A stretch of DNA of 64,000 nt from positions 242,275 through 306,274 of the forward strand of contig NZ_FTOB01000002.1 in the NCBI RefSeq assembly GCF_900156625.1, written 5' to 3'. This stretch comes from Zobellia uliginosa. Lineage in GTDB: Bacteria > Bacteroidota > Bacteroidia > Flavobacteriales > Flavobacteriaceae. A program made the translations under genes and the position numbers. The notes under the pieces are model-generated. The model ran no database searches and was not told where the DNA came from. It saw only the letters and a program-made list of their open reading frames with translations. Shown piece after piece: positions 1 through 64,000 of the stretch (its first letter is position 1; every line of letters starts with the position of its first letter).

Positions 1-247
1 GACCGTATAGCGGGTCGCCCGAAATGTTTCCCGAAAGGTCGGAAGATTCATCCCCGTAGTCAAAGCCCAATCGGGTGTAGAATAGGTTGGCCGAACTTTC
101 AAACTGATCGGGAGTTTCAAAATAGACCGCCTCACTTAGCGAATCTTGGGGGAGCTGTTCCAAATAATCTTCACATCCTCCTAAAAACACTACCGAGAGC
201 AGTAGCATCAGGTATGATATTCTTGAATTTAATCTAATATTTTTCAT
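1..247 (-). CDS. SusD/RagB-family outer-membrane glycan-binding lipoprotein (N-terminal fragment, cut by window edge)
   Basis: This is the first 82 codons of a SusD-like gene that continues beyond position 1. The ATG is at 247. The start of the protein is basic and hydrophobic and ends in a lipobox (LGGC), so it should be a surface lipoprotein. It continues with the EDYLEQLPQDSL stretch typical of SusD N-termini. SusD proteins cap the SusC transporter and capture oligosaccharides at the cell surface. The gene begins 21 bp after the SusC stop codon, the usual susC-susD order. It is incomplete only because the window ends here. The family call rests on the N-terminus and on context. Confidence 0.88.
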   Translation of the reverse strand, partial: MKNIRLNSRISYLMLLLSVVFLGGCEDYLEQLPQDSLSEAVYFETPDQFESSANLFYTRLGFDYGDESSDLSGNISGDPLYG

Positions 248-268
248 TTTATTGATCTTTAGTGGTTG

Positions 269-3200
269 TTAGAATGTTACTTCAAGTCCTAATAATACGG
301 TAGAGGTGTAGGGTACGGTGTTTCCTTGGTTGGCACTGCTGCCCATTTCAGGATCCATACCATCCTTTACGTTCGAAATGACGAAGAGGTCATTACCGGT
401 AACCGATAGTCTCACTCTTTCAAGTCCTGATTTGGCCAATACATCTTGAGGAAGGGAGTAGCCCAAGGTCAACACCTTGGCCCGTAAATACGAAGCTTTG
501 ATAACGTTGATGTCGTTAATGTGACCGTAGTTCCAGTTTTTCCTTTGACCATTGTAAAAGCTTGCAGGATTCTCCGCATTAGGGTTGTCTTCTGTCCAAG
601 TAGTACCCAAGAAGGCCGAGTTTTGGTTGGTCCACCAGCTTCTAAAAGGGTAGGCCAATGCGCCTTCACGTACAATATTCTGTTGGGCAACACCTTGAAA
701 GAAGGCACTGAAATCGAAACCTTTGTATTCTAACCCAAGGTTGATACCATAACTCTTATGGGGATTGGCATCCCCAAAATAAACGAGGTCGTCTTCATTG
801 ATCACCCCATCTTCGTTCACATCAATACGGTTTACCGTACCGGGCACCAAACGGTCTGCACTTCTATAGTTGGGCAGAACCGTACCGGGTTTCATTTCCA
901 ATTGATTTGCGGGGTCTACAAAGCCATATTGGTTGTAGTAGTTTAAAACCTGTTCTTCTGTTTGTAAATAACCATCGGTCTTATACGTATAGATTGCATT
1001 AAGGGGCTTCCCTTCAATGATATTGGCACCTGAGCCACTCGATTTGTTTACACCTAATTTGATGGCCGTGGCACCTTCCATACGGGTTACCTCACTTTCG
1101 CTGTCCCATGCCATTACGCCAATGTTGTACTTGAGTTCCCCGATTTGGTCTCTCCAATTCAAGGCAATCTCCCAACCATTGGTCTTAAAATCACCACTAT
1201 TGGTCTTTGGTGCCGAAGCCCCAAGTACTTGAGGGTAGGTGATAGGGATAAGCATATCGTTGTTCTTTCTTGTGAAGTATTCGGCATTACCGCTCAAGCG
1301 ACTGTTCAGTACCGAAAAATCGACACCGAAGTTAGTCGTGGCCACGCGCTCCCAGGTTCTTTCCGTAGAGGTAAGTGAGGCAATCCTAGCGGTATTGGCC
1401 AAAGCGGGGCTAGCACCGAAAATTGTGGTTCCAACGGTGATGTTCGAAATGTAGTCATATGCACCGATACCGGTTACCGAACCTGTTTCACCATATGAAG
1501 CTCTCAGTTTTAAGTTGTTGAAAAAGCCATCTTTCATAAATGCCATTTCAGATAAACGTATACCTGCCGAGGCACTGTAGAAATTTTTCCATCTATAATC
1601 GGGGTGTAGTCGCGAAGAACCATCCCTACGTCCTAAGACTTCTAAAAGGTAAATGCCGTTATAGTCGTAGTTCAATTTACTGATATACGATACAAGTCCC
1701 ACGGCATTACTTCCCGAATTAAAGGTGTTTCCGTTGGCATCTTTTGGCGATCCCCCGTTCACTTGGGTGGTAACATCTCCGGTATTGATATCGTCTAGCT
1801 CATCGGAAGCCATATTGCTTCGTGACTGAAAGTACTTATAGCTTTGCTCTTCCTCGGCCGTCAAGCCCAAAAGGAAACCAATATTGTGATTCCCGAAAGA
1901 TTTGTTGTAATTGGCCTGTATGACATGGTTTTGAAACATGATTTCCGTTTCGTAAATCTTGACCCCGGAAGTCAGTAGGGTAGTAGGGGTGTAGCTGATG
2001 TTGCCTTCCCAGTCGTACATGGTTACAGAGGTGGTCCTTTCGGTTTTTCTACCGTTTCTAGAACTGAAATTACCGTTGTATTTAAGTGATAATCCGTCTA
2101 CATACTTATCAAGGTTTAAGGTAACCACACCGCCTAAGCGGAAAATTTCCTCTTTGTTTTTGATACGCCCACCTTCGTCCAATTTGGCCAATAGGTTGTT
2201 GGCGCCAAAGATATCGTAGTACTGACCTTGGGGGTTGTACAGAGGAAATAGGTACATATCTTGAACCCCGTGTCCCACACCTTGGGTGGGTTCGTCTACC
2301 AATCTATTGTCATATGAGACGGTAAGTTCGGTCTTTACCATATCGCTCATTTGATAGGTAAGGTTGGTTCTGAAGTTGTATTTTTTGGCCCCATCATATA
2401 CAAAGGAAATGGGCGAACGCTCGTTGGCATAACCGATCGAACTTCTATAGGTCGCATTTTCACTACCCCCGGAAACCGAAAGGTCATGACGTTGGGAAAG
2501 GGTAGAGCCGTAAACCGCATCGAATTGGTTGACATCTTCAAACCGATGTTCTTTGGTCAACCAGAAATACGAATCAGGGGCCATGGGCATGGTGCCATCA
2601 ACGATAGAGACCAATTCGTCCCTTGTAAAAAAGCGATAGTTGGGAGCCGCTTGTTGTGTGATACCATCGGTATCTACGTAGCTGATCCCATCGTTGTCAC
2701 CTGCCCGTAGCCATAATTGGGCCCATTCCTGTAGGTTGGCGGTGGGAAAATCGTGGGGAATGTTCATTTGGGTCTCCCCTTTGTAATTCACTTTCATTTT
2801 ACCTTGTTTCCCTTTTTTCGTGGTAACCAAAATAACCCCACCGGCAGCTTTGGTACCATAAATAGCGGCAGCACCATCCTTTAATACGGAATACGATTCT
2901 ATATCGTTGGCATTTAAGGTGGCAAGTTGCCATTCGGGTATTTCAAGACCATCTAACAAAATGAGGGGGCCAATGTTGTTTACCGAAATATCGCCCCGTA
3001 TCTTAATGTTGGTGCCTTCGTTACCTGGTCGTGAAGAGGTACGGGTAACGACAACCCCCGGTACTTCACCTTGCAATGCCAAGGCCGCGTTGGAGGTTCC
3101 TTTACCTTTCATGATATCGTCACCTTTTACTTGGGTCACCGAACCGGTAAGCGTCGCTTTTTTCTGCGTACCGAAACCTACGACCACGACCTCATCAAGG

Positions 3201-3583
3201 GCACTGACATCCATGTCGAGTGCGATGTTGATCGTCGTGTTGTTTCCTACCCTTACTTCTTGTTTTGCGAACCCGATAGAAGAGAATACGAGTACGCTGT
3301 TGGAAGAAGCGACCTTTATAGAGAAGTTTCCATCAAAATCGGTCGTTGTTCCTGTGGTCGTTCCTTTTATAATAACGTTTGCCCCAGGAATCGGCATACC
3401 GTCTTCAGAGGCGGTTACCGTACCTGTAACGGTCAGGTCTTGAACGGCCGTGATATCAAGAGGGCTAATACTGCTTGTCGCTGCATATAAATGCGTAAAT
3501 GTACCGCTTATCAGAAATCCTATGATTCCTAATAGACCGGCAACGTACTTAAGGTTGGCTCGAAATTTTTTCAAAGTGGTCAT
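269..3583 (-). CDS. SusC/RagA-family TonB-dependent outer-membrane transporter
   Basis: This 1104-residue protein imports oligosaccharides across the outer membrane using TonB energy. After an N-terminal signal region (about residues 1-35) come a carboxypeptidase-regulatory-like beta domain (about 50-130, including GMPIPGANVIIKGTT), a TonB-box-like segment (DEVVVVGFG, about 130-140), a plug domain (KIRGDISVNNIGPLILLDG) and a long beta-barrel ending in an aromatic residue (LLGLEVTF). Length and domain order match SusC. It pairs with the SusD gene just downstream and is divergent from the enzyme genes starting at 4341. The imported glycan is inferred from those neighbours: sulfated, with uronic acid and fucose. 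No sigma/anti-sigma pair or hybrid two-component regulator is visible beside it. Confidence 0.95.
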   Translation of the reverse strand: MTTLKKFRANLKYVAGLLGIIGFLISGTFTHLYAATSSISPLDITAVQDLTVTGTVTASEDGMPIPGANVIIKGTTTGTTTDFDGNFSIKVASSNSVLVFSSIGFAKQEVRVGNNTTINIALDMDVSALDEVVVVGFGTQKKATLTGSVTQVKGDDIMKGKGTSNAALALQGEVPGVVVTRTSSRPGNEGTNIKIRGDISVNNIGPLILLDGLEIPEWQLATLNANDIESYSVLKDGAAAIYGTKAAGGVILVTTKKGKQGKMKVNYKGETQMNIPHDFPTANLQEWAQLWLRAGDNDGISYVDTDGITQQAAPNYRFFTRDELVSIVDGTMPMAPDSYFWLTKEHRFEDVNQFDAVYGSTLSQRHDLSVSGGSENATYRSSIGYANERSPISFVYDGAKKYNFRTNLTYQMSDMVKTELTVSYDNRLVDEPTQGVGHGVQDMYLFPLYNPQGQYYDIFGANNLLAKLDEGGRIKNKEEIFRLGGVVTLNLDKYVDGLSLKYNGNFSSRNGRKTERTTSVTMYDWEGNISYTPTTLLTSGVKIYETEIMFQNHVIQANYNKSFGNHNIGFLLGLTAEEEQSYKYFQSRSNMASDELDDINTGDVTTQVNGGSPKDANGNTFNSGSNAVGLVSYISKLNYDYNGIYLLEVLGRRDGSSRLHPDYRWKNFYSASAGIRLSEMAFMKDGFFNNLKLRASYGETGSVTGIGAYDYISNITVGTTIFGASPALANTARIASLTSTERTWERVATTNFGVDFSVLNSRLSGNAEYFTRKNNDMLIPITYPQVLGASAPKTNSGDFKTNGWEIALNWRDQIGELKYNIGVMAWDSESEVTRMEGATAIKLGVNKSSGSGANIIEGKPLNAIYTYKTDGYLQTEEQVLNYYNQYGFVDPANQLEMKPGTVLPNYRSADRLVPGTVNRIDVNEDGVINEDDLVYFGDANPHKSYGINLGLEYKGFDFSAFFQGVAQQNIVREGALAYPFRSWWTNQNSAFLGTTWTEDNPNAENPASFYNGQRKNWNYGHINDINVIKASYLRAKVLTLGYSLPQDVLAKSGLERVRLSVTGNDLFVISNVKDGMDPEMGSSANQGNTVPYTSTVLLGLEVTF

Positions 3584-4340
3584 AAAAGTGTTATTTAATA
3601 GTTTTTGTTGAATTAGTTTTTTGAATTCATATCGTTGAACATGTATCCATAAAAATTGTTAAGCCAATGTTAAAAATAATTGAAGGTAGGGGCGATAAAT
3701 TATCATTCATTGATGATAAACTATTGTTCATTATCAGTTATGCTGGCCTAAAATTGTGGTCTTCGTAAAAAAGAGGTCCGAAAAAACGAAAATATAAGGC
3801 TTGGGTCCATAGAGGATTTTACGAAGGTTCCCATGCCATAATCCCTAGGTCTTTCAGTGTGAAAAATAGACGATTTACAAAGGGAATGTCGTAGGGTGAG
3901 TGAGGTAGGGCGTGTTAAAGTGCCGTAAACAGGGCGTTAGGGGAAAGTGAAGGCCTTTCTTGGGCTAGGAAGGAAGAAAATCCCGAGTCCCATAAAATTG
4001 AATTTCAGGCAAAAAAAAGATCCCTATTTGAAGGGGCGCAAACCGTCTATTTTTTATAAGGCACTACTTCTTCTGCAAAAGGAAAGAAAAAAACACCCCG
4101 AACGGACAAAGAGGAGGCCTACCTGCCCTTGACGGGGGTAAAAGGCTATTATTTTATAGCTTATGAATCATAATTTATGAGTCTTTATCTGCATTCTAGG
4201 TAAAATTGTATGGAACAAAAAACCAAGTTAAGACACGGCCATAGTGCAGCGTATTTTATGGGTCGAAGAACCGGTTTTTTGTTTTGAATGAATCAAACAA
4301 TTTTAATGATATCCTATTAAGGTATCGAAAAACACTTCAG
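3584..4340. other. Divergent intergenic region between SusC and the PUL enzyme genes
   Basis: About 750 bp separate the SusC start from the GH88 start. It contains an inverted repeat at 3700-3719 (TTATCAT / ATGATAA arms), a 13-bp palindrome at 4161-4173 (TTATGA-A-TCATAA) and 11-bp inverted arms at 4214-4224 and 4273-4283. An open frame at 3947-4132 is lysine- and arginine-rich and resembles no protein known to me, so I do not call it a gene. A leftward -7-like box (TAACATTG, one mismatch to TAnnTTTG) lies at 3665-3672. The region probably holds both PUL promoters and their operators. Confidence 0.5.
4214..4283 (+). repeat. Inverted repeat in the leader of the PUL enzyme genes
   Basis: AACAAAAAACC at 4214-4224 and its exact complement GGTTTTTTGTT at 4273-4283 are separated by 48 bases and lie 58 bases before the GH88 ATG. 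They could form a long-range stem in the mRNA leader or be two halves of a protein-binding site. The arms are A/T-rich, so chance is possible. Confidence 0.35.
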
Positions 4341-5534
4341 ATGAGAGTCAGGCTACAGCTAATTTTATTCGCTTCGTTTTTAATGTTTTCATGTGCTTCA
4401 CAAAAGAAAGAAACAGTTCAATTTTCTCCGGAAAGAATACTTGATGAAAATGTCAAGAAAATCAAGGACGTACAGAAAACGGTAAAGAGTGTCGACCAAT
4501 TTCCCAGAAATATTCCTAAAGGACAGACCCAATGGGAAACGGTAGGTGCCCGCGATTGGTGTAGTGGCTTTTGGCCCGGGGTTTTATGGTATGCCTATGA
4601 GCAATCTAACGACCCCGAATTAAAGCAGGGGGCCATGAAATCTACGGAGGCCCTAAGGCAAATAGCCTATAGCCCCGCAGAAAACCACGATATCGGTTTC
4701 ATGTTATATTGTAGCTATGGCAATGGGTATAGACTTACGGGAAACGAAGATTATAAAAACGTATTATTGGCGGCTGCCGATACCTTGGCTACACTTTACA
4801 ACCCCAAAGTGGGCAGTATCTTGTCATGGCCGATCAAGAAAAGCGAATTTGATCATAATACCATTGTGGATAATATGATGAATTTAGAACTGCTCTTTTG
4901 GGCCGCTAAGAATGGCGGTAGTAAAGACCTATACGATCTATCTGAAAGCCATGCGCGCGTCACCATGGATTACCTGGTGAGGGAAGATGGCTCTATGTTC
5001 CATTTGGGCTCTTTCGATAGTGAAACCGGAAAGTTCTTAAAAGGAATGACCCACCAAGGCTATGCCGATGACTCTATGTGGGCCAGGGGACAGAGCTGGG
5101 GCATTTACGGTTTTGCCATTGCCTATAGGGAGACCGGAAACGAAGATTTTCTTAAGACTTCGATCAAACTCGCCGATCACTTTTTGAAGCGCTTGCCCGA
5201 AGATGGCATCCCTTATTGGGATTTTGACGACCCGAAGATCCCTAATTCGCCCAAGGATGCATCTGCGGCGGCGGTTGCGGCCTGTGGTATGTTGGAACTT
5301 TCTGAATTGGTAGAGGGTACAGGGCTAAAGCAAAAATACCTTGATGCGGCCGAAGGCCTGTTGGAAAAATTGTCAAGTGACACCTATTTGAGCCGAGATG
5401 CCAATCAAGCGCTCTTGTTACATTCTACGGGGCATCACCCTAATAATTCTGAAATTGATATGCCGATCGTATACGCCGATTATTACTATATGGAGGCCTT
5501 ATTGCGATTGAAGAGGCTAAAGTCTTCCAAATAA
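4341..5534 (+). CDS. GH88-family unsaturated glucuronyl hydrolase, lipoprotein
   Basis: GH88 enzymes hydrate and release the 4,5-unsaturated uronic acid that polysaccharide lyases leave at the non-reducing end. I chose the ATG at 4341 because it gives a short signal peptide with a lipobox (LMFSC, Cys18), whereas the in-frame TTG at 4284 adds an unlikely extension. The protein is 397 residues, normal for GH88. The two conserved aspartates are visible: D117 in NHDIGFM and D177 in IVDNMMN, matching D88 and D149 of the Bacillus enzyme. WARGQSWGIYG is another family signature. It is the first rightward gene of the PUL and fits with the two lyases downstream and with KduI/KduD. Confidence 0.9.
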   Translation: MRVRLQLILFASFLMFSCASQKKETVQFSPERILDENVKKIKDVQKTVKSVDQFPRNIPKGQTQWETVGARDWCSGFWPGVLWYAYEQSNDPELKQGAMKSTEALRQIAYSPAENHDIGFMLYCSYGNGYRLTGNEDYKNVLLAAADTLATLYNPKVGSILSWPIKKSEFDHNTIVDNMMNLELLFWAAKNGGSKDLYDLSESHARVTMDYLVREDGSMFHLGSFDSETGKFLKGMTHQGYADDSMWARGQSWGIYGFAIAYRETGNEDFLKTSIKLADHFLKRLPEDGIPYWDFDDPKIPNSPKDASAAAVAACGMLELSELVEGTGLKQKYLDAAEGLLEKLSSDTYLSRDANQALLLHSTGHHPNNSEIDMPIVYADYYYMEALLRLKRLKSSK

Positions 5535-5647
5535 AGTAAATCGAATATTTTGGATATAGCCCTACGGGAAATATAAAGATGTGGCCTGAATAGGCATGAT
5601 ATTAAAGAATAGCCATTAAATTTATAGGGAACCTTAAATTTTGGTCC

Positions 5648-6526
5648 ATGAGAATAAAAGATATACAGCTTAAAGCCTTGCCTATTTTGATGCTATGGGT
5701 CATAACCATGGGCCAAGGTCAAAATGTAGATACGTCTACTATATCCCTTCCCGATGGAATCATCTATAAAATTGTAGATGGCGATACTTTGAAAATGCAT
5801 TTACTCTACCCGCAAAAAATAAAGGCCAAAAAAGAATACCCCGCCATAGTATTCTTCTTTGGAGGGGGATGGAATGGCGGTACCATTACGCAATTTGAAG
5901 ACCAGGCCAAATACTTTGCCTCTAGGGGGATGATCGGGGTTTTGGTCGATTATCGCGTAAAATCAAGGCATGGTACTACACCCTTTGAAGCGGTCAGTGA
6001 TGCCAAATCGGCTATGAGGTTCGTAAGGGCCAATGCCCATAAATTTCAGATAGACCCGAATAAAATAGTCGCCTCTGGAGGTTCTGCCGGCGGGCATTTG
6101 GCCGCCGGCACGGCCACCCTTGACGGATTGGACGAAGCTGCCGACGATCTTTCCATAAGTGCAAAACCCAATGCCTTGGTGCTCTACAATCCCGTGATCG
6201 ACAACGGTCCGGAGGGATTTGAATACAAACGAATGGGAGGGCGGCACATGGAAATCTCCCCAATACACAATATTAAAGCGGGAACCCCGCCTACGATTAT
6301 TTTTTTAGGAACAAAGGATGCCCTGATACCGGTAGCTACCATAGAAAAATATAAGGCGAAAATGGAGGCGGTAGGAAGCCGTTGCGATATCTTTTTGTAC
6401 AAAGACCAAACCCATGGATTTTTTAATAAGCCCAGAAGTAATGGCGAGTTTTATGTCAAAACGACCCGCGAGGCCGATATATTTTTGAAATCCATCGGCT
6501 ACCTAAAAGGAAAACCGAAAATTTAA
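5648..6526 (+). CDS. Alpha/beta-hydrolase, probable secreted carbohydrate esterase
   Basis: This 292-residue protein belongs to the acetyl-esterase/lipase branch of the alpha/beta-hydrolase fold. A signal peptide covers about residues 1-25. The oxyanion-hole segment FFFGGGWNGG is at about 69-78. The nucleophile elbow GGSAGGH places Ser146. A later Asp (in GTKDALIPV) and His (in DQTHGFF) complete the triad. Its place between GH88 and a sulfatase suggests it removes acyl groups from the glycan, but the substrate is inferred. Only four bases separate its stop from the next gene, so the two are probably co-transcribed. Confidence 0.78.
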   Translation: MRIKDIQLKALPILMLWVITMGQGQNVDTSTISLPDGIIYKIVDGDTLKMHLLYPQKIKAKKEYPAIVFFFGGGWNGGTITQFEDQAKYFASRGMIGVLVDYRVKSRHGTTPFEAVSDAKSAMRFVRANAHKFQIDPNKIVASGGSAGGHLAAGTATLDGLDEAADDLSISAKPNALVLYNPVIDNGPEGFEYKRMGGRHMEISPIHNIKAGTPPTIIFLGTKDALIPVATIEKYKAKMEAVGSRCDIFLYKDQTHGFFNKPRSNGEFYVKTTREADIFLKSIGYLKGKPKI

Positions 6527-6530
6527 TCCC

Positions 6531-8009
6531 ATGGAAGAGAGACGTATTGGCGCTATAAAAATACTTGTTGCACTCATAGGCTGTGGACTTTTGATTTCCT
6601 GTAAATCGACCAAAGAAGAGGGTGCCGCTAAGAAATTGGAACAGCCGAATATCATTGTACTCTTATGCGATGACCTAGGGTATGGCGACCTCTCTTCCTT
6701 CGGACATCCCTTTATAGAAACCCCTAATTTAGACGCATTGGCGGAGTCAGGTATCAAACTGACCAGCTTTTATTCGACCGCTCCCGTTTGCTCGCCTTCG
6801 AGAATCGGACTTTTAACGGGGAGAAGTCCCAATAGGGCCGGGTTGTACGATTTTATTGTTGGGGGAAATACCCCAAGGGAAGACCTGAAGGATGTAGTGC
6901 ACTTAAGGGCCGAAGAGGAAACCATACCGGCCTTGCTCAAAGAGGTCGGATACAGTACCTGTTTGGTGGGGAAATGGCACGGTAGCTCACTGTTTAACTC
7001 TGAAAAACAACCACAACCGGACCACTTCGGTTTTGAACATTGGTTCGCGACCCATAACAATGCCTCACCGACACATAAAAACCCTAAGAATTTTGTACGT
7101 AATGGCTCCAAGGTTGGCCCCTTAGAGGGCTTTAGTAGCCAACTGATCGTAGGTGAGGCCATAGATTGGCTCAATAAGAAGAAGAGTGATGATCCGTTCT
7201 TTCTTGAAGTAGCTTTTCATGAGCCACATGAGCCCATAGCTTCCCCTGAAACTCTGGTCAAGAAATATCTGGAGTTTACCGATATTAAGGAGGAAGCCGA
7301 GTTTTTTGCCAATGTTGAAAATGTAGATATTGCCGTGGGGCGTTTAATGGCCTACTTAAAAGAAAGGGGCTTTGATAAAAATACCTTGGTCGTTTTTACT
7401 TCGGATAATGGGCCTGAGACCTTAAATAGGCATCCCAAGGCCAAACGTTCTTTTGGTTCCCCAGGCGATTTAAAAGGGATGAAGTTATGGACCAACGAAG
7501 CGGGTTTTAGGGTACCTTGTATCATCAACTGGTTAGGAAAGGATACGTATAACGGTACTACGGATACGGTCATATCCGCCTTGGATTTCTTGCCTACTTT
7601 TTCTGAATTGGCGGGCGCAAGCTTACCTCAAAAGGAATTGGATGGACAATCGATCGCCTCCTTTCTAAAAACGGGTACTATCGAGCGCCAAAAACCACTG
7701 GTGTGGAGTTTTTACAATGCCCTTAACGAACATGTGGTGGCCATGCGTAAGGACGATTGGAAAATAATGGCCCGACTCAAAACGGAAGAGGGCTACCTGC
7801 CAAAGATTCTTAACATTCATAGGGGAAATGAGGCATTGGTAAAAAAGGCGAAGCTCTCAGATTTTGTCCTATACCATATAAAGGAAGATATTGGGGAAAG
7901 TCAAGAGGTGTCGAAAAAACATCCTGAACTTTTTGAACGGATGAAAACGGAACTGGTTCAAGAATACGAAGAGCTCCTCGACGATAGCCATATTTGGGCC
8001 CGTAATTAA
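6531..8009 (+). CDS. S1-family (formylglycine) sulfatase, lipoprotein
   Basis: This 492-residue arylsulfatase-superfamily enzyme would hydrolyse sulfate esters on the glycan. A lipobox (LLISC, Cys24) predicts membrane anchoring. The metal-binding DD pair is in LLCDDLGYGD (47-48). The maturation motif CSPSRIGLLTG puts the formylglycine cysteine at C87. GKWHG and VVFTSDNGPE supply further active-site positions. Length is normal. The cysteine-type motif needs a maturase (FGE or anSME) that is not in the window. Subfamily and target position cannot be read from sequence alone. Confidence 0.9.
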   Translation: MEERRIGAIKILVALIGCGLLISCKSTKEEGAAKKLEQPNIIVLLCDDLGYGDLSSFGHPFIETPNLDALAESGIKLTSFYSTAPVCSPSRIGLLTGRSPNRAGLYDFIVGGNTPREDLKDVVHLRAEEETIPALLKEVGYSTCLVGKWHGSSLFNSEKQPQPDHFGFEHWFATHNNASPTHKNPKNFVRNGSKVGPLEGFSSQLIVGEAIDWLNKKKSDDPFFLEVAFHEPHEPIASPETLVKKYLEFTDIKEEAEFFANVENVDIAVGRLMAYLKERGFDKNTLVVFTSDNGPETLNRHPKAKRSFGSPGDLKGMKLWTNEAGFRVPCIINWLGKDTYNGTTDTVISALDFLPTFSELAGASLPQKELDGQSIASFLKTGTIERQKPLVWSFYNALNEHVVAMRKDDWKIMARLKTEEGYLPKILNIHRGNEALVKKAKLSDFVLYHIKEDIGESQEVSKKHPELFERMKTELVQEYEELLDDSHIWARN

Positions 8010-8098
8010 AGGTACGAAGGCTCTAAATCAATAGAAGGAAAACGGGCGATCGTCCGTATCGGATACATAAAATTAACTGACCGGAAAATAGAGTAGAT

Positions 8099-9616
8099 AT
8101 GAAAAATAATTTTTTTGTTTTCGCAATTACCATGTTGCTGTTTGCCCCCAATCCTAGTTTCGGATTTCAACAGCCACAAAAGAAAAAAACCAACCTGAAC
8201 CTAAAGAAATTCAAGGGGCACGGAAAGCGCAATGTCATTTTTATCTTGACCGATGACCACCGCTACGATTTTATGGGCTTTACGGGAAAGGTGCCTTGGT
8301 TGAAGACTCCTAATATGGATAAGATGGCGGCGGAAGGTGCACATATGAAAAATGCCTTTGTAACTACGTCTTTATGTTCGCCCAGTAGGGCTAGTATCCT
8401 AACGGGAGAATATTCACATGTGCATACCATAGTGGATAATGTGGCGCCCAATCCGGGAAACCTGACCTTCTTCCCTGAATACCTTCAAAAGGCAGGATAT
8501 CAAACCTCCTTTTTTGGAAAATGGCATATGGGGGACCACAATGATAGTCCGAGACCCGGTTTTGACCATTGGGAAAGTTTTGCGGGGCAGGGAGATTACT
8601 ACGCGCCCAACCTTAACATCAACGGAAAGAACATACAGTACGATAAAGATACCTATGTGACCGATCTATTGACCGAACACGCAGTCGATTGGTTGGATAA
8701 GAGGGATGCCGACAAACCCTTTTTTATGTACCTCTCGCATAAGGCCGTACATGCCATGTTTAAGCCGGCCAAACGCCATGAGGGCATGTATGCGGGTAAA
8801 AAAATAGAAAAACCCGACTCTTACACCCAAACCATCGGTAGTGCCTATAAAAAGTTGAATTGGCCGGAATGGGTGAAAAAGCAACGCGATAGCTGGCATG
8901 GTGTAGATTATATGTACCACGGTAGGGCCGATGGCACTTTTGATGACTTGGTACAGCGCTATTGCGAAACCTTGATGGGAGTTGATGAAAGCGTGGGGAC
9001 GGTCATGGATTGGCTAAAGGCCAATAGCCTCGATGAATCTACCATGGTCATTTATATGGGGGATAACGGATTTAGTTGGGGGGAACACGGCCTGATAGAC
9101 AAGCGCCACTTTTACGAAGAATCGGTTAAGGTGCCTATGTTGGTGCGCTGTCCTGAAATTTTTGAGGGAGGACAGACCATAGAGCGGATGGTTCAAAACG
9201 TAGATATAGCTCCTACTATTTTAGAGTGTGCCGGTCTTGAAAAACCCGATTATATGCCGGGCAAGTCTTTTGTTCAATTGCTTAAAGGCGACGAAAACAA
9301 CTGGCGCGACAAAATATTCTATGAGTATTATTTTGAATACGATTTCCCCATGACGCCGACGGTTTTTGGTGTTCGTACGGATAAGTACAAATACATACGT
9401 TACAATGGCATTTGGGATACGAACGAGCTTTACGATATAGAAAACGATCCCAATGAAATCGTCAACCTTATCGATAAACCCGAATTACAGCCCATGATAA
9501 AGGAGTTTGCCAATAGCCTCTACGACTGGTTGGAAGATAGTGACGGTATGCAAATCCCTTTAAAAAGGAACGTCTACCACAGAATAGGTGATTACGAACA
9601 CCCGAATCAGTATTAA
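8099..9616 (+). CDS. S1-family (formylglycine) sulfatase
   Basis: This is a second S1 sulfatase of 505 residues. A cleavable signal peptide covers about residues 1-24. The metal-binding TDDHRYD segment is at 51-57 and the maturation motif SLCSPSRASILTG has C93 as the formylglycine precursor. GKWHMGDH and the late VIYMGDNGFSWGEHG are characteristic of the branch that includes N-acetylglucosamine-6-sulfatase-like enzymes, which hints at 6-O or related specificity but does not prove it. It differs clearly from the preceding sulfatase, so the two probably act at different positions on the same glycan. Confidence 0.9.
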   Translation: MKNNFFVFAITMLLFAPNPSFGFQQPQKKKTNLNLKKFKGHGKRNVIFILTDDHRYDFMGFTGKVPWLKTPNMDKMAAEGAHMKNAFVTTSLCSPSRASILTGEYSHVHTIVDNVAPNPGNLTFFPEYLQKAGYQTSFFGKWHMGDHNDSPRPGFDHWESFAGQGDYYAPNLNINGKNIQYDKDTYVTDLLTEHAVDWLDKRDADKPFFMYLSHKAVHAMFKPAKRHEGMYAGKKIEKPDSYTQTIGSAYKKLNWPEWVKKQRDSWHGVDYMYHGRADGTFDDLVQRYCETLMGVDESVGTVMDWLKANSLDESTMVIYMGDNGFSWGEHGLIDKRHFYEESVKVPMLVRCPEIFEGGQTIERMVQNVDIAPTILECAGLEKPDYMPGKSFVQLLKGDENNWRDKIFYEYYFEYDFPMTPTVFGVRTDKYKYIRYNGIWDTNELYDIENDPNEIVNLIDKPELQPMIKEFANSLYDWLEDSDGMQIPLKRNVYHRIGDYEHPNQY

Positions 9617-9654
9617 GGGGATAAAACCACCGAGGAATCGGTTTAAGGCATAGC

Positions 9655-12480
9655 ATGGGAATGAATCTTAGAAAGGCGATGAAGCAAGTGAAAGGAAAAG
9701 AAATGTGGTTTACCATCTGTATGGTATGGGTTTCGGTTATGGCCATGGCACAAACTACGGCGCATCCAAGAATTTACGTTACCGATCAAGAAAGAGCGGT
9801 TTTTGTAAAATCTTTGGAAAGTGTTGAATGGAAGAAGGAACTGGTCAATGCAAAGAAGGAGCGATTGGCAAAGTATATTTCTTATTGTGAAAAGGATCCC
9901 GAATGGTTGGTTTCACGGCTTCAAATGAACTGGAACACCAAACACGATAAGGTCTTTTTAAAAGGCGGTGATTTTTCACATTCCAAAGGAAAGGCTCCCG
10001 TTCCCACAGTGAGGTATTCGGGTACACGTGATTGGGCAACGGATTACGAGCGTCCGAAATTGGAAGAGGTGCAACCCTACTTGGACGACCCTCGGGGCCT
10101 GTATCTAAGGCATAAGGAAAGCGGAAAAATGGAATGGGTACACCCTTCCCGATCAGGCTTTGCCATCGATAAGATCAACGAACAGATTATGGAACTCGTG
10201 GCGGATGCCGCTTTTTTGTACTGGCTTACCGGTGAACAAAAATATGCCGATTTTGCCGCCCCAGTTTTCTTTACCTATATGGAGGGAATGTATTATAGGG
10301 ATGCGCCCATCGATCTTGAAAAATCGGAACAGGCCAATATTTCAGGCCTCGCCACTTTTGAAGTCATTCACGAAGGTATTGTAGTTTCCTTGGTAACCAC
10401 CTACGATTTTCTCTACCATTACTTTAAGGCAAATAAAAAAGACCTCGATACTTCGGTGGCCGTATTCCAAAAATGGGGCGACCAGATTATCAAGAAGGGA
10501 ATTCCCGATAATAACTGGAATCTATTCCAAGCCCGGTTTCTTACCTACATCGGCTTGGTGCTAGAGGGAAATCAAAATTATAAGAACGGAAAGGGACAGG
10601 AGTATTTTTTAGACCATACTTTCAATATATCTACGGATCGGCAAATTGCCATCAAGGAAAGCTTGTTGGTTTATGACCAAGAAAATGCCATGTGGCCCGA
10701 GTGTGCTTCGTATTCGGTTCATGTAATCACTACCTTTTTACGTATATTCACTTTATTGGACCATGCTACCAATGCCAATGAGTTTGCCAATTTCCCTATT
10801 GTTGAAAGGGCGGCCTTGGCTTCTTTTCAGTATTTGTTTCCGAGTGGGTATACCGTTGGCTTTGGCGATTCCCACCATAAAATGCTTCCCCCGGAAAACT
10901 TTGAACTTTTGGTGGCCAACTATAGAAAGTACGGTCAAGTGGAAAAGGAGAAATTGATATCGGGACTCCTATCGGAAATGGTAAATGAGGGGGTATATGA
11001 CCGAAGGGCGAAAGATTTCTTTGAATTGTTTTTCTATACGGATCATTTGATCGAGAACCATTCCAGGGAAGATGTAAACACCGATAAGCTCGTGTCGCCC
11101 ACTTTTTATGCGCCGAATGTAAGTATGCTCAACCAGCGCATGGGAAAGGGAGAAAATGCGGTAATGGCTTCTATAGTGGGGTCTTTTGGTAACCATGCCC
11201 ACGCCAATGGCATTTCATTGGAGTTGTATGCGAACAATTACGTTTTGGGTACCGATATGGGGCGCGGACCGAGTTATTGGCATGATGACCATAGGAATTT
11301 TTATTCCCGTTTTCCGGCCCATAACACCGTAGTGGTCGATGGTCAATCGGATTATGCGGCAATGCGTACCTATTTTCCTTTTAAGCTGGAGAATGTGTTT
11401 CCTAAATCTGGGGAAAGACCTTCCTTTGATAAAGTAACTTTTTCGAACGTATCCTTTGTAGAACCAAAGACGGTTTCCGACCAGCAACGCTTTACGGCGG
11501 TAATTGCTTCCAACAGTAAAAAACCATACGTGATCGATGTATTTCGCTCTAAAAAACAAAAGGGAGGAAGGCAGAAGCACGAATATATCTACCATAACCT
11601 AGGGCAATCGTTAGAGCTTTTTGACGTAAAAAATAATCCCTTAAAAACAAGGCCTACAGATGAACTGTCTTCTAGTAAAGGGGATTTAAAGGGCTATGAT
11701 TATTTTACGGATAAGACAAAAACAATCAATTCTGATGATATTCGGGCCATTTTTACCCTAAAAAGCAGTGAAAGTCCCGATAATTTCATGAAACTATGGG
11801 TCAAAGGAAGCGAAAACCAAACTTTGTATAAGGTCAATTCGCCAAAATCGAACGCCCTTAGTGAGGGTACCGCTCCTAAAGAGGTTCTTGAAAAACCCAT
11901 ACCGACCTTAATTTTGAAAAGGGACGAAGCGGCTTGGGAGCATCCCTTCGCGGTAATTTTTAATCCGTTTATGGAAGGGGAGGCCAACCCCATAGCAAAT
12001 GTGTCTTTTTCATCCGTGCCCGAGTATCCGAACACCCAGATTATCGATGTGTTGTTAAACGATAAAATCACTTTGGATCGAACGGTGTTAAATGCCTCGG
12101 AAAGCGATGTGGTATCTAAAGACGGTTTTTATCAAAAAGGATTGTTGTCTATTTTACGCTTGACCCACAACGAGGCCGATATCGAGTTTATGTTTTTGTC
12201 GGGAATGGAAAAGTTTGAATCGCATGGCTGGGATATCGTTTCATCGGGAAGACCATTTTCCTTTACACTGGAAAAGACTGCAAATGGATATGCCGTAAGC
12301 AATGATAAGCCCATAACCATCAACATGCCCCTGCCAAAGGAGGGAAGTCAACCTGAAATACAGTTGTACGAAGACGGTAAGCTCGTAGCGAGCAGAAAGG
12401 GAACCACCAATAGGAATAACTCGGGGCAAGTCGTGTTTAAGCTTTCCAAGGGGTATGACAAGGGTTTGATTACGTACTAA
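9655..12480 (+). CDS. Large heparinase II/III-superfamily polysaccharide lyase
   Basis: This 941-residue secreted protein has the layout of heparinase II/III-fold lyases: a signal peptide (hydrophobic stretch ending AMAQ), an alpha/alpha-toroid half (about 60-470) and a beta-sandwich half. The heparinase II/III signature begins near residue 505 with NHAHANGISLELY, followed by a histidine-rich stretch and AHNTVVVDG. These enzymes cleave bonds to uronic acids by beta-elimination, leaving an unsaturated sugar for GH88. It is longer than typical PL12, PL15, PL17 or PL21 enzymes, so the PL family is left open. The ATG at 9679 is an alternative start. An uncharacterised lyase family is possible. 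Confidence 0.75.
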   Translation: MGMNLRKAMKQVKGKEMWFTICMVWVSVMAMAQTTAHPRIYVTDQERAVFVKSLESVEWKKELVNAKKERLAKYISYCEKDPEWLVSRLQMNWNTKHDKVFLKGGDFSHSKGKAPVPTVRYSGTRDWATDYERPKLEEVQPYLDDPRGLYLRHKESGKMEWVHPSRSGFAIDKINEQIMELVADAAFLYWLTGEQKYADFAAPVFFTYMEGMYYRDAPIDLEKSEQANISGLATFEVIHEGIVVSLVTTYDFLYHYFKANKKDLDTSVAVFQKWGDQIIKKGIPDNNWNLFQARFLTYIGLVLEGNQNYKNGKGQEYFLDHTFNISTDRQIAIKESLLVYDQENAMWPECASYSVHVITTFLRIFTLLDHATNANEFANFPIVERAALASFQYLFPSGYTVGFGDSHHKMLPPENFELLVANYRKYGQVEKEKLISGLLSEMVNEGVYDRRAKDFFELFFYTDHLIENHSREDVNTDKLVSPTFYAPNVSMLNQRMGKGENAVMASIVGSFGNHAHANGISLELYANNYVLGTDMGRGPSYWHDDHRNFYSRFPAHNTVVVDGQSDYAAMRTYFPFKLENVFPKSGERPSFDKVTFSNVSFVEPKTVSDQQRFTAVIASNSKKPYVIDVFRSKKQKGGRQKHEYIYHNLGQSLELFDVKNNPLKTRPTDELSSSKGDLKGYDYFTDKTKTINSDDIRAIFTLKSSESPDNFMKLWVKGSENQTLYKVNSPKSNALSEGTAPKEVLEKPIPTLILKRDEAAWEHPFAVIFNPFMEGEANPIANVSFSSVPEYPNTQIIDVLLNDKITLDRTVLNASESDVVSKDGFYQKGLLSILRLTHNEADIEFMFLSGMEKFESHGWDIVSSGRPFSFTLEKTANGYAVSNDKPITINMPLPKEGSQPEIQLYEDGKLVASRKGTTNRNNSGQVVFKLSKGYDKGLITY

Positions 12481-12559
12481 ATCATGATAGTTAATCAGAA
12501 CCAAAAGTAACAAGAAGTAAAATTATCAATTAGAACCAAGTAACCTTAAGTACGAGAAC

Positions 12560-14545
12560 ATGAAAGTAATAATGAAAGTGGTATTGTTCGCATTTGTTGC
12601 GATATTGACTTTGGGAATAGGCCTGGCCCAAGATAAGGAAGTAAAAAAACTGTCCGATGATGAACGTATGGCATGGTGGCGCGATGCCAAATTTGGAATG
12701 TTCATCCATTGGGGCGTCTATTCCATTCCCGGAGGGGAAAGAAACGGGGAAATCTGTGGAGGGGGTGCCGAATGGATTATGGACAAGTTAGATTATACCA
12801 TTGAGGAGTACGAAAATTTACCTCCTGTATTCGACCCCGTTAAGTTCGATGCCGATGAATGGGTTGCCATGGCCAAGGATGCCGGAATGAAGTATATCGT
12901 AATCACTTCAAAACACCATGATGGTTTTGGTCTGTGGGACTCTAAGGTGTCGGATTATGATATCATGGATTCGTCACCTTTTAAGCGAGACGTGATCAAG
13001 GAATTGTCGGATGCCTGTAAAAAACAGGATATCGTTTTCTGTTTCTATCACTCCATCGTAGACTGGCACCACCCTCAGGCGCAGGGCAATTTATTCCCGA
13101 ATTACAATGCAGGTCAAAAAGACCAGACCATAGTAAACCCTGAATTTCCCGAATACTTTAAGAATTACCTAAAACCCCAGGTAAAAGAGCTATTGACCAA
13201 TTACGGCGATATAGGCGTGGTTTGGTTCGATGGGGATTGGATTGCCGATTACACCACCGAAATGGGGAAGGAAATGTATGATTTTATCAGGGGTATCCAA
13301 CCCAATACCATTATCAACAATAGGGTAGACAAGGGCCGTATGGGAATGGAAGGTATGGACCGCGAAGGGAATTTTGCAGGTGATTTCGGTACGCCCGAAC
13401 AAGAGATACCGGCTACGGGCATCGATTCCGACTGGGAGTCTTGTATGACCATGAACGGGTCGTGGGGCTATAAACCTTCCGATAAAAACTGGAAAAGCAG
13501 TAAAAAGTTGATCCAGAACTTGGTAGATATCGTATCAAAAGGCGGTAATTTTCTTTTGAACATAGGTCCTGACGGACTTGGCCAGTTTCCACCGGAAAGT
13601 GTAGAAAGATTAAAGGAAATTGGTGATTGGACCGATGTCAACGGTGAGGCCATTTACGGAAGCAGTGCCAGTCCTTACGACCGTCCTGAATGGGGGCGTT
13701 ATACTATTAAGGATGATATTCTTTATGCCCATGTTTTTGATTGGCCGGAAGACGGACAATTGGTAATCAATAGGGATATCCAATTACAAAGGGCTTCGTT
13801 ATTGGCCGACGGTACTAAATTGAAAGCGGGGCTCACCGATAAAGGCTTGACGATCCAGCTTCCGAAAACGGCACCTGCTGCTGCCGTCAGCGTCATTAAA
13901 ATGACCTTGTTGACTAAGGACGATTGGGCGAATTTCGGAAAATATAGGGCGGCCAACGAGCAATTACAAGCGCCTTCTAAAAAGGAAAATCGCGTAGTTT
14001 TTATGGGGAATAGCATTACTGAAGGCTGGGGAAAGCACCATGCCGAATTTTTTACCGAAAACCCCTCGTATATCAATCGCGGTATTAGTGGGCAGACAAC
14101 TACTCAAATGCTATTGCGTTTCAGGCCTGACGTTATCGATTTAAACCCCAAGGCGGTCGTGATTTTGGCCGGCACCAATGATATTGCCGGTAACCGTGGG
14201 CCCATAAGCAACGATATGATCGCAAAGAATATCTTTTCAATGGCAGAGCTCGCCAAGGCCAATGGTATAAAGGTAGTATTGGCCTCGGCATTACCGGCCA
14301 ACAGCTATTCTTGGAGCCCCTCGATCGCACCCGCGGACCAGATTATCGAACTCAACAAAAGGATCAAGGCCTATGCCGATAAGAACAAGATCGTATACCT
14401 CGATTATTACACGCCTATGGTAGATGGAGAAAAAGGTCTGAAAAGCGAGTACGGTAGGGATAGTGTGCATCCGAACCTTGAAGGGTACAAGGTTATGGAA
14501 CCCTTGGTAAAGGAAGCGATCAAAAAAGCCTTAAAACGAAAATAA
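12560..14545 (+). CDS. GH29 alpha-L-fucosidase fused to SGNH/GDSL esterase
   Basis: This 661-residue secreted protein carries two enzymes. After a signal peptide (1-24) the GH29 part shows KFGMFIHWG (44-52), ITSKHHDGF (115-123) and the nucleophile region VWFDGD, with D224 as the expected nucleophile. From about residue 475 an SGNH hydrolase follows: GNSITEGW (S485), the block-II glycine in RGISGQTT, GTND (N540) and the D634/H637 pair in DSVHPN. All four SGNH blocks are intact, so the C-terminal domain should be active. The fusion implies that a fucose residue, or a neighbour, carries an acyl group removed alongside fucosidic cleavage. The esterase substrate is inferred. Confidence 0.9.
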   Translation: MKVIMKVVLFAFVAILTLGIGLAQDKEVKKLSDDERMAWWRDAKFGMFIHWGVYSIPGGERNGEICGGGAEWIMDKLDYTIEEYENLPPVFDPVKFDADEWVAMAKDAGMKYIVITSKHHDGFGLWDSKVSDYDIMDSSPFKRDVIKELSDACKKQDIVFCFYHSIVDWHHPQAQGNLFPNYNAGQKDQTIVNPEFPEYFKNYLKPQVKELLTNYGDIGVVWFDGDWIADYTTEMGKEMYDFIRGIQPNTIINNRVDKGRMGMEGMDREGNFAGDFGTPEQEIPATGIDSDWESCMTMNGSWGYKPSDKNWKSSKKLIQNLVDIVSKGGNFLLNIGPDGLGQFPPESVERLKEIGDWTDVNGEAIYGSSASPYDRPEWGRYTIKDDILYAHVFDWPEDGQLVINRDIQLQRASLLADGTKLKAGLTDKGLTIQLPKTAPAAAVSVIKMTLLTKDDWANFGKYRAANEQLQAPSKKENRVVFMGNSITEGWGKHHAEFFTENPSYINRGISGQTTTQMLLRFRPDVIDLNPKAVVILAGTNDIAGNRGPISNDMIAKNIFSMAELAKANGIKVVLASALPANSYSWSPSIAPADQIIELNKRIKAYADKNKIVYLDYYTPMVDGEKGLKSEYGRDSVHPNLEGYKVMEPLVKEAIKKALKRK

Positions 14546-14735
14546 GATAAGGGCGGAATGATGTTGGTCTAGGAAAGATACATACGACTTCACGGGGATA
14601 ATGATGGTTTAAAATACATTCGAACACTGTGGGGTAGAAATAAAAACTTTTTTTGAATCTGAAGCCTTATCGCCCGATATACGGTCAATGGGCTATAATT
14701 TATAGAGCCTGAATACTATATTATATTATAAATAG

Positions 14736-14781
14736 CCAAGAACCGATAACATTGTAATGTGATTGGTGCTTGGTTTTTTTT
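14736..14781 (+). terminator. Intrinsic terminator inside the PUL
   Basis: A long imperfect hairpin begins with CCAAG at 14736-14740, contains an inner ACATT/AATGT stem and closes with CTTGG at 14769-14773. Eight T residues follow directly (14774-14781). It lies between the GH29-SGNH gene and the second lyase, so it probably ends or attenuates the first enzyme transcript. Confidence 0.68.
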
Positions 14782-14831
14782 AGCCGGAATAGGCCGATCA
14801 TTGAGTTTTGACCAATAGTGAACATGAAACG

Positions 14832-17138
14832 ATGAAAAGAACACTTCTATATATTTTCCTTGCTTTGGTAGTTGTAGGGAGGGCCCAGGAAAGAAACTAC
14901 CTTCTACATACCGATGCCAATATAAAACAACTGAAAAACCAGATTTCCCGTAACGAAGCGGTTCGTAAGAGTTGGGATACCCAATACAAAAAAGCCGAAA
15001 AACTCCTGAAAAAAGGCAAGTTGAAGGCTGCCGATTGCCAATTGTTGGGGCTGGCCTACCGCATGACGGGTAAACCGAAATTTGCCGAAGCCATAAAGGT
15101 GATTTTAATCGATTACACAAAAAGGGATACTTGGGAAAGTAAAACGCTTTTGAGTCGCACCCCAAAATGGAAGGGGGGGCTGAAGACCTCCCATACGAGC
15201 TTCTATATTGCCATTGGATACGATTGTATTTATAACTATTTGACGGAAAACGAAAGACAGGAAATCGCGGAAGATTTTGTCAAGGTGGGAATAACGCCTC
15301 CCCGAGAAGACTGGCTGCTTCCTAATACCGACTTTCATACCTTCGATACCATGGGCCATAACTGGTGGAGTGCCTGTGTGTACATGGCCGGATTTAGTTC
15401 CTTGGCGATCAGGAACGAGATTCCCGAAGCCCAAAAATGGGTCGATGAAATTGCGGATACCGCCAAAGAATGGATAGATTACTCCGGTAGCCTACTTCAA
15501 AACAAGCCTCCTACTTTTGATAAGGATGGTGGGTTTTACGAAAGTATCAACTATGCTTCCTATGGGGTCTCGCAATATTTATTGTTTCGCTATGCATTTC
15601 AATCGGCCTTGCCCGAGGTCAAGCAGGTAGAGCTGCCTATTCTGGATAAAATAGGGGACTTCTTTATACAGACCAGTTATTATGTGAAAGACGATAAGGT
15701 CATGTCGGTCAATTTCGGCGATTCGTTTATCAATAAAACGGGTAATAGCTGCGTAACCCTATTATGGCATTTAGGCTATACCGATGATAAATACGCTTGG
15801 TATATTGACAAGGTTAGCCAAGGGAGCGACAATGAAGGGATGCAATTGGAAACGCCCAATGGTCTATTGTTGCACCCCGTGCTTCCTAAGTTGGCCGATG
15901 ATTTCGTTCCCGACTTGCCCACATCACATTTGTATAAGGATATGGGCTGGGCGACCCTTCGCAATTCTTGGGACGATAATGCCACCATGCTTGCGGTAAA
16001 GTCCGGTTTCACCTGGAACCATACCCATGCCGATGCGGGGTCTTATATCCTCTTCCACAAAGGAAAGAACTTGATAATCGATTCAGGAAATGCCTCTTAT
16101 TTGAGTCCCCTTTATACCGAATACTACTGTCAGAGCGAAGCCCATAACGTGGTAATGTTCAATGGCGAAGGGCAAAATCGAAAGGATATATACTTTGGGG
16201 TAACAAACCAAGGGTCGCTCCATAATTTGGTGGAAGGCGAGAATTTCAAATACCTTTTGGCCAATGCTACTGGACCGTACTCCCATATATTGTCACGCAA
16301 TTACAGAAATTTTGTTTGGGTAGGCGATGTTATTTTGGTCATAGACGACCTCTTGGCCCATAAGCCGGGTAAGTTCGAGTGGTTGCTGCACTACAACGGC
16401 GAATCAACGCTAAAAGGGGGTATTGATTTGACGATAAAGGAAGATGATGCCAAGGTTTTGGTCCGTCCACTTTATCCAGAGACTTTTCCTCCAGGAGGCG
16501 AACGACCTCATGATTTCCCCGAACACATGCTGCTGACGGAAAAAATGGGCTATGAAGACCATCACCCCGAACAGATCAAACCCTATTGGTCCATCAGTCA
16601 TTTTGAGGAAACGGTGCGGACCAAATTTGTTAGCGCCATCATTTTGGAGGATGAGGAAAATAAAGGGAAGCTCCCTGTTATCGAACGCTTTGAAGGGACG
16701 GATTTTTTGGGCGTGTCCATCACCCAAGAAGGCAAGACTACCCAAGTGTATTTGAACTTGTTGGCGGATGGAAGGCTAAAGCATAGGAACAGTGTGATTG
16801 ATATGAACGGTTGGCAAACAGATGCTTATCTCACTGTTTTGACTTTTAAGGAAGGCGCCGATGTGACCAATATTGAAAATATAGATGAACTTTTCATTGG
16901 CCATGGTAGCTACTTGAGAAGGGACGGGAAGGCCTTAATGCATTCCCACTCAAAATACACCGCATTGGTAGAGGATTTTAATTCAGGGAGTTTAAAAGTT
17001 GAATTTCAAGGACAGGCCAATACCACGCTCAGCATCCATACGAAGAATGTGGAAACTTCCGTAGACATAGGCCGGAATGTGAAATCCCAAAGTTTCGACG
17101 AAAGCCTAAATATGATCCAACTAAAAATCACGGAATAA
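14832..17138 (+). CDS. Heparinase II/III-family polysaccharide lyase (second)
   Basis: This is a secreted lyase of about 768 residues, starting at the ATG at 14832; an in-frame start at 14808 would place charged residues before the signal peptide. After the signal peptide (to about residue 20), the alpha/alpha-toroid half includes MGHNWWSACVY and DGGFYESINYASY, which match the substrate-binding segments of the fold. The beta-sandwich half begins with WNHTHADAGSYILF and EAHNVVMFNG, the heparinase II/III signature. It is about 170 residues shorter than the first lyase and clearly diverged from it. The two may cut different linkages or act as an endo/exo pair. The PL family number is not assigned. 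Confidence 0.82.
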   Translation: MKRTLLYIFLALVVVGRAQERNYLLHTDANIKQLKNQISRNEAVRKSWDTQYKKAEKLLKKGKLKAADCQLLGLAYRMTGKPKFAEAIKVILIDYTKRDTWESKTLLSRTPKWKGGLKTSHTSFYIAIGYDCIYNYLTENERQEIAEDFVKVGITPPREDWLLPNTDFHTFDTMGHNWWSACVYMAGFSSLAIRNEIPEAQKWVDEIADTAKEWIDYSGSLLQNKPPTFDKDGGFYESINYASYGVSQYLLFRYAFQSALPEVKQVELPILDKIGDFFIQTSYYVKDDKVMSVNFGDSFINKTGNSCVTLLWHLGYTDDKYAWYIDKVSQGSDNEGMQLETPNGLLLHPVLPKLADDFVPDLPTSHLYKDMGWATLRNSWDDNATMLAVKSGFTWNHTHADAGSYILFHKGKNLIIDSGNASYLSPLYTEYYCQSEAHNVVMFNGEGQNRKDIYFGVTNQGSLHNLVEGENFKYLLANATGPYSHILSRNYRNFVWVGDVILVIDDLLAHKPGKFEWLLHYNGESTLKGGIDLTIKEDDAKVLVRPLYPETFPPGGERPHDFPEHMLLTEKMGYEDHHPEQIKPYWSISHFEETVRTKFVSAIILEDEENKGKLPVIERFEGTDFLGVSITQEGKTTQVYLNLLADGRLKHRNSVIDMNGWQTDAYLTVLTFKEGADVTNIENIDELFIGHGSYLRRDGKALMHSHSKYTALVEDFNSGSLKVEFQGQANTTLSIHTKNVETSVDIGRNVKSQSFDESLNMIQLKITE

Positions 17139-17254
17139 GGTGCATGGATGAATCAATGGGGGCTATTGGAAGGATGCTCCGATATCTTCAATTAGTGAAA
17201 CTAGGATGTTATTGGTGGTTCCGGAACATAGCTTAAGACTTTAAATAAAATTTC

Positions 17255-19087
17255 ATGATATCAATTCGGAAAAAAGAAAATAGACAGTTCCTAAAGTATG
17301 TAAGTGTGGTGGCACTTTTGTTCTTTTGGGTCCAGATAGGATATAGTCAAGAAAAGAAGGAGCGGCCCAACGTCATTCTTATTTTGGTAGATGACCAAGG
17401 GTATGGCGATATTGCCGCCTTGGGAAATCCCTATATCAAAACTCCCCATATCGACGACCTGCATGCTACAAGTGCAAGGTTCACCGACTATCACGTCAAC
17501 CCGACCTGTGCCCCCACGCGAGCGGCCTTGTTGACCGGTCACCACGCGAATAGGGCAGGGGTCTGGCATACCATTAACGGTCGCTCCCTACTATTGGAAA
17601 GAGAGACTACCATGGCCCAAATATTTAAAGAGAATGGCTACGTAACTTCTATGTTCGGTAAATGGCATTTGGGCGATAATTATCCTTTTCGACCCCAAGA
17701 TAAAGGCTTTGATGAGGTCTTAAGCCATGGTGGTGGCGGTATGGAGCAGACCATGGATTATTGGGACAACGACTATTTTGACGACATGTATGTCCATAAC
17801 GGGGAACTGAAGAAATACGAAGGCTATTGTACCGATGTTTGGTTCAACGAGGCCATTAAGTATATCGAGGCGCATAAAAACAAACCCTTCTTTTGTTATT
17901 TGCCTACCAATGTCGCACATTCGCCCTATTTTGTGGCCGATGGGTTTTCGGCACCTTACCAAGACAATGAAAACATTCCGCTCCCTGCCTTTTACGGTAT
18001 GATCGCGAATATTGATAAGAACATCGGCAAGCTGATGGAGTATTTGAAAGCTTCCGATATTCTCGATAATACCATCATTATCTTTACTACCGATAATGGT
18101 ACCGCCCAAGGGGCAAGGGTTGAAGGACATCGCTTGGATGGTTTCGTGAGCAAAGGGTACAATGCGGGTATGCGTGGTATTAAGGCGAGTAAGTATGAAG
18201 GCGGACATCGGGTTCCCTTGTTCTTACATTGGAAAAATGGGGGCATTACCGTAGGAAAGGATATTGACGAACTGACCGCCCATTATGATGTATTGCCCAC
18301 CCTTGTAGAACTGTGCGGGCTGAAGACGAATGCCGATATCGAATTTGACGGACAAAGCCTTGTTCCTTTATTGAACGGAGACAATAGCCAGTTTAAAGAC
18401 CGAATCGTCATTACCAATTCACAGCGTACCGAAGTGCCGGAGCCGTGGCGAAGGACTTCCCTAATGCAGGGAAAATGGAGGCTGATCGATGGGGTGGAGC
18501 TGTATGATCTGAAAAAGGATCCGGAACAACGTACTAATATTGCGCACCAATATCCTGAAAAAATAAAGGAATACAAACGGGCCTATGACGCTTGGTGGAA
18601 GGATTTGGCACCGGGTTATAAAGACCTGCCTCGAATATATGTAGGCCATGAAGCGGAAAACCCCGCTAAATTGTATTGTCACGATTGGCATACTACAGGT
18701 GATAGCCCGTGGCATCAGAGGCATATACGTACGGCTTATATCGATAACGGGTATTGGGCACTACATGTTCACGAAACGGGCAGCTATGAGGTAAAACTCC
18801 GTAGATGGCCCGAAGAGACCCGACTGTCCTTAAATGCAAAAGCCCCGATAAGACCGGCCATTGCAGGAACCAGTGTTAGTGAAAGTAAACCGAGTGTAGC
18901 CTTGAATATAGAAAAGGCAAGGTTGAAAGTCCAAGATTTTGATAAGAAGGTGGATGTTGACCCTTCCGCAGAATATATAAAGTTCACCGTACGCCTGACA
19001 CAGGGTGAAGCGAAATTGCAAACCTGGTTTACATTGGATACCGGGGAGACCCTCGGAGCTTATTTTGTCAGTGTAGAAAAGTTGTAA
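17255..19087 (+). CDS. S1-family sulfatase with C-terminal beta extension
   Basis: This third sulfatase has 610 residues. A signal peptide covers about 1-31. Metal-binding VDDQGYGD is at 45-52 and the maturation motif CAPTRAALLTG has C85 as the formylglycine precursor. Threonine in place of the usual serine in CxPSR is tolerated in many S1 enzymes. FGKWHLGD and FTTDNGTAQG support the call. The last 130 or so residues, after the sulfatase core, form a predicted beta-rich extension not seen in the other three sulfatases here. The extension might bind substrate, but that is inference. Confidence 0.9.
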   Translation: MISIRKKENRQFLKYVSVVALLFFWVQIGYSQEKKERPNVILILVDDQGYGDIAALGNPYIKTPHIDDLHATSARFTDYHVNPTCAPTRAALLTGHHANRAGVWHTINGRSLLLERETTMAQIFKENGYVTSMFGKWHLGDNYPFRPQDKGFDEVLSHGGGGMEQTMDYWDNDYFDDMYVHNGELKKYEGYCTDVWFNEAIKYIEAHKNKPFFCYLPTNVAHSPYFVADGFSAPYQDNENIPLPAFYGMIANIDKNIGKLMEYLKASDILDNTIIIFTTDNGTAQGARVEGHRLDGFVSKGYNAGMRGIKASKYEGGHRVPLFLHWKNGGITVGKDIDELTAHYDVLPTLVELCGLKTNADIEFDGQSLVPLLNGDNSQFKDRIVITNSQRTEVPEPWRRTSLMQGKWRLIDGVELYDLKKDPEQRTNIAHQYPEKIKEYKRAYDAWWKDLAPGYKDLPRIYVGHEAENPAKLYCHDWHTTGDSPWHQRHIRTAYIDNGYWALHVHETGSYEVKLRRWPEETRLSLNAKAPIRPAIAGTSVSESKPSVALNIEKARLKVQDFDKKVDVDPSAEYIKFTVRLTQGEAKLQTWFTLDTGETLGAYFVSVEKL

Positions 19088-19154
19088 TGTAGCCCTGATT
19101 ATCTTTTCAACTTGTATCTTTAGTCGATTTTCGAATGGTATTGAAGTATTAAAA

Positions 19155-19952
19155 ATGAGAAAAATAGGGAACGTAACATTTATGAAGAAGATACAAAAGT
19201 ATATGAGTGGAAGAATAACGAACAAAATACAATTGACCTTATTAATGGTTTTGTCAATTTCGATTAAGGCCATGGGCCAAGATGAGCGCGTTGTGATCAA
19301 TGATACACTAAGCGCAAACGCCAGTTTGATTTTTTTGGATTCTTTTCAACTAGGGCTGGGAAACTGGCAAGTGGAGCAGATGCCGAAAGGAAGGGTCGAG
19401 CAAAAAAACGGAAAAATGGAAATCACCGATGTTTCCGGATGCACCATCTGGCTAAAGAAGAAGCTGGAAGGGCCTATAATGATTACCTATGACGCCTATG
19501 TTATTGATGAAGATGGCCCGCAAGACCGCGTATCCGACTTGAATTGTTTTTGGATGGCCCAAGATATGGAGCATCCCGATGACTTGTTCGTGAATTCGGG
19601 AAAACGGGGAGGGAAGTTTTCAAACTACGATAGTCTTAGGTTGTATTATATGGGCGTTGGGGGCCACGACAACTCCAAGACCCGCTTTCGAAGGTATACC
19701 GGTGATGGCAATAGGCCCTTGTTGTCCGAGCACGACCTTTCGGATAAGAAATACCTGATCAAGCCGAATACGCTTACCCAAATCAAGATTATCGCCTTTA
19801 ACGGAATCGTTCAATACTATAGGGACGGAAAGCGCATAATCGATTTTTACGATCCAGCTCCATATACCTCAGGCCATTTTGGCTTTAGAACGGTAAACAA
19901 CCACATGACCTTGGATAATTTCAAGGTGTTTAGATTAGATAGTGAACAATAG
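19155..19952 (+). CDS. Secreted YesU/DUF6250-like protein, role unknown
   Basis: This 265-residue exported protein has a beta-rich body resembling the YesU/DUF1961 and DUF6250 group, which have a concanavalin-like jelly-roll fold. Visible features are the early FLDSFQLGLGNWQVE segment, WMAQDMEHPDD, YYMGVGGHDN and the late HFGFRTVNNHMTLDNFKVFR, a pattern common in lectin-like domains. Members often sit in loci with pectate- or rhamnogalacturonan-type lyases. The true start may be the ATG at 19182 or 19203. No catalytic residues can be named. It is either a binding protein or an uncharacterised lyase/hydrolase. Confidence 0.6.
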   Translation: MRKIGNVTFMKKIQKYMSGRITNKIQLTLLMVLSISIKAMGQDERVVINDTLSANASLIFLDSFQLGLGNWQVEQMPKGRVEQKNGKMEITDVSGCTIWLKKKLEGPIMITYDAYVIDEDGPQDRVSDLNCFWMAQDMEHPDDLFVNSGKRGGKFSNYDSLRLYYMGVGGHDNSKTRFRRYTGDGNRPLLSEHDLSDKKYLIKPNTLTQIKIIAFNGIVQYYRDGKRIIDFYDPAPYTSGHFGFRTVNNHMTLDNFKVFRLDSEQ

Positions 19953-19976
19953 TATAGTAACGATAAAATAGAAACC

Positions 19977-21182
19977 ATGAAAATCAACCTGACGATTCCT
20001 TTTAACCTAGCTTGCTTGGCCCTGTTCTGTTTGGTGGGATGCGAATCCGCTCCCAAAAACGAAACGGTATCCGTTGAGGTCAAGAACGATCTTGATTTTT
20101 TACGTAATGAAGTGGTGGGCCTAGCCGCTGAAGAGCTTTCCGGACTTTTGGAAAACAACCCTGAAAACCACATTCGGGTAAAAAAGGAAGGGACCCAAGA
20201 ATACTTGCGGACCCAATGGATAGATTATGACCAAGATGGTAGCAACGACGAACTGCTTTTTCAGGCAGAGGTTCCCGCTAAGGGGACTTCGACCTATCTA
20301 ATCGTTGTGGATAGTTTAAGGGCACCGGCCGAAAGTGAGGTAATGGCGTATTCCCGCTTGGTTCCAGAAAGAACGGATGATTATACTTGGGAGAATGACA
20401 GGGTAGCGTTTAGGACCTACGGACCTACAGGTGAGCGTGAGGCCTTGGAAGGTGTTCCGGGAAGTACGCTTTCTAGTGGAATCGATCTATGGTTGAAACG
20501 AACCGATAAATCCATTATAAACAAATGGTACAAGGCACATTTGACCGAACCGGGCTACTACCATATAGACCATGGCGAAGGCTATGACCCCTATCACGTA
20601 GGCGCTAGCCGGGGTACCGGGGGGATCGGTATCTGGGAAAACGACAGCCTTCTCGTTTCCAATAATTTTACGGCTTCAAGAACATTGGCAGCAGGTCCTT
20701 TGCGTACGGTATTTGAATTGGATTACGCCCCGTGGAGTGTATACGGCGTCAAAGAAACCAAAAGGATAACCCTCGATTTGGGCTCCAATTTTTCCAAGTT
20801 CGATATACGTCTTTCTTCCGAAAGGGAAGTGCCCAATTATACCATAGGCATCACCTTGCACAAAAACGAGGGAGAAGGGGCGATCCATAAGGAAGAAGGT
20901 TGGTTCCGTCATTGGGAAACCATCGATGGTTCAAAAGTAGGCGAAGGGGTCGTTATAGCCCCTGAAATAGTCAAAAATGCCATACTCCACAAGTCCGAAG
21001 CCACAGATCAAAGTAATCTGTTGATCATTACCGAACCTCAAGAGGAATTGAGCTACTATGCCGGTTTTGCGTGGGAAAAAAGTGGACAGGTGGCTTCTTT
21101 GGAAGACTGGGAAAATATGCTCGAACAACAGGCACAGGTTTTGTCAAGTCCCTTATCGGTTTCAGTTAAAACATCTAAATAA
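19977..21182 (+). CDS. DUF4861-like lipoprotein, role unknown
   Basis: This 401-residue protein starts with a signal peptide ending in a lipobox (LVGC) and matches the DUF4861 family by its general sequence, including DYDQDGSNDELLFQAEVP, TYGPTGER, NKWYKAHLTEPGYYHIDHGEGYDPYHVG and RGTGGIGIW. DUF4861 proteins are recurrent in PULs for uronic-acid glycans, but I know of no firmly established activity. The conserved histidines in YHIDHGEGYDPYHVG look like possible catalytic or metal positions. It is six bases upstream of the MFS transporter gene, which ties it to uronate uptake and KduI/KduD. Confidence 0.65.
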   Translation: MKINLTIPFNLACLALFCLVGCESAPKNETVSVEVKNDLDFLRNEVVGLAAEELSGLLENNPENHIRVKKEGTQEYLRTQWIDYDQDGSNDELLFQAEVPAKGTSTYLIVVDSLRAPAESEVMAYSRLVPERTDDYTWENDRVAFRTYGPTGEREALEGVPGSTLSSGIDLWLKRTDKSIINKWYKAHLTEPGYYHIDHGEGYDPYHVGASRGTGGIGIWENDSLLVSNNFTASRTLAAGPLRTVFELDYAPWSVYGVKETKRITLDLGSNFSKFDIRLSSEREVPNYTIGITLHKNEGEGAIHKEEGWFRHWETIDGSKVGEGVVIAPEIVKNAILHKSEATDQSNLLIITEPQEELSYYAGFAWEKSGQVASLEDWENMLEQQAQVLSSPLSVSVKTSK

Positions 21183-21188
21183 AGCATT

Positions 21189-22502
21189 ATGAAGACTAAA
21201 TTACTGTTTACATCATTTGTGGTTGCCCTGGCGGGATTCTTGTTCGGTTTTGATACCGTGGTTATCTCAGGGGCCGATCAGCAATTACAGACCTTATGGG
21301 GCACTTCAGACCTGTTTCACGGCACCTTCATTATGTCGATGGCATTATGGGGTACGGTAATAGGGGCTATTTTTGCGTCTATCCCTTGTGACAAAATAGG
21401 GAGAAAGAATACGCTTTTATGGATAGGGGTATTATACTTTGTCTCGGCCTTGGGCTCGGGTCTCGCAGATGATCCTTATTTGTTTTCCTTCTTCCGTTTT
21501 CTCGGAGGCCTAGGGGTAGGGGCATCGACCGTTGCCGCACCGACCTATGTGTCTGAAATCGCACCGGCCAAAAGTCGCGGTCGATTGGTAGCCTTGTACC
21601 AGTTCAATATCGTCTTCGGTATTTTAGTTGCTTTTGTCTCGAACTACCTGTTGAAGGATTTCGGTTCGGAACCTTGGCGTTGGATGATCGGTATAGAGGC
21701 TCTCCCTGCATTGATCTATACGGTGGCCATGGTAGGCGTACCTAAAAGTCCACGATGGTTGTTAGAGAAAAGAAACGATTTGGAAGGGGCGAAAAGAATT
21801 CAATTGGAACTCACCGGAACCGAATTGGACGAGTCGGTCATTGCTCAATTGAAGGAGGAACAGACCGAGAAATCGACCTTGTTTGTCAAAAAATACAAGT
21901 TTCCCCTAATGTTGGCCTTTTTGATCGCTTTCTTCAATCAATTGTCGGGGATCAATGCCTTTCTCTACTATGCCCCGCGAATTTTTAGTTCCGCTGGCCT
22001 AGGGGAAAATACGGCCCTGCTGAGTAGTATAGGAATCGGTGTTACCAATTTGGTGTTTACCTTATTAGGACTTTACTTGATCGATAAAGTGGGCCGTAAG
22101 GTGCTCATGTACATTGGTTCGGTAGGATATATTATTTCACTGACCATGGTAGGTTTGGCCTTTATCCTTGAATGGGAGGGCTTAATGGTTCCAATTTTCC
22201 TATTCCTGTTCATAGCATCACATGCTATTGGCCAGGGTGCCGTTATCTGGGTCTTTATCTCAGAGATATTCCCTACCAATCTAAGGGCGCAAGGCCAGTC
22301 CTTCGGTAGTTCCACCCATTGGGTCTTGGCGGCATTGATCACGCTTCTTATGCCCATAGCCATGGGCGGTTTGTCCAACCCGGGTCTAGTGTTCTTCTTT
22401 TTCAGTGGAATGATGGTACTGCAGTTGCTGTTCGTCATCTTTATGATGCCCGAAACCAAAGGAAAAACCTTGGAAGAACTCCAAAAAATGATAACAAAAT
22501 AA
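21189..22502 (+). CDS. MFS sugar-porter-family transporter
   Basis: This 437-residue inner-membrane protein has about twelve hydrophobic segments and the sugar-porter signatures: GRKNTLLWIGV after TM2, PKSPRWLLEKR in the central loop, GRKVLMYIG in the second half and PETKGKTLEELQ at the C-terminus. This family moves monosaccharides by proton symport. Next to DUF4861 and 19 bases before kduI, it most likely carries the uronate released by lyases and GH88. It differs from the FucP-type carrier at 30476, so the locus has separate importers for its two products. Confidence 0.88.
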   Translation: MKTKLLFTSFVVALAGFLFGFDTVVISGADQQLQTLWGTSDLFHGTFIMSMALWGTVIGAIFASIPCDKIGRKNTLLWIGVLYFVSALGSGLADDPYLFSFFRFLGGLGVGASTVAAPTYVSEIAPAKSRGRLVALYQFNIVFGILVAFVSNYLLKDFGSEPWRWMIGIEALPALIYTVAMVGVPKSPRWLLEKRNDLEGAKRIQLELTGTELDESVIAQLKEEQTEKSTLFVKKYKFPLMLAFLIAFFNQLSGINAFLYYAPRIFSSAGLGENTALLSSIGIGVTNLVFTLLGLYLIDKVGRKVLMYIGSVGYIISLTMVGLAFILEWEGLMVPIFLFLFIASHAIGQGAVIWVFISEIFPTNLRAQGQSFGSSTHWVLAALITLLMPIAMGGLSNPGLVFFFFSGMMVLQLLFVIFMMPETKGKTLEELQKMITK

Positions 22503-22521
22503 TTAAATATAAAATTATAAC

Positions 22522-23352
22522 ATGGAAGTTAAGTACGCCGTGCATCCCGATGATGCCAAATTATACGACACACAGAGAATACGGAAAGAGTTTCATAGCT
22601 CTGACCTCATGGGCGAAGACGCCATCAAAATGATTTACACACATTATGATCGTTTTATCTATGGCACCGCTTTTCCAAAATCAAAAAGCCTTTCATTGCC
22701 CACTTACGACGAGTTGAAAGCCGATTATTTCTTAGAACGAAGGGAATTGGGGATAATCAATGTTGGAGGCAAGGGTACCGTAACCGTAGATGGTGAAGTA
22801 TTTGAACTTGCGAACCTCGAAGCCCTATACGTAGGCAAAGGTTCTAAAGAAGTGACTTTTTCCAGTGCGGATAGTTCCGACGCTGCAAAATTCTATTTGA
22901 ATTCCGCTCCGGCACATAAGGAATACCCTACTAAAAAAGCGACGCAATCCGATGCCAATATTGTAGAGTTGGGTGCTGTGGAAACCAGTAACGAAAGAAC
23001 CTTGTACCAGTACATTCACGAAGACGGCATTCAAAGTTGCCAATTGGTCATGGGGTATACCGAACTGAAAAAAGGTAGCGTTTGGAACACCTTTCCACCG
23101 CATACCCATGAGCGTAGAATGGAAGTCTATTTTTATTTTGATATTCCAGGAGACAATATTGTAATGCACTATATGGGGCAGCCTCAAGAAACGCGGCACA
23201 TTGCCATGAAAAACTATGAGGCCGTAGTATCCCCACCATGGTCGATTCACTCGGGTTCAGGTACCAGCAATTACAGGTTTATCTGGGGAATGGCAGGCGA
23301 GAACAAGGCTTTTACCGATATGGACGGCGAACCGCTACAGGGCGTACTTTAA
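22522..23352 (+). CDS. kduI: 5-dehydro-4-deoxy-D-glucuronate isomerase (KduI)
   Basis: KduI converts 4-deoxy-L-threo-5-hexosulose uronate, formed spontaneously from unsaturated uronate, to 3-deoxy-D-glycero-2,5-hexodiulosonate. The protein is 276 residues, normal for the family. The cupin metal ligands are visible in PPHTHERRMEVYFYF (His, His, Glu) and WSIHSGSGT (His). It is followed 29 bases later by KduD, the next enzyme. It acts in the cytoplasm and links the lyase/GH88 products to central metabolism. The call is firm. Confidence 0.96.
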   Translation: MEVKYAVHPDDAKLYDTQRIRKEFHSSDLMGEDAIKMIYTHYDRFIYGTAFPKSKSLSLPTYDELKADYFLERRELGIINVGGKGTVTVDGEVFELANLEALYVGKGSKEVTFSSADSSDAAKFYLNSAPAHKEYPTKKATQSDANIVELGAVETSNERTLYQYIHEDGIQSCQLVMGYTELKKGSVWNTFPPHTHERRMEVYFYFDIPGDNIVMHYMGQPQETRHIAMKNYEAVVSPPWSIHSGSGTSNYRFIWGMAGENKAFTDMDGEPLQGVL

Positions 23353-23381
23353 GATTTTAATAAATACCAGTAAGAACGAAT

Positions 23382-24149
23382 ATGATATTGAATAAGTTCG
23401 ATTTAAAAGGAAAAACGGCTTTAGTAACGGGTTGTAAACGCGGTATCGGTTTTGCCATGGCCGAGGCCTTGGCCGAAGCAGGTGCCGACATCATTGGCGT
23501 TTCCGCCACCTTAGAACTCTCGGCTTCGAAAATTGAGAAGCGGATCACCGAATTGAATAAAAGCTTTAAGGCCTACCAATGTGATTTTAGCGATCGAAAA
23601 TCTTTGTACGCTTTTATCGAAAAGGTAAAAAGTGAAAACCCTAAGATAGATATCTTGGTAAACAATGCGGGTACCATTTTAAGACAGCCGGCCGCCGAGC
23701 ATACAGATGAGTATTGGGATAAGGTCATTGAAGTGAACCAAAATGCCCAGTTTATCCTGTCTAGGGAAATAGGCAAGGAAATGGTAAAGAGAGGAAGCGG
23801 GAAGATCATCTTCACAGCTTCTTTATTGACTTTCCAAGGAGGAATTACCGTACCGGGATACGCCGCTTCGAAAGGGGCTATTGGGCAATTGACCATGGCC
23901 TTGTCGAACGAATGGGCCTCCAAAGGGGTGCAGGTAAATGCCATTGCACCCGGATATATCTCAACGGACAATACGGAAGCCCTACGTAAAGATGCCGATA
24001 GAAGTGCTTCTATTTTACAGCGGATACCAGCCGGAAGATGGGGCGAACCGGAAGATTTTAAAGGGCCTATCGTTTTCTTGGCCTCAGCAGCTTCAAATTA
24101 CATGACGGGCACCGTAATGTTGGTTGACGGTGGCTGGATGGGCAGATAG
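23382..24149 (+). CDS. kduD: 2-dehydro-3-deoxy-D-gluconate 5-dehydrogenase (KduD), SDR family
   Basis: This 255-residue short-chain dehydrogenase reduces 3-deoxy-D-glycero-2,5-hexodiulosonate to 2-keto-3-deoxy-D-gluconate with NAD(P)H. The nucleotide-binding glycine motif TGCKRGIG, the NNAG motif and the catalytic Ser, Tyr and Lys (TASLL ... GYAASKG) are present. It follows kduI directly, which supports KduD rather than another SDR. The product would need KDG kinase and KDPG aldolase, neither of which is in the window. Confidence 0.93.
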   Translation: MILNKFDLKGKTALVTGCKRGIGFAMAEALAEAGADIIGVSATLELSASKIEKRITELNKSFKAYQCDFSDRKSLYAFIEKVKSENPKIDILVNNAGTILRQPAAEHTDEYWDKVIEVNQNAQFILSREIGKEMVKRGSGKIIFTASLLTFQGGITVPGYAASKGAIGQLTMALSNEWASKGVQVNAIAPGYISTDNTEALRKDADRSASILQRIPAGRWGEPEDFKGPIVFLASAASNYMTGTVMLVDGGWMGR

Positions 24150-24183
24150 TAGAAGAACAATATCTTTTTAAATAGAGCACAAG

Positions 24184-25656
24184 ATGAAAATTTATAACAG
24201 GGGTTTCTTATGGGCTTTTTCAGTGATGATGGTTTTGGCATCCTGCAAAAGCGAAGAGAAAAAAACGGAAATCAAAAAACGACCGAACTTTCTTTTTGTT
24301 TTGGTGGATGACCAATCGCCTTTTGACTTACAGGTGTACGATCCAAAGTCCATATTGGAAACCCCCGTTATTTCAAAATTGGCGTCGGAGGGTACGGTTA
24401 TAGAAAACGCCCACCACATGGGCTCTATGAACGGTGCGGTATGCACCCCATCGCGACATATGATCATGACGGGGCGCACCTTATGGCATTTACCGCCCAG
24501 TGCGGAATTCCAGAAGAATACGGCTCCCCATGAATTGGACGAACAGACCATAGGGGCTATTTTCAATAGGGCGGGCTACAACACTATGAGAACCTGTAAA
24601 AAAGGAAATTCATATCCTGGGGCCAATAAACAATTTACGGTAGTGCATGATGCCACAAAAAGAGGGGGCACTGAAGAAACCGGAAGCGCTTGGCATTCCA
24701 AGCAGGTTTTAGAGTATTTGGGGGATCGTGAGAAAACGAAGGAGGATGCCCCCTTTTTCATTTACTTTGGATTTTCCCATCCACATGATACCCGGGATGG
24801 TACGCCAGAGTTGCTGGAGAAATATGGAGCGGTAAATCATAAGGACAAAAATAGTCTTCCTCCTGCGAATGATAAGCAACCGCCGCTTCAGGACAATTAT
24901 TTGGAAGCACATCCTTTTTTCCACGGACATCCGGAACTTCGTGATGAGGAACGGGTAAGTGGGGTTTGGAAAAACAGAGATGAGCAGACGGTTAGAAATG
25001 AATTGGGCAGGGAATATGCCTGTTCCGAAAATATAGATATCCAGCTAGGCAAAGTGCTCAAAAAGTTGGAGGCCATGGGCGAATTGGACAATACCTATAT
25101 CGTTTATACTTCGGATCATGGAATGTCTATAGGAAGACACGGACTTATGGGCAAGCAAAACCTATACGAACATACATGGAGGGTACCTATGATCATCAAA
25201 GGGCCCGGACTCCCATCGGGTAAGCGTACCAAGGGGAATGTCTATTTATTGGATGTTCTACCTACCTTATGTGATTTGGCAGGGATAGAGATTCCAGAAA
25301 CCGTAGAAGGAACAAGCTTTAAGCCTGTTTTGGATGGTGAAAAAGAAACTGTCAGGGATGTGTTGTACGGTGTATATTGCGGAGGAACAAAGCCTGGTAT
25401 GCGTACCGTAAAGAAAGGCGATTGGAAACTGATCAAGTACGATATGATGGATGGGGCGGTACGGGAAACACAACTGTTTAACTTGGCCGAAAATCCAAAT
25501 GAGTATTTAAACGAACACCAAAAGGAAGGCGAAATGCTGACCAATTTGGCGGATAATCCTAAATATGCGGATAAGCTGACGGAAATGGAAGCCTTGTTGC
25601 TGGCGGAAATGGAAGCCCATGAAGACCCGTATAGGCTTTGGGATCAAGTACAATAG
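24184..25656 (+). CDS. S1-family (formylglycine) sulfatase, lipoprotein
   Basis: This is the fourth sulfatase, with 490 residues. A lipobox (VLASC, Cys21) predicts anchoring. Metal-binding VDDQSPFD is at 41-48. The maturation motif VCTPSRHMIMTG gives C87 as the formylglycine precursor. YTSDHGMSIGRHG is the late metal-binding segment, with His in place of the usual Asn of DNG, as in several choline- and iduronate-sulfatase-like branches. It is separated from the other sulfatases by the uronate genes and sits 30 bases before the AraC regulator. The substrate position is unknown. Confidence 0.9.
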   Translation: MKIYNRGFLWAFSVMMVLASCKSEEKKTEIKKRPNFLFVLVDDQSPFDLQVYDPKSILETPVISKLASEGTVIENAHHMGSMNGAVCTPSRHMIMTGRTLWHLPPSAEFQKNTAPHELDEQTIGAIFNRAGYNTMRTCKKGNSYPGANKQFTVVHDATKRGGTEETGSAWHSKQVLEYLGDREKTKEDAPFFIYFGFSHPHDTRDGTPELLEKYGAVNHKDKNSLPPANDKQPPLQDNYLEAHPFFHGHPELRDEERVSGVWKNRDEQTVRNELGREYACSENIDIQLGKVLKKLEAMGELDNTYIVYTSDHGMSIGRHGLMGKQNLYEHTWRVPMIIKGPGLPSGKRTKGNVYLLDVLPTLCDLAGIEIPETVEGTSFKPVLDGEKETVRDVLYGVYCGGTKPGMRTVKKGDWKLIKYDMMDGAVRETQLFNLAENPNEYLNEHQKEGEMLTNLADNPKYADKLTEMEALLLAEMEAHEDPYRLWDQVQ

Positions 25657-25686
25657 AACCTGCGGCTATGCATTAAATCGCGATAC

Positions 25687-26556
25687 ATGAAACTTCACCT
25701 GTTAAATAGGGCCTCTGTATCGGACCGGTCATTTTCGGTCAATCATAATCTGTACCCTAATTTCTTGAGGGTTTGGCATTATCATCCTGAACTTGAACTG
25801 GTCGTAATTCTAAAAAGTTCGGGTACACGGTTTATCGGTGACAGTATAGAAAAGTTTCAAGAAGGAGAGGTTGTGCTCATTGGCAAGAACGTACCGCATA
25901 TGTGGTTGAACGATGAGATTTATTTTCAGCCGGATAGCGCCTTAGAGGCCGAAGCACTTGCTATTCACTTTACAAGGGATTTTTTGGGAAAGGGCTTTTT
26001 CGATATTCCCGAAATGAAACAGATATCGGCCGTTCTGGCCCGGGCGGATAGGGGCGTTAAGTTTAACGGACTGCATGAAGACCTTATAGCTAAAATCATG
26101 GGACTTATCGACTTAGATCCTACCACTCGTGTATATAAGATCATTGAGGTACTATCTCGCCTGTCTAAGCACAATAACTATCAGTTACTGTCGAGTGCCA
26201 GCTTTGTAAATGCTTTTCAAAAGGCCGACGATTCACGTATGGACAAAATATATGCCTATGTATTCGAGAATTTCAATGATGGGATCAGTGCCAGCGATGT
26301 AGCCGAAATGATAGGTATGAACAAATCGGCGTTTAGTAGGTTCTTTATGAAGGCCCATAAAAAGCCTTTTACCCGATATCTGAATGAAATAAAGGTAGGC
26401 TATGCTTGTAGGTTGCTTTTGGAAAATAAAGAGAGCATCACCTCCATTGCTTATTTATCCGGGTTTAATAATATCTCCAACTTTAATAGACAGTTTAAGG
26501 TTATTCATGGCCTAGCACCTTCCGCTTATTTGAAATATCACTCCTCTAACGACTAG
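25687..26556 (+). CDS. AraC-family transcriptional regulator with cupin sensor domain
   Basis: This 289-residue protein has an N-terminal cupin-like sensor (residues about 15-130, with HYHPELELV and IGKNVPHMW) and a C-terminal pair of helix-turn-helix motifs (about 185-285, with ISASDVAEMIGMNKSAFSRFF and SITSIAYLSGFNNISNFNRQF). It is the only regulator inside the PUL. Placed between the sulfatase and the fucose operon, it probably senses fucose or a catabolic intermediate and activates one or both blocks. The ligand is not known. A weak hairpin (AACGAC/GTCGTT at 26548-26567) overlaps its stop codon. Confidence 0.9.
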   Translation: MKLHLLNRASVSDRSFSVNHNLYPNFLRVWHYHPELELVVILKSSGTRFIGDSIEKFQEGEVVLIGKNVPHMWLNDEIYFQPDSALEAEALAIHFTRDFLGKGFFDIPEMKQISAVLARADRGVKFNGLHEDLIAKIMGLIDLDPTTRVYKIIEVLSRLSKHNNYQLLSSASFVNAFQKADDSRMDKIYAYVFENFNDGISASDVAEMIGMNKSAFSRFFMKAHKKPFTRYLNEIKVGYACRLLLENKESITSIAYLSGFNNISNFNRQFKVIHGLAPSAYLKYHSSND

Positions 26557-26610
26557 AATTGGTCGTTTTGGGCAAAAAAAGTATCACTTTAGGTAGATTA
26601 TAAGGTGGTT

Positions 26611-26636
26611 TTGAAAAACATGAGCGTTTAATTTTG
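26611..26636 (+). promoter_or_regulatory. Probable promoter of the L-fucose operon
   Basis: TAATTTTG at 26629-26636 matches the Bacteroidota -7 box TAnnTTTG exactly, and a TTG at 26611-26613 could be the -33 element. The 15-base spacing is shorter than usual. The predicted start of transcription, near 26643, is just before the dehydratase ATG at 26656. Confidence 0.45.
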
Positions 26637-26655
26637 TGCTAGTAATATAGAATTT

Positions 26656-27981
26656 ATGTCAAAGAAGATAACAATTACAGGGGTCGAAATTAAAGATGTC
26701 CGCTTTCCAACAAGTAAGTCCCTAGACGGTTCCGATGCCATGAATCCTGATCCCGATTACTCCGCGGCCTATGTAATATTAAAGACCGATTCGGAGAACG
26801 GACTTGAAGGTCACGGCTTGACGTTTACCATCGGTAGGGGCAATGAGTTATGTGCCGCAGCCATCCATTCTTTAGCGCCTTTGGTCGTCGGAAAAACATT
26901 GGAAAGTTTTACGGCCGATATGGGTGCCTTTTGGAAAATGATTACGGGCGATAGCCAGTTGAGATGGCTCGGGCCGGAAAAAGGGGTCATACATTTGGCT
27001 ACCGGTGCCGTGGTCAATGCCGTATGGGATTTATACGCCAAGGCCGAAGGGAAGCCCTTGTGGAAATTGTTGGCCGATATGACTCCCGAGGAGTTGGTAA
27101 GTTGCGTTGATTTCACATATATAACCGATGCGGTTACACCTGAGGAGGCCTTAGTTATGCTAAAGGAAAAAGAGAGTACAAAACAAGAACGTATTGCAAT
27201 ATTAAAAGAGTCAGGGTATCCCGCATATACTACTTCAGCAGGATGGTTGGGCTATTCCGACGATAAGATGCGCAGGCTTTGTAGGGAAGCAAAGGCAGCA
27301 GGTTTCGACCATATGAAAATCAAGGTAGGCTCCGATTTGCAGGATGATATGCGCCGCGCGGCAATCATTCGTGAAGAAATTGGAAGCGAGCTACGGTTAA
27401 TGATGGATGCCAACCAAAAATGGGATGTGGACGAAGCTATCGAAAATATGGCCGAACTGAAAAAATTCGACCCGTATTGGATTGAAGAACCTACAAGTCC
27501 TGATGATATTTTAGGGCATGCCAAGATAGCCAAGGCCGTAGCTCCTATTAAAGTGGCTACGGGCGAGCACTGTCAGAACAGGGTGATGTTCAAGCAATTG
27601 ATGCAGGCCAATGCCATAGGGATATGCCAGATAGATAGTTGTCGGGTAGGGGGCGTCAATGAAATATTGGCCATTCTATTCATGGCGGCTAAATTCAATA
27701 TTCCGGTTTGCCCGCATGCAGGGGGAGTCGGACTCTGTGAATATGTACAGCATTTGTCTATGATCGACTATATTGCCATAAGCGGCTCTTTGGAAAATCG
27801 TATTATTGAATTTGTAGACCATTTGCACGAACATTTTTTTGACCCTGTAGTTATCAAAAATGGGGCGTATATGCCACCTAGCATGGCAGGGTATAGTATT
27901 ACTATGAAACCCGGATCCTTGGTGGAATACAGTTTTCCGAACGGGAGTTATTGGGAAAAGGAATTAAGCACAACATTATAA
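26656..27981 (+). CDS. L-fuconate dehydratase, enolase superfamily
   Basis: This 441-residue enzyme would dehydrate L-fuconate to 2-keto-3-deoxy-L-fuconate. It has the full-length layout of L-fuconate dehydratases, including the early ITGVEIKDVRFPTSKSLDGSDAM, the catalytic lysine in HMKIKVG, metal ligands in MMDANQKWD, WIEEPTSPDD and ATGEH, and the NIPVCPHAGGVGLCEYVQH segment. The following genes encode the next steps of the oxidative fucose pathway, which supports fuconate over other acid sugars. It acts in the cytoplasm and is first in the fucose operon. Confidence 0.93.
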   Translation: MSKKITITGVEIKDVRFPTSKSLDGSDAMNPDPDYSAAYVILKTDSENGLEGHGLTFTIGRGNELCAAAIHSLAPLVVGKTLESFTADMGAFWKMITGDSQLRWLGPEKGVIHLATGAVVNAVWDLYAKAEGKPLWKLLADMTPEELVSCVDFTYITDAVTPEEALVMLKEKESTKQERIAILKESGYPAYTTSAGWLGYSDDKMRRLCREAKAAGFDHMKIKVGSDLQDDMRRAAIIREEIGSELRLMMDANQKWDVDEAIENMAELKKFDPYWIEEPTSPDDILGHAKIAKAVAPIKVATGEHCQNRVMFKQLMQANAIGICQIDSCRVGGVNEILAILFMAAKFNIPVCPHAGGVGLCEYVQHLSMIDYIAISGSLENRIIEFVDHLHEHFFDPVVIKNGAYMPPSMAGYSITMKPGSLVEYSFPNGSYWEKELSTTL

Positions 27982-27988
27982 ATTACCT

Positions 27989-28765
27989 ATGAAATTTAGT
28001 TTAAAGGATAAATCGGCAGTGGTTACCGGTGGCGGTAGCGGTATAGGCAGGGCCATTTGCTTGGCACTTGCCGAACAAGGCGCTATTCTTCATATTTTGG
28101 AGATGAACCAAGAAAATGCAAAGGAAACCGCAACGCTTATTGAAGATATGGGCGGTATAGCCTATACCTATAGCTGTAATGTGGCGGCCCAGAGAGAGGT
28201 AGTTGCCGCATTTGAGGCCATAACGGCAGAAAACCCCATCGATATTCTGATCAATAATGCGGGCATTGCCCATATCGGAAATCTAGAAAATTGTAAGGAA
28301 GAAGATTTGGATCGCTTGTACGAGGTAAATATCAAAGGGGTGTACAATTGTATGTATGCCGGTATTGGTTCATTGAAGAAGACCAAAGGGGTAATCATCA
28401 ATATGGCCTCTATAGCTTCATCGGTAGGGATCAACGATAGGTTTGCCTATTCCATGACCAAGGGCGCGGTATTGACCATGACGTATTCGGTGGCCAAAGA
28501 TTATTTAAATGAGGGTATTAGGTGTAACTGTATTTCCCCAGGTAGGGTACACACGCCTTTTGTAGATGGGTTTATCAATAAGAATTACCCCGGTCGGGAA
28601 AAGGAAATTTTTGAAAAACTGTCTAAAACCCAGCCTATCGGTAGAATGGGAAGACCTGAGGAAATCGCCAATTTAGCTGTATACCTTTGTTCGGAAGAGG
28701 CTTCGTTTATTACGGGAACTAATTTCCCAATAGATGGGGGATTTGTTACCTTAAACGGTTCGTAG
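27989..28765 (+). CDS. SDR, probable 2-keto-3-deoxy-L-fuconate dehydrogenase
   Basis: This 258-residue short-chain dehydrogenase has TGGGSGIG (cofactor binding), NNAG, and a complete catalytic Ser-Tyr-Lys set (NMASIASS ... FAYSMTKGA). The ISPGRVHTPFVDGFINKNYPG segment resembles 2-keto-3-deoxy-L-fuconate 4-dehydrogenases. It lies seven bases after the dehydratase and before the hydrolase, exactly where that step is expected. The product would be 2,4-diketo-3-deoxy-L-fuconate. The alternative is L-fucose dehydrogenase, in which case the SDR at 29682 would take this role. Confidence 0.82.
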   Translation: MKFSLKDKSAVVTGGGSGIGRAICLALAEQGAILHILEMNQENAKETATLIEDMGGIAYTYSCNVAAQREVVAAFEAITAENPIDILINNAGIAHIGNLENCKEEDLDRLYEVNIKGVYNCMYAGIGSLKKTKGVIINMASIASSVGINDRFAYSMTKGAVLTMTYSVAKDYLNEGIRCNCISPGRVHTPFVDGFINKNYPGREKEIFEKLSKTQPIGRMGRPEEIANLAVYLCSEEASFITGTNFPIDGGFVTLNGS

Positions 28766-28819
28766 TAAAAACGGGATCAAAACAATAAATATACAGACGT
28801 ATTAAAATATAAATTACTT

Positions 28820-29674
28820 ATGAAATTAATAAGATTTGGAAGTATAGGGGCTGAAAAACCCGGAGTGCAATTGGATAACGGTACACGCTTGGATGTTTCC
28901 GAATTCGTATCGGATTACAACGAGGAATTTTTTGGTGGCGATGGCATAGCAAAACTGGCCGAATGGTTGGAAAGGAACGAAAGAAACTGTCCCGTAATTT
29001 CTAATGACGTGCGTTTGGGGCCGCCTTTGCTACGCCCTTCAAAAATTGTATGTGTAGGGTTGAACTATGCCAAGCACGCAGCGGAAAGTGGAATGGCCAT
29101 ACCCAAAGAACCTGTTCTTTTCTTTAAATCGACGTCGGCCATTGTAGGTCCGAACGACGATGTAATCATTCCTAAGAACAGTAAAAAAACCGATTGGGAG
29201 GTAGAATTGGCGGTTGTTATTGGAAAAAAGGCTTCCTATGTAGCGGAAAAGGATGCTTTGGACCATGTGGCCGGCTATGTACTGCACAACGATTACAGTG
29301 AACGCGCTTTTCAAATAGAGAAAGAAGGACAATGGTGTAAAGGAAAGGGGTGCGATACGTTTGCCCCCATAGGTCCGTTTATCGCAACGGCGGATGAGAT
29401 CAAAAACCCCAATGACCTTGACCTATGGTTGAAGTTAAATGGTGAAACCCTTCAAGACAGCAATACCTCCGATTTTATTTTCAACGTACAGGAAGTGGTC
29501 AGTTATATCAGTCAGTATATGACCTTGTTGCCGGGAGATATTATTTCCACAGGAACGCCTTCGGGCGTAGGCCTAGGGTTTAACCCTCCTAAATACCTCA
29601 AGGAAGGCGATGTGGTAGAACTTGGTATCGAAGGGTTGGGAAGCTCCAAACAACACGTAAAGGCATACAAATAG
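28820..29674 (+). CDS. FAH-family hydrolase, probable 2,4-diketo-3-deoxy-L-fuconate hydrolase
   Basis: This 284-residue fumarylacetoacetate-hydrolase-family protein would cleave 2,4-diketo-3-deoxy-L-fuconate to pyruvate and L-lactate. The family core is clear: VCVGLNYAKHAAE, PVLFFKSTSAIVGP, the metal-binding DWEVELAVVIG, GYVLHNDYSERAFQ and STGTPSGVGLGFNPP. The length is standard for the single-domain branch. Its position between two SDRs in a fucose operon fixes the likely substrate. L-lactate would be passed to the FMN-dependent dehydrogenase at 31865. Confidence 0.88.
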   Translation: MKLIRFGSIGAEKPGVQLDNGTRLDVSEFVSDYNEEFFGGDGIAKLAEWLERNERNCPVISNDVRLGPPLLRPSKIVCVGLNYAKHAAESGMAIPKEPVLFFKSTSAIVGPNDDVIIPKNSKKTDWEVELAVVIGKKASYVAEKDALDHVAGYVLHNDYSERAFQIEKEGQWCKGKGCDTFAPIGPFIATADEIKNPNDLDLWLKLNGETLQDSNTSDFIFNVQEVVSYISQYMTLLPGDIISTGTPSGVGLGFNPPKYLKEGDVVELGIEGLGSSKQHVKAYK

Positions 29675-29681
29675 CGGGAAG

Positions 29682-30446
29682 GTGGACTTGAACTTGAAGG
29701 ATAAGGTCATAATTGTAACCGGTGGTTCAAAGGGGATCGGTCTCGCCCTTAGTCAGGTGCTATCAAAAGAAGGGGCCATTCCCTTTATCATTGGGAGAGA
29801 CAAACCGAGTATCATCGCGGTCGCCGAAGAAATTGAAAAAAACGGTGGACAAGTAGGGTTTGCCTTTGCCGAATTAACAGACCCGGAACAATGTAAAGCG
29901 GCCGTAGGGCAGGTAGTTTCTACATTCGGAAGAATCGACGGTCTTGTAAATAATGCGGGGGTAAATGATGGGGTCGGTTTGGAAAACGGCAATTACAAAG
30001 ACTTTATGGCTTCTTTGCACAAGAATTTGGTGCATTATTACCTCATGGCACAACATGCGCTTCCCGAGCTTAAAAAGAGCAAGGGGGGCATTGTGAACAT
30101 AGGATCTAAAACCTCTTTTACCGGACAGGGAGGAACATCGGGTTATGCGGCTTCCAATGGAGGACGAAATGCCCTTACCAGGGAATGGGCCGTAGAACTC
30201 CTGCCCTACGGAATAAGGGTGAATGCCGTAATTGTGGCGGAGTGTTATACACCCCTGTACGAAAAATGGATCAGTACATTTTCCGAACCCGAAAAGAAAT
30301 TAAAGGGCATTACGGATAAGATTCCATTGGGCAATCGTATGACGACGACAACGGAAATAGCCAATACGGCCGTTTTTCTATTGTCGGAACTATCAAGCCA
30401 TACTACGGGACAGTTGATTTTTGTAGATGGGGGATATACTCATTAA
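29682..30446 (+). CDS. SDR, probable L-fucose dehydrogenase, with Asn replacing the catalytic Lys
   Basis: This 254-residue short-chain dehydrogenase probably oxidises L-fucose to its lactone. It starts at a GTG (29682), seven bases after the hydrolase stop. The glycine motif TGGSKGIG and NNAG are intact, and a Ser and the Tyr are present (GSKTSFTG ... GYAASNGG). The residue four after the tyrosine is Asn (codon AAT) where SDRs almost always have Lys. Either a relative of this branch uses Asn, or the chemistry differs. The rest of the protein, including TREWAVELLPYGIRVNAV, looks functional. Confidence 0.72.
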   Translation: MDLNLKDKVIIVTGGSKGIGLALSQVLSKEGAIPFIIGRDKPSIIAVAEEIEKNGGQVGFAFAELTDPEQCKAAVGQVVSTFGRIDGLVNNAGVNDGVGLENGNYKDFMASLHKNLVHYYLMAQHALPELKKSKGGIVNIGSKTSFTGQGGTSGYAASNGGRNALTREWAVELLPYGIRVNAVIVAECYTPLYEKWISTFSEPEKKLKGITDKIPLGNRMTTTTEIANTAVFLLSELSSHTTGQLIFVDGGYTH

Positions 30447-30475
30447 GATAGGGCAATAACAGCATAACAAACCAT

Positions 30476-31795
30476 ATGAAAAGCGAACAAAAAATACCGG
30501 TAGTAGCCAAGGAAATTCTTTTTCCTTTTTTATTGATTACGTCTTTATTTGCCCTTTGGGGTTTTGCTAATGATATTACCAACCCCATGGTAGCCGCGTT
30601 TAAAAGAATATTGGAACTGAACAATACACAGGCTTCCTGGGTTCAGGCTGCTTTTTACGGAGGCTATTTTACCATGGCATTGCCCGCAGCGTATGTGGTG
30701 AAGAAATTCAGTTATAAAGTCGGTATTTTGGTAGGTCTTGCCTTATATGCGGTAGGGGCCCTTATGTTCTATCCCGCAGCGGCCATGGAGAACTACCTGT
30801 TCTTTCTTTTGGCTTTATATGTACTGACCTTTGGCCTTGCCTTTCTCGAAACTACGGCCAACCCTTATATCTTGGCCATGGGAGCGGAGGAAACCGCCAC
30901 CTTGCGCTTGAACCTCGCACAGGCCTTTAATCCCTTGGGGGCACTTTCCGGTCTGTTCGTGGCCCAGTTTTTTATTCTGGGGGCATTGCAGTCGGACGAT
31001 ATGGCTGAAGACGGTTCCTATATTTATGAAACACTATCGGAATCGGCAAAGGCAGCCGTCAAGACTTCGGATCTAATGGTCATCAGAAACCCCTATGTAG
31101 GCTTGGGGCTCTTCGTGATTTTTATGTTCGTCGTCATTGCCATGGTTAAAATGCCGGAAGGCAAAAAGGAAAACCAAGTAGGCTTAAGGGAGTCTATTAA
31201 AAGGATTTTCAAAAAGGAACGCTTTGTGGGGGGAATGCTCACCCAAATGTTCTATGTCGGTGCCCAGATCATGTGTTGGACCTATATTTACCAGTATGCC
31301 GAAAACATTGGTATAAACAATAGGGATGCCGTAAACTACGCCTATGCGGCCTTGGTGATTTTTCTGATCAGTCGCTTTTTGTGTACCTATCTTTTAAAAT
31401 TCATCAACTCGGGAAGATTGCTGATGATGCTCTCCCTTTTGGCGATTCTCTTCTGTGCGGGTACTATCTTTATACAGGGTGAAATCGGACTATATTCCTT
31501 GGTCATGGTGTCTTTTTGTATGTCTTTGATGTTCCCGACGATTTACGGAATTGCCCTGACAGGATTGGGAGACGATGCCAAATCGGCCTCTGCTTTTTTG
31601 GTGATGGCCATTGTAGGCGGTGCGTTTATGCCCATGTTGCAGGGACTAATATTGGACATTGGCGGATCGGGATATAGCGATGTACGTATACTGGGAGTTC
31701 CTGAGGTGAATTTCTCCTTTATACTTCCTATGCTCTGCTTTTTTGTGGTAGCCTTTTATGGCCACAGGGCGTATAAAAAATACGATTTAGAATAG
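30476..31795 (+). CDS. fucP: L-fucose:H+ symporter (FucP-like MFS)
   Basis: This 439-residue inner-membrane protein has about twelve hydrophobic segments and the FucP branch features: FALWGFANDITNPMV, with an Asp matching D46 of E. coli FucP, and FLETTANPYILAMG, with the Glu matching E135. It imports the fucose released by the GH29 enzyme. It is the last gene before a terminator, closing the fucose operon. The call is strong, although related carriers can transport other sugars. Confidence 0.9.
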   Translation: MKSEQKIPVVAKEILFPFLLITSLFALWGFANDITNPMVAAFKRILELNNTQASWVQAAFYGGYFTMALPAAYVVKKFSYKVGILVGLALYAVGALMFYPAAAMENYLFFLLALYVLTFGLAFLETTANPYILAMGAEETATLRLNLAQAFNPLGALSGLFVAQFFILGALQSDDMAEDGSYIYETLSESAKAAVKTSDLMVIRNPYVGLGLFVIFMFVVIAMVKMPEGKKENQVGLRESIKRIFKKERFVGGMLTQMFYVGAQIMCWTYIYQYAENIGINNRDAVNYAYAALVIFLISRFLCTYLLKFINSGRLLMMLSLLAILFCAGTIFIQGEIGLYSLVMVSFCMSLMFPTIYGIALTGLGDDAKSASAFLVMAIVGGAFMPMLQGLILDIGGSGYSDVRILGVPEVNFSFILPMLCFFVVAFYGHRAYKKYDLE

Positions 31796-31820
31796 CATTT
31801 ACTTTGAAATAAAATTTGGG

Positions 31821-31843
31821 CGGCACCTATAAAAGAGGTGCCG
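31821..31843 (+). terminator. Intrinsic terminator after fucP
   Basis: CGGCACCT (31821-31828) and AGGTGCCG (31836-31843) form a perfect 8-bp stem with a 7-base loop, followed by TTT. It ends the fucose operon. A possible GTG start at 31838 for the next gene lies inside the stem, which argues for the ATG at 31865 instead. Confidence 0.68.
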
Positions 31844-31864
31844 TTTCACATAGCACTTACTACA

Positions 31865-33034
31865 ATGGGAAAAAAAACTGCAAAAGGCTTCGATACGCGT
31901 TATCCTTCCATAAGCGACTTACGAAATAGGGCGATGAAGAAGATGCCGAAATTCGCTTTTGAATACTTGGATGGCGGATGCAACGAAGATGTCAATCTCC
32001 TTAAGAATACCGCAGAAATCCGTGAGGTGGAACTCTTGCCGTATTACCTCGGCAAGCACACCGAATCTGTAATGAAAACCGAAATTTTCGGTCATACCTA
32101 CGACGCTCCTTTTGGTATAGCACCGGTCGGTCTGCAAGGATTGATGTGGCCCAATGCCCCCGAAATTTTAGCGAAAGCGGCATTTGAACACAAGGTTCCC
32201 TTTGTGTTGAGTACGGTAAGTACCAGTAGTATTGAACGCATTTCTGAGATTACGGAAGGCCAAGCCTGGTTTCAGTTGTACCACCCTACGGAGAATTCCT
32301 TGCGGGACGATATTATCAGAAGGGCTGCCGTGGCGGAATGCCCGGTTCTCGTTATTCTCTGCGACGTGCCCACCTTTGGTTTTAGACCAAGGGACATTAG
32401 AAACGGATTGGCCATGCCTCCCAAAATGTCATTGAAAAATATACTTCAAATTATGGGCAAACCGGAATGGGCGATGAAGACCCTTATTCACGGACAACCA
32501 AATTTTGAAACCCTAAAACCCTATATGCCCAAAGGATTGGATTTAAGGCAATTGGGGAAATTTATGGATCAGACCTTTTCGGGGCGATTGAACGAAGAGA
32601 AGATCAAACCCATTCGCGATATGTGGAAAGGCAAGCTGGTCTTAAAGGGGGTAGCCAATGAAGCCGATGTGGAAAAAGCCTTACGTTTAGGTATCGATGG
32701 GGTCATTGTCTCCAATCACGGGGGAAGACAATTGGATGCCGGTGAATCTACCATAAAACCATTGTCTAGAATAGCTGAAAAATACGGCGACCAGCTTACG
32801 GTAATGATGGATAGCGGCATACGTTCCGGTCCTGATGTGGCCCGGGCATTGGCCAGTGGGGCCAAGTTTACCTTTATGGGACGCTCGTTCATGTACGGTG
32901 TTGGTGCTTTGGGCAATAACGGGGGTAACCACACCATATCGTTGCTTAAAACCGAATTACAACAGGTGATGGAGCAAATCTGTTGTGAGCGCATAGAGGA
33001 TTTTCCCAAGCATTTGATCAAAGGGAAGGCATAG
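31865..33034 (+). CDS. lldD: FMN-dependent alpha-hydroxy-acid dehydrogenase, probable L-lactate dehydrogenase
   Basis: This protein of 389 residues has the TIM-barrel fold of the lactate dehydrogenase / glycolate oxidase family. Early residues YPSISDLRNRAMKKMPKFAFEYLDGG, the central LKGVANEADVEKAL, the active-site SNHGGRQLD and the FMN-phosphate site DSGIRSGPDVARAL followed by FMGR are all present. It would oxidise L-lactate to pyruvate. It follows the fucose operon, whose final hydrolase is expected to make L-lactate and pyruvate, so it probably completes that route. It is transcribed separately or by read-through past the terminator. Confidence 0.85.
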   Translation: MGKKTAKGFDTRYPSISDLRNRAMKKMPKFAFEYLDGGCNEDVNLLKNTAEIREVELLPYYLGKHTESVMKTEIFGHTYDAPFGIAPVGLQGLMWPNAPEILAKAAFEHKVPFVLSTVSTSSIERISEITEGQAWFQLYHPTENSLRDDIIRRAAVAECPVLVILCDVPTFGFRPRDIRNGLAMPPKMSLKNILQIMGKPEWAMKTLIHGQPNFETLKPYMPKGLDLRQLGKFMDQTFSGRLNEEKIKPIRDMWKGKLVLKGVANEADVEKALRLGIDGVIVSNHGGRQLDAGESTIKPLSRIAEKYGDQLTVMMDSGIRSGPDVARALASGAKFTFMGRSFMYGVGALGNNGGNHTISLLKTELQQVMEQICCERIEDFPKHLIKGKA

Positions 33035-33051
33035 AAAACGGCCTAAGACCG

Positions 33052-33687
33052 CTATTTGTCTTTTCTAAAGATCAAATCTTGTTCTTCCATGGCGAGAACA
33101 ATAAGTTTTATGTAGTCGTCTACGGTTTTTTCAATGTTCTTGGGGTCGGTAACATCTATGCTGCCACGCCAGATCATTGATCGGTCTTTGCCTTCACAAA
33201 TACAGTAGAGGGTGGTTTCTGCGTGATAGACGTCAAATTTTTCGTAGTAGTCGTCATCGTAATAGATGTCTTGGTTCCTAAGGTAATCATCATTGAAGCG
33301 TCCTTTGTAATTGTCCAATTTTGCGAGGGTACGTAGAAAACTTTCGCGGTTTTCGGAGCCTGTAACTTTGGTAAATAGAATGGCATCGAAATCCTTGTCC
33401 AAGAGGCTTTGCTCAACGTCATCAAGTTCTTTTTCTGTTTTTTTCGAGTCGGTAAACGAAACATCAAAGACATCTAGGCTTCGCATGGCCTCCACATTCC
33501 GCTTGTCAAATTCTTTTTGAAGCTTGGTCTCGAAACGCTCCCTTGCGTTTTCATTTTGGGTCATCCCCACAATGAGCACCTTTTGGGCATCGAACAAAAC
33601 GATGTCGGGGTTTTTCCAATTTTCGACCAAGCTGGTCGAGGAACAACTGACAAAAAGGACTAAAAGTAGTATCGAGAGTTTTTTCAT
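33052..33687 (-). CDS. Lipoprotein of unknown function, acidic
   Basis: This 211-residue protein starts at the ATG at 33687, which gives a clean lipoprotein signal (LFVSCSS). The body has an alternating alpha/beta look with VLIVGMTQNENARERFE and DAILFTKVTG, and an acidic, tyrosine-rich run (NQDIYYDDDYYEKFD). Its promoter carries a CRP/FNR-type dyad, so it belongs to the stress regulon. It faces lldD end to end with a 17-base gap. I do not recognise the family. Confidence 0.7.
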   Translation of the reverse strand: MKKLSILLLVLFVSCSSTSLVENWKNPDIVLFDAQKVLIVGMTQNENARERFETKLQKEFDKRNVEAMRSLDVFDVSFTDSKKTEKELDDVEQSLLDKDFDAILFTKVTGSENRESFLRTLAKLDNYKGRFNDDYLRNQDIYYDDDYYEKFDVYHAETTLYCICEGKDRSMIWRGSIDVTDPKNIEKTVDDYIKLIVLAMEEQDLIFRKDK

Positions 33688-33759
33688 AAACGTATTTTTC
33701 TTCAATTGTCCAGCGTATGATAAGACTTGATGCCCCATATCCCACTAAAAGAATCGAAC

Positions 33760-33802
33760 GCAAGGTATAAGTTCTAGGAGTGGATAAAAATGACAATTGT
33801 CA
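33760..33802 (-). promoter_or_regulatory. CRP/FNR-type promoter of the 33052-33687 lipoprotein gene
   Basis: The perfect palindrome TGACAATTGTCA lies at 33791-33802. Its centre is 29.5 bp from the first base of a leftward box TACCTTGC (33767-33760), a weak match to TAnnTTTG. The geometry equals that of the other promoters in this group. The gene starts 73 bases further on. Confidence 0.6.
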
Positions 33803-33836
33803 GTTCTTGAACAAAACTAAGATACGTTAAATCGTT

Positions 33837-34277
33837 TTAAGGTTTGCGCTTTTTTAGTATCGTACCCGCATAGTTGAAGATATGGGTCTTTACCCCCCCA
33901 AAACTTGTCGTGCAGAAGTCGACCTCGAACTGTAGGCGTTCATGCCGTCTATAGAAAGCTATATCGAAGGCAGCCGTGTTACACTCCAAGATTCCGCCCA
34001 ACACGTTTTCATGCTGGTAGATTTGCCCCTGAATTTTCTTCACGGCGACTTCGATATTTTGTAAGCCCTTTTTATGGCTTTGTAGGCGGTCGAACAGGCT
34101 GGGGGTATCAGGTTCAAAAACGTATGAATCCAATAGGTGTTCAATAAAGGCCATTTCATCTTCTAAAAACCTAAGACTCGATTTCCATTGCTGAATTTCC
34201 CTAAAGAGTTCCCCTTCTTTTTTCAGCTGTGTCCAGCGCGATGTAGAGGTTTCGATTATTGTTGTCATAGCTTTCAT
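33837..34277 (-). CDS. Coiled-coil protein of unknown function
   Basis: This is a 146-residue cytoplasmic protein, or 143 residues if the ATG at 34268 is used, which fits the predicted transcription start better. It is strongly helical over residues about 15-100, with the heptad-like pattern typical of a coiled coil. It ends with a beta-rich tail (FEVDFCTTSFGGVKTHIFNY). There is no signal peptide or known domain. A perfect 16-bp dyad just upstream makes it a member of the CRP/FNR-type regulon. Function unknown. Confidence 0.65.
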   Translation of the reverse strand: MKAMTTIIETSTSRWTQLKKEGELFREIQQWKSSLRFLEDEMAFIEHLLDSYVFEPDTPSLFDRLQSHKKGLQNIEVAVKKIQGQIYQHENVLGGILECNTAAFDIAFYRRHERLQFEVDFCTTSFGGVKTHIFNYAGTILKKRKP

Positions 34278-34284
34278 ATATAAG

Positions 34285-34327
34285 CGAATATAGGGGCGGT
34301 GGTAGGCTGGTACAATGACCTAGGTCA
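34285..34327 (-). promoter_or_regulatory. CRP/FNR-type promoter of the 33837-34277 gene
   Basis: AATGACCTAGGTCATT at 34314-34329 is a perfect 16-bp palindrome with core TGAC-CTAG-GTCA at 34316-34327. A leftward -7-like box TATATTCG lies at 34292-34285, its first base 29.5 bp from the dyad centre. The predicted transcription start is near 34280, about 41 bp from the dyad centre, as in class II activation. Confidence 0.75.
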
Positions 34328-34336
34328 TTTAGGGGG

Positions 34337-35707
34337 CTAAACGATGATTTCTTTGGTCTCGTTCAATTTCGGAATGTGTACCTGCCAGTTGTGAACATCG
34401 CCGATCTTCACCCGAAAAGCATCGAGTGCCGTGGGTTCGCCATGAATAAGAAATACCGTTTCGGGAATGTTCTTGATATCTTCCATCCAATGGAGCAGTT
34501 CTTTTTGGTCAGCGTGAGCCGACAGGCTTTCCAAGTGGCGTATTTTCGATTTTACGGGATAATACTTTCCGAACAGTTTCAATTCGTAGGCGCCTTCTAA
34601 AAGCTGCCTTCCCCTAGTACCCTCTGCCTGATATCCTACAAGTAAGACCGTTGTTGAGGAATGGCGCATGAGTTGTTTCAGATAGGTGAGTACCCGCCCC
34701 CCGGTAACCATGCCGCTGCCCGCTATTACGATTTTAGGTCTAGGGTCGTCAATGGTCTTCCAGGTATCGGCATACGAACTTATAATATTGAAATGCTTGC
34801 ACATGGATTGGTACTCCTTGCTTGAGAGTTTATGCCATTCGGGAAACCGTTCAAAAACAGATAGTACATTATTGCCCATAGGGCTGTCGATAAAAATAGG
34901 AATGTTGGGTATTCTGTTTTTCTTGAACAATTGCCACAAAACATACATCAGCGATTGCAAGCGCTCTACGGCAAAGGACGGAATGATAAGGTTGCCCCTT
35001 TGGTTGATGGTTTCGGTGACCAGGTCGACCAAAATTTCCTCAACATCTTCCTGTGGGTGCAATTTGTTGCCATAGGTGCTTTCTACAAATAGGTAGTCGG
35101 CCCATTTCGGATGTTCGGGAGGGGCCAACAAGATATCGTGTTCCCGGCCTATATCCCCCGAGAAGACAAACAGCTTTCCAAAAATTTCCAACTCTATAAA
35201 GGTAGCGCCTATAATGTGCCCGTTATACTTGAACCTCAACCGTAGGTGTTCGGAAAGGGAAATCCATTGGTCTTTTTCCCCATAGGAAAAAAGGCTTATG
35301 GCCCGTTCCGCTTCCCGGATCGAGTAGAAGGGCTTGGCAGGGTGGTGTTTGCTATAGCCTTCCTTATTGGCGCGTTCGGCTTCTTCCTCGTGAATTTTAG
35401 CACTGTCCAAAAGAATGATTTCGGTTATGGCCAAGGTAGGTGGGGTCGCAATTATCTTTCCCCTAAATCCTTCCATAACCAATCTAGGAAGGTAGCCCGT
35501 ATGGTCTAGGTGTCCGTGTGTCAAGAGTACCACATCTATTTTTGAGGCATCTATGGGCAAGGGTTCCCAGTTCAATTGCCGCAATTCCTTCAGGCCTTGG
35601 TACATACCGCAGTCCACCATAACGTTGAGTTCAGGGGTTTCCAGGTAAAATTTCGATCCGGTTACGGTGCCCGAGGCACCCAAAAAGTGAATTTTTACTT
35701 TATTCAT
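34337..35707 (-). CDS. Beta-CASP metallo-beta-lactamase-fold hydrolase, probable RNA nuclease
   Basis: This 456-residue protein has the metallo-beta-lactamase metal-binding motif THGHLDHTG (about 63-71), a later SGDIGRE, and the beta-CASP features PSFAVERLQSLMYVL, GSGMVTGGRVLTYLKQL and SAHADQKELLHWM, ending with LIHGEPTALDAF. Proteins of this type are mostly RNA-processing nucleases such as YSH1-like exonucleases. It lies three bases downstream of an ATP-cone/nuclease fusion gene and in an operon with two universal stress proteins, which suggests a role in RNA turnover under stress. The substrate is inferred. Confidence 0.87.
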   Translation of the reverse strand: MNKVKIHFLGASGTVTGSKFYLETPELNVMVDCGMYQGLKELRQLNWEPLPIDASKIDVVLLTHGHLDHTGYLPRLVMEGFRGKIIATPPTLAITEIILLDSAKIHEEEAERANKEGYSKHHPAKPFYSIREAERAISLFSYGEKDQWISLSEHLRLRFKYNGHIIGATFIELEIFGKLFVFSGDIGREHDILLAPPEHPKWADYLFVESTYGNKLHPQEDVEEILVDLVTETINQRGNLIIPSFAVERLQSLMYVLWQLFKKNRIPNIPIFIDSPMGNNVLSVFERFPEWHKLSSKEYQSMCKHFNIISSYADTWKTIDDPRPKIVIAGSGMVTGGRVLTYLKQLMRHSSTTVLLVGYQAEGTRGRQLLEGAYELKLFGKYYPVKSKIRHLESLSAHADQKELLHWMEDIKNIPETVFLIHGEPTALDAFRVKIGDVHNWQVHIPKLNETKEIIV

Positions 35708-35710
35708 AGT

Positions 35711-36556
35711 TTAAGGGTTGCAGAGTTGTTCGATTTCGTTCAGTATTTTATTCTTTCTGGTAAGCGATATCCCTAAATGATCCAATAAGAACTTGTTTTT
35801 CCATAGTTCGCGACAGAGCACTACGTCCCTGCTCAGCAAAAACTGCTTTTCGCTACTGCTCAGTATCGTAGAAACGGTAATCGGATAGAGTCCCAATCTA
35901 TCGATACGGTCTTTGAGGCCATTGTTAAAGGGGTGGTCCCAGCTCAATAAATACAAATCGGCACAGGTTCCGTATTTGACGGCATCTAAGGTGAAGCGTG
36001 TATTGGTTACGACCCAGCCTTGGCCCAATGTCTTCGTCTCATTGGTCTTGCTGTTCCAATGGGCCTTGACATCATTGTAGCGCGAGTGTATATAGAGCGG
36101 TATCTTTACATTGCAATTGCGGCCTTCTTCACCGTGAAACTTGCATTCAATAACGGTTACCGTATTGTTTTTTTCGGCCACCACGTCGATTTCATGGGTA
36201 ACGCAAAGGCCGTCCATAACAATACCTACCTTGGTCTGGTATCCCGAATAGGTCAAAAGGGCACTTATAAGCCGTTCAAAGGGAAAACCGGTAGGGCCTA
36301 ATTCGTAAATGGCCTTTTTTAGCTTGTACTTTGAGGCGAAAACCGATTTTCGTTTTTTTAGCAGGGCAAAGGCCCTATTGTATATCTCATTGGTAGATAT
36401 GCCTTCATAGAGTTCGTCGCGTACTTGGTCGACGATTTTTTCTACCAATTCGTGATTGGCTCCCGTATGTTTGAGGGAGTTTCTGAGCTTGTCTATGGAA
36501 AACTTTGCCTTTGCGCCAGAGGATTTTATAATATCGAATTCCGTTTTGTTCTTCAT
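35711..36556 (-). CDS. ATP-cone domain fused to Mrr-like restriction-endonuclease fold
   Basis: This 281-residue protein joins an ATP-cone (about residues 8-90), the nucleotide-sensing module best known from ribonucleotide reductases and NrdR, to a PD-(D/E)xK nuclease-like domain (about 92-220). In the second domain, H121-E-I-D124 and E137-C-K139 fit the D...ExK metal-binding arrangement of Mrr-type enzymes. No methylase or specificity gene is nearby, so it is not an ordinary restriction system. The three-base gap to the beta-CASP nuclease gene implies co-expression. Activity and target are unknown. Confidence 0.75.
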   Translation of the reverse strand: MKNKTEFDIIKSSGAKAKFSIDKLRNSLKHTGANHELVEKIVDQVRDELYEGISTNEIYNRAFALLKKRKSVFASKYKLKKAIYELGPTGFPFERLISALLTYSGYQTKVGIVMDGLCVTHEIDVVAEKNNTVTVIECKFHGEEGRNCNVKIPLYIHSRYNDVKAHWNSKTNETKTLGQGWVVTNTRFTLDAVKYGTCADLYLLSWDHPFNNGLKDRIDRLGLYPITVSTILSSSEKQFLLSRDVVLCRELWKNKFLLDHLGISLTRKNKILNEIEQLCNP

Positions 36557-36582
36557 TGCTTTTTGAAATGGATACGGTTATT

Positions 36583-37002
36583 TTATACTTGGGGTTTGAC
36601 CTGGACGTTTATATTGGGAACCTTCAATAGTTGTAGGGTAGTTGAGGCCAGTACGACCTTGCCTTCGGTGGTGAATATCGACTGTTGTATACGTTCGAAC
36701 AGCTGGTGTTTGGTGGCATGCCGAAGCTTATAGTCGGTAATCTTAAGGGCTAGGGTCGGTTCTAGCGTAGCATCTTCAATGTTTTCTACGGTAAACAAGA
36801 GCAAGACCAAGAAAAAAATAAAAAAATAGCCCCCCAGTTCAACACCCTTCAGGGCCTTGTACCTTATCGTGGCATCACCGATGCTTTTTTTGAGGGGTTT
36901 CCTTAAAAGACCCATGGCAATACTGATAAAGATGATCCATAACAACGGCTTGATCACCTTGGCGGCAAAAGGGGCTTTGAGAAAATCGAGAAGTGCGTCC
37001 AT
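36583..37002 (-). CDS. Small membrane protein of unknown function, two TM segments
   Basis: This protein has about 139 residues with the ATG at 37002; a start at 37041 is possible but adds a polar leader. There are two hydrophobic segments (LLWIIFISIAMGLL and YFFIFFLVLLLFTV) with a basic loop between them containing RYKALKG. The pair looks like the start of MscS-type mechanosensitive channels, but the rest of such a channel is missing. It could be a truncated relic or an independent small protein. It sits within the stress operon between a universal stress protein and the ATP-cone gene. Confidence 0.6.
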   Translation of the reverse strand: MDALLDFLKAPFAAKVIKPLLWIIFISIAMGLLRKPLKKSIGDATIRYKALKGVELGGYFFIFFLVLLLFTVENIEDATLEPTLALKITDYKLRHATKHQLFERIQQSIFTTEGKVVLASTTLQLLKVPNINVQVKPQV

Positions 37003-37118
37003 ACAGGTTTGCTTATAAAGTTGACCATGCGTATTGTACATGTTCTTGGCCCTAAGGTGAAAAAGGGAGGATTGCCGTAATTTTCTCCAAAAACCCTTTA
37101 AACTCTTGTTCGTGTTTT

Positions 37119-37958
37119 TTAGCGCAGGGCCAAGATGGGAACGGTAGCGTCGTAGCCTATTTCCTTGACCAGGGGTCTAGAAAATATACTCGCAAAGAAA
37201 AAGTGCTTATGGTTGATAAAGGCGATTATATCGCTTTCCCTACTTTCTACAAAAGCTGTAATACCGTTGGCCACGTTCTTCTCCGAAAGGGTATGAAAAC
37301 TGTGGTCTATTTGTTCGAATATTTGACTTAACAGGGCTTTGTTTTTTTCTTGTTCGGAGGTCAAGATTTGTTTTTTGCTAACATGGAGTACACGAACGGC
37401 CGCCCCGTGCATCTTGGCGATTTCTATGAGATAGCTCAGTTCCTTGCGCTTAAAGTCTGACTTGTAATCCGTTGAAAAAACAATTTCCTTGGGTGTTGAA
37501 AAATGGGTGTCTTGGGGTATGGCCAATACCGGACATTCCGTTATCCTTTCCATGGTATTGACCGTGTTACTGCCGAAGATGACCCCTTTGGTTAACGAGG
37601 CCCCCTTGGTGCCCATGACCACCAAATCGATATCCTTTTCGGAAATCATTTGTTTTAGGGCTTCCGTCAAAAAATTAAAGGTAGAGGTAGTATGGTAGAT
37701 ATGCTTTGGATTGTCATGGTGCAGTGCCAACATATCCAACAATCTCACAAAGTTTTCTTCAGATTTTGCCTTTGCCGCTTCGTATTCCGCGCTACCGGGT
37801 TCTGCCATGATAAGGCTGTCGGTAGTGTAGTTTTCTAGTTTAAAAACGTTTAAAAAGTAGAACTCGCAGTTCAATTTTGCATAGAGATCAAGGGCGTACC
37901 GCACCGCATTGAGGGCATTTTTTGAAAAATCCGTGGGCACTAATATTCTTTTGTACAT
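37119..37958 (-). CDS. Universal stress protein (tandem UspA domains)
   Basis: This 279-residue protein has two UspA-like halves. The first starts ILVPTDFSKNALNAVRYAL and includes VVMGTKGAS and the ATP-binding-type GSNTVNTMERITECPVLAIP. The second half (about 150-279) lacks that glycine motif. Such double-domain Usp proteins are cytoplasmic and respond to starvation, oxidative or low-oxygen stress. It lies 65 bases after the second Usp gene, so both probably come from the promoter at 38925-38967. Confidence 0.9.
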   Translation of the reverse strand: MYKRILVPTDFSKNALNAVRYALDLYAKLNCEFYFLNVFKLENYTTDSLIMAEPGSAEYEAAKAKSEENFVRLLDMLALHHDNPKHIYHTTSTFNFLTEALKQMISEKDIDLVVMGTKGASLTKGVIFGSNTVNTMERITECPVLAIPQDTHFSTPKEIVFSTDYKSDFKRKELSYLIEIAKMHGAAVRVLHVSKKQILTSEQEKNKALLSQIFEQIDHSFHTLSEKNVANGITAFVESRESDIIAFINHKHFFFASIFSRPLVKEIGYDATVPILALR

Positions 37959-38023
37959 GCTGTTCTTTTTTCAAGGGTTGAATAAATCTAATTGATTTTT
38001 AGTGGTTTACCTATTTTTGGCGG

Positions 38024-38875
38024 TCAGTCTTTATAAGGAAGGATAAGGAAAGGAACATCGGTATACTTACTTATATCCTTTACCACGGGTTCGTGTATAA
38101 GGCGCTCAAAAAAACTGTGTTTATAATAGACCATGGCGAACATATCAATGCCTTTGGTCTTCAAGAAATCGTCAATGGCCACGGCTTTGTCGGAAAAGGC
38201 CCGTACCCAATGGAAACTGTGGTCAATGTGCTTAAGGCATAGCTCGAGCATTTCTTTATGTGATTGTTGTTCTTTGCTTAGTTCTTCTTCTTCGTTGATG
38301 TGCATGACCTTTATTTTTGCATCGAAGATCTCGGTAATGAAAATGAGGGGGGTAATCGTTTTTTTGGTACATCCCCTTTTATAGTCCGTTACAAAGGCAA
38401 GGTCTTTAGGTTTTGAGAAATCCCTTTGTTTGGGAACGGTCAAAATAGGACATTGGGTTATGGTGTCGGCTACTTGTATGGTGTTGCTGCCCAAGAAAAT
38501 TTCTTTGGCCCCGGTATGGCCCTTACTGCCCATAACGATGAGATCTATGTCGTATGGATTGAGCATCTGGTGTATGGTCTTTACCAAATTTCCTTTTTTC
38601 GATAGGGTCTCGAACCGGTGCAAGGGGTTTTCATTGTCTAGATTGATACGGTGTTTAAGGGCCGTAAGATTATCGTTGGATGTGATCTTTAATTGTTCCA
38701 GCAGTTTCTTTCCCACCAAAAACTCCGGTTTGCCTCCCTCCAAGGGGGTAAGTTGATCGTATACGTTCAGAAGGTAAAAGGTACATTCCTTTGAGGCCAA
38801 CAAGCGGGTAGCGTAGAAAAGCGCGCTGTAGGCGTAGTTTGAAAAGTCAGTGGGCACCAGTATATTTTTTATCAT
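38024..38875 (-). CDS. Universal stress protein (tandem UspA domains)
   Basis: This protein has 283 residues from the ATG at 38875; the longer frame to 38920 would run through the promoter region. The N-terminal half shows ILVPTDFSNYAYSALFYA, VVMGSKGHTG and GSNTIQVADTITQCPILTVP. The C-terminal half is divergent. It is related to the neighbouring Usp protein, so the pair probably arose by duplication. It is first in a leftward operon of about five genes and is divergent from thioredoxin, with a shared CRP/FNR-type dyad between them. Confidence 0.9.
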   Translation of the reverse strand: MIKNILVPTDFSNYAYSALFYATRLLASKECTFYLLNVYDQLTPLEGGKPEFLVGKKLLEQLKITSNDNLTALKHRINLDNENPLHRFETLSKKGNLVKTIHQMLNPYDIDLIVMGSKGHTGAKEIFLGSNTIQVADTITQCPILTVPKQRDFSKPKDLAFVTDYKRGCTKKTITPLIFITEIFDAKIKVMHINEEEELSKEQQSHKEMLELCLKHIDHSFHWVRAFSDKAVAIDDFLKTKGIDMFAMVYYKHSFFERLIHEPVVKDISKYTDVPFLILPYKD

Positions 38876-38924
38876 TATCTTATATTTAGAATTAATCGAA
38901 TCGCGGCAGCTTTGAATCACTGTA

Positions 38925-38967
38925 TAAAACTAATCGAGAAGAATTTATAAAACCATGATATTGGTCA
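38925..38967 (-). promoter_or_regulatory. CRP/FNR-type promoter of the Usp operon (leftward)
   Basis: The dyad TGATATTGGTCA (38956-38967) has its centre 29.5 bp from the first base of the leftward box TAGTTTTA (38932-38925), one mismatch from TAnnTTTG. The first gene of the operon starts 50 bases further on. Confidence 0.68.
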
Positions 38968-38998
38968 GTTTTGCAACGATCTATTTTCAGTAATTTTA
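38956..38998 (+). promoter_or_regulatory. CRP/FNR-type promoter of thioredoxin (rightward)
   Basis: The same dyad (38956-38967) is also centred 29.5 bp from the first base of a rightward box TAATTTTA (38991-38998), one mismatch from TAnnTTTG. One regulator bound here could serve both divergent promoters. The thioredoxin ATG is at 39017. Confidence 0.68.
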
Positions 38999-39016
38999 AC
39001 CATCAAAATTTCAGGA

Positions 39017-39316
39017 ATGAAAAGTAGTTTCAGTAAAATCGTAGAATCGGATACACCTGTATTGGTAGACTTTTATGCCGACTGGTGCGGGCCCTGTAAA
39101 ATGTTGGCCCCTATTTTAAAACAAGTCAAAGACGAACTTGGGGATGCCATTAAGATCGTAAAGATCGATGTGGATAAAAACCAACCCTTGGCGAATACCT
39201 ATAATGTTCGTGGCGTACCCACCATGCTATTGTTCAAAAACGGAAAACAGGTCTGGCGACAGTCGGGGGTACTACAGAAAAACGATATTGTACAGATCGT
39301 GAAGTCGAACTCTTAG
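39017..39316 (+). CDS. trxA: Thioredoxin
   Basis: This 99-residue protein is a standard single-domain thioredoxin. The redox motif WCGPCK is at about 24-29, after VLVDFYADW, and the cis-proline segment RGVPTMLLF is present. There is no signal peptide, so it works in the cytoplasm as a disulfide reductant. It shares a bidirectional CRP/FNR-type site with the Usp operon and is probably co-transcribed with the haem lipoprotein that follows. Confidence 0.95.
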   Translation: MKSSFSKIVESDTPVLVDFYADWCGPCKMLAPILKQVKDELGDAIKIVKIDVDKNQPLANTYNVRGVPTMLLFKNGKQVWRQSGVLQKNDIVQIVKSNS

Positions 39317-39424
39317 TATTGCCGGTATTCTCGTTATAGGGAGTGGGGAGGGTGTCCCGATGGGCTTCCCGAACCTTTGACCTATTCTGAAAGGGACAAG
39401 GCCTTTTATCTAAAAAATAACCGA

Positions 39425-40423
39425 ATGAAAAAGTACTCTATTTATTTACTAATGGTTTTCTTCCTTGCAAGTTGTAGGGACGGTCAAAAAACAAAAACGG
39501 GGCCTGTTGATGATAATGGGCAGACCCAAACCGTTGTGGCCAAGGAACCACATCCGGGAAAACTCATCATGGAGAGGGAGTGCTATATGTGCCATGATCC
39601 CAAAGCGACCATGGCGAATCGGATTGCACCGCCTATGGAAGCGATTAAGAGACATTATATCGATTCGACCGTTAGCAAAGAGGAGTTTACGGAAGCCTTG
39701 ATCAAATGGGTGAACGATCCGGAAACGGAAACCAAAATTCCCGCCGCCCATAAAAGGTTCGGTCCCATGCCCTATCTGCCCAACCGCGATGAGGCCGTGG
39801 CACAGATTGCCGATTATATCTATAATAACGAATTGGAACGGCCCGACGGCTTTGATGACTATTTTAAAAGGGCACATAAAAAAGGTATGGGGATGGAAGA
39901 ATGCCATTGTTTTGATTACCCCGACCCCGATAAAGTGTATGCCTCTATAGGGATGTCATATGCAAAAGAAGCCCAAATGCAGTTAGGGAAGAGCTTAACG
40001 AAGGCGATTCAGGAAAAGGGGCCCGTAGGGGCCATAGGTTTCTGCAACCTAGAGGCCATAAAAATTACCGACAGTGTGTCTTTGATGAAAAATGCGGTCA
40101 TTCAAAGGGTTTCCGATAGGCCCAGAAATCCCAAGAACAAGGCCAATGCCCAAGAATTAGAATACATATCCTCTTTCAAGGAAGCCTTGGCGTCGGGAGG
40201 GGAAGTAAGCCCCGTGGTACATACTGAAAACGACGAAGTCTCTTTTTACGCACCGATCGTAACCAATGCCCTTTGTCTACAATGTCACGGGAAACCCAAT
40301 GAGCAAGTACTGCCCGAGACTATGGCGGCACTGAAGAAATTGTACCCGAACGATAAGGCGGTCGGCTATGATGTTGGTCAGGTACGCGGTATGTGGAGCA
40401 TTGCGTTCTATGGTGATAAATAA
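39425..40423 (+). CDS. Cytochrome c plus DUF3365 (Tll0287-like) lipoprotein
   Basis: This 332-residue protein starts at the ATG at 39425, which gives a lipoprotein signal (FFLASC). Two haem-attachment motifs are visible: CYMCH in an N-terminal class I cytochrome c-like domain and CLQCH in a C-terminal DUF3365-like domain. The latter family includes the haem protein Tll0287 and sensor-type domains. It would be anchored on the periplasmic side and could carry electrons or sense redox state. The gene follows thioredoxin by 108 bases and ends at a clear terminator. Confidence 0.85.
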   Translation: MKKYSIYLLMVFFLASCRDGQKTKTGPVDDNGQTQTVVAKEPHPGKLIMERECYMCHDPKATMANRIAPPMEAIKRHYIDSTVSKEEFTEALIKWVNDPETETKIPAAHKRFGPMPYLPNRDEAVAQIADYIYNNELERPDGFDDYFKRAHKKGMGMEECHCFDYPDPDKVYASIGMSYAKEAQMQLGKSLTKAIQEKGPVGAIGFCNLEAIKITDSVSLMKNAVIQRVSDRPRNPKNKANAQELEYISSFKEALASGGEVSPVVHTENDEVSFYAPIVTNALCLQCHGKPNEQVLPETMAALKKLYPNDKAVGYDVGQVRGMWSIAFYGDK

Positions 40424-40500
40424 GCTTCAAGGATGGAGCAGGAAAATCGATAAAGTAAAATAGGTGGTTCCGCATCAAATATTTTAGATGGTTGGAAAAG

Positions 40501-40530
40501 GGGTGTTGTTATTGGCAACATCCTTTTTTT
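40501..40530 (+). terminator. Intrinsic terminator after the cytochrome c gene
   Basis: GGGTGTTG (40501-40508) pairs with CAACATCC (40516-40523) through an 8-bp stem with one G-T pair, followed by seven T residues (40524-40530). Confidence 0.8.
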
Positions 40531-40569
40531 ATGGTAAACTTTTTCGAATATCCGATTTAAGTGTACCTT

Positions 40570-40600
40570 TTGAACAAATTCAAAAAGTCCGATACCTTTG
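40570..40600 (+). promoter_or_regulatory. Promoter of upp
   Basis: TTG (40570-40572, within TTTTG) and TACCTTTG (40593-40600) match the Bacteroidota -33/-7 pattern with the standard spacing of 20 bases. It lies inside the longest open frame, so translation should start at the ATG at 40639. No CRP/FNR-type dyad is present at the corresponding position. Confidence 0.72.
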
Positions 40601-40638
40601 TAATCAAACATATTCATAACTCAAATCAAACGATAATT

Positions 40639-41292
40639 ATGACGATTCATAACCTTGGCGAAAACAATTCGCTGATGAACAAATTCATTGCTGAAATTAG
40701 GGATGTTGCTATCCAAAAGGATGCTATGCGGTTCAGGCGGAATATTGAGCGTATCGGGGAAGTGCTAGGTTATGAAATGAGCAAATCGTTTCGGTACGAG
40801 AGCAGTCAGGTACACACACCATTAGGAAGCAAGGAAATGGACCTACCCACGGACAAGGTGGTTTTGTGTTCCATTTTACGGGCCGGACTTCCCTTGCACC
40901 AGGGATTGTTAAATTATTTTGACGGGGCGGAAAATGCTTTTATTTCGGCCTATCGCCACCATAGGGGAGACGAAGATGCCTTTGAGGTCGTTGTCAACTA
41001 TTTTGCGGCACCTTCCTTAGAAGCTAAGATATTGGTGTTGACAGACCCGATGTTGGCTACCGGGAAAACATTGGAGAATGTCTTGAAAGTACTGAAAAAC
41101 CAAGGCACGCCGGCACAGATACACATTGTTTCGGTCATAGGGGCACAAGAGGGTGTGGCCCACGTTCAAAAGGTATTTCCAGAAAACACCCATCTATGGA
41201 TTTCTGCCATTGACCCCGAACTGAATGCCAGGGGCTATATTATACCTGGCATAGGGGATGCTGGTGATCTGGCCTATGGCGAAAAACTTTAG
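40639..41292 (+). CDS. upp: Uracil phosphoribosyltransferase
   Basis: This protein has 217 residues from the ATG at 40639, matching the family's usual length; the upstream in-frame start would precede the promoter. The PRPP-binding motif LTDPMLATGKTLENVL and the uracil-binding segment ARGYIIPGIGDAGDLAYG are clear. It salvages uracil to UMP in the cytoplasm. It sits between the haem lipoprotein and the P-type ATPase but has an ordinary promoter, so it may be only a bystander in the stress cluster. Confidence 0.94.
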   Translation: MTIHNLGENNSLMNKFIAEIRDVAIQKDAMRFRRNIERIGEVLGYEMSKSFRYESSQVHTPLGSKEMDLPTDKVVLCSILRAGLPLHQGLLNYFDGAENAFISAYRHHRGDEDAFEVVVNYFAAPSLEAKILVLTDPMLATGKTLENVLKVLKNQGTPAQIHIVSVIGAQEGVAHVQKVFPENTHLWISAIDPELNARGYIIPGIGDAGDLAYGEKL

Positions 41293-41300
41293 GTTCTTCC

Positions 41301-43838
41301 CTAGGGCGCCTTCATGCCTTTTTCCAACATATTAGTTTTTCTTAGCCCTAGGCGTTTGCCCCATTTTACCACCTCGTACCAGAGCACCGAAATACTACCG
41401 GCCAATAGGCAGACCGACAATTGGTCTACGTTCAAGGTGCTGAATTCAAAGAAGGTGGTCAAGGGGGAGACAAAGAGCAGGCTAGCGGCCAAGGCGGCCG
41501 TTATGCCAATAATCAGGCCAACTAGATTGTTCTTATACCTCAAGGTCGTCCATAGCGAGTAATAGAAAGATCGGTTCACCAAGGTCAAAAAGATATTGGC
41601 CACGATCAACACCATAAAAACCATGGTACGGGTAGTGTCTTCATCAAAGCTTTGCGCTACGGCATATTGGTAAACCGATAGTGAAGCCAAGGTGATGATC
41701 AGACCTTGTACGATACTTGTAATCAATTCGTTGAAATTGAAAAATGTGGTCGTAAACGGCCGGGGTCTTTGGTTCATGGTATTTTTTTCCATAGGCTCGT
41801 TCTCGTAAATAATGGAGCAGGTGGGGCCCATGATGAGTTCCAGCAAAATAACATGCGATGGTGAAAATATGGAAGGGAAGCTCCACCGTAGGGCCAAGGG
41901 GATAAATACCGTTAATATGATGGGAATATGGATGGAGATAATATACTGGATCGCTTTTTTGAGGTTGGTATAGATCTTTCGTCCCATGGCAATGGCATCT
42001 ACCATTTTAGAGAGGTCGTCGTCGACCAAAATCAATGAGGCCGCCTGCTTGGCGATTTCCGTGCCCTTTTTTCCCATGGCAATGCCGATGTGTGCCGCCT
42101 TGAGCGCCGGGCCGTCGTTGACCCCGTCACCTGTCATGGCCACGACTTCCTTGTTCACTTTTAGGGCATTGATAATTCTAAGCTTGGCTTCTGGAAACAT
42201 TCGGCTGAACACATGGGTGTCCGTTACCCTCTCCTGTAATTCCGCATCGGTCAACTGCATCAATTCGTCACCCGACATACATTTGTCGTAGCCAATAAAA
42301 TCGATTTCCTTGGCAATAGCTATGGCCGTAGCGGCATTGTCTCCGGTTACCAGTTTTACGTTTATTCCGGCCGTATTGAAATCTTTGAGCACCTGGGGGA
42401 TGTTTTCCTTTGGCGGATCGTAAAAGGCCACCAGTCCCTTAAATTCGAATTTAAAGTCCTGTTGGTATTGAGGAAAATCGTTTCCTTCGAATAGGGCCTG
42501 TCCTACGCCCAATAAACGAAAGCCTTGTTTGCCCAGTTTCTCTATGGTAGAGTAGATGTATCGCTTTTCCTCGTCGCTGAGGTTCGAGCCTTGTATCAGG
42601 GCTTCCGGTGCGCCCTTGGCGGCAATGATCCGTTGACCGGCCCGATTTTCGAACAAATGCGTCATCATGGGCGGCTTTCCGCTTAACGGATATTCGTGGA
42701 TCATGTGGTAATTGGGCCTTTCGTCCACCTCCGTATGCTTTGCATAGGCTTGGTGCAAAGCGATTTCCATGGGGTCAAAAGGTATGGGCTCACTGGCCCA
42801 CATGGCTATGGTAATTAGTTCTTTTTCTTCGTTATTTAAGCCTTCCTCGAGAGAGACGACCCTTGCGGCCCTAATGGAAAACAATAGGGCCAAGCTCATT
42901 TTGTTCTGGGTGAGGGTCCCGGTTTTGTCGGTGCATATAACGGTGGCGCTACCCAAGGTTTCCACCGTTTTCATCTGTTTTACCACAACGCCCAATTTCA
43001 TCAGTCGCCAGGCTCCCAAGGCCATAAAGGTGGTAAAGGCGACGGGAATCTCTTCGGGAAGAATACTCATGGCAAGTGTCAGCGCCTTTAGTAAACTATC
43101 GAGTACGTCACGTGAATTGAAGTAATTAATGCCCCATACCAAGAGAAACGTAAGGCCGCCCCAAAGGGCCATCTGCTTTACAAAATTGGCGATTTGCAGT
43201 TCTAAGGGCGTTTTTTCGTCTTCAATGGTGTTTAGGCTGTTGCCGATTTTTCCGAGTTGGGTGTGATTGCCTATAGCGGTAACGACGGCAATGGCCAGGC
43301 CACTGGCTACGGTGGTGCCGCTAAAAATAGTATTGTCGGTAGAGGATACATCCTTAAAGACCGAAAGCGACTCTCCGGTGAGTATGGATTCGTTTACGGA
43401 GAAGTCGTTGGAATGAACGATGGTGCCATCCGCAGGAACCATAGTGCCTTCCTCTACGATCAGGCTGTCGCCAACGACCAGCTCCTCACTGGGGATCTCT
43501 ACGACCTTGCCGTTACGGATGACCTGGCAGTTGGGTTCGGTTAGGTTCTTTAATTTTTCCAAGGCCTTCCGGCTTCTCGAATCTTGATAAAGCGAAATGG
43601 AACCCACCAATACAATGGCGGTGACCATAAAGATGCCGTCGCCAAAATTGCCGCTGATAAAATATATGGAAGAGGCCACCAAGAGCAAAAGGATCATAGG
43701 TTCTTTTAGAAGACCTTTTAGGGCATCTAAAAAACCGTTTTTTTCCTTATAGGTAAATGAATTGGCCCCGTGTGTTTTTCTTGACCGGTTTATCTGCTCG
43801 TCGGTCAGTCCCTCAATACCCAAGTTCTCAACGGCCAT
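41301..43838 (-). CDS. P-type cation-transporting ATPase (P2-type, Ca2+-like)
   Basis: This 845-residue inner-membrane pump has an N-terminal cation-ATPase segment, the TGES actuator motif, the phosphorylation site CTDKTGTLTQNK and the hinge MTGDGVNDGPALKAAHIGIAMG. The membrane motif PEEIPVA fits P2-type pumps that move Ca2+ or similar ions, not heavy-metal pumps, since no metal-binding N-terminal domain or CPC motif is seen. Its promoter carries a CRP/FNR-type dyad with an exact -7 box. The ion is inferred. Confidence 0.9.
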   Translation of the reverse strand: MAVENLGIEGLTDEQINRSRKTHGANSFTYKEKNGFLDALKGLLKEPMILLLLVASSIYFISGNFGDGIFMVTAIVLVGSISLYQDSRSRKALEKLKNLTEPNCQVIRNGKVVEIPSEELVVGDSLIVEEGTMVPADGTIVHSNDFSVNESILTGESLSVFKDVSSTDNTIFSGTTVASGLAIAVVTAIGNHTQLGKIGNSLNTIEDEKTPLELQIANFVKQMALWGGLTFLLVWGINYFNSRDVLDSLLKALTLAMSILPEEIPVAFTTFMALGAWRLMKLGVVVKQMKTVETLGSATVICTDKTGTLTQNKMSLALLFSIRAARVVSLEEGLNNEEKELITIAMWASEPIPFDPMEIALHQAYAKHTEVDERPNYHMIHEYPLSGKPPMMTHLFENRAGQRIIAAKGAPEALIQGSNLSDEEKRYIYSTIEKLGKQGFRLLGVGQALFEGNDFPQYQQDFKFEFKGLVAFYDPPKENIPQVLKDFNTAGINVKLVTGDNAATAIAIAKEIDFIGYDKCMSGDELMQLTDAELQERVTDTHVFSRMFPEAKLRIINALKVNKEVVAMTGDGVNDGPALKAAHIGIAMGKKGTEIAKQAASLILVDDDLSKMVDAIAMGRKIYTNLKKAIQYIISIHIPIILTVFIPLALRWSFPSIFSPSHVILLELIMGPTCSIIYENEPMEKNTMNQRPRPFTTTFFNFNELITSIVQGLIITLASLSVYQYAVAQSFDEDTTRTMVFMVLIVANIFLTLVNRSFYYSLWTTLRYKNNLVGLIIGITAALAASLLFVSPLTTFFEFSTLNVDQLSVCLLAGSISVLWYEVVKWGKRLGLRKTNMLEKGMKAP

Positions 43839-43852
43839 ATACGTTCTTTTTT

Positions 43853-43895
43853 CAAAAATAGGTGAAATAAAATATAGCGTGATTGATCTATGTCA
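43853..43895 (-). promoter_or_regulatory. CRP/FNR-type promoter of the P-type ATPase
   Basis: The dyad TGATCTATGTCA (43884-43895) is centred 29.5 bp from the first base of TATTTTTG (43860-43853), an exact TAnnTTTG match reading leftward. The ATG is at 43838. Confidence 0.75.
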
Positions 43896-43982
43896 TTTTA
43901 TTGGAGTAAGTTAAAGGTGCCATGGGCAGGTCGCCTTCCGAGGGTGAGAGGGGGCTTTTTTTTTACGAAATTGTCGATAGTA

Positions 43983-44025
43983 TGACTTATCTCATGTTCT
44001 TGGAATGGAATTTCGCTTTACTTTG
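43983..44025 (+). promoter_or_regulatory. CRP/FNR-type promoter of the ABC exporter operon
   Basis: The dyad TGACTTATCTCA (43983-43994) is centred 29.5 bp from the first base of TTACTTTG (44018-44025), one mismatch from TAnnTTTG. The first gene starts at 44047. Confidence 0.65.
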
Positions 44026-44046
44026 AATATCTGCAATTTATAAACT

Positions 44047-45129
44047 ATGCGTTATATATTTATATGGGTCTTGGTATTGGTACTGCAATCGTGTGGTGAC
44101 GAACAGGAAAAAATCCTTCCCCAAAAAACGGAACTCACCGAATCGGTATATGCATCGGCTACGGTACAGCCCGATAGCCTCTATAAGGTGTATTCGGCCG
44201 TTGGCGGAATTTTAGAGCGCAATTTGGTAGAAGAGGGCGATCGTGTCAAAAAGGGAAGCCCTTTGCTGCAGATCATCAATAATACTCCCAAGCTGAATAC
44301 GGAAAATGCCAAGCTTTCGTTACGTTTGGCCCAAGAAAACTATAACGGTAGCGCAGCCGTGCTCAAGGGCTTGGAAGACGAAATAAAAGCGGCCGCCCTA
44401 TCGTTTCATAACGATTCCATCAATTTCTATAGACAGAAACGCCTGTGGTCGCAAAACATAGGGGCTAAGGTTGAATTTGATAACCGTAAATTGGCCTATG
44501 AGCTTTCCCGAAACAATCTCAACCTTCTAAAAAGTAAGTACGAGCGCACCGAGAACGAACTGTTGACCCAAGTACGTCAGGCTCGTAACAACTATGAGTC
44601 GGCACAGATCAATACAAAGGACTTTACGGTAACGAGCAAGATTAACGGCAAGGTCTATGAACTGATGAAAGAACCCGGTGAAATCGTAAGCACTATGGAG
44701 CCCATAGCGGCAGTAGGAAGCGATTCGGTTTTTATCATCAAAATGCTGGTAGACGAAGTGGATATCGTAAAACTCGGTTTGGGCCAAAAGACCTTGGTTA
44801 CCTTAGATGCATACCCTTCGGAGGTGTTCGTTGCCACGGTAGACAAAATCTATCCACGTAAGGATGAGCGCTCACAGACCTTTACGGTAGAGGCCAGTTT
44901 TGACGACCCGCCAAAAATCCTGTATCCGGGATTGGCAGGTGAGGGCAATATTATCATCGCCCAAAAGAAAGAGGCATTGACCATTCCCAAAGCCTATCTT
45001 ATAAATGGCAACAGCGTACGTACCACTAACGGTATGGTAGAGGTGGTTACGGGACTGCAAAATTTAGAACGGGTAGAGATTGTTGAGGGAATCGGCGAAA
45101 CTACCGAGCTGTTAAAACCGGAACAATGA
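44047..45129 (+). CDS. HlyD-type periplasmic adaptor, lipoprotein
   Basis: This 360-residue membrane-fusion protein has a lipobox (LVLQSC), a biotinyl-lipoyl half (VGGILERNLVEEGDRVKKGSPLLQI), a coiled-coil hairpin (about 95-190) and a beta-barrel region after the second lipoyl half (TVTSKINGKVYELMKEPGEIV). It bridges an inner-membrane ABC transporter to the outer membrane. The next gene overlaps it by four bases (ATGA), so they are translationally coupled. The exported compound is unknown. Confidence 0.9.
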   Translation: MRYIFIWVLVLVLQSCGDEQEKILPQKTELTESVYASATVQPDSLYKVYSAVGGILERNLVEEGDRVKKGSPLLQIINNTPKLNTENAKLSLRLAQENYNGSAAVLKGLEDEIKAAALSFHNDSINFYRQKRLWSQNIGAKVEFDNRKLAYELSRNNLNLLKSKYERTENELLTQVRQARNNYESAQINTKDFTVTSKINGKVYELMKEPGEIVSTMEPIAAVGSDSVFIIKMLVDEVDIVKLGLGQKTLVTLDAYPSEVFVATVDKIYPRKDERSQTFTVEASFDDPPKILYPGLAGEGNIIIAQKKEALTIPKAYLINGNSVRTTNGMVEVVTGLQNLERVEIVEGIGETTELLKPEQ

Positions 45130-46388
45130 CCAATTGGAGCGTTATATTGAACATTGCCAAAACACATTTGGTAACCAAGGTAAAGTCTACGGCTACGGCG
45201 GCCCTCGGGATTACGTTCGGTATTGGCGCCTATATTACCTTGATCAGCTTTATGACCGGACTGAACGTTATGTTAGATGGACTCATATTGAACCAAACGC
45301 CGCATATTCATTTGTACAACGAGATCGAACCGAGCGAATCCCAGCCCATATCGCTTTATGACGAATTTCAAAATTCGGTAAACATCGTGCATTCGATTAA
45401 ACCTAGGCGAAGTCAGAAGAAAATTCATAACGCCCTGCCCATTTTAAGCTATCTAAAAAAGGATAAGGAGGTAAAAGGGGCCACGCCCCAGCTCAGGGCG
45501 CAGATCTTTTATTTGTCGGGTTCCATAGAATTGAGCGGTAACCTAGTGGGTATCGATATTATGGAGGAGACACGGCTCTCCAATATGGGCGATTACATCA
45601 TTCAAGGAAGCCCTCAAGCCCTCAAGAATACTGAAAATGGCATATTGCTAGGTTCGGGCCTTGCCGAAAAAATGTCGTTGTCGGTGGGGGATAGGGTACA
45701 GATAAGTACCGTATCGGGCGATATTTTTCCCTTGAAAATAGTAGGTTTTTACCAAAGCGGGGTGGCCGATGTAGACAACATTCAGAGTTTTGCCAACCTT
45801 AAGACCGTACAGCGGATTCTAGGCGAGGCACAGAACTATATTACCGATATCAATATTAGACTGTTTAACATTGAAGGGGCACCGGCCATGGCAAAACGGC
45901 TGCAAAAACAGTTTGATATAAAGGCTACGGATATCAATGAGGCCAATGCCCAGTTCGAGACCGGATCCAACATTAGAAACCTGATTACCTATGCCGTATC
46001 CATTACTTTGTTGATCGTGGCCGGCTTCGGAATTTACAACATCTTGAACATGCTCATCTACGAAAAAATGAAGGATATCGCCATTCTGAAAGCCACGGGG
46101 TTTTCGGGGCGCGATGTACAGCTCATTTTTATGAGCCAGGCCATGATCATTGGAGTGGTAGGAGGTGTTCTCGGTCTCCTCCTTGGCTTCGGCCTATCGC
46201 ATATCATAGACAATGTAGCTTTTGAGACGGCCGCCCTTCCCACCATAAAGACCTATCCTATAAGTTTTGATATCAGCTACTATGTGGTGGGACTCACTTT
46301 TGCACTGCTCTCTACCTTTATTGCAGGTTGGCTGCCTTCCGTAAAGGCCAAGCACATTGATCCGGTGCGCATTATTCGTGGAACTTAA
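45126..46388 (+). CDS. ABC transporter permease, FtsX/MacB type
   Basis: This 420-residue protein has one N-terminal membrane segment (about 20-45), a large periplasmic MacB-like domain (about 50-275) and three more membrane segments near the C-terminus (about 288-410). It ends with the family's characteristic VKAKHIDPVRIIRG. Such permeases act by mechanotransmission with an adaptor and ATPase. It overlaps the adaptor gene and precedes the ATPase by 10 bases, making a three-gene exporter of the MacAB/DevBCA kind. Confidence 0.9.
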   Translation: MTNWSVILNIAKTHLVTKVKSTATAALGITFGIGAYITLISFMTGLNVMLDGLILNQTPHIHLYNEIEPSESQPISLYDEFQNSVNIVHSIKPRRSQKKIHNALPILSYLKKDKEVKGATPQLRAQIFYLSGSIELSGNLVGIDIMEETRLSNMGDYIIQGSPQALKNTENGILLGSGLAEKMSLSVGDRVQISTVSGDIFPLKIVGFYQSGVADVDNIQSFANLKTVQRILGEAQNYITDINIRLFNIEGAPAMAKRLQKQFDIKATDINEANAQFETGSNIRNLITYAVSITLLIVAGFGIYNILNMLIYEKMKDIAILKATGFSGRDVQLIFMSQAMIIGVVGGVLGLLLGFGLSHIIDNVAFETAALPTIKTYPISFDISYYVVGLTFALLSTFIAGWLPSVKAKHIDPVRIIRGT

Positions 46389-46398
46389 AATCGGGAAA

Positions 46399-47070
46399 AT
46401 GGAATACGTTCTAGAAACGAAAAACATCAATAAGCATTTTTATAAGCCGAAAGACTTTCATGTACTAAAGGATATCTCTTTTGGGGTAAAAGTGGGCGAG
46501 TTTGCTTCCATTATGGGAAAATCCGGATCGGGAAAATCTACCTTGCTCTATATTTTATCGACCATGGATACCGATTATACGGGTGAACTCTACCTCAACC
46601 ATGAATTGGTCACGGGAAGGTCGCATCAAGAACTGTCGCGCATTAGAAACAAGCATATAGGCTTTGTCTTTCAGTTCCATTACTTATTGTCGGAATTCAG
46701 TGTTTTGGAAAATGTCATGCTTCCGGCAAAGAAACTGAACGAGAAATCACATGCCGATATTAAACGCGATGCTATGCAAAAGCTCGAAATGCTTCATATC
46801 GATTATCTGGCCCAACAGCGTGCTTCTCGAATATCGGGGGGTGAAAAGCAACGGGTAGCCATAGCCAGGGCCTTGATCAATAATCCCATTATTCTTATGG
46901 GGGATGAACCTACCGGAAACCTTGACAGTCAAAACTCTGATAACGTTTTTAATATATTTAAAAGGCTGAAAGAGGAAGAGGGACTTTCCCTATTGGTGGT
47001 AACCCATGACGAGGATTTTGCCCAACGGACGGATCGTATCATTCAAATGGAAGACGGACGTATAATATAA
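46399..47070 (+). CDS. ABC transporter ATPase, LolD/MacB type
   Basis: This protein has 223 residues from the ATG at 46399; an upstream in-frame start would overlap the permease. It has Walker A GKSGSGKST, Q-loop FVFQFHYLL, signature SGGEKQR, Walker B ILMGDEPTGNLD and the H-loop VVTHDED. It powers the exporter encoded by the two preceding genes. Confidence 0.93.
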   Translation: MEYVLETKNINKHFYKPKDFHVLKDISFGVKVGEFASIMGKSGSGKSTLLYILSTMDTDYTGELYLNHELVTGRSHQELSRIRNKHIGFVFQFHYLLSEFSVLENVMLPAKKLNEKSHADIKRDAMQKLEMLHIDYLAQQRASRISGGEKQRVAIARALINNPIILMGDEPTGNLDSQNSDNVFNIFKRLKEEEGLSLLVVTHDEDFAQRTDRIIQMEDGRII

Positions 47071-47087
47071 TATCTTGAGCCCCTCAC

Positions 47088-47130
47088 TGACCCAAGTCAT
47101 ACTACGAATCGACGGAAGCCTTTACTTTTG
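47088..47130 (+). promoter_or_regulatory. CRP/FNR-type promoter of the SpoIIAA-like gene
   Basis: The dyad TGACCCAAGTCA (47088-47099) is centred 29.5 bp from the first base of TACTTTTG (47123-47130), an exact TAnnTTTG match. The ATG is at 47185. Confidence 0.75.
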
Positions 47131-47184
47131 ATGGATATTATACGGCTTGCAGCCTTTTATTATAACACGCTTTAAACAGGAACA

Positions 47185-47571
47185 ATGATTGAGAAAATAA
47201 AAACTTATAAGGGCAACTCCCTAGCTTTAGAAGTTATAGACGGATTTACCGAAACCGATGAAAAATTGGCCCTAAAGTTCTTTCAGGAAAAAATTGACGA
47301 AGGATACGGGCATGTGAACGTACTGGTCAAACTCGACGAGTTGAAAATTAGCCATAGTGAGATAAAAGCACTTATGGAAGATGCCAAATGGACCCTAGGG
47401 AATTATGGGCAAATTGGGAATATAGCCATTGTGGCCAATTCGAACATCTTAAAGGCCTTGGTCTCCCTTGATGCTCTTTTCTTTGAAAGACTGCGAAAAG
47501 GTTACGAAGAGCGTTATTTTGATATTTCACAATTGGATGAAGCGCTCGAGTTTATCGCACCTAACCCGTAA
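47185..47571 (+). CDS. SpoIIAA-like (STAS-related) protein
   Basis: This 128-residue cytoplasmic protein belongs to the SpoIIAA-like/STAS-related group by its pattern of alternating helices and strands, with GHVNVLVKLDELKISHSEIKALMEDAKW and IGNIAIVANSNILKALVSLD. The family is often seen with stress genes, but its action is not known. It does not show the phosphorylatable serine of true anti-sigma antagonists clearly. Its promoter has the shared dyad and an exact -7 box. The L,D-transpeptidase gene follows after 14 bases. Confidence 0.78.
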   Translation: MIEKIKTYKGNSLALEVIDGFTETDEKLALKFFQEKIDEGYGHVNVLVKLDELKISHSEIKALMEDAKWTLGNYGQIGNIAIVANSNILKALVSLDALFFERLRKGYEERYFDISQLDEALEFIAPNP

Positions 47572-47585
47572 GATGGCCCTTGCCC

Positions 47586-48566
47586 ATGTCATACCTTAAA
47601 AATTGCATATATAGTTTGCCTCCAAAGTCTATTTGGACTCTCCTTGGTGTGCTTGTGCTATGCCTATGCGTGGGAGGCTGCCACAACCGTGGTAATGCCA
47701 CCACGGCAACTAGGGCAGATATACGTCAGGGAAAGCCGATTTCCCTTCCCCATAAAAAGGCGAAGACCTATGAAGATATACACCTATCGAGAAACATCAA
47801 GGTGGCTGAGTATTTTGAATATTTGGATTCTTTGGTGCAACGCTACGATTCCTTGGTACCCTATCCCTTGTCGGAACATTTATTGGTACGGAACAATCCG
47901 TGGATTATAGATACTTTGGCGAATACCGATTACTACCGTATGATGGCCAGGGATTCTTTTGTGTACGATCAAAGACAGATGATCGTATTGCCCGAAGGAA
48001 GTGTACTGCACCTTCCTGACTCGGCAAAGGCCTGTCGCCTGCTCGATGATTTTGCCCATACCGAGATCGATGTGAATATACCCGAGTTTAAACTGCGTAT
48101 TTTTCAAGATTCCGTTTTGCTCCATACATTTCCGGTCAGGGTAGGGCAGAACCGACAACGTTATTTAAAAATGGGAGACCGTATTACCGATTTAAGAACT
48201 AAAACCGGGGAAGGAAGCATTATTAGGCATGCAAAGCACCCAGACTTCTACAATCCTGTAAACGGGCATCAGTTTTATGTGACCAAACGTGATGACGGAA
48301 AGCTTACGCAGATGCCGCAAATTCCATGGATAGAGACCGAGATCAATGGAATAAGGAACGGACAAATGATACATCCGACCACGAATCCCAAGAGTTTGGG
48401 GAAGGCTTATTCCAATGGATGCATAGGTACCCGTGAGGCCGATGCTTGGGTCATATATTATCATGCCCCCTTGGGTACCAAATTGAAAATCCGCTATGAC
48501 CTGGAAACCTATTTTGAAGGTTCGGTAATATCGGTCTTAAAGGATATCTACGGGCTTGAAGAGTAA
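47586..48566 (+). CDS. L,D-transpeptidase (YkuD domain), lipoprotein
   Basis: This protein has 326 residues from the ATG at 47586; a TTG two codons earlier is less likely. A lipobox (CVGGC) anchors it on the periplasmic side. The YkuD domain (about 175-315) has the conserved His in QMIHPTTNP and the catalytic Cys in SNGCIGTREAD, a known variant of the common SHGC motif. These enzymes form 3-3 peptidoglycan cross-links or attach proteins to the wall. It lies close to the SpoIIAA-like gene and may share its promoter. Confidence 0.85.
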   Translation: MSYLKNCIYSLPPKSIWTLLGVLVLCLCVGGCHNRGNATTATRADIRQGKPISLPHKKAKTYEDIHLSRNIKVAEYFEYLDSLVQRYDSLVPYPLSEHLLVRNNPWIIDTLANTDYYRMMARDSFVYDQRQMIVLPEGSVLHLPDSAKACRLLDDFAHTEIDVNIPEFKLRIFQDSVLLHTFPVRVGQNRQRYLKMGDRITDLRTKTGEGSIIRHAKHPDFYNPVNGHQFYVTKRDDGKLTQMPQIPWIETEINGIRNGQMIHPTTNPKSLGKAYSNGCIGTREADAWVIYYHAPLGTKLKIRYDLETYFEGSVISVLKDIYGLEE

Positions 48567-48582
48567 GCCTGTGTTTTCTTTA

Positions 48583-50736
48583 TCACGATAGTTTTAGGGG
48601 TAGTTGCTGCAAACGTTTCCCTGTCAAACGGAATACGGCATTGGCCACGGCAGCGGCGATAGGTCCCAAAGGTGGTTCGCCCACGGGTCCCGGGCGGTCT
48701 CGCCCTTGTAGCAGTACAACATCTATTTCTTTAGGGGCGTGTTTCATCAAGGCCATTTCGTACGGGCCGTAAATGGTAGGTTGCAAGGAGCCGTTTTCAA
48801 CGTACATCTGTTCGTGCAAGCCGGCACTGATTCCCATAATAATGGCACCTTCACATTGCGCCCTTACTTGATCGGGATTGACGGCAATTCCGGGGTCGAG
48901 GGCACAGGTTACCTTATGCACCTTGATCTTTCCATCTTCAATCGACACTTCGGCTACTTGGGCACAGGGTGTTCCGCTATCGATCGAGGCGGCAAGCCCC
49001 ATGGCACGACCGTTCACGGCCTGGTCAACATAACCCGCCTTTTTCGCGGCGCTTTTTATCGTTTCTTTTAATCGTATCCCGAGGGGATCGTCGGCTATTT
49101 GTCGCAATCGAAAATCAACCGGCCCTATACCGGACTTGACCGCCATGGCATCGATAAAGCTTTCAATGGCAAAGGTATTGGCCAAAAGCCCGAGACTTCG
49201 CCACCAGCTAGTGGCGAAAGGCAGACTTACATGCCAATAGACCGATCTGTAATTCGGCACCTTGGTGTATTGTAAAAAACCACCGCGAATGGCTCCGATA
49301 TCGGCGCCGAGGATACTGGGAACGATATCGGACACAAGGGCCGAACGGTTGCCTACATCGCCACTTACAAAATGGTGTTCCAGTCCTTCCAAAAGGCCGT
49401 CCTTATTTAATCGTCCCTTTAAAATATGGTGTGTAGGCGGTCTGAACATATCGTGTTGAAACTCTTCCTTTCGACTAAAAAAATATTTTACGGGCTTGCC
49501 TACGGCCTTAGACATTAGGGCGGCCTGAACGGCATGGGGCGTATGTAGCCTTCTTCCGAAACCTCCCCCCAAATAGGTGGGTATCACGTTTACCTTTTCC
49601 TCGTCGAGGTTTAGGCGATTGGCAACTTCTTTTCGGGTAAGGCCGATTACTTGGGTGGAAATCATTATGGTGGCCTTGTCTCCATCTACGGAGGCCAATA
49701 CGCCGTTGGGTTCTATTTGGGCATGTGCACCGATAGGACTCCTAAACTCCATTTCCACTACACCTTCGCCTTTAAGGGCTTGGCCTTCTTTTTGGATTAT
49801 GGTCGATTTTCCGTTGCCTACGGTCATCATGGTCACAATATCCTCGGTCTGCAGCTCGCTTTGGGTTTTCCAATTGACCGTAATGGCCTGTTTGGCATTT
49901 TCGGCTTCCGTCATAGAACGGGCCACTATACCCACAAAATCGTCTTCTTCAATAATTTTTACCACGCCGGGCATATTTTCGGCCTTTGAGGTATCGGCAC
50001 TTTCAAATGAGGCCCCGATAGTGGTGGGCCGTACAATAGCACCGTAAAGCATGCCGGGCATGGTGGCGTCCATACCAAAAATAGGTTCCCCAAAAACCTT
50101 GTCCGAGAGGTCTACGCGGGCTACGGGAGTGCCGATATATTTATAGGCCTTGAAATCTTTTAGGGGCGGGGTATCGGGAATATCCCATTCCGTTACGCCC
50201 ATGGCCACTTCCGCATAGCTGAGGCTTTGGCCGTTTCCTTTTACGCTAGCGTTTTCGGTAAGGAGTTGATCGGGGTCTACCCCTAGTTTTTTAGCGGCTT
50301 CTATTTTGAGCATTTCGCGAGTGGTGGCCGCCATTTCACGTAGCGGCTGCCATAGTCCGGAAATCGATGTACTGTCTCCTGTGGCCATACCGTCGATATT
50401 GCCGGTGGCCGTGGTAGCATGAACCACTTCGATCTGTTCCATGCTCACATCGAGTTCGTCGGCGGCCATTTGCGCCAGACCGGTAAAGCTGCCTTGTCCC
50501 ATTTCTACTTTTGGGGAATGGAGGCGTACGGTATTCTGTTCGGTAATCTCGAACCAGAGCATGGGGTCGTTGGTGCTGCCCATATAGGCGGTATCCATAC
50601 TATTGGCCAGGCCTAATACTTTTCTGCGAATAGGGTTGCGGAGAATATAGGTGCCGACCGCAAGCACTCCTAATGTGCCCAATCCTCCCCTGACGATAAA
50701 TTTACGACGCGATAGCGTTTTCTTTTCCTTAGACAT
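48583..50736 (-). CDS. Molybdopterin-binding aldehyde-oxidase-type large subunit (IorB-like)
   Basis: This 717-residue subunit resembles IorB, the large subunit of isoquinoline 1-oxidoreductase in the xanthine dehydrogenase superfamily. It begins with a twin-arginine signal (LSRRKFIVRGG), so the folded holoenzyme should be exported. The cofactor-binding stretches GGGFGRR, THHILKGRL and GEPPLGPIAAAVANAV are visible. It overlaps the 2Fe-2S subunit gene by eight bases. The substrate is unknown, probably an aldehyde or N-heterocycle. Molybdenum-cofactor genes are not in the window. Confidence 0.88.
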   Translation of the reverse strand: MSKEKKTLSRRKFIVRGGLGTLGVLAVGTYILRNPIRRKVLGLANSMDTAYMGSTNDPMLWFEITEQNTVRLHSPKVEMGQGSFTGLAQMAADELDVSMEQIEVVHATTATGNIDGMATGDSTSISGLWQPLREMAATTREMLKIEAAKKLGVDPDQLLTENASVKGNGQSLSYAEVAMGVTEWDIPDTPPLKDFKAYKYIGTPVARVDLSDKVFGEPIFGMDATMPGMLYGAIVRPTTIGASFESADTSKAENMPGVVKIIEEDDFVGIVARSMTEAENAKQAITVNWKTQSELQTEDIVTMMTVGNGKSTIIQKEGQALKGEGVVEMEFRSPIGAHAQIEPNGVLASVDGDKATIMISTQVIGLTRKEVANRLNLDEEKVNVIPTYLGGGFGRRLHTPHAVQAALMSKAVGKPVKYFFSRKEEFQHDMFRPPTHHILKGRLNKDGLLEGLEHHFVSGDVGNRSALVSDIVPSILGADIGAIRGGFLQYTKVPNYRSVYWHVSLPFATSWWRSLGLLANTFAIESFIDAMAVKSGIGPVDFRLRQIADDPLGIRLKETIKSAAKKAGYVDQAVNGRAMGLAASIDSGTPCAQVAEVSIEDGKIKVHKVTCALDPGIAVNPDQVRAQCEGAIIMGISAGLHEQMYVENGSLQPTIYGPYEMALMKHAPKEIDVVLLQGRDRPGPVGEPPLGPIAAAVANAVFRLTGKRLQQLPLKLS

Positions 50737-51220
50737 CGGTATCGGTTTTAGGGGTTATGGCTTGGTTCAGCTCGGCCGCGCGATGAATGGCCTTTCTCAT
50801 GCGGTAATAGGTACCGCAACGGCAAACGTTGATAATGTTGCGGTCGATATCTTCATCGGTCGGGTTTGGAATCTTGTTGAGCAAGGCGGCGGTGGCCATC
50901 ATAAAACCAGGTTGGCAGTAGCCGCATTGGGGAACGATTTCCTCGATCCAGGCCTGCTGCACCGGATGTGGGGCCTTTGCATTGCCCAAGCCCTCTATGG
51001 TCGTGATGTTTTTGCCCTGGGCGAACTTGGCGGGATAGGAACAAGAACGTACCGCTTCGCCCTCAACATGTAGGGTGCAAGCACCACAGGCCGCTTTTCC
51101 GCAGCCGAACTTGGTGCCTTTTAAACCGATGATATCCCGTATTACCCACAAGAGGGGGGTATTTTCATCGGCAAGATCAACAGAACGTTCTTCGTTGTTG
51201 AGCTTAAATTCTAGGATCAT
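50729..51220 (-). CDS. 2Fe-2S subunit of the molybdenum hydroxylase (IorA-like)
   Basis: This 163-residue iron-sulfur subunit has the plant-type cluster in KFGCGKAACGACTLHV with a later VRSC, and the second cluster in CGYCQPGFMM and CRCGTYYRMRKAI. It lacks its own signal and would be carried out with the Tat-exported large subunit. It passes electrons from the molybdenum site onward, to an unidentified acceptor. Gene order (small then large) and the eight-base overlap are typical. Confidence 0.92.
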   Translation of the reverse strand: MILEFKLNNEERSVDLADENTPLLWVIRDIIGLKGTKFGCGKAACGACTLHVEGEAVRSCSYPAKFAQGKNITTIEGLGNAKAPHPVQQAWIEEIVPQCGYCQPGFMMATAALLNKIPNPTDEDIDRNIINVCRCGTYYRMRKAIHRAAELNQAITPKTDTDV

Positions 51221-51455
51221 AGCTTTTGTTTTGTTTGGGGCCGCTTTAATGAGGGCATATATTGCACTCTTAAACGGCTTGCCAAGGCATAAGATGGTTT
51301 GGGGGTCTTTTCGCCGTATTGTTAACTGGTAGCGATACGGTTCTTAAATATAGGGCTCCAAGGGCGAGTTATCAAAAAAATCGAACACCCTTATTGGGAA
51401 ATGTTACGAAAAATGGCTTAAAGCACAGTCTGTGCCGCTGGAAGTACGTTTGGCA

Positions 51456-51884
51456 CTATATGCCCAGTGTAGGCAATTTCTTTACCTTGTGATAGGTCAG
51501 TGCCGCTGTGATGCAATGGACCAATATTTCGGTTGGGAGTTCGGCATCCAATTTAAAAACCAGGGCGCGTTTGCCCTCATAATCCAACGACCGGTTAAAG
51601 ATTGCCCTAAAGGTTTCTACCAATCTGCAGGTACATTTAAAATAAAGGGCATATTGATCGGGTGATTTGGCTTTCCAATCCATGCGTAGCGTGCTGCCAA
51701 TGGAGGTAAGGTAGCTTGGCTCGCCCCATTTTAGGGTTTCTTCCAAGTGGGTGATGCCCTCGATCCCTTTGGCCGTGTCGATTACCAATTGCCGTAAGGC
51801 CAGCATTTGGGGTCTTACCGAACTTGGGTAGGCGTCAAAAACAGCGGCTACTTCGGGGGAGGTCTTGAGTTGGAAGTCTGTCAT
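51456..51884 (-). CDS. DUF1801 (YdhG-like) domain protein
   Basis: This 142-residue cytoplasmic protein matches DUF1801, with the pattern PSSVRPQMLALRQLVIDTA near the start, ETLKWGEPSYL and LYFKCTCRLVETFRAIF. The family has no agreed function; some members are thought to bind metals or small ligands. It stands alone with no operon partner. Confidence 0.82.
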   Translation of the reverse strand: MTDFQLKTSPEVAAVFDAYPSSVRPQMLALRQLVIDTAKGIEGITHLEETLKWGEPSYLTSIGSTLRMDWKAKSPDQYALYFKCTCRLVETFRAIFNRSLDYEGKRALVFKLDAELPTEILVHCITAALTYHKVKKLPTLGI

Positions 51885-51988
51885 AGATTCAACCTTTTGG
51901 CGGCTAAATTACAATATACAAGGCTAAGGCTCCTATTTTTGTATAAAAATCAGAGACCTCACTTGAGGTTGAATAAGGTACAAACAAA

Positions 51989-52021
51989 TTTGCCGACCAA
52001 GGGATTTCCTTGATCGGCAAA
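51989..52021 (-). terminator. Intrinsic terminator of the lipocalin-like gene
   Basis: TTTGCCGACCAAGG (51989-52002) pairs with CCTTGATCGGCAAA (52008-52021) in a 14-bp stem with one mismatch and a 5-base loop. Leftward it is followed by a T-rich stretch (ATTTGTTTG). It ends the gene at 52055-52570. Confidence 0.75.
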
Positions 52022-52054
52022 ACCTCGTTGGCACAGTTGAGGTGGTATTTTGGC

Positions 52055-52570
52055 TTATTGGGCCGTGTAGGTAAAGGTGACTTTAGCCTGAACGACCTTG
52101 CCGTCTATGTCTTTTATGTTGAACGTATCGGTAAACGAAAATTCCGATGCGTCATCTTTAATGTTCAGCGAAATGTTCTGAACGATACAGGCTCCTACTA
52201 GGCTCAGTACTTCGCCGCTAAGTTTCCAGGTACCACTTAAAGTGGCCTTGTTGTCGCAATCTTCGGCGACATGGCTCTGCTTGTAGGTGTAGGTCCTGTC
52301 GCTACCAAAGGTGTAAGAGGCGTCTTTTTGGCAGTCTTCGTACTGGGCAAAGAGGTCTTTTATCGGGTTGTCTTCTTCGTCATCGGTCAGGTCTACTTCC
52401 GTGTCGGCCATCATACCGGTAAGAACCCAGTCCCCTTGCATTTTTTCCTCACTTGCGGCCAAGGCTCCCGTATAGTTTTCGGGGCATTCAATATCGTTGT
52501 CAGAGTTACATGCGGTAAACAGTGCGGTGACGACCGAAGCGGTAAGCGCAAAAAATAGGTTTCTTTTCAT
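52055..52570 (-). CDS. Lipocalin-like lipoprotein
   Basis: This 171-residue lipoprotein has a signal ending in a lipobox (LFTAC) and a beta-rich body with the lipocalin-like features common in Bacteroidota: MQGDWVLTGMM near the start, TFGSDRTYTY and LSGTWKLSGEVLSL. There are several cysteines (in NDIECPENY, QYEDCQKD, EDCDN and GACIV) that could pair as disulfides. The ligand is unknown. It has its own terminator and appears to be a single-gene unit. Confidence 0.72.
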   Translation of the reverse strand: MKRNLFFALTASVVTALFTACNSDNDIECPENYTGALAASEEKMQGDWVLTGMMADTEVDLTDDEEDNPIKDLFAQYEDCQKDASYTFGSDRTYTYKQSHVAEDCDNKATLSGTWKLSGEVLSLVGACIVQNISLNIKDDASEFSFTDTFNIKDIDGKVVQAKVTFTYTAQ

Positions 52571-52768
52571 AAAATATAGATTATTGGTTCGTTAGCTAGA
52601 TACTTGAAAAGTAAAAAGGTTGCGAGCTGGGATTGTTAAAAATGGAGCATAGGATAGCGATCAACATACAATATTGGCTAGGGGGGGCGGGCTATCATTG
52701 CCTTTTGAAAAGACAAAATCCCACTGCTGAAGAAATGAAATGCAAAGACGGGCAGGGCTTGAGCCCTC

Positions 52769-53647
52769 TTATTTTCGCTTAAAGAGGCTTATGACCTTAC
52801 TTACCAGTTTAACAACGACCAAGACCACAAAACCTACGCCGAGGCCTACCAAGAATTCTTTGATAATACTTGGAAGCTGGGGAAGGAGGTCGTGAAAGAA
52901 ATGAATGTTATGGGCAAAAATACCGCCGGCGACCAACAAAAGTGCAATAGTACCGATTACCGATAAACTCTTGATGACCCATGGCAGGGCGTTGACCAAT
53001 AACCTACCGATGTAGTCGGAGAAGCTATCGTCCCTTTCGTTAAGGTTGATGAGTCGTAGTCCGAATTCGTCCATACGAACGATTAAGGCTACTATACCGT
53101 AAACCCCAATGGTAGCGATCAAGGCAATTAAGGATACTACGGGAATCTGTATGGAAAGTGGTTCTTCGGCGACCGAGCCCAAGGCAATGATTACAATTTC
53201 TACCGAAAGTATAAAATCGGTAACAATGGCCGCCTTTACCCTTTCCTTTTCCAAGGCCAATATGTCGGCTTCGGTAAGGTTCAGCATAGAGGCCTCGTGT
53301 TCTTCGTGGCCGTGCGGAACAAAGATTTCGTAGATTTTTTCGGCACCCTCATAGGCTAGGTAGAGTCCCCCTAAGACCAAGGCAACGATTATGGCCGATG
53401 GTAGGAATGCACTTAATAGAAAGGCGATAGGCAGAATAATAAGTTTGTTCAGCAAAGAACCTTTGGAGATGGCCCAGAGTACGGGTATTTCGCGACTTGA
53501 CATAAAGCCGGAGGCCTTTTCGGCATTTACCGCCAAATCATCACCTAGAATACCGGCCGTTTTCTTGGCCGTAATTTTACTCATGGCGGCAACATCGTCC
53601 ATAAGTGTAGCAATATCATCTAGTAAGGCGAAAAATCCGGAAGCCAT
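52769..53647 (-). CDS. DUF808 family membrane protein (YedI-like)
   Basis: This 292-residue inner-membrane protein matches DUF808 from its start: FFALLDDIATLMDDVAAMSKITAKKTAGILGDDLAVNA, then VWAISKGSLLNKLIILP. There are about six to seven hydrophobic segments and a helical stretch with ALEKERVKAAIVTDFILSVEI. The function is not established. Confidence 0.9.
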   Translation of the reverse strand: MASGFFALLDDIATLMDDVAAMSKITAKKTAGILGDDLAVNAEKASGFMSSREIPVLWAISKGSLLNKLIILPIAFLLSAFLPSAIIVALVLGGLYLAYEGAEKIYEIFVPHGHEEHEASMLNLTEADILALEKERVKAAIVTDFILSVEIVIIALGSVAEEPLSIQIPVVSLIALIATIGVYGIVALIVRMDEFGLRLINLNERDDSFSDYIGRLLVNALPWVIKSLSVIGTIALLLVAGGIFAHNIHFFHDLLPQLPSIIKEFLVGLGVGFVVLVVVKLVSKVISLFKRK

Positions 53648-54023
53648 AATTCAAGGGTACTTTTAATTAATGATTCTGTTTTATTCCATTGACCGGTTTC
53701 TAGATTCTAGGATAAGGGCCCAAATCGGGAATGGCTGAATTAGGCTTCCTAAAATCTTAGAGCTCAAAAATCCTAAAATTCATCCAATAATCAATACTAT
53801 TCTTATAGTATATATAAAATATTTTAGAATTGACGGTGATTTTTTCCATCCCAAAATAGCAAGTGTAGCCTTTCTTATTTTAAGACATCGCTAAGTTCAT
53901 AAAAATATCGTTAGGACACCTCCTTCCATATATAGCTAGTGATGATTAAAAACGACATAGGGTTTAAGGTTATGGTAAAAAAAAAGCCGGTCATAACGAC
54001 CGGCTTAGACCTAGCATCTAAAA
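53648..54023. other. Intergenic region with the SYLF-gene terminator
   Basis: This 376-base gap lies between the DUF808 start and the SYLF stop. It contains the SYLF terminator at its right end and an A/T-rich stretch near 53780-53835. A leftward TACCCTTG at 53652-53659 could be a degenerate -7 box for the DUF808 gene. No open frame worth reporting was seen. Confidence 0.4.
53976..54006 (-). terminator. Intrinsic terminator of the SYLF gene
   Basis: AAGCCGGTC (53984-53992) and GACCGGCTT (53998-54006) form a perfect 9-bp stem with a 5-base loop. Leftward the stem runs into a long T tract (the A run at 53977-53985 on the plus strand). Confidence 0.87.
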
Positions 54024-54572
54024 TTAATCTTTATCAAGAAGCTCCATTTCGGTATATTCGAACTTTTGTCCACCAACGGAAAGGTCGGCCATCAATCCCT
54101 TCTTGGGCTTGGCAAACACCACTACACCGTCGTCATAATTGGCATTGGCAGCAACACCTTTTTTAAGGGCTACCGCTGTGGCTTGGGCAGAAAGTTCATA
54201 TTCCCCCCGTTTAAATTCGTTTAAGGCATCTGCCGTCTCAAAGAATATCACTTCGGTCAAGGCTTGTCCACCGGCTTGAAGACCTACATCTAATTTTTTT
54301 AGATCGGCCATACCTACGGCTTTGCCCTTCTCGTAAAGTACACCGTTACCCGATGCCCCTCCGATGATAAGTCCGCCCTCGCCAACATTGGGGAAAACCA
54401 CATATCCCGATGCATTTTTAAAGAACTGATCGAGTCCGTAATTGTCAGATTGTAGTTTAATTTTCGCTTTCTCGGCATCGGCTATAACTCTTTGGTCGTC
54501 TTTGTCTTGGGCAAAGGAAACAAAGCTTATGCATACGAGTGCCATGGTTAAAATCGATTTTTTCATTTTCAT
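54024..54572 (-). CDS. Secreted SYLF-domain (YSC84-like) lipid-binding protein
   Basis: This 182-residue protein has a signal peptide (ending SFAQ, about 1-22) and a SYLF domain, with ASGYVVFPNVGEGGLIIGGASGNGVLY as the signature and VGLQAGGQALTEVIFF further on. SYLF domains bind phosphoinositides in eukaryotes; in bacteria they are exported and have no agreed role. The ATG at 54566 is an alternative start. It has its own terminator and a striking inverted repeat upstream. Confidence 0.88.
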   Translation of the reverse strand: MKMKKSILTMALVCISFVSFAQDKDDQRVIADAEKAKIKLQSDNYGLDQFFKNASGYVVFPNVGEGGLIIGGASGNGVLYEKGKAVGMADLKKLDVGLQAGGQALTEVIFFETADALNEFKRGEYELSAQATAVALKKGVAANANYDDGVVVFAKPKKGLMADLSVGGQKFEYTEMELLDKD

Positions 54573-54610
54573 ATTACTATGTTTAAATTTAACTTCATTT
54601 AAAAATCAAC

Positions 54611-54635
54611 TTGTATTGATTTCAATACAAAATTA
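54611..54635 (-). promoter_or_regulatory. Putative operator and -7 box upstream of the SYLF gene
   Basis: TTGTATTGA (54611-54619) and TCAATACAA (54622-54630) are perfect 9-base inverted arms two bases apart. Reading leftward, TAATTTTG (54635-54628) matches TAnnTTTG and overlaps the palindrome, so a protein bound here would block transcription. No good -33 element was found at the expected distance. Confidence 0.5.
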
Positions 54636-54754
54636 CCGGTCGATAGCAACCCATATTAGCGCTATGCATTGAAATTATGATGCAAAAAAAGAAGGTCGGT
54701 CCCTGATAGACAAAGTGCTTTGGTTGTCATAAAAAAGAGAAGCTCTAGGGTGTT

Positions 54755-55192
54755 TTAGACCAATATCACGAAGGGAGTGTTCCCTTCTTCGGTAGTAGGG
54801 GTACTAGCCATTGACTCAAGGCTTTTGTGGAGCATGATTTTTAGGTCATCGAACGAGGTCGGTTTTTGAATATATTGATTGGCACCATCCGTTTGCAATT
54901 GTTTTATCTCTCTTTCACGGTGGGATGTGGAATACACGATTACCTTAATGGCGTCGAACCTTTGAAAGTTTCGGATGTCGGTCAAACATTCAAAGCCATT
55001 CATCAAGGGCATGTTCAAGTCAAGATAGATAGCATCGGGCAAGGGTTTGACGGAGAAAAGATGGTCCATAAGGTCGACCCCATTGTCAAATTGGGTCACC
55101 GTAGTGGGGATGTCGATTTCACTGAGGGCCTCTACGAACAATTCTCTATCATCATTGTCATCGTCGGCCAAATATAGGTTTAGGTTTTTCAT
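54755..55192 (-). CDS. Single-domain response regulator
   Basis: This 145-residue protein is a stand-alone receiver domain. The acidic pair is in LADDDNDD (9-16), the phospho-acceptor Asp is in AIYLDLNMPLMNG, a Thr/Ser-type switch is in VIVYSTS and the conserved Lys is in YIQKPTS. There is no output domain, so it probably acts by protein contact, as in phytochrome-linked Rcp1-like regulators. No histidine kinase is adjacent, so its partner is elsewhere. Confidence 0.9.
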   Translation of the reverse strand: MKNLNLYLADDDNDDRELFVEALSEIDIPTTVTQFDNGVDLMDHLFSVKPLPDAIYLDLNMPLMNGFECLTDIRNFQRFDAIKVIVYSTSHREREIKQLQTDGANQYIQKPTSFDDLKIMLHKSLESMASTPTTEEGNTPFVILV

Positions 55193-55825
55193 AAATAGCG
55201 AATAAGGTGTATGTCTTTAATAGGATGCATAGTAGTGCCTTGCTTCAGGCTCCATCTAGAGATGATCGAAATCAACTTGTTGAACTGTGTAGCACCTAAA
55301 GCATATCTCATTTTAAAAAAAATAAAGGGGGATTTTACGCTGCAAAATAGGGCCTTTGGGCTATTTGGGGGGAGGGGATTGCGATAAATGTTGACTCAAT
55401 ACGTTTTCGGGTCAATATGTCGTCTTTATATGATTCCTTCGCCCGGTTGGGCTAAGATGCCGTAAGATGGTGGGACCTAGAATCCCCAAAAAATAATATC
55501 ATATTCGCAGCCGATATTTCGTGTTCGGCCACGATTGATTTTTGTGTGCGCACACAATTATTGTGAAATCCCTAGGTTTTTTCAAAATAGAAAATTACAT
55601 TCGTAGATTCATGATCCTTTTGTGTCTTTGATTTTAATGAGGGAAGATACTCTGTAATCCGCAGGAATCTTACGACCTCATAAGGGATGATCGTACGAAA
55701 ATTAGCCTGTAGGGTATTAGGATAACGATATAAAAGGGGGAGGGGACAGGCCCTAGGTTGAAAGAAAGCAAGGCCTTTATCGAAAACGTAAAATTATACA
55801 TTCAAACCATTTAGAAATTATAGAA
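55193..55825. other. Intergenic region carrying the LacI-type operator
   Basis: This 633-base gap lies between the response regulator and the DUF1080 gene. It holds a perfect palindrome at 55542-55557 and a -7-like box TACATTCG at 55596-55603 (one mismatch from TAnnTTTG). No convincing open frame or RNA gene was seen. Confidence 0.4.
55542..55557. promoter_or_regulatory. LacI-type operator upstream of the DUF1080-Gfo/Idh genes
   Basis: TTGTGTGCGCACACAA is a perfect 16-bp palindrome with a central CG, as in LacI-family sites. A close copy is found upstream of the LacI-family gene at 59982-59997. It lies about 270 bases before the first gene of the pair, 38 bases upstream of a -7-like box. Confidence 0.7.
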
Positions 55826-57229
55826 ATGAAGTACTTAAACGTTAGCAAGTTAAAATCCATCCGTTATGGCGGGGTCTTTTTATTTATGGCATCCGGTCTA
55901 TTATTGAGCTGTGAACCTGAAAAGGAAGCCATACCATATACCGATCTTTTTGATGGAGAAACCTTAACGGGATGGACGCAAAAAGGGGGAGAAGCCATTT
56001 ATGAGGTTAGGGACAATGCCATTGTCGGGACTACGGTTAAAAATACTCCGAACTCTTTTATGACCACAGATAAAATGTACGATGATTTCATTTTGGAATT
56101 GGATTTTAAGGTAGACCCTTCTATGAATTCGGGCATTCAGATTCGAAGCAATAGTTTTCCGTATTATATGAACGGAAGGATACATGGCTACCAAGTTGAG
56201 ATCGACCCATCGGATCGGGCATGGAGTGCCGGTATTTACGACGAGGCGCGAAGGGGGTGGTTACATCCGCTGGCCGACGATAACGTAAAGGCAAAACAAG
56301 CCTTTAAACAAAACGATTGGAACCATTATCGTATCGAAGCTATCGGCGATACCCTAAAGACTTGGATTAACGGCGTGCCAGCGGCACATCTTATCGATAG
56401 CCAGACCGATAGTGGGTTTATCGGCCTACAGGTGCATTCGATACATAAAGACCAAAAAGCGGGAACCGAGATCGCGTGGAAGAACATCAAGATCCTTACC
56501 GAAGATCTACAGAAATATTCAATGAAGAGTCCTCTTCCCGCCGTTAATATGGCCAACAAATTGACAAAGAACGAAAAGGATCAAGGTTGGGAATTGCTCT
56601 GGGATGGAAAAACAACCAATGGTTGGAGAGGGGCTAGATTGGAAACTTTCCCTACAAAAGGCTGGGAAATCAAAGATGGCATCTTAACGGTATTGTCTTC
56701 AGGAGGGGAAGAGTCCGCTGCAGGGGGTGATATTGTTACTACCAAAAATTACGGTGATTTTGAGATTATGGTCGATTTTAAATTGACCGAGGGCGCTAAT
56801 AGCGGTATAAAATACTATGTGGATACCAACATCAACAAGGGAAAAGGTTCTTCCATTGGTTTGGAATATCAAATCTTGGACGATGACAAACATCCTGATG
56901 CCAAAAAAGGAAACCACGAAGGAAGCCGTACCGTTTCTTCGCTTTATGACCTAATCAAAGCGGATCCCAAAAAACCGATCAAACCTATTGGTGAGTGGAA
57001 TACTGCCCGTATCGTTTCTAAAGACAACCATGTGGAGCACTACTTGAACGGGGCGAAGGTATTGGAGTATGAAAGAAAGAGTGAAGCCTATAGAAAATTA
57101 GTATCTGAAAGCAAATACGTAAAATGGCCGAATTTCGGGGAACTCGATAGCGGTCAGATCTTATTGCAAGACCATGGCGACAGGGTTAGCTTCAAGAACA
57201 TCAAAATAAAAACGCCTAAAAACCAATAG
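55826..57229 (+). CDS. Tandem DUF1080 (3-keto-disaccharide hydrolase-type) lipoprotein
   Basis: This 467-residue lipoprotein (lipobox LLLSC) carries two DUF1080 domains. The first (about 35-230) starts LFDGETLTGWTQKGGEA, includes DFKVDPSMNSGIQIRSNS and ends WKNIKIL. The second (about 250-465) starts LLWDGKTTNGWRGAR and has DFKLTEGANSGIKYYVD and ends FKNIKIKTP. The fold is a jelly roll, and some members hydrolyse 3-keto-glycosides. It lies two bases before a Gfo/Idh/MocA oxidoreductase that could make the 3-keto substrate. Confidence 0.88.
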   Translation: MKYLNVSKLKSIRYGGVFLFMASGLLLSCEPEKEAIPYTDLFDGETLTGWTQKGGEAIYEVRDNAIVGTTVKNTPNSFMTTDKMYDDFILELDFKVDPSMNSGIQIRSNSFPYYMNGRIHGYQVEIDPSDRAWSAGIYDEARRGWLHPLADDNVKAKQAFKQNDWNHYRIEAIGDTLKTWINGVPAAHLIDSQTDSGFIGLQVHSIHKDQKAGTEIAWKNIKILTEDLQKYSMKSPLPAVNMANKLTKNEKDQGWELLWDGKTTNGWRGARLETFPTKGWEIKDGILTVLSSGGEESAAGGDIVTTKNYGDFEIMVDFKLTEGANSGIKYYVDTNINKGKGSSIGLEYQILDDDKHPDAKKGNHEGSRTVSSLYDLIKADPKKPIKPIGEWNTARIVSKDNHVEHYLNGAKVLEYERKSEAYRKLVSESKYVKWPNFGELDSGQILLQDHGDRVSFKNIKIKTPKNQ

Positions 57230-57231
57230 TA

Positions 57232-58560
57232 ATGACCAGTAGACGAAACTTTATAAAGAAAACGGCAACCGGTTCAGTGGCATTGACCTTTGGCGGACTA
57301 GTATTGCCTTCTATGGCCAATGCGAACATCCTCGGAGCCAATGAGCATATCAACTGTGCCATTATTGGGGTTCGAAGCAGGGCCAAGGCCCATGTGATGG
57401 CCATTCACCAGCAGAAGAACGCTAAAATTGTATACAGCTGCGACGTTGACGATACCATATTGGAAGAACACAATAAATGGTGCCAGAAAAATATTGGATA
57501 TATTCCTAAAATAGAAAAGGACTTTAGGAAGGTCTTGGAAGATAAAGATGTAGATGCCGTGTTCATCGCTACGCCCGAGCATTGGCACGCACCAATGGCC
57601 ATTATGGCCTTACAGGCGGGTAAGCATGTTTATGTAGAAAAACCTTGTAGCCACAATCCTTACGAAAACGATTTATTGGTAAAGGCCCATAAAAAGTACG
57701 GTAAAAAGGTACAAATGGGAAATCAACAGCGATCGGCCCGTACCTCGATCATGGGGATAGAGGATATTAGGAATGGTGTAATCGGTGAGGTGTATAAAGG
57801 AGAGGCCTATTACAGTAATAACCGCGGTTCAATTGGTAAGGGCAAGGTCATAGACGTTCCCGATACCTTGGATTGGGAAATGTGGCAAGGGCCCGCCCCT
57901 AGGGAAAAATACAGGGACAACGTACACCCTTATAACTGGCATTGGTTCAAAACCTGGGGAACGGGTGAAGTACATAACAATGGCACCCATGAAATCGACA
58001 TATGCCGTTGGGCCTTGGGTGTAGACCTTCCGGAAAGCGTTACTTCTTTTGGCGGAAAATACGCTTATGACGATGATTGGCAGTTTGTTGACAACCAGCA
58101 GGTAACCTATAAATATCCCGATAACAAGTTTATTACTTGGACCGGACATAGTCGCGGGAAGATAATGCCCAAACAACCAGGCCGTGGCGCCACCATTTAC
58201 GGAAGCAAAGGCATCATTCGACTCGACCGTAATTTCTATAAGTTGTACGACCTTGACGGTAATCTGCTTAAGGAGGAAAAAGAAGGGGCGGCCAGTGCCA
58301 CGACCAATACCATGGGGCAGGGGCAATTAGATGTAAATCATGTTGGTAACTTTTTTGAGGCCATTAGAACCGATAAGTCCTTACATTCCGATATAAGTGA
58401 TGCCAGTATCTCTACAATGCTTTGTCATTTAGGCAATATGGCCCAAGATGCAGGGGAAACCTTGAAAATTGACCAGGCCACTGGAAAAATATTGAACAAT
58501 GAAAAAGCTATGGCCCATTGGAAGCGTGAATACGCAGAGGGTTGGGAGCCGAAGTTATAA
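57232..58560 (+). CDS. Tat-exported Gfo/Idh/MocA oxidoreductase
   Basis: This 442-residue protein has a twin-arginine signal (SRRNFIKKTATG) and an NAD-binding domain with INCAIIGVRSRAKAHV. The active-site lysine is in VYVEKPCSHNPYEN, followed by the Gfo/Idh C-terminal sheet domain and the HNNGTHEIDICRWALGV histidine segment. Exported members tightly hold their cofactor and oxidise or epimerise sugars in the periplasm. With the DUF1080 partner it may start a 3-keto-glycoside pathway. The exact substrate is unknown. Confidence 0.9.
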   Translation: MTSRRNFIKKTATGSVALTFGGLVLPSMANANILGANEHINCAIIGVRSRAKAHVMAIHQQKNAKIVYSCDVDDTILEEHNKWCQKNIGYIPKIEKDFRKVLEDKDVDAVFIATPEHWHAPMAIMALQAGKHVYVEKPCSHNPYENDLLVKAHKKYGKKVQMGNQQRSARTSIMGIEDIRNGVIGEVYKGEAYYSNNRGSIGKGKVIDVPDTLDWEMWQGPAPREKYRDNVHPYNWHWFKTWGTGEVHNNGTHEIDICRWALGVDLPESVTSFGGKYAYDDDWQFVDNQQVTYKYPDNKFITWTGHSRGKIMPKQPGRGATIYGSKGIIRLDRNFYKLYDLDGNLLKEEKEGAASATTNTMGQGQLDVNHVGNFFEAIRTDKSLHSDISDASISTMLCHLGNMAQDAGETLKIDQATGKILNNEKAMAHWKREYAEGWEPKL

Positions 58561-58620
58561 TATGTGGAAACCTAGAGGTTTCCTCAACAGTTGATTTTAA
58601 ATTTTGTGTTAGTTTTTAAG

Positions 58621-58651
58621 GTCCGTATGATTCGTTCATACGGACTTTTTT
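58621..58651 (+). terminator. Intrinsic terminator after the Gfo/Idh/MocA gene
   Basis: GTCCGTATG (58621-58629) and CATACGGAC (58637-58645) form a perfect 9-bp stem with a 7-base loop, followed by six T residues. A second inverted repeat, GGAAACC/GGTTTCC (58566-58583), just after the stop codon has no T tract. Confidence 0.87.
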
Positions 58652-58793
58652 ATTGGAATGCTGTCAAAGAAGTAGCGGATATGGCAATGGGTCACTCCAT
58701 AGGGGCTAGGGCCAATAGGGCGCGTGAAAGGATGCCCTTGGCTACAGCCGAATTTTGGTCTTTCTCCGTGAATAAAAGAAATCGGTCTACCTG

Positions 58794-59861
58794 CTAAACG
58801 CTATATTCAATGGCCGATGCAACATTGAAGGAGTCTACATTTTCCTTGGTGACAATGTTCATGGGGGAACGATATTCCGGCTTCGGGGTTTTGTTCAGGA
58901 GCAAGTATTCAAATAGTATTTTTACGCCCATATACCCCTGTTCAAAGGGATGCTGGTCAATAGCGAAATCTATGGTACCCTTTCTGATATAGTCAAGGTT
59001 TTTCTGGTGTACGTCAAAACCAACGGTACGTATGTTCTGTAAATTTTCGCTTTGTAAAAAATCCGCTACCGTAAACAGGGCACTCGAAGGAACAAATATG
59101 CCCGTGATAGGGCGGGGTTTTGAGAATTCTTCGGTCAAGGCCTTGTAAACCTCTTTAGGGGCAAAGCTCTCTACAAATATTTTATGTATCGGTTTCTCGC
59201 TTATGTTCGTTTCAAAAAAGTTCATAAAACCTTTGATGCGCGTTTCGATCGCCAAGTGACTATCGACATTTTTCTTAGACGTTAGTATGGCTATGGACTC
59301 TTTAGGGGTGGTAATGATATTCATCATCTTCCCACATAGATAACCACTCTTAAAGGAATCTTGACCGATATACGATAGCTTATCGGCGGTTTCCAAATCA
59401 ATATTTATCAAAACAAAGGGAATGTCATTGGCCTTTAACTTTTCTACAAATGCTAGGGAGGTATTGTAGAAAAAAGGGGCAAAGACAACACCGTTCGGCT
59501 TGAGTTTGAGTATTTGTTCAAGGGCTCTTTCGTACGATTTTAGGTCGTACTGGTCAAAATAGTACCTATGGGTGATAACTCCGTATTTCTGGATTTCCTT
59601 GGCGGCGGATTTCAGACCTTTGTTCGGCCCGCTCCAAAATTGGTTTTTAGAGGCCGGGGTCGGAATTAAAGTAGCAATATTATATTTTTTTTTGAAGGCC
59701 AAGGTACTGGCAAGGATGTTTCTTTCAAAATCGTACTTGTCAAGTAGTTTCTGTATGCGTTCCTTGGTTTTTGGCGATACCCCAGGGCGATTATGAATAA
59801 CCCTATCCACTGTTCCTGTAGAGACTTTGGCCTCTTTGGCAATATCTTTTATCGTTTTCAA
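58794..59861 (-). CDS. LacI-family transcriptional regulator
   Basis: This 355-residue regulator starts with a LacI helix-turn-helix (TIKDIAKEAKVSTGTVDRVIHNRPGVS, about 3-30) and a linker, then a periplasmic-binding-protein-like sugar sensor (about 60-340) with IATLIPTPASKNQFW. The STGTVDRV recognition segment differs from the usual STVSR type. It faces the DUF1080-Gfo/Idh pair. Near-identical dyads upstream of both units suggest that it represses them and itself, with a sugar as inducer. Confidence 0.92.
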   Translation of the reverse strand: MKTIKDIAKEAKVSTGTVDRVIHNRPGVSPKTKERIQKLLDKYDFERNILASTLAFKKKYNIATLIPTPASKNQFWSGPNKGLKSAAKEIQKYGVITHRYYFDQYDLKSYERALEQILKLKPNGVVFAPFFYNTSLAFVEKLKANDIPFVLINIDLETADKLSYIGQDSFKSGYLCGKMMNIITTPKESIAILTSKKNVDSHLAIETRIKGFMNFFETNISEKPIHKIFVESFAPKEVYKALTEEFSKPRPITGIFVPSSALFTVADFLQSENLQNIRTVGFDVHQKNLDYIRKGTIDFAIDQHPFEQGYMGVKILFEYLLLNKTPKPEYRSPMNIVTKENVDSFNVASAIEYSV

Positions 59862-59936
59862 TAGAATAAATTAAAAGGTCTGGTAGTTGAGTTCAATCCA
59901 CTGGTTTAGCCAATTGTTCTTGAATGGATTGAGTTT

Positions 59937-59944
59937 CAAATGTA
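59937..59944 (-). promoter_or_regulatory. -7 box of the LacI-family gene
   Basis: Reading leftward, TACATTTG (59944-59937) matches TAnnTTTG exactly and lies 75 bases before the start codon. No clear -33 element is visible. The operator at 59982-59997 is 37 bases upstream. Confidence 0.5.
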
Positions 59945-59981
59945 CGTATAAATCTAGTTTTATAAAACTGCTACGGGGCTT

Positions 59982-59997
59982 TTGTGTTCGCACACGA
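59982..59997. promoter_or_regulatory. LacI-type operator upstream of the LacI-family gene
   Basis: TTGTGTTCGCACACGA matches the palindrome at 55542-55557 at 14 of 16 positions, with the same central CG. It lies about 120 bases before the regulator's start codon, consistent with autoregulation. Confidence 0.68.
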
Positions 59998-60091
59998 AAT
60001 TTGGTGGCCGTTGTAGCTGCGAGAGTATCGGACATTGAAAATTATACATAGCTTATTGGGATGGGGGAAGGCCATTAGGGTAAACGACCTT

Positions 60092-60415
60092 TTATGAGTC
60101 GCACAATTGCTTGTTGGCCTCTTGTAAATTTTGGATGTCTTTCGAAAGAAACACGATCCTTTCCCGTACTTTCTTTCTATTTCGGGTGAGCATAGGGGGC
60201 AGCTGGTTCAGTCGGGCTTTTAAGTTTATGAGTTTGATATTAAACTCACGAACATCCTCGAATTTACTCGATGGGTATTTGGGAAAGTTCCCTTCAAAGG
60301 TTTTCTGAAGTTCGAAAGTCCGCCTTTTTAACTGGTTTAATCGGGCTTTCAGCGCATTGGTGTCGGCTAGTATTTTTATGACATTTCGTTTTTTTGCTAT
60401 ACGCGGCGCTTTCAT
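60092..60415 (-). CDS. Small basic coiled-coil protein, unknown function
   Basis: This 107-residue protein is rich in lysine, arginine and leucine and is almost entirely helical by its pattern. An eight-residue unit LKARLNQL occurs twice (near residues 22 and 65), which suggests an internal duplication of a helical hairpin. No signal peptide or known domain is seen. It has no close partner gene and could be a nucleic-acid-associated or structural protein. Confidence 0.6.
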   Translation of the reverse strand: MKAPRIAKKRNVIKILADTNALKARLNQLKRRTFELQKTFEGNFPKYPSSKFEDVREFNIKLINLKARLNQLPPMLTRNRKKVRERIVFLSKDIQNLQEANKQLCDS

Positions 60416-60654
60416 ATCTAATTTTTTATAAAAGTAATACGGTCTATTTTTTAGGGGGAATGCTATAACTGAAAATCTTATCTCGAAGCATCAGGTCGGA
60501 ATAAGGCTGGTGGCCGAGGTGATAAACTTTTGAATACTTTCGTTACCAAGGCATATTTTAGTGATAAGAATACCTTTCTTTCTGTTTTTCACACTCAACA
60601 TGGGCCATGGGGTAGTTGTAACCAAAGTCTTTATCAAGACAGCTTCCCAATGGG

Positions 60655-60686
60655 AAGACCCCGGAAAATCTAATTTCAGGGGTCTT
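60655..60686 (-). terminator. Inverted repeat downstream of the 60708 gene, possible terminator
   Basis: AAGACCCCGGAAA (60655-60667) and TTTCAGGGGTCTT (60674-60686) pair over 13 bp with one mismatch and a 6-base loop. No T tract follows leftward, but a second short palindrome (CTTCCCA-A-TGGGAAG) overlaps the left arm. It could be a terminator or an mRNA-stabilising stem. Confidence 0.5.
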
Positions 60687-60707
60687 GACCATATATTTTA
60701 AATCGCA

Positions 60708-61052
60708 TTATTGCGCATCAGGGGGCAATATATCTTTGTCTTTGATATTCTGTTCCGGAATGGTCTCTAAAAACGCATAGAGGTCGGCATCTGCGCTGGG
60801 GCCATAACCGGCCAATAAGGTCCCTTTTCCACCATCGCTAGTTTCCAAGACATATAGTAAAGACATATCTGAGGGGTTGCTCATTCCTTCATAGCGATGC
60901 TCCTTTACAATAGTAATGTCCTTTGCGGCATAGGTCTTATCAGATTTGGTACTCCTTAGTTTTTCGTTAATAAAGCGATACGCGTCGGTATACCCTAACT
61001 TTTCGTAGCGTTTTATGTAATCGGTCTCGTGTTTTGCATATTCTGTACTCAT
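60708..61052 (-). CDS. Small conserved protein, often labelled phosphoribosylpyrophosphate synthetase
   Basis: This 114-residue protein matches a small family common in Bacteroidota, recognised by HRYEGMSNPSDMSLLYVLE and KGTLLAGYGPSAD. Databases often name members phosphoribosylpyrophosphate synthetase, but the protein is far too short and lacks PRPP-synthetase motifs, so that name should not be trusted. It lies 25 bases downstream of the catalase gene and is probably co-transcribed with it, which suggests an oxidative-stress link. Function unknown. Confidence 0.68.
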   Translation of the reverse strand: MSTEYAKHETDYIKRYEKLGYTDAYRFINEKLRSTKSDKTYAAKDITIVKEHRYEGMSNPSDMSLLYVLETSDGGKGTLLAGYGPSADADLYAFLETIPEQNIKDKDILPPDAQ

Positions 61053-61077
61053 AATATTTTTCTTTTAGACGTTCAAC

Positions 61078-63219
61078 TTAAGCGGGTATGTTTTCCGCTT
61101 TTTCCCTTCTTTTCCAATTTCGGTGTTGGGCTATCGCTTTTATAAAGCCTATCGGATTTTCATTGACAAAAATGGCCTCGTCTTCACGTATATCGATTAT
61201 GGCCGTGTGTTTTAGAAAATCTTCGGCTTCACCACTTACCGAAATGGCTTTACAGTGCTTGTAACTTTCGTTTACGAATTTGGTGAATTTGGCCTGTGCC
61301 CTTAAGGCTTCAATAGATGGTTTTCCTCCGGGGATATAAAGGGCATCGAATAGTACACTTTCCGTAGTCATGATTGCGGCATCAACCTGATGTTCCATAC
61401 CTTCATCGCATGTAACCGTACCCCCATGTGGAGCGATCAACTTTACCACGGCCCCTTCTTTTTCAAGGGCATCCTTCGCAATTTTGAATTCGCTCATGCG
61501 AAAGCCATTACCTACGAGAACCGCGATTTGCCTTGTTGCTATTGAGTCGAAGGTGGTATGGGCCTGACTCAGTTTAGGCGACTCATCTAGGTAGATTTTC
61601 TTCTCCGTGGGTTGCTGGGCCTCGACATCGGCATCTGCACCTATGGCTTGATTGATCGGTTTCTCAATAGAAGAAGGGACTTCCATACCTAAGTTCTTAG
61701 CTACTTTTTCCGCCAGGCTCGAATCGATTTGGTCGATTAGGTATAGCATTCGCTCTTTGATATGCTCGATCTCACATTTACCCAGTTCAAAGGAGTATGC
61801 ACTTATTACATGTTCCTTTTCCCAATCGCTAAGGCTTCTGTAGAATAAAGCAGGTTGAGAGAAATGGTCGTTGAAACTTTCGCTGCGCGTTCTTATTTTT
61901 TTAGCGTCAATACGCTCTTGGTAAGAATCAAAACCACCTTCTGCAACTGTGGAGAGGTAGGGGCATCCGCCACCTATGGAATTTGGAAAATAGGCCGTAC
62001 GCCCTTTTGGGATTTCGGTCTGCATATGCCCGTCGCGCTGATTGTTTCGAACTTCGGCAATGGGTTTGTTAATGGGGATTTGATGAAAATTGTGCGTTCC
62101 TAATCGAGAGAGCTGTGTATCTCGGTAGGAAAATAATCTACCTTGTAACAGGGGATCGTTCGTAAAATCTATACCGGGCACTATGTTGCCCGGCAAGAAG
62201 GCGACCTGTTCCGTTTCCGCAAAGAAATTTTCAGGGTTGCGGTTCAGTACCATTTTCCCGATTATGGTAACAGCTACCATTTCTTCGGGAATAAGTTTGG
62301 TAGGGTCCAAAAGGTCAAAATCGAACTTATGTTCATCTTCTTCGGCAACTATTTGTAGTCCTAATTCCCATTCGGGATAGTGTCCTGCCTCAATGGCTTC
62401 CCATAGATCCCTTCTGTGAAAATCGGAATCTGCCCCACTGATTTTTACAGCTTCGTCCCAAGTTACCGAGTGTACCCCAAGTTTTGGTTTCCAGTGAAAT
62501 TTAACAAAATGCGCTTTTCCTTCCGCATTGATCAATCTGAAGGTATGTATACCGAAGCCTTCCATCATACGTAAACTACGCGGAATGGCGCGGTCGCTCA
62601 TTACCCATATTTGGTTGTGTAAGGTTTCTGGTGTAAGCGAAACAAAATCATAGAAGGTGTCGTGTGCCGATGCCGCTTGTGGGATTTCGTTATTGGGTTC
62701 GGGTTTGACCGAATGAATGAGGTCGGGGAACTTCATGGCGTCTTGAATAAAGAAAATGGGCATATTGTTGCCGACCAAATCCCAAGTGCCTTCCTCTGTA
62801 TAAAATTTTACGGCAAAGCCGCGTACATCCCTCGCCAAATCTGTAGAGCCTTTTGAGCCTGCAACGGTAGAAAAACGTGCAAAAACCGGCGTTTTTCGGG
62901 AAGTATCGGTAAAAATACCTGCCTTTGAGTATGCTTCGATACTATCGTATAATTCAAAATAGCCGTGGGCCCCACTCCCCCGAGCATGAACAATTCGTTC
63001 GGGAATGCGCTCGTGGTCGAAATTGTGGATCTTTTCCCGAAGAAGAAAATCTTCTAAAAGGGTAGCTCCCCTTGGGCCCGATTTCAATGAATTATTGGTG
63101 TCGTTTATTTTTAAACCTTGTTTTGTGGTCAAAGGTTGATTTGAATAATCGACCCTGTGCTTTTTAAGTTGCTCGTCTTTACGGGTCGATACTGTTTTGT
63201 GTGTGTCCTCAGATTTCAT
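61078..63219 (-). CDS. katE: Large-subunit haem catalase (HPII/KatE type)
   Basis: This protein has 713 residues from the ATG at 63219; an upstream in-frame start would give an unneeded leader. The catalase core contains the active-site His segment IVHARGSGAHGYFE, the Asn segment in DLVGNNMPIFF and the haem-ligand Tyr segment RLFSYRDTQLSRLG. The C-terminal 150 residues form a flavodoxin/GATase1-like domain typical of HPII (QIAVLVGNGFRMSEF ... ALYIPGGKPS). It breaks down hydrogen peroxide in the cytoplasm. Confidence 0.95.
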   Translation of the reverse strand: MKSEDTHKTVSTRKDEQLKKHRVDYSNQPLTTKQGLKINDTNNSLKSGPRGATLLEDFLLREKIHNFDHERIPERIVHARGSGAHGYFELYDSIEAYSKAGIFTDTSRKTPVFARFSTVAGSKGSTDLARDVRGFAVKFYTEEGTWDLVGNNMPIFFIQDAMKFPDLIHSVKPEPNNEIPQAASAHDTFYDFVSLTPETLHNQIWVMSDRAIPRSLRMMEGFGIHTFRLINAEGKAHFVKFHWKPKLGVHSVTWDEAVKISGADSDFHRRDLWEAIEAGHYPEWELGLQIVAEEDEHKFDFDLLDPTKLIPEEMVAVTIIGKMVLNRNPENFFAETEQVAFLPGNIVPGIDFTNDPLLQGRLFSYRDTQLSRLGTHNFHQIPINKPIAEVRNNQRDGHMQTEIPKGRTAYFPNSIGGGCPYLSTVAEGGFDSYQERIDAKKIRTRSESFNDHFSQPALFYRSLSDWEKEHVISAYSFELGKCEIEHIKERMLYLIDQIDSSLAEKVAKNLGMEVPSSIEKPINQAIGADADVEAQQPTEKKIYLDESPKLSQAHTTFDSIATRQIAVLVGNGFRMSEFKIAKDALEKEGAVVKLIAPHGGTVTCDEGMEHQVDAAIMTTESVLFDALYIPGGKPSIEALRAQAKFTKFVNESYKHCKAISVSGEAEDFLKHTAIIDIREDEAIFVNENPIGFIKAIAQHRNWKRREKAENIPA

Positions 63220-63299
63220 ATAAGTCCATTTTTGTAGTGGTGTTATAGGGGAATGCTTAGATGTTGCGCCAAAGGCCTGCATCGGTCTTGTGATAGCAT

Positions 63300-63695
63300 T
63301 TAAAAATGCTTTAGCGTAAATAGGTTTGCCTCTAACTTTACGGCCTGCTCAATAAACAGGGCGATAAGTTCTTCGGAAAGGTTCGAATGCATCATATATT
63401 GACAAATTTCGAAGGCTGTTTGGTCAAGCTGTGCTATGTTCAAATGATAGAAGGGCCTAGTGTTGAGGTAGTCCGTCCCATATAAATTCTTGTGCCAAGC
63501 AAGTAGGCCACCTATATCGATAGGTTGCTTCTTTCTTATGACCATTTGCCATATATCCATTATAAAATCGGAACGATCAAGTGCACATTGCTCCATAAAG
63601 GTGCGGATAAGTGGATTTTTCGAGCCGAGGGCCCTGTCGGTATACCGTATCTCACCAATAGCATAAACTTGCAAAAGACATTCAAGACCTTCCAT
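63300..63695 (-). CDS. Helical protein of unknown function upstream of catalase
   Basis: This 131-residue cytoplasmic protein is almost all helical by its pattern and carries no signal peptide. It is 80 bases upstream of katE on the same strand, so they may share a transcript. A short hairpin (AGCATTT/AAATGCT, 63295-63310) overlaps its stop codon and could limit read-through. I do not recognise the family. Confidence 0.6.
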   Translation of the reverse strand: MEGLECLLQVYAIGEIRYTDRALGSKNPLIRTFMEQCALDRSDFIMDIWQMVIRKKQPIDIGGLLAWHKNLYGTDYLNTRPFYHLNIAQLDQTAFEICQYMMHSNLSEELIALFIEQAVKLEANLFTLKHF

Positions 63696-64000
63696 AATTC
63701 AATAAGCTTTGTTTGTAGCGTGATAAAATTATCGGTGTGGGGAGAATTTCCTTGGCTGTAAAAAAAACATTATTAGTGCAATTGCCCATGATGCTCGGGT
63801 GTCTTCTTCGTTTGGAACGGACATGGTTTAATTTTGGCGGAAAGGGGACGGTTTCGAGGCTCCAATGGCCCCTATATAGTAATAAGGTAGGATGGTAGGG
63901 CGATAACCTACACATTTTTTTGTGTTAAGGATAAGTGCGATGTAATCGATCATAATGGAAGACTCCAAGTAAATTGGCCTAAACTTTAAAACGCAATAAC
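63696..64000. other. Intergenic region at the right edge
   Basis: About 305 bases without a convincing gene. A leftward -7-like box TAATTTTA (63731-63724, one mismatch from TAnnTTTG) may serve the gene at 63300-63695. No CRP/FNR-type dyad was seen here. Confidence 0.35.

Follow-up and report, generated by a model that had tools for sequence, protein, structure and literature searches.

What turns on a compact island of genes for universal stress proteins, a nuclease, a thioredoxin, a P-type ATPase and an ABC exporter, whose promoters carry one kind of dyad at one distance from the -7 box? The island lies in the window, the whole 64,000-nucleotide stretch of Zobellia uliginosa DNA analysed here. 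To our knowledge low-oxygen sensing and response in the Bacteroidota are poorly charted, and we know of few activators of this phylum that are linked to an exact promoter position.

Dyads and boxes in the window

The initial annotation had described six dyads as the mark of a local CRP/FNR-type regulon. All six are present where it had placed them (Table 1), five matching TGAYN4RTCA and the sixth degenerate at an inner base, and all fit the two-fold pattern TGA-N6-TCA. The distance from dyad to box is identical in 7/7 promoter readings, with a gap of 23 bp, or 29.5 bp from the dyad centre to the first base of the box. The reported division of the boxes against TAnnTTTG (two exact, four with one mismatch and one weaker) was reproduced, the weakest having two mismatches. 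The window holds 10 copies of TGAYN4RTCA where 3.4 would be expected, a count of at least 10 being reached in 0/100 shuffles. When the window was scanned for exact dyads paired with boxes that match to within one mismatch, at spacings of 5–44, 5 of the 12 pairs showed a spacing of 23. The upp promoter, used as a negative control, has the ordinary -33/-7 structure attributed to it (TTTTG-N20-TACCTTTG) and carries no TGAY dyad at spacer 23. TTTG at 19–21 bp ahead of the box was found in none of the seven dyad promoters, partial likeness to a -33 being seen as TTG at 20 bp (34316) and at 17 bp (38956, plus direction).

Table 1. Promoter elements and genes of the island, with the two candidate regulators, which are encoded outside the window
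Feature	Position	Strand	Remarks
228-aa protein	33052..33738	-	lipoprotein-like signal by eye; no Pfam match
Dyad TGACAATTGTCA	33791..33802	-	precedes 228-aa lipoprotein-like gene; box TACCTTGC, 33760-33767, two mismatches
146-aa probable coiled-coil protein	33837..34277	-	no Pfam match
Dyad TGACCTAGGTCA	34316..34327	-	box TATATTCG, 34285-34292, one mismatch; kept in 4/4 same-genus orthologues
Beta-CASP/RMMBL nuclease, metallo-beta-lactamase fold	34337..35707	-	domain search
ATP-cone protein, C-terminus nuclease-like	35711..36556	-	AF1548-like, below cut-off
152-aa probable membrane protein	36583..37041	-	by eye; no Pfam match
Universal stress protein	37119..37958	-	Pfam Usp 2.2e-28
Universal stress protein	38024..38920	-	leads leftward operon; Pfam Usp 1.1e-22
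Box TAGTTTTA of 38956 dyad	38925-38932	-	one mismatch
Divergent dyad TGATATTGGTCA	38956..38967	.	common to both directions, both kept in 4/4 same-genus genomes
Box TAATTTTA of 38956 dyad	38991-38998	+	one mismatch
Thioredoxin	39017..39316	+	domain search
Haem lipoprotein, Tll0287-like	39377..40423	+	CxxCH motifs by eye
upp -7 box TACCTTTG	40593..40600	+	normal -33 at 20 bp; upp ATG 40639; negative control
Cation-transporting P-type ATPase	41301..43838	-	domain search
Dyad ahead of P-type ATPase	43884..43895	-	box TATTTTTG, 43853-43860, exact
Degenerate dyad TGACTTATCTCA ahead of ABC exporter	43983..43994	+	box TTACTTTG, 44018-44025, one mismatch
ABC exporter operon (HlyD-type, FtsX/MacB-type, ATPase)	44047..47070	+	domain search
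Dyad TGACCCAAGTCA	47088..47099	+	box TACTTTTG, 47123-47130, exact; kept in 4/4 same-genus orthologues
SpoIIAA-like protein	47185..47571	+	domain search
FNR-like protein	C6:101546-102235		adjoins cbb3 oxidase genes; four invariant cysteines
Receiver-CRP fusion	C13:729012-730079		directly behind multi-PAS histidine kinase; response regulator with CRP output

The spacing beyond the window

A scan of the whole genome, as the annotation had advised, placed 19 of 32 exact dyad/box pairs at spacer 23. The remaining 13 were scattered singly over the range examined (spacers 8–38), 13 of its 30 further spacings having one pair; the reversed control gave 2, and the Poisson tail of the spacing peak is 7e-25. 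Allowing at most one mismatch raises the number of sites at the fixed spacing to 46, the 19 included. The dyad alone is abundant (269 in the genome, 111 in the reversed control) and is therefore not diagnostic by itself, the combination of dyad and spacing being so. The 19 exact sites extend beyond the window, and the regulon is not local as had been supposed, because cbb3, hemN, nos, nap and an Hsp20/USP/alternate-ATPase cluster have sites ahead of them as well. Genes with a positioned site and box include those for HemN, the NosZ operon, CcoNO, a heavy-metal-type P-type ATPase, the NapA operon, the alternate F1F0 beta subunit, Hsp20, a patatin, universal stress proteins and PEP carboxykinase.

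In six other genomes 135 pairs were found, 49 at spacer 23, 15 at 24 and 8 at 22, with the remaining 63 spread across 28 further spacings, and across the class 807 fixed-spacing sites were counted in 247 genomes against 21 in the reversed control. The sites also recur in related genomes: in four of the same genus 26/28 orthologous promoters keep the arrangement. The 33791 dyad and a similarly weak box are retained in 4/4 orthologues, as is the 43983 dyad in the form TGAYTTATCTCA; the P-type ATPase dyad is kept in two of four and lost in the other two, and is found again in two genomes of the same family, G264 and G280. Phylogenetic footprinting of 18 pairs with a kept dyad gave substitutions at 0/108 half-site, 30/72 N4, 165/414 spacer and 6/108 box positions. 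Chance or AT-rich composition, for which the frequency of TGAYN4RTCA by itself might speak, is refuted by the spacing peak, the class-wide excess and the footprinting, and has practically no prospect of accounting for the dyads.

TAnnTTTG has been mapped at -12 to -5 in F. psychrophilum (PMC9723704). With a spacer of 23, this puts the dyad centre at -41.5. Such a centre is the class II activator position of CRP/FNR proteins, and the class II geometry put forward in the annotation gains support from the spacing, from the conservation and from the presence of regulators whose recognition helices match (below). The dyad is thus very probably an operator of CRP/FNR-family activators, in class II placement on Bacteroidota sigma-A promoters where it would replace a good -33. 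It is very unlikely that a CRP/FNR protein beside the -33 region instead blocks these promoters. The dyad does lie where the polymerase touches the upstream promoter, and the lack of TTTG would suit repression, but a single exact centre at -41.5 is the known class II activator position, a repressor requires no such exactness, and the boxes are weak (5/7 inexact), like those of activator-dependent promoters.

Two candidate regulators

The annotation had suggested looking for a CRP/FNR-family gene in the genome and had found none in the window; there are two candidates, both encoded elsewhere (Table 1). The FNR-like protein aligns over its length with solved FNR (9qlt, 1.5e-22) and matches the structure of holo-FNR (5e44, TM 0.83), 2gau and GlxR ranking higher; with the NCBIfam Fnr model it scores 104 bits, below the cut-off of 228. 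Three of its cysteines, C5, C8 and C107, have counterparts in FNR when the two are aligned. It lacks the third of the N-terminal cysteines of FNR, which C54, located in the barrel and invariant in 22 sequences, may replace. The recognition-helix consensus GTATE[TS]xIR is common to this protein and the fusion. Compared with ETISR of solved FNR, E and R match and S is replaced by I, which fits a TGA site without flanking TT. The FNR/ANR regulons of Proteobacteria share class II placement near -41.5 and cbb3 and denitrification targets with the one described here, and differ in the outer TT of their site.

Low oxygen, one of two signals offered in the annotation, gains support from the other members of the regulon (cbb3 oxidase, HemN, NosZ, NapA), and genes marked by the dyad at its fixed distance are probably switched on under this condition. 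To nitrosative stress, the other signal, no finding points in particular. It is improbable that a CRP/FNR protein sensing NO, of the HcpR/DNR kind, is what uses these sites: NosZ and NapA do belong to the regulon, and among solved structures 2gau, a CRP/FNR-family protein of Porphyromonas gingivalis, comes nearest to the FNR-like protein, but the gene content (cbb3, HemN, USP) is typical of low oxygen and there are four invariant cysteines in the FNR-like protein. In addition, the HcpR2 motif derived from HcpR2-containing genomes including Bacteroides is GTAACnnnnGTTAC (PMC1274295), which differs from TGAYN4RTCA. HcpR2, of the same family and phylum, has a predicted regulon of hcp only in most Bacteroides; its site is of the GTAACn4GTTAC type, and the dyad was rejected as an HcpR2 site on this ground.

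The fusion has cNMP_binding and HTH_Crp_2 output domains, and 17 fusions show no variation at receiver residues E8, D9, D52, T82 and K104. In 25/29 fusion loci the H-box of a kinase is found upstream. The first PAS domain of the Zobellia kinase is related to solved FixL (7.4e-9, against 7.3e-31 for an Arcticibacter kinase). The FixL haem histidine column holds His in 11/11 kinases; the FixL Arg after GIG (GxG) is found in 5/11 and is absent from the Zobellia kinase, whose haem binding is therefore uncertain and which is not called FixL here. Among 11 named fusion loci, spacer-23 sites cluster around the fusion gene in eight, and no such site lies nearby at L124, L130 and L134; over the 11 loci, spacer 23 accounts for 17 pairs and no other spacing for more than 3. 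By eye, L130 and L134 are the two loci with the clearest FixL PAS.

Both regulators, with their matching recognition helices, fit the site, and we consider it reasonably probable that they act on one site type, as a compressed FixL-FixJ-FixK circuit together with FNR. The FNR-like protein would be active when oxygen is absent. Falling oxygen would lead the PAS kinase to phosphorylate the receiver of the fusion, whose CRP part would then directly activate stress and survival genes, namely those of the island in the window and of the Hsp20/USP/alternate F1F0-ATPase cluster, so that one protein would combine the roles of FixJ and FixK. The genus gives support to this reading. The FNR-like gene is present in 9/9 genomes, each with an exact site directly ahead of it. 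The fusion is present in 5/9, with an exact site 3.46–3.47 kb upstream in 5/5, which in Z. uliginosa precedes the kinase. Exact sites number 19, 26, 18, 26 and 21 in genomes with the fusion and 4, 4, 4 and 3 in those without. Binding, activation and the allocation of regulators to promoters are here inferred.

It is unlikely, on present evidence, that the FNR-like protein alone acts at all sites, with the fusion binding elsewhere or only modulating and co-occurring through the same accessory gene block. The matching helices would permit this. In a lookup of the island P-type ATPase only, the four fusion-free genomes of the genus gave no match (E<=1e-100); as fusion and ATPase are absent together, genes and sites may have been co-lost and FNR could serve all. 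However, sites of fusion-free genus members are almost devoid of G/C in the N4 (1/15 against 62/110 in the others), which suggests a second specificity, and fusion genes are surrounded by sites in most named loci. Across the class, site number is associated with each regulator: the mean per genome is 7.4 with both (n=41), 3.2 with the fusion only (83), 3.1 with the FNR-like protein only (51) and 1.1 with neither at the cut-offs used (72; control 0.08). The fusion-only genomes thus exceed those with neither, while the FNR-like-only mean accords with FNR acting alone. Within families, fusion-positive genomes are richer in sites in 17/24, poorer in 6 and equal in 1.

The fusion was matched (E<1e-50) in 124 of the 247 sampled genomes. 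We lean towards the wider reading that in roughly half the species sampled from the class a one-protein FixJ-FixK, under a FixL-like kinase, directly switches on a low-oxygen regulon of the dormancy type from TGAYN4RTCA sites with their centre at -41.5, an operator type it would have in common with a separate FNR-like protein. If so, two oxygen sensors converge on one kind of DNA site. Genus members with and without the fusion offer a natural comparison for the contribution of the second sensor. The spacing rule provides a ready regulon predictor for the entire class.

Known low-oxygen systems

FixLJ-FixK2 consists of a PAS kinase (FixL), a receiver protein and a CRP/FNR-type activator, with cbb3, HemN, nap and nos as targets. 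FixJ joins a receiver to a LuxR-type output, and FixK, a CRP/FNR protein that stands alone, needs FixJ for its transcription. The fusion was rejected as FixJ since its output is CRP-type, although it would still do FixJ's work, and as FixK since its CRP part is joined to a receiver whose phosphorylation residues are invariant. The rhizobial cascade, the subject of PMC9104804 and PMC7888657, shares with the present system a FixL-type PAS kinase, a receiver, a CRP/FNR-type activator and similar targets. The present system differs in having receiver and activator in one polypeptide, a shorter wiring that would let the kinase reach the target promoters with no regulator gene in between; its operator is TGAYN4RTCA, and its promoters are of the Bacteroidota -7 type.

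The lxa low-oxygen locus of Burkholderia cenocepacia, from an unrelated phylum, encodes universal stress proteins, a heat-shock protein, a metallo-beta-lactamase-fold protein and cytochrome c (PMC6127331), a survival set similar in gene content. The pair of ATP-cone protein and beta-CASP nuclease recurs near a receiver-CRP gene in locus L132, and distant look-alikes of the 146-aa probable coiled-coil protein are present in the other clusters.

Spacing of the dyad and the -7 box

A re-scan of the window recovered all six dyads (TGAYN4RTCA, one of them degenerate) at the positions in the initial annotation, and the single fixed distance claimed there proved to be a gap (spacer) of exactly 23 bp between the dyad and the -7 box (TAnnTTTG) in all seven promoter readings, with two boxes exact, four having one mismatch and one having two, as had been described. 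Ten copies of the dyad are present in the window against 3.4 expected. The upp gene, a negative control sited among the dyad promoters, has the ordinary promoter ascribed to it (TTTTG-N20-TACCTTTG); taken from its ATG in the window it lacks TGAYN4RTCA, no spacer-23 box with fewer than four mismatches stands behind any TGA-N6-TCA there, and TGA-N6-TCA is absent altogether from the 260 bp compared in five relatives.

In the 5.3 Mb genome of Zobellia uliginosa 32 pairs of dyad and TAnnTTTG were found with spacers of 8 to 38 allowed; 19 of these have spacer 23, the other 13 are spread over 13 different spacers, and the reversed control gave 2. With one mismatch permitted the fixed spacing gives 46 sites, and the control gives 1. 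The spacing thus holds on a genome scan, and the regulon does not remain local as was proposed, since sites across the genome rule out a purely local one; the dyad alone, with 269 copies in the genome, was rejected as a marker. Among the 17 other genomes of the class that were scanned, the six with complete rows (G221 and ten others being left out) have spacer 23 in 49 of 135 pairs, spacer 24 in 15, spacer 22 in 8 and the other 28 spacers in 63 together. Across 247 genomes of the class, Z. uliginosa included, exact matches to the fixed-spacing pattern number 807, versus 21 in the control. The top counts are those of two genomes of one family (f22), G064 and G220, with 24 and 26 exact sites; in G064 at least three sites are nearly identical over 43 bases (TGATTAATATCATAGTTT...TAGTTTTG), as if a promoter had been duplicated.

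The sigma-A box TAnnTTTG has been mapped to -12 to -5 in Flavobacterium psychrophilum (PMC9723704). Because the spacer is 23, that box position would place the dyad centre at -41.5, which agrees with the class II position claimed for these sites, and on sequence evidence the dyads are almost certainly class II operators of CRP/FNR proteins.

The same spacing is kept in 26 of 28 promoters in four genomes of the genus, boxes with at most two mismatches being accepted, and the weak box at 33791 and the degenerate site TGAYTTATCTCA are among those kept. Both losses concern the promoter of the P-type ATPase, whose dyad persists in G264 and G280, which belong to the family but not to the genus, and was not seen in G021, from another family. 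In one genome (G253) the SpoIIAA comparison involves a matched protein just 34% identical. The three more distant of the four genomes supply 18 promoter pairs (kept-dyad promoters, P-type ATPase excluded), in which substitutions number 30/72 in the N4, 165/414 in the spacer, 6/108 in the fixed box letters and 0/108 in the half-sites, this zero being conditional on a kept dyad and the unconditional figure being the 26 of 28. The conservation and the substitution pattern are strong evidence for the predicted role of the dyads as functional protein-binding sites; chance is ruled out by the spacing and this footprinting. Another dyad, TGACTTTTGTCA, lies just outside the window; on one strand it is followed at spacer 23 by an exact box, and on the opposite strand a further box follows at spacer 11. 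The spacer-23 site, which is close to a 765-aa reading frame, recurs in four members of the genus.

Candidate regulators and the kinase sensor

A search for CRP/FNR-family genes gave four HTH_Crp_2 matches above the cut-off in the genome, two of which stand inside the regulon. The first is a fusion protein possessing receiver, cNMP-binding and Crp-type HTH domains, whose receiver residues E8, D9, D52, T82 and K104 do not vary among 17 sequences. Its gene lies directly behind, and overlaps, that of a 1092-aa PAS/GAF histidine kinase, which is itself preceded by an exact site. A second, diverged fusion (40% identical) occurs in one member of the genus, G248; an exact site directed away from its gene lies immediately beyond the 3' end.

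Of 29 fusion loci, 25 have a kinase H-box upstream; of the other four, three (L073, L084 and L091) showed none, L073 and L084 ending near contig ends, and L090 was unscored as its receiver motif was missed. The Arcticibacter kinase PAS is plainly FixL-like (7e-31 to solved FixL), and the first PAS of the Z. uliginosa kinase matches 10jx (2.9e-11) and FixL (7e-9). The histidine of FixL that binds haem falls in a column occupied by His in 11 of 11 kinases (Z. uliginosa and 10 named genomes, L129 being left out as its upstream kinase frame was not found), while five of the 11 have the arginine that follows GxG, the Z. uliginosa protein being without it. Taken together, these PAS matches and residue counts point to low oxygen as the likely signal and to haem as a possible cofactor of the kinase.

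The second candidate is an FNR-like protein whose gene adjoins the cbb3 genes and is preceded by a site. It can be aligned with solved FNR along its length and has a predicted CRP/FNR fold (mean pLDDT 90). Among 22 relatives, this protein being one of them, cysteines 5, 8, 54 and 107 never vary; three of the four line up with FNR cluster ligands and the fourth is new, the family being marked by CX2C, Cys54 in the barrel and Cys107. Many relatives also have an equivalent of the third N-terminal cysteine of FNR, but this protein and its closest relatives lack it, which, with the invariant Cys54, suggests that a cluster ligand has moved.

The recognition-helix consensus, GTATE[TS]xIR, is the same in the fusion and the FNR-like protein. 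In CRP/FNR proteins the half-site bases A6 and G3 correspond to residues E181 and R180, respectively (PMC1274295). Aligned by eye, the helices here keep E and have T in place of R180, which would be compatible with a TGA lacking a preceding G.

The best reading, which we consider fairly probable, is that two regulators serve one site type: the fusion would do the work of FixJ plus FixK, differing from that pair in that receiver and CRP work would lie in one fused protein, and the FNR-like protein would act on the same sites. Within a limited collection and set of terms, the literature search found no paper on this reading, on a receiver-CRP response regulator or on the spacing rule in Bacteroidota.

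Coordinates of dyads, regulators and associated genes (C, contigs; G248, a genus member; L, loci)
Feature	Position
Dyad	window 33791
Dyad	window 34316
Dyad, read both ways	window 38956
Dyad	window 43884
Dyad	window 43983
Dyad	window 47088
upp, ATG	window 40639
Dyad outside window	C13:236046-236107
Receiver-CRP fusion	C13:729012-730079
FNR-like gene	C6:101546-102235 (= L032:1045-1734)
Second fusion	G248:C2:2873378-2874424
Site past second fusion	2873294
Coiled-coil-like protein (first)	window 33837-34277
Coiled-coil-like protein	L040:14625-15032
Coiled-coil-like protein	L041:4342-4725
Coiled-coil-like protein	L041:9205-9636
Coiled-coil-like protein	L132:14415-14858
Molybdenum hydroxylase pair	window 48583-51220
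DUF5004/lipocalin-like protein	window 52055-52570

Site numbers and the acting regulator

The number of sites tracks both regulators. Over the 247 genomes, those with both average 7.4 sites, those with just the fusion 3.2, those with just the FNR-like protein 3.1 and those lacking both 1.1 (presence at E<1e-50 for the fusion and effectively E<1e-39 for the FNR-like protein, so that G158, G188 and G218, at 1.7e-40 to 5.7e-40, count as positive); these means ignore phylogeny, for which comparison within families is a partial control. Of the 24 families having both states, 17 show more sites in the members with the fusion, 6 show fewer and 1 is tied. Within the genus, site counts run from 18 to 26 in the five genomes that have the fusion and are 3 or 4 in the four without. 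These genus counts would be explained equally if regulator, genes and sites formed one accessory block, since the P-type ATPase of the window has no match (E<=1e-100) in exactly the four fusion-free genomes. Action of the FNR-like protein alone, whose gene is present in all nine genomes of the genus, is a weaker explanation.

Among 11 fusion loci from named organisms (Aquimarina, Chitinophaga, Arcticibacter, Jiulongibacter, Sphingobacterium and others), 17 pairs, in 8 of the 11, have spacer 23 and any other spacer has at most 3. This internal comparison is a better control than the 69 control loci (2 spacer-23 matches), most of which belong to other phyla, where promoters differ; these loci are a weak control. 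The kinase/fusion pair of an uncultured Aquimarina is surrounded by universal stress proteins (USPs), a HemN-like radical SAM protein and a cbb3 oxidase, and that of a Flavobacteriaceae MAG has close by the ATP-cone/beta-CASP pair seen in the window.

The contrast within the genus is marked: G/C occurs in the N4 of 1 of 15 dyads from fusion-free members versus 62 of 110 from those with the fusion, sites which are not independent as orthologues are counted repeatedly. A general N4 code, with G/C-rich CCTAGG-like sites for the fusion and AT-only ones for FNR, was rejected because 9 of the 17 spacer-23 matches at fusion genes of other named genomes lack G/C and none, by eye, is CCTAGG-like.

Predicted targets

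Sites were assigned to genes by position, some boxes having one mismatch. In the window they comprise two USPs grouped with an ATP-cone protein and beta-CASP nuclease, thioredoxin together with a haem lipoprotein, a cation P-type ATPase, an ABC exporter, a SpoIIAA-like protein, and two proteins that have no family assignment. Elsewhere in the genome the predicted targets are the cbb3 oxidase CcoNO and, beside it, a heavy-metal-type P-type ATPase (CcoI-like by position), oxygen-independent HemN, an operon with nitrous-oxide reductase NosZ as second gene, the NapA operon with MoeA on the other side, PEP carboxykinase, Hsp20, a patatin protein, further USPs, an alternate F1F0 ATPase operon (beta subunit first), an operon with an FtsH-like protease and a MlaE/chloride channel pair. 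Two genes were rejected: that of PEP synthase, whose preceding dyad has no box at spacer 23, and a phospholipase D-like gene with only a two-mismatch box, before its neighbour.

The set is one of low-oxygen respiration and survival genes, and its content is close to that of the lxa locus of Burkholderia (PMC6127331). Of the two signals first proposed, low oxygen or nitrosative stress, the former is likely from this set and NO sensing is the weaker explanation, as is a role of the sites in repression.

Small coiled-coil-like proteins (127-147 aa) recur in the low-oxygen clusters. Five of them have few residues in common, identity to the first being 16-21% and W31, S33, F37, D40, H89 and H112 being invariant; the two scanned gave no Pfam match, and all may be one fast-changing family. 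Directly after the genes of the seven promoters lies a molybdenum hydroxylase pair (MoCoBD and 2Fe-2S subunits), and beyond it a DUF5004/lipocalin-like protein.
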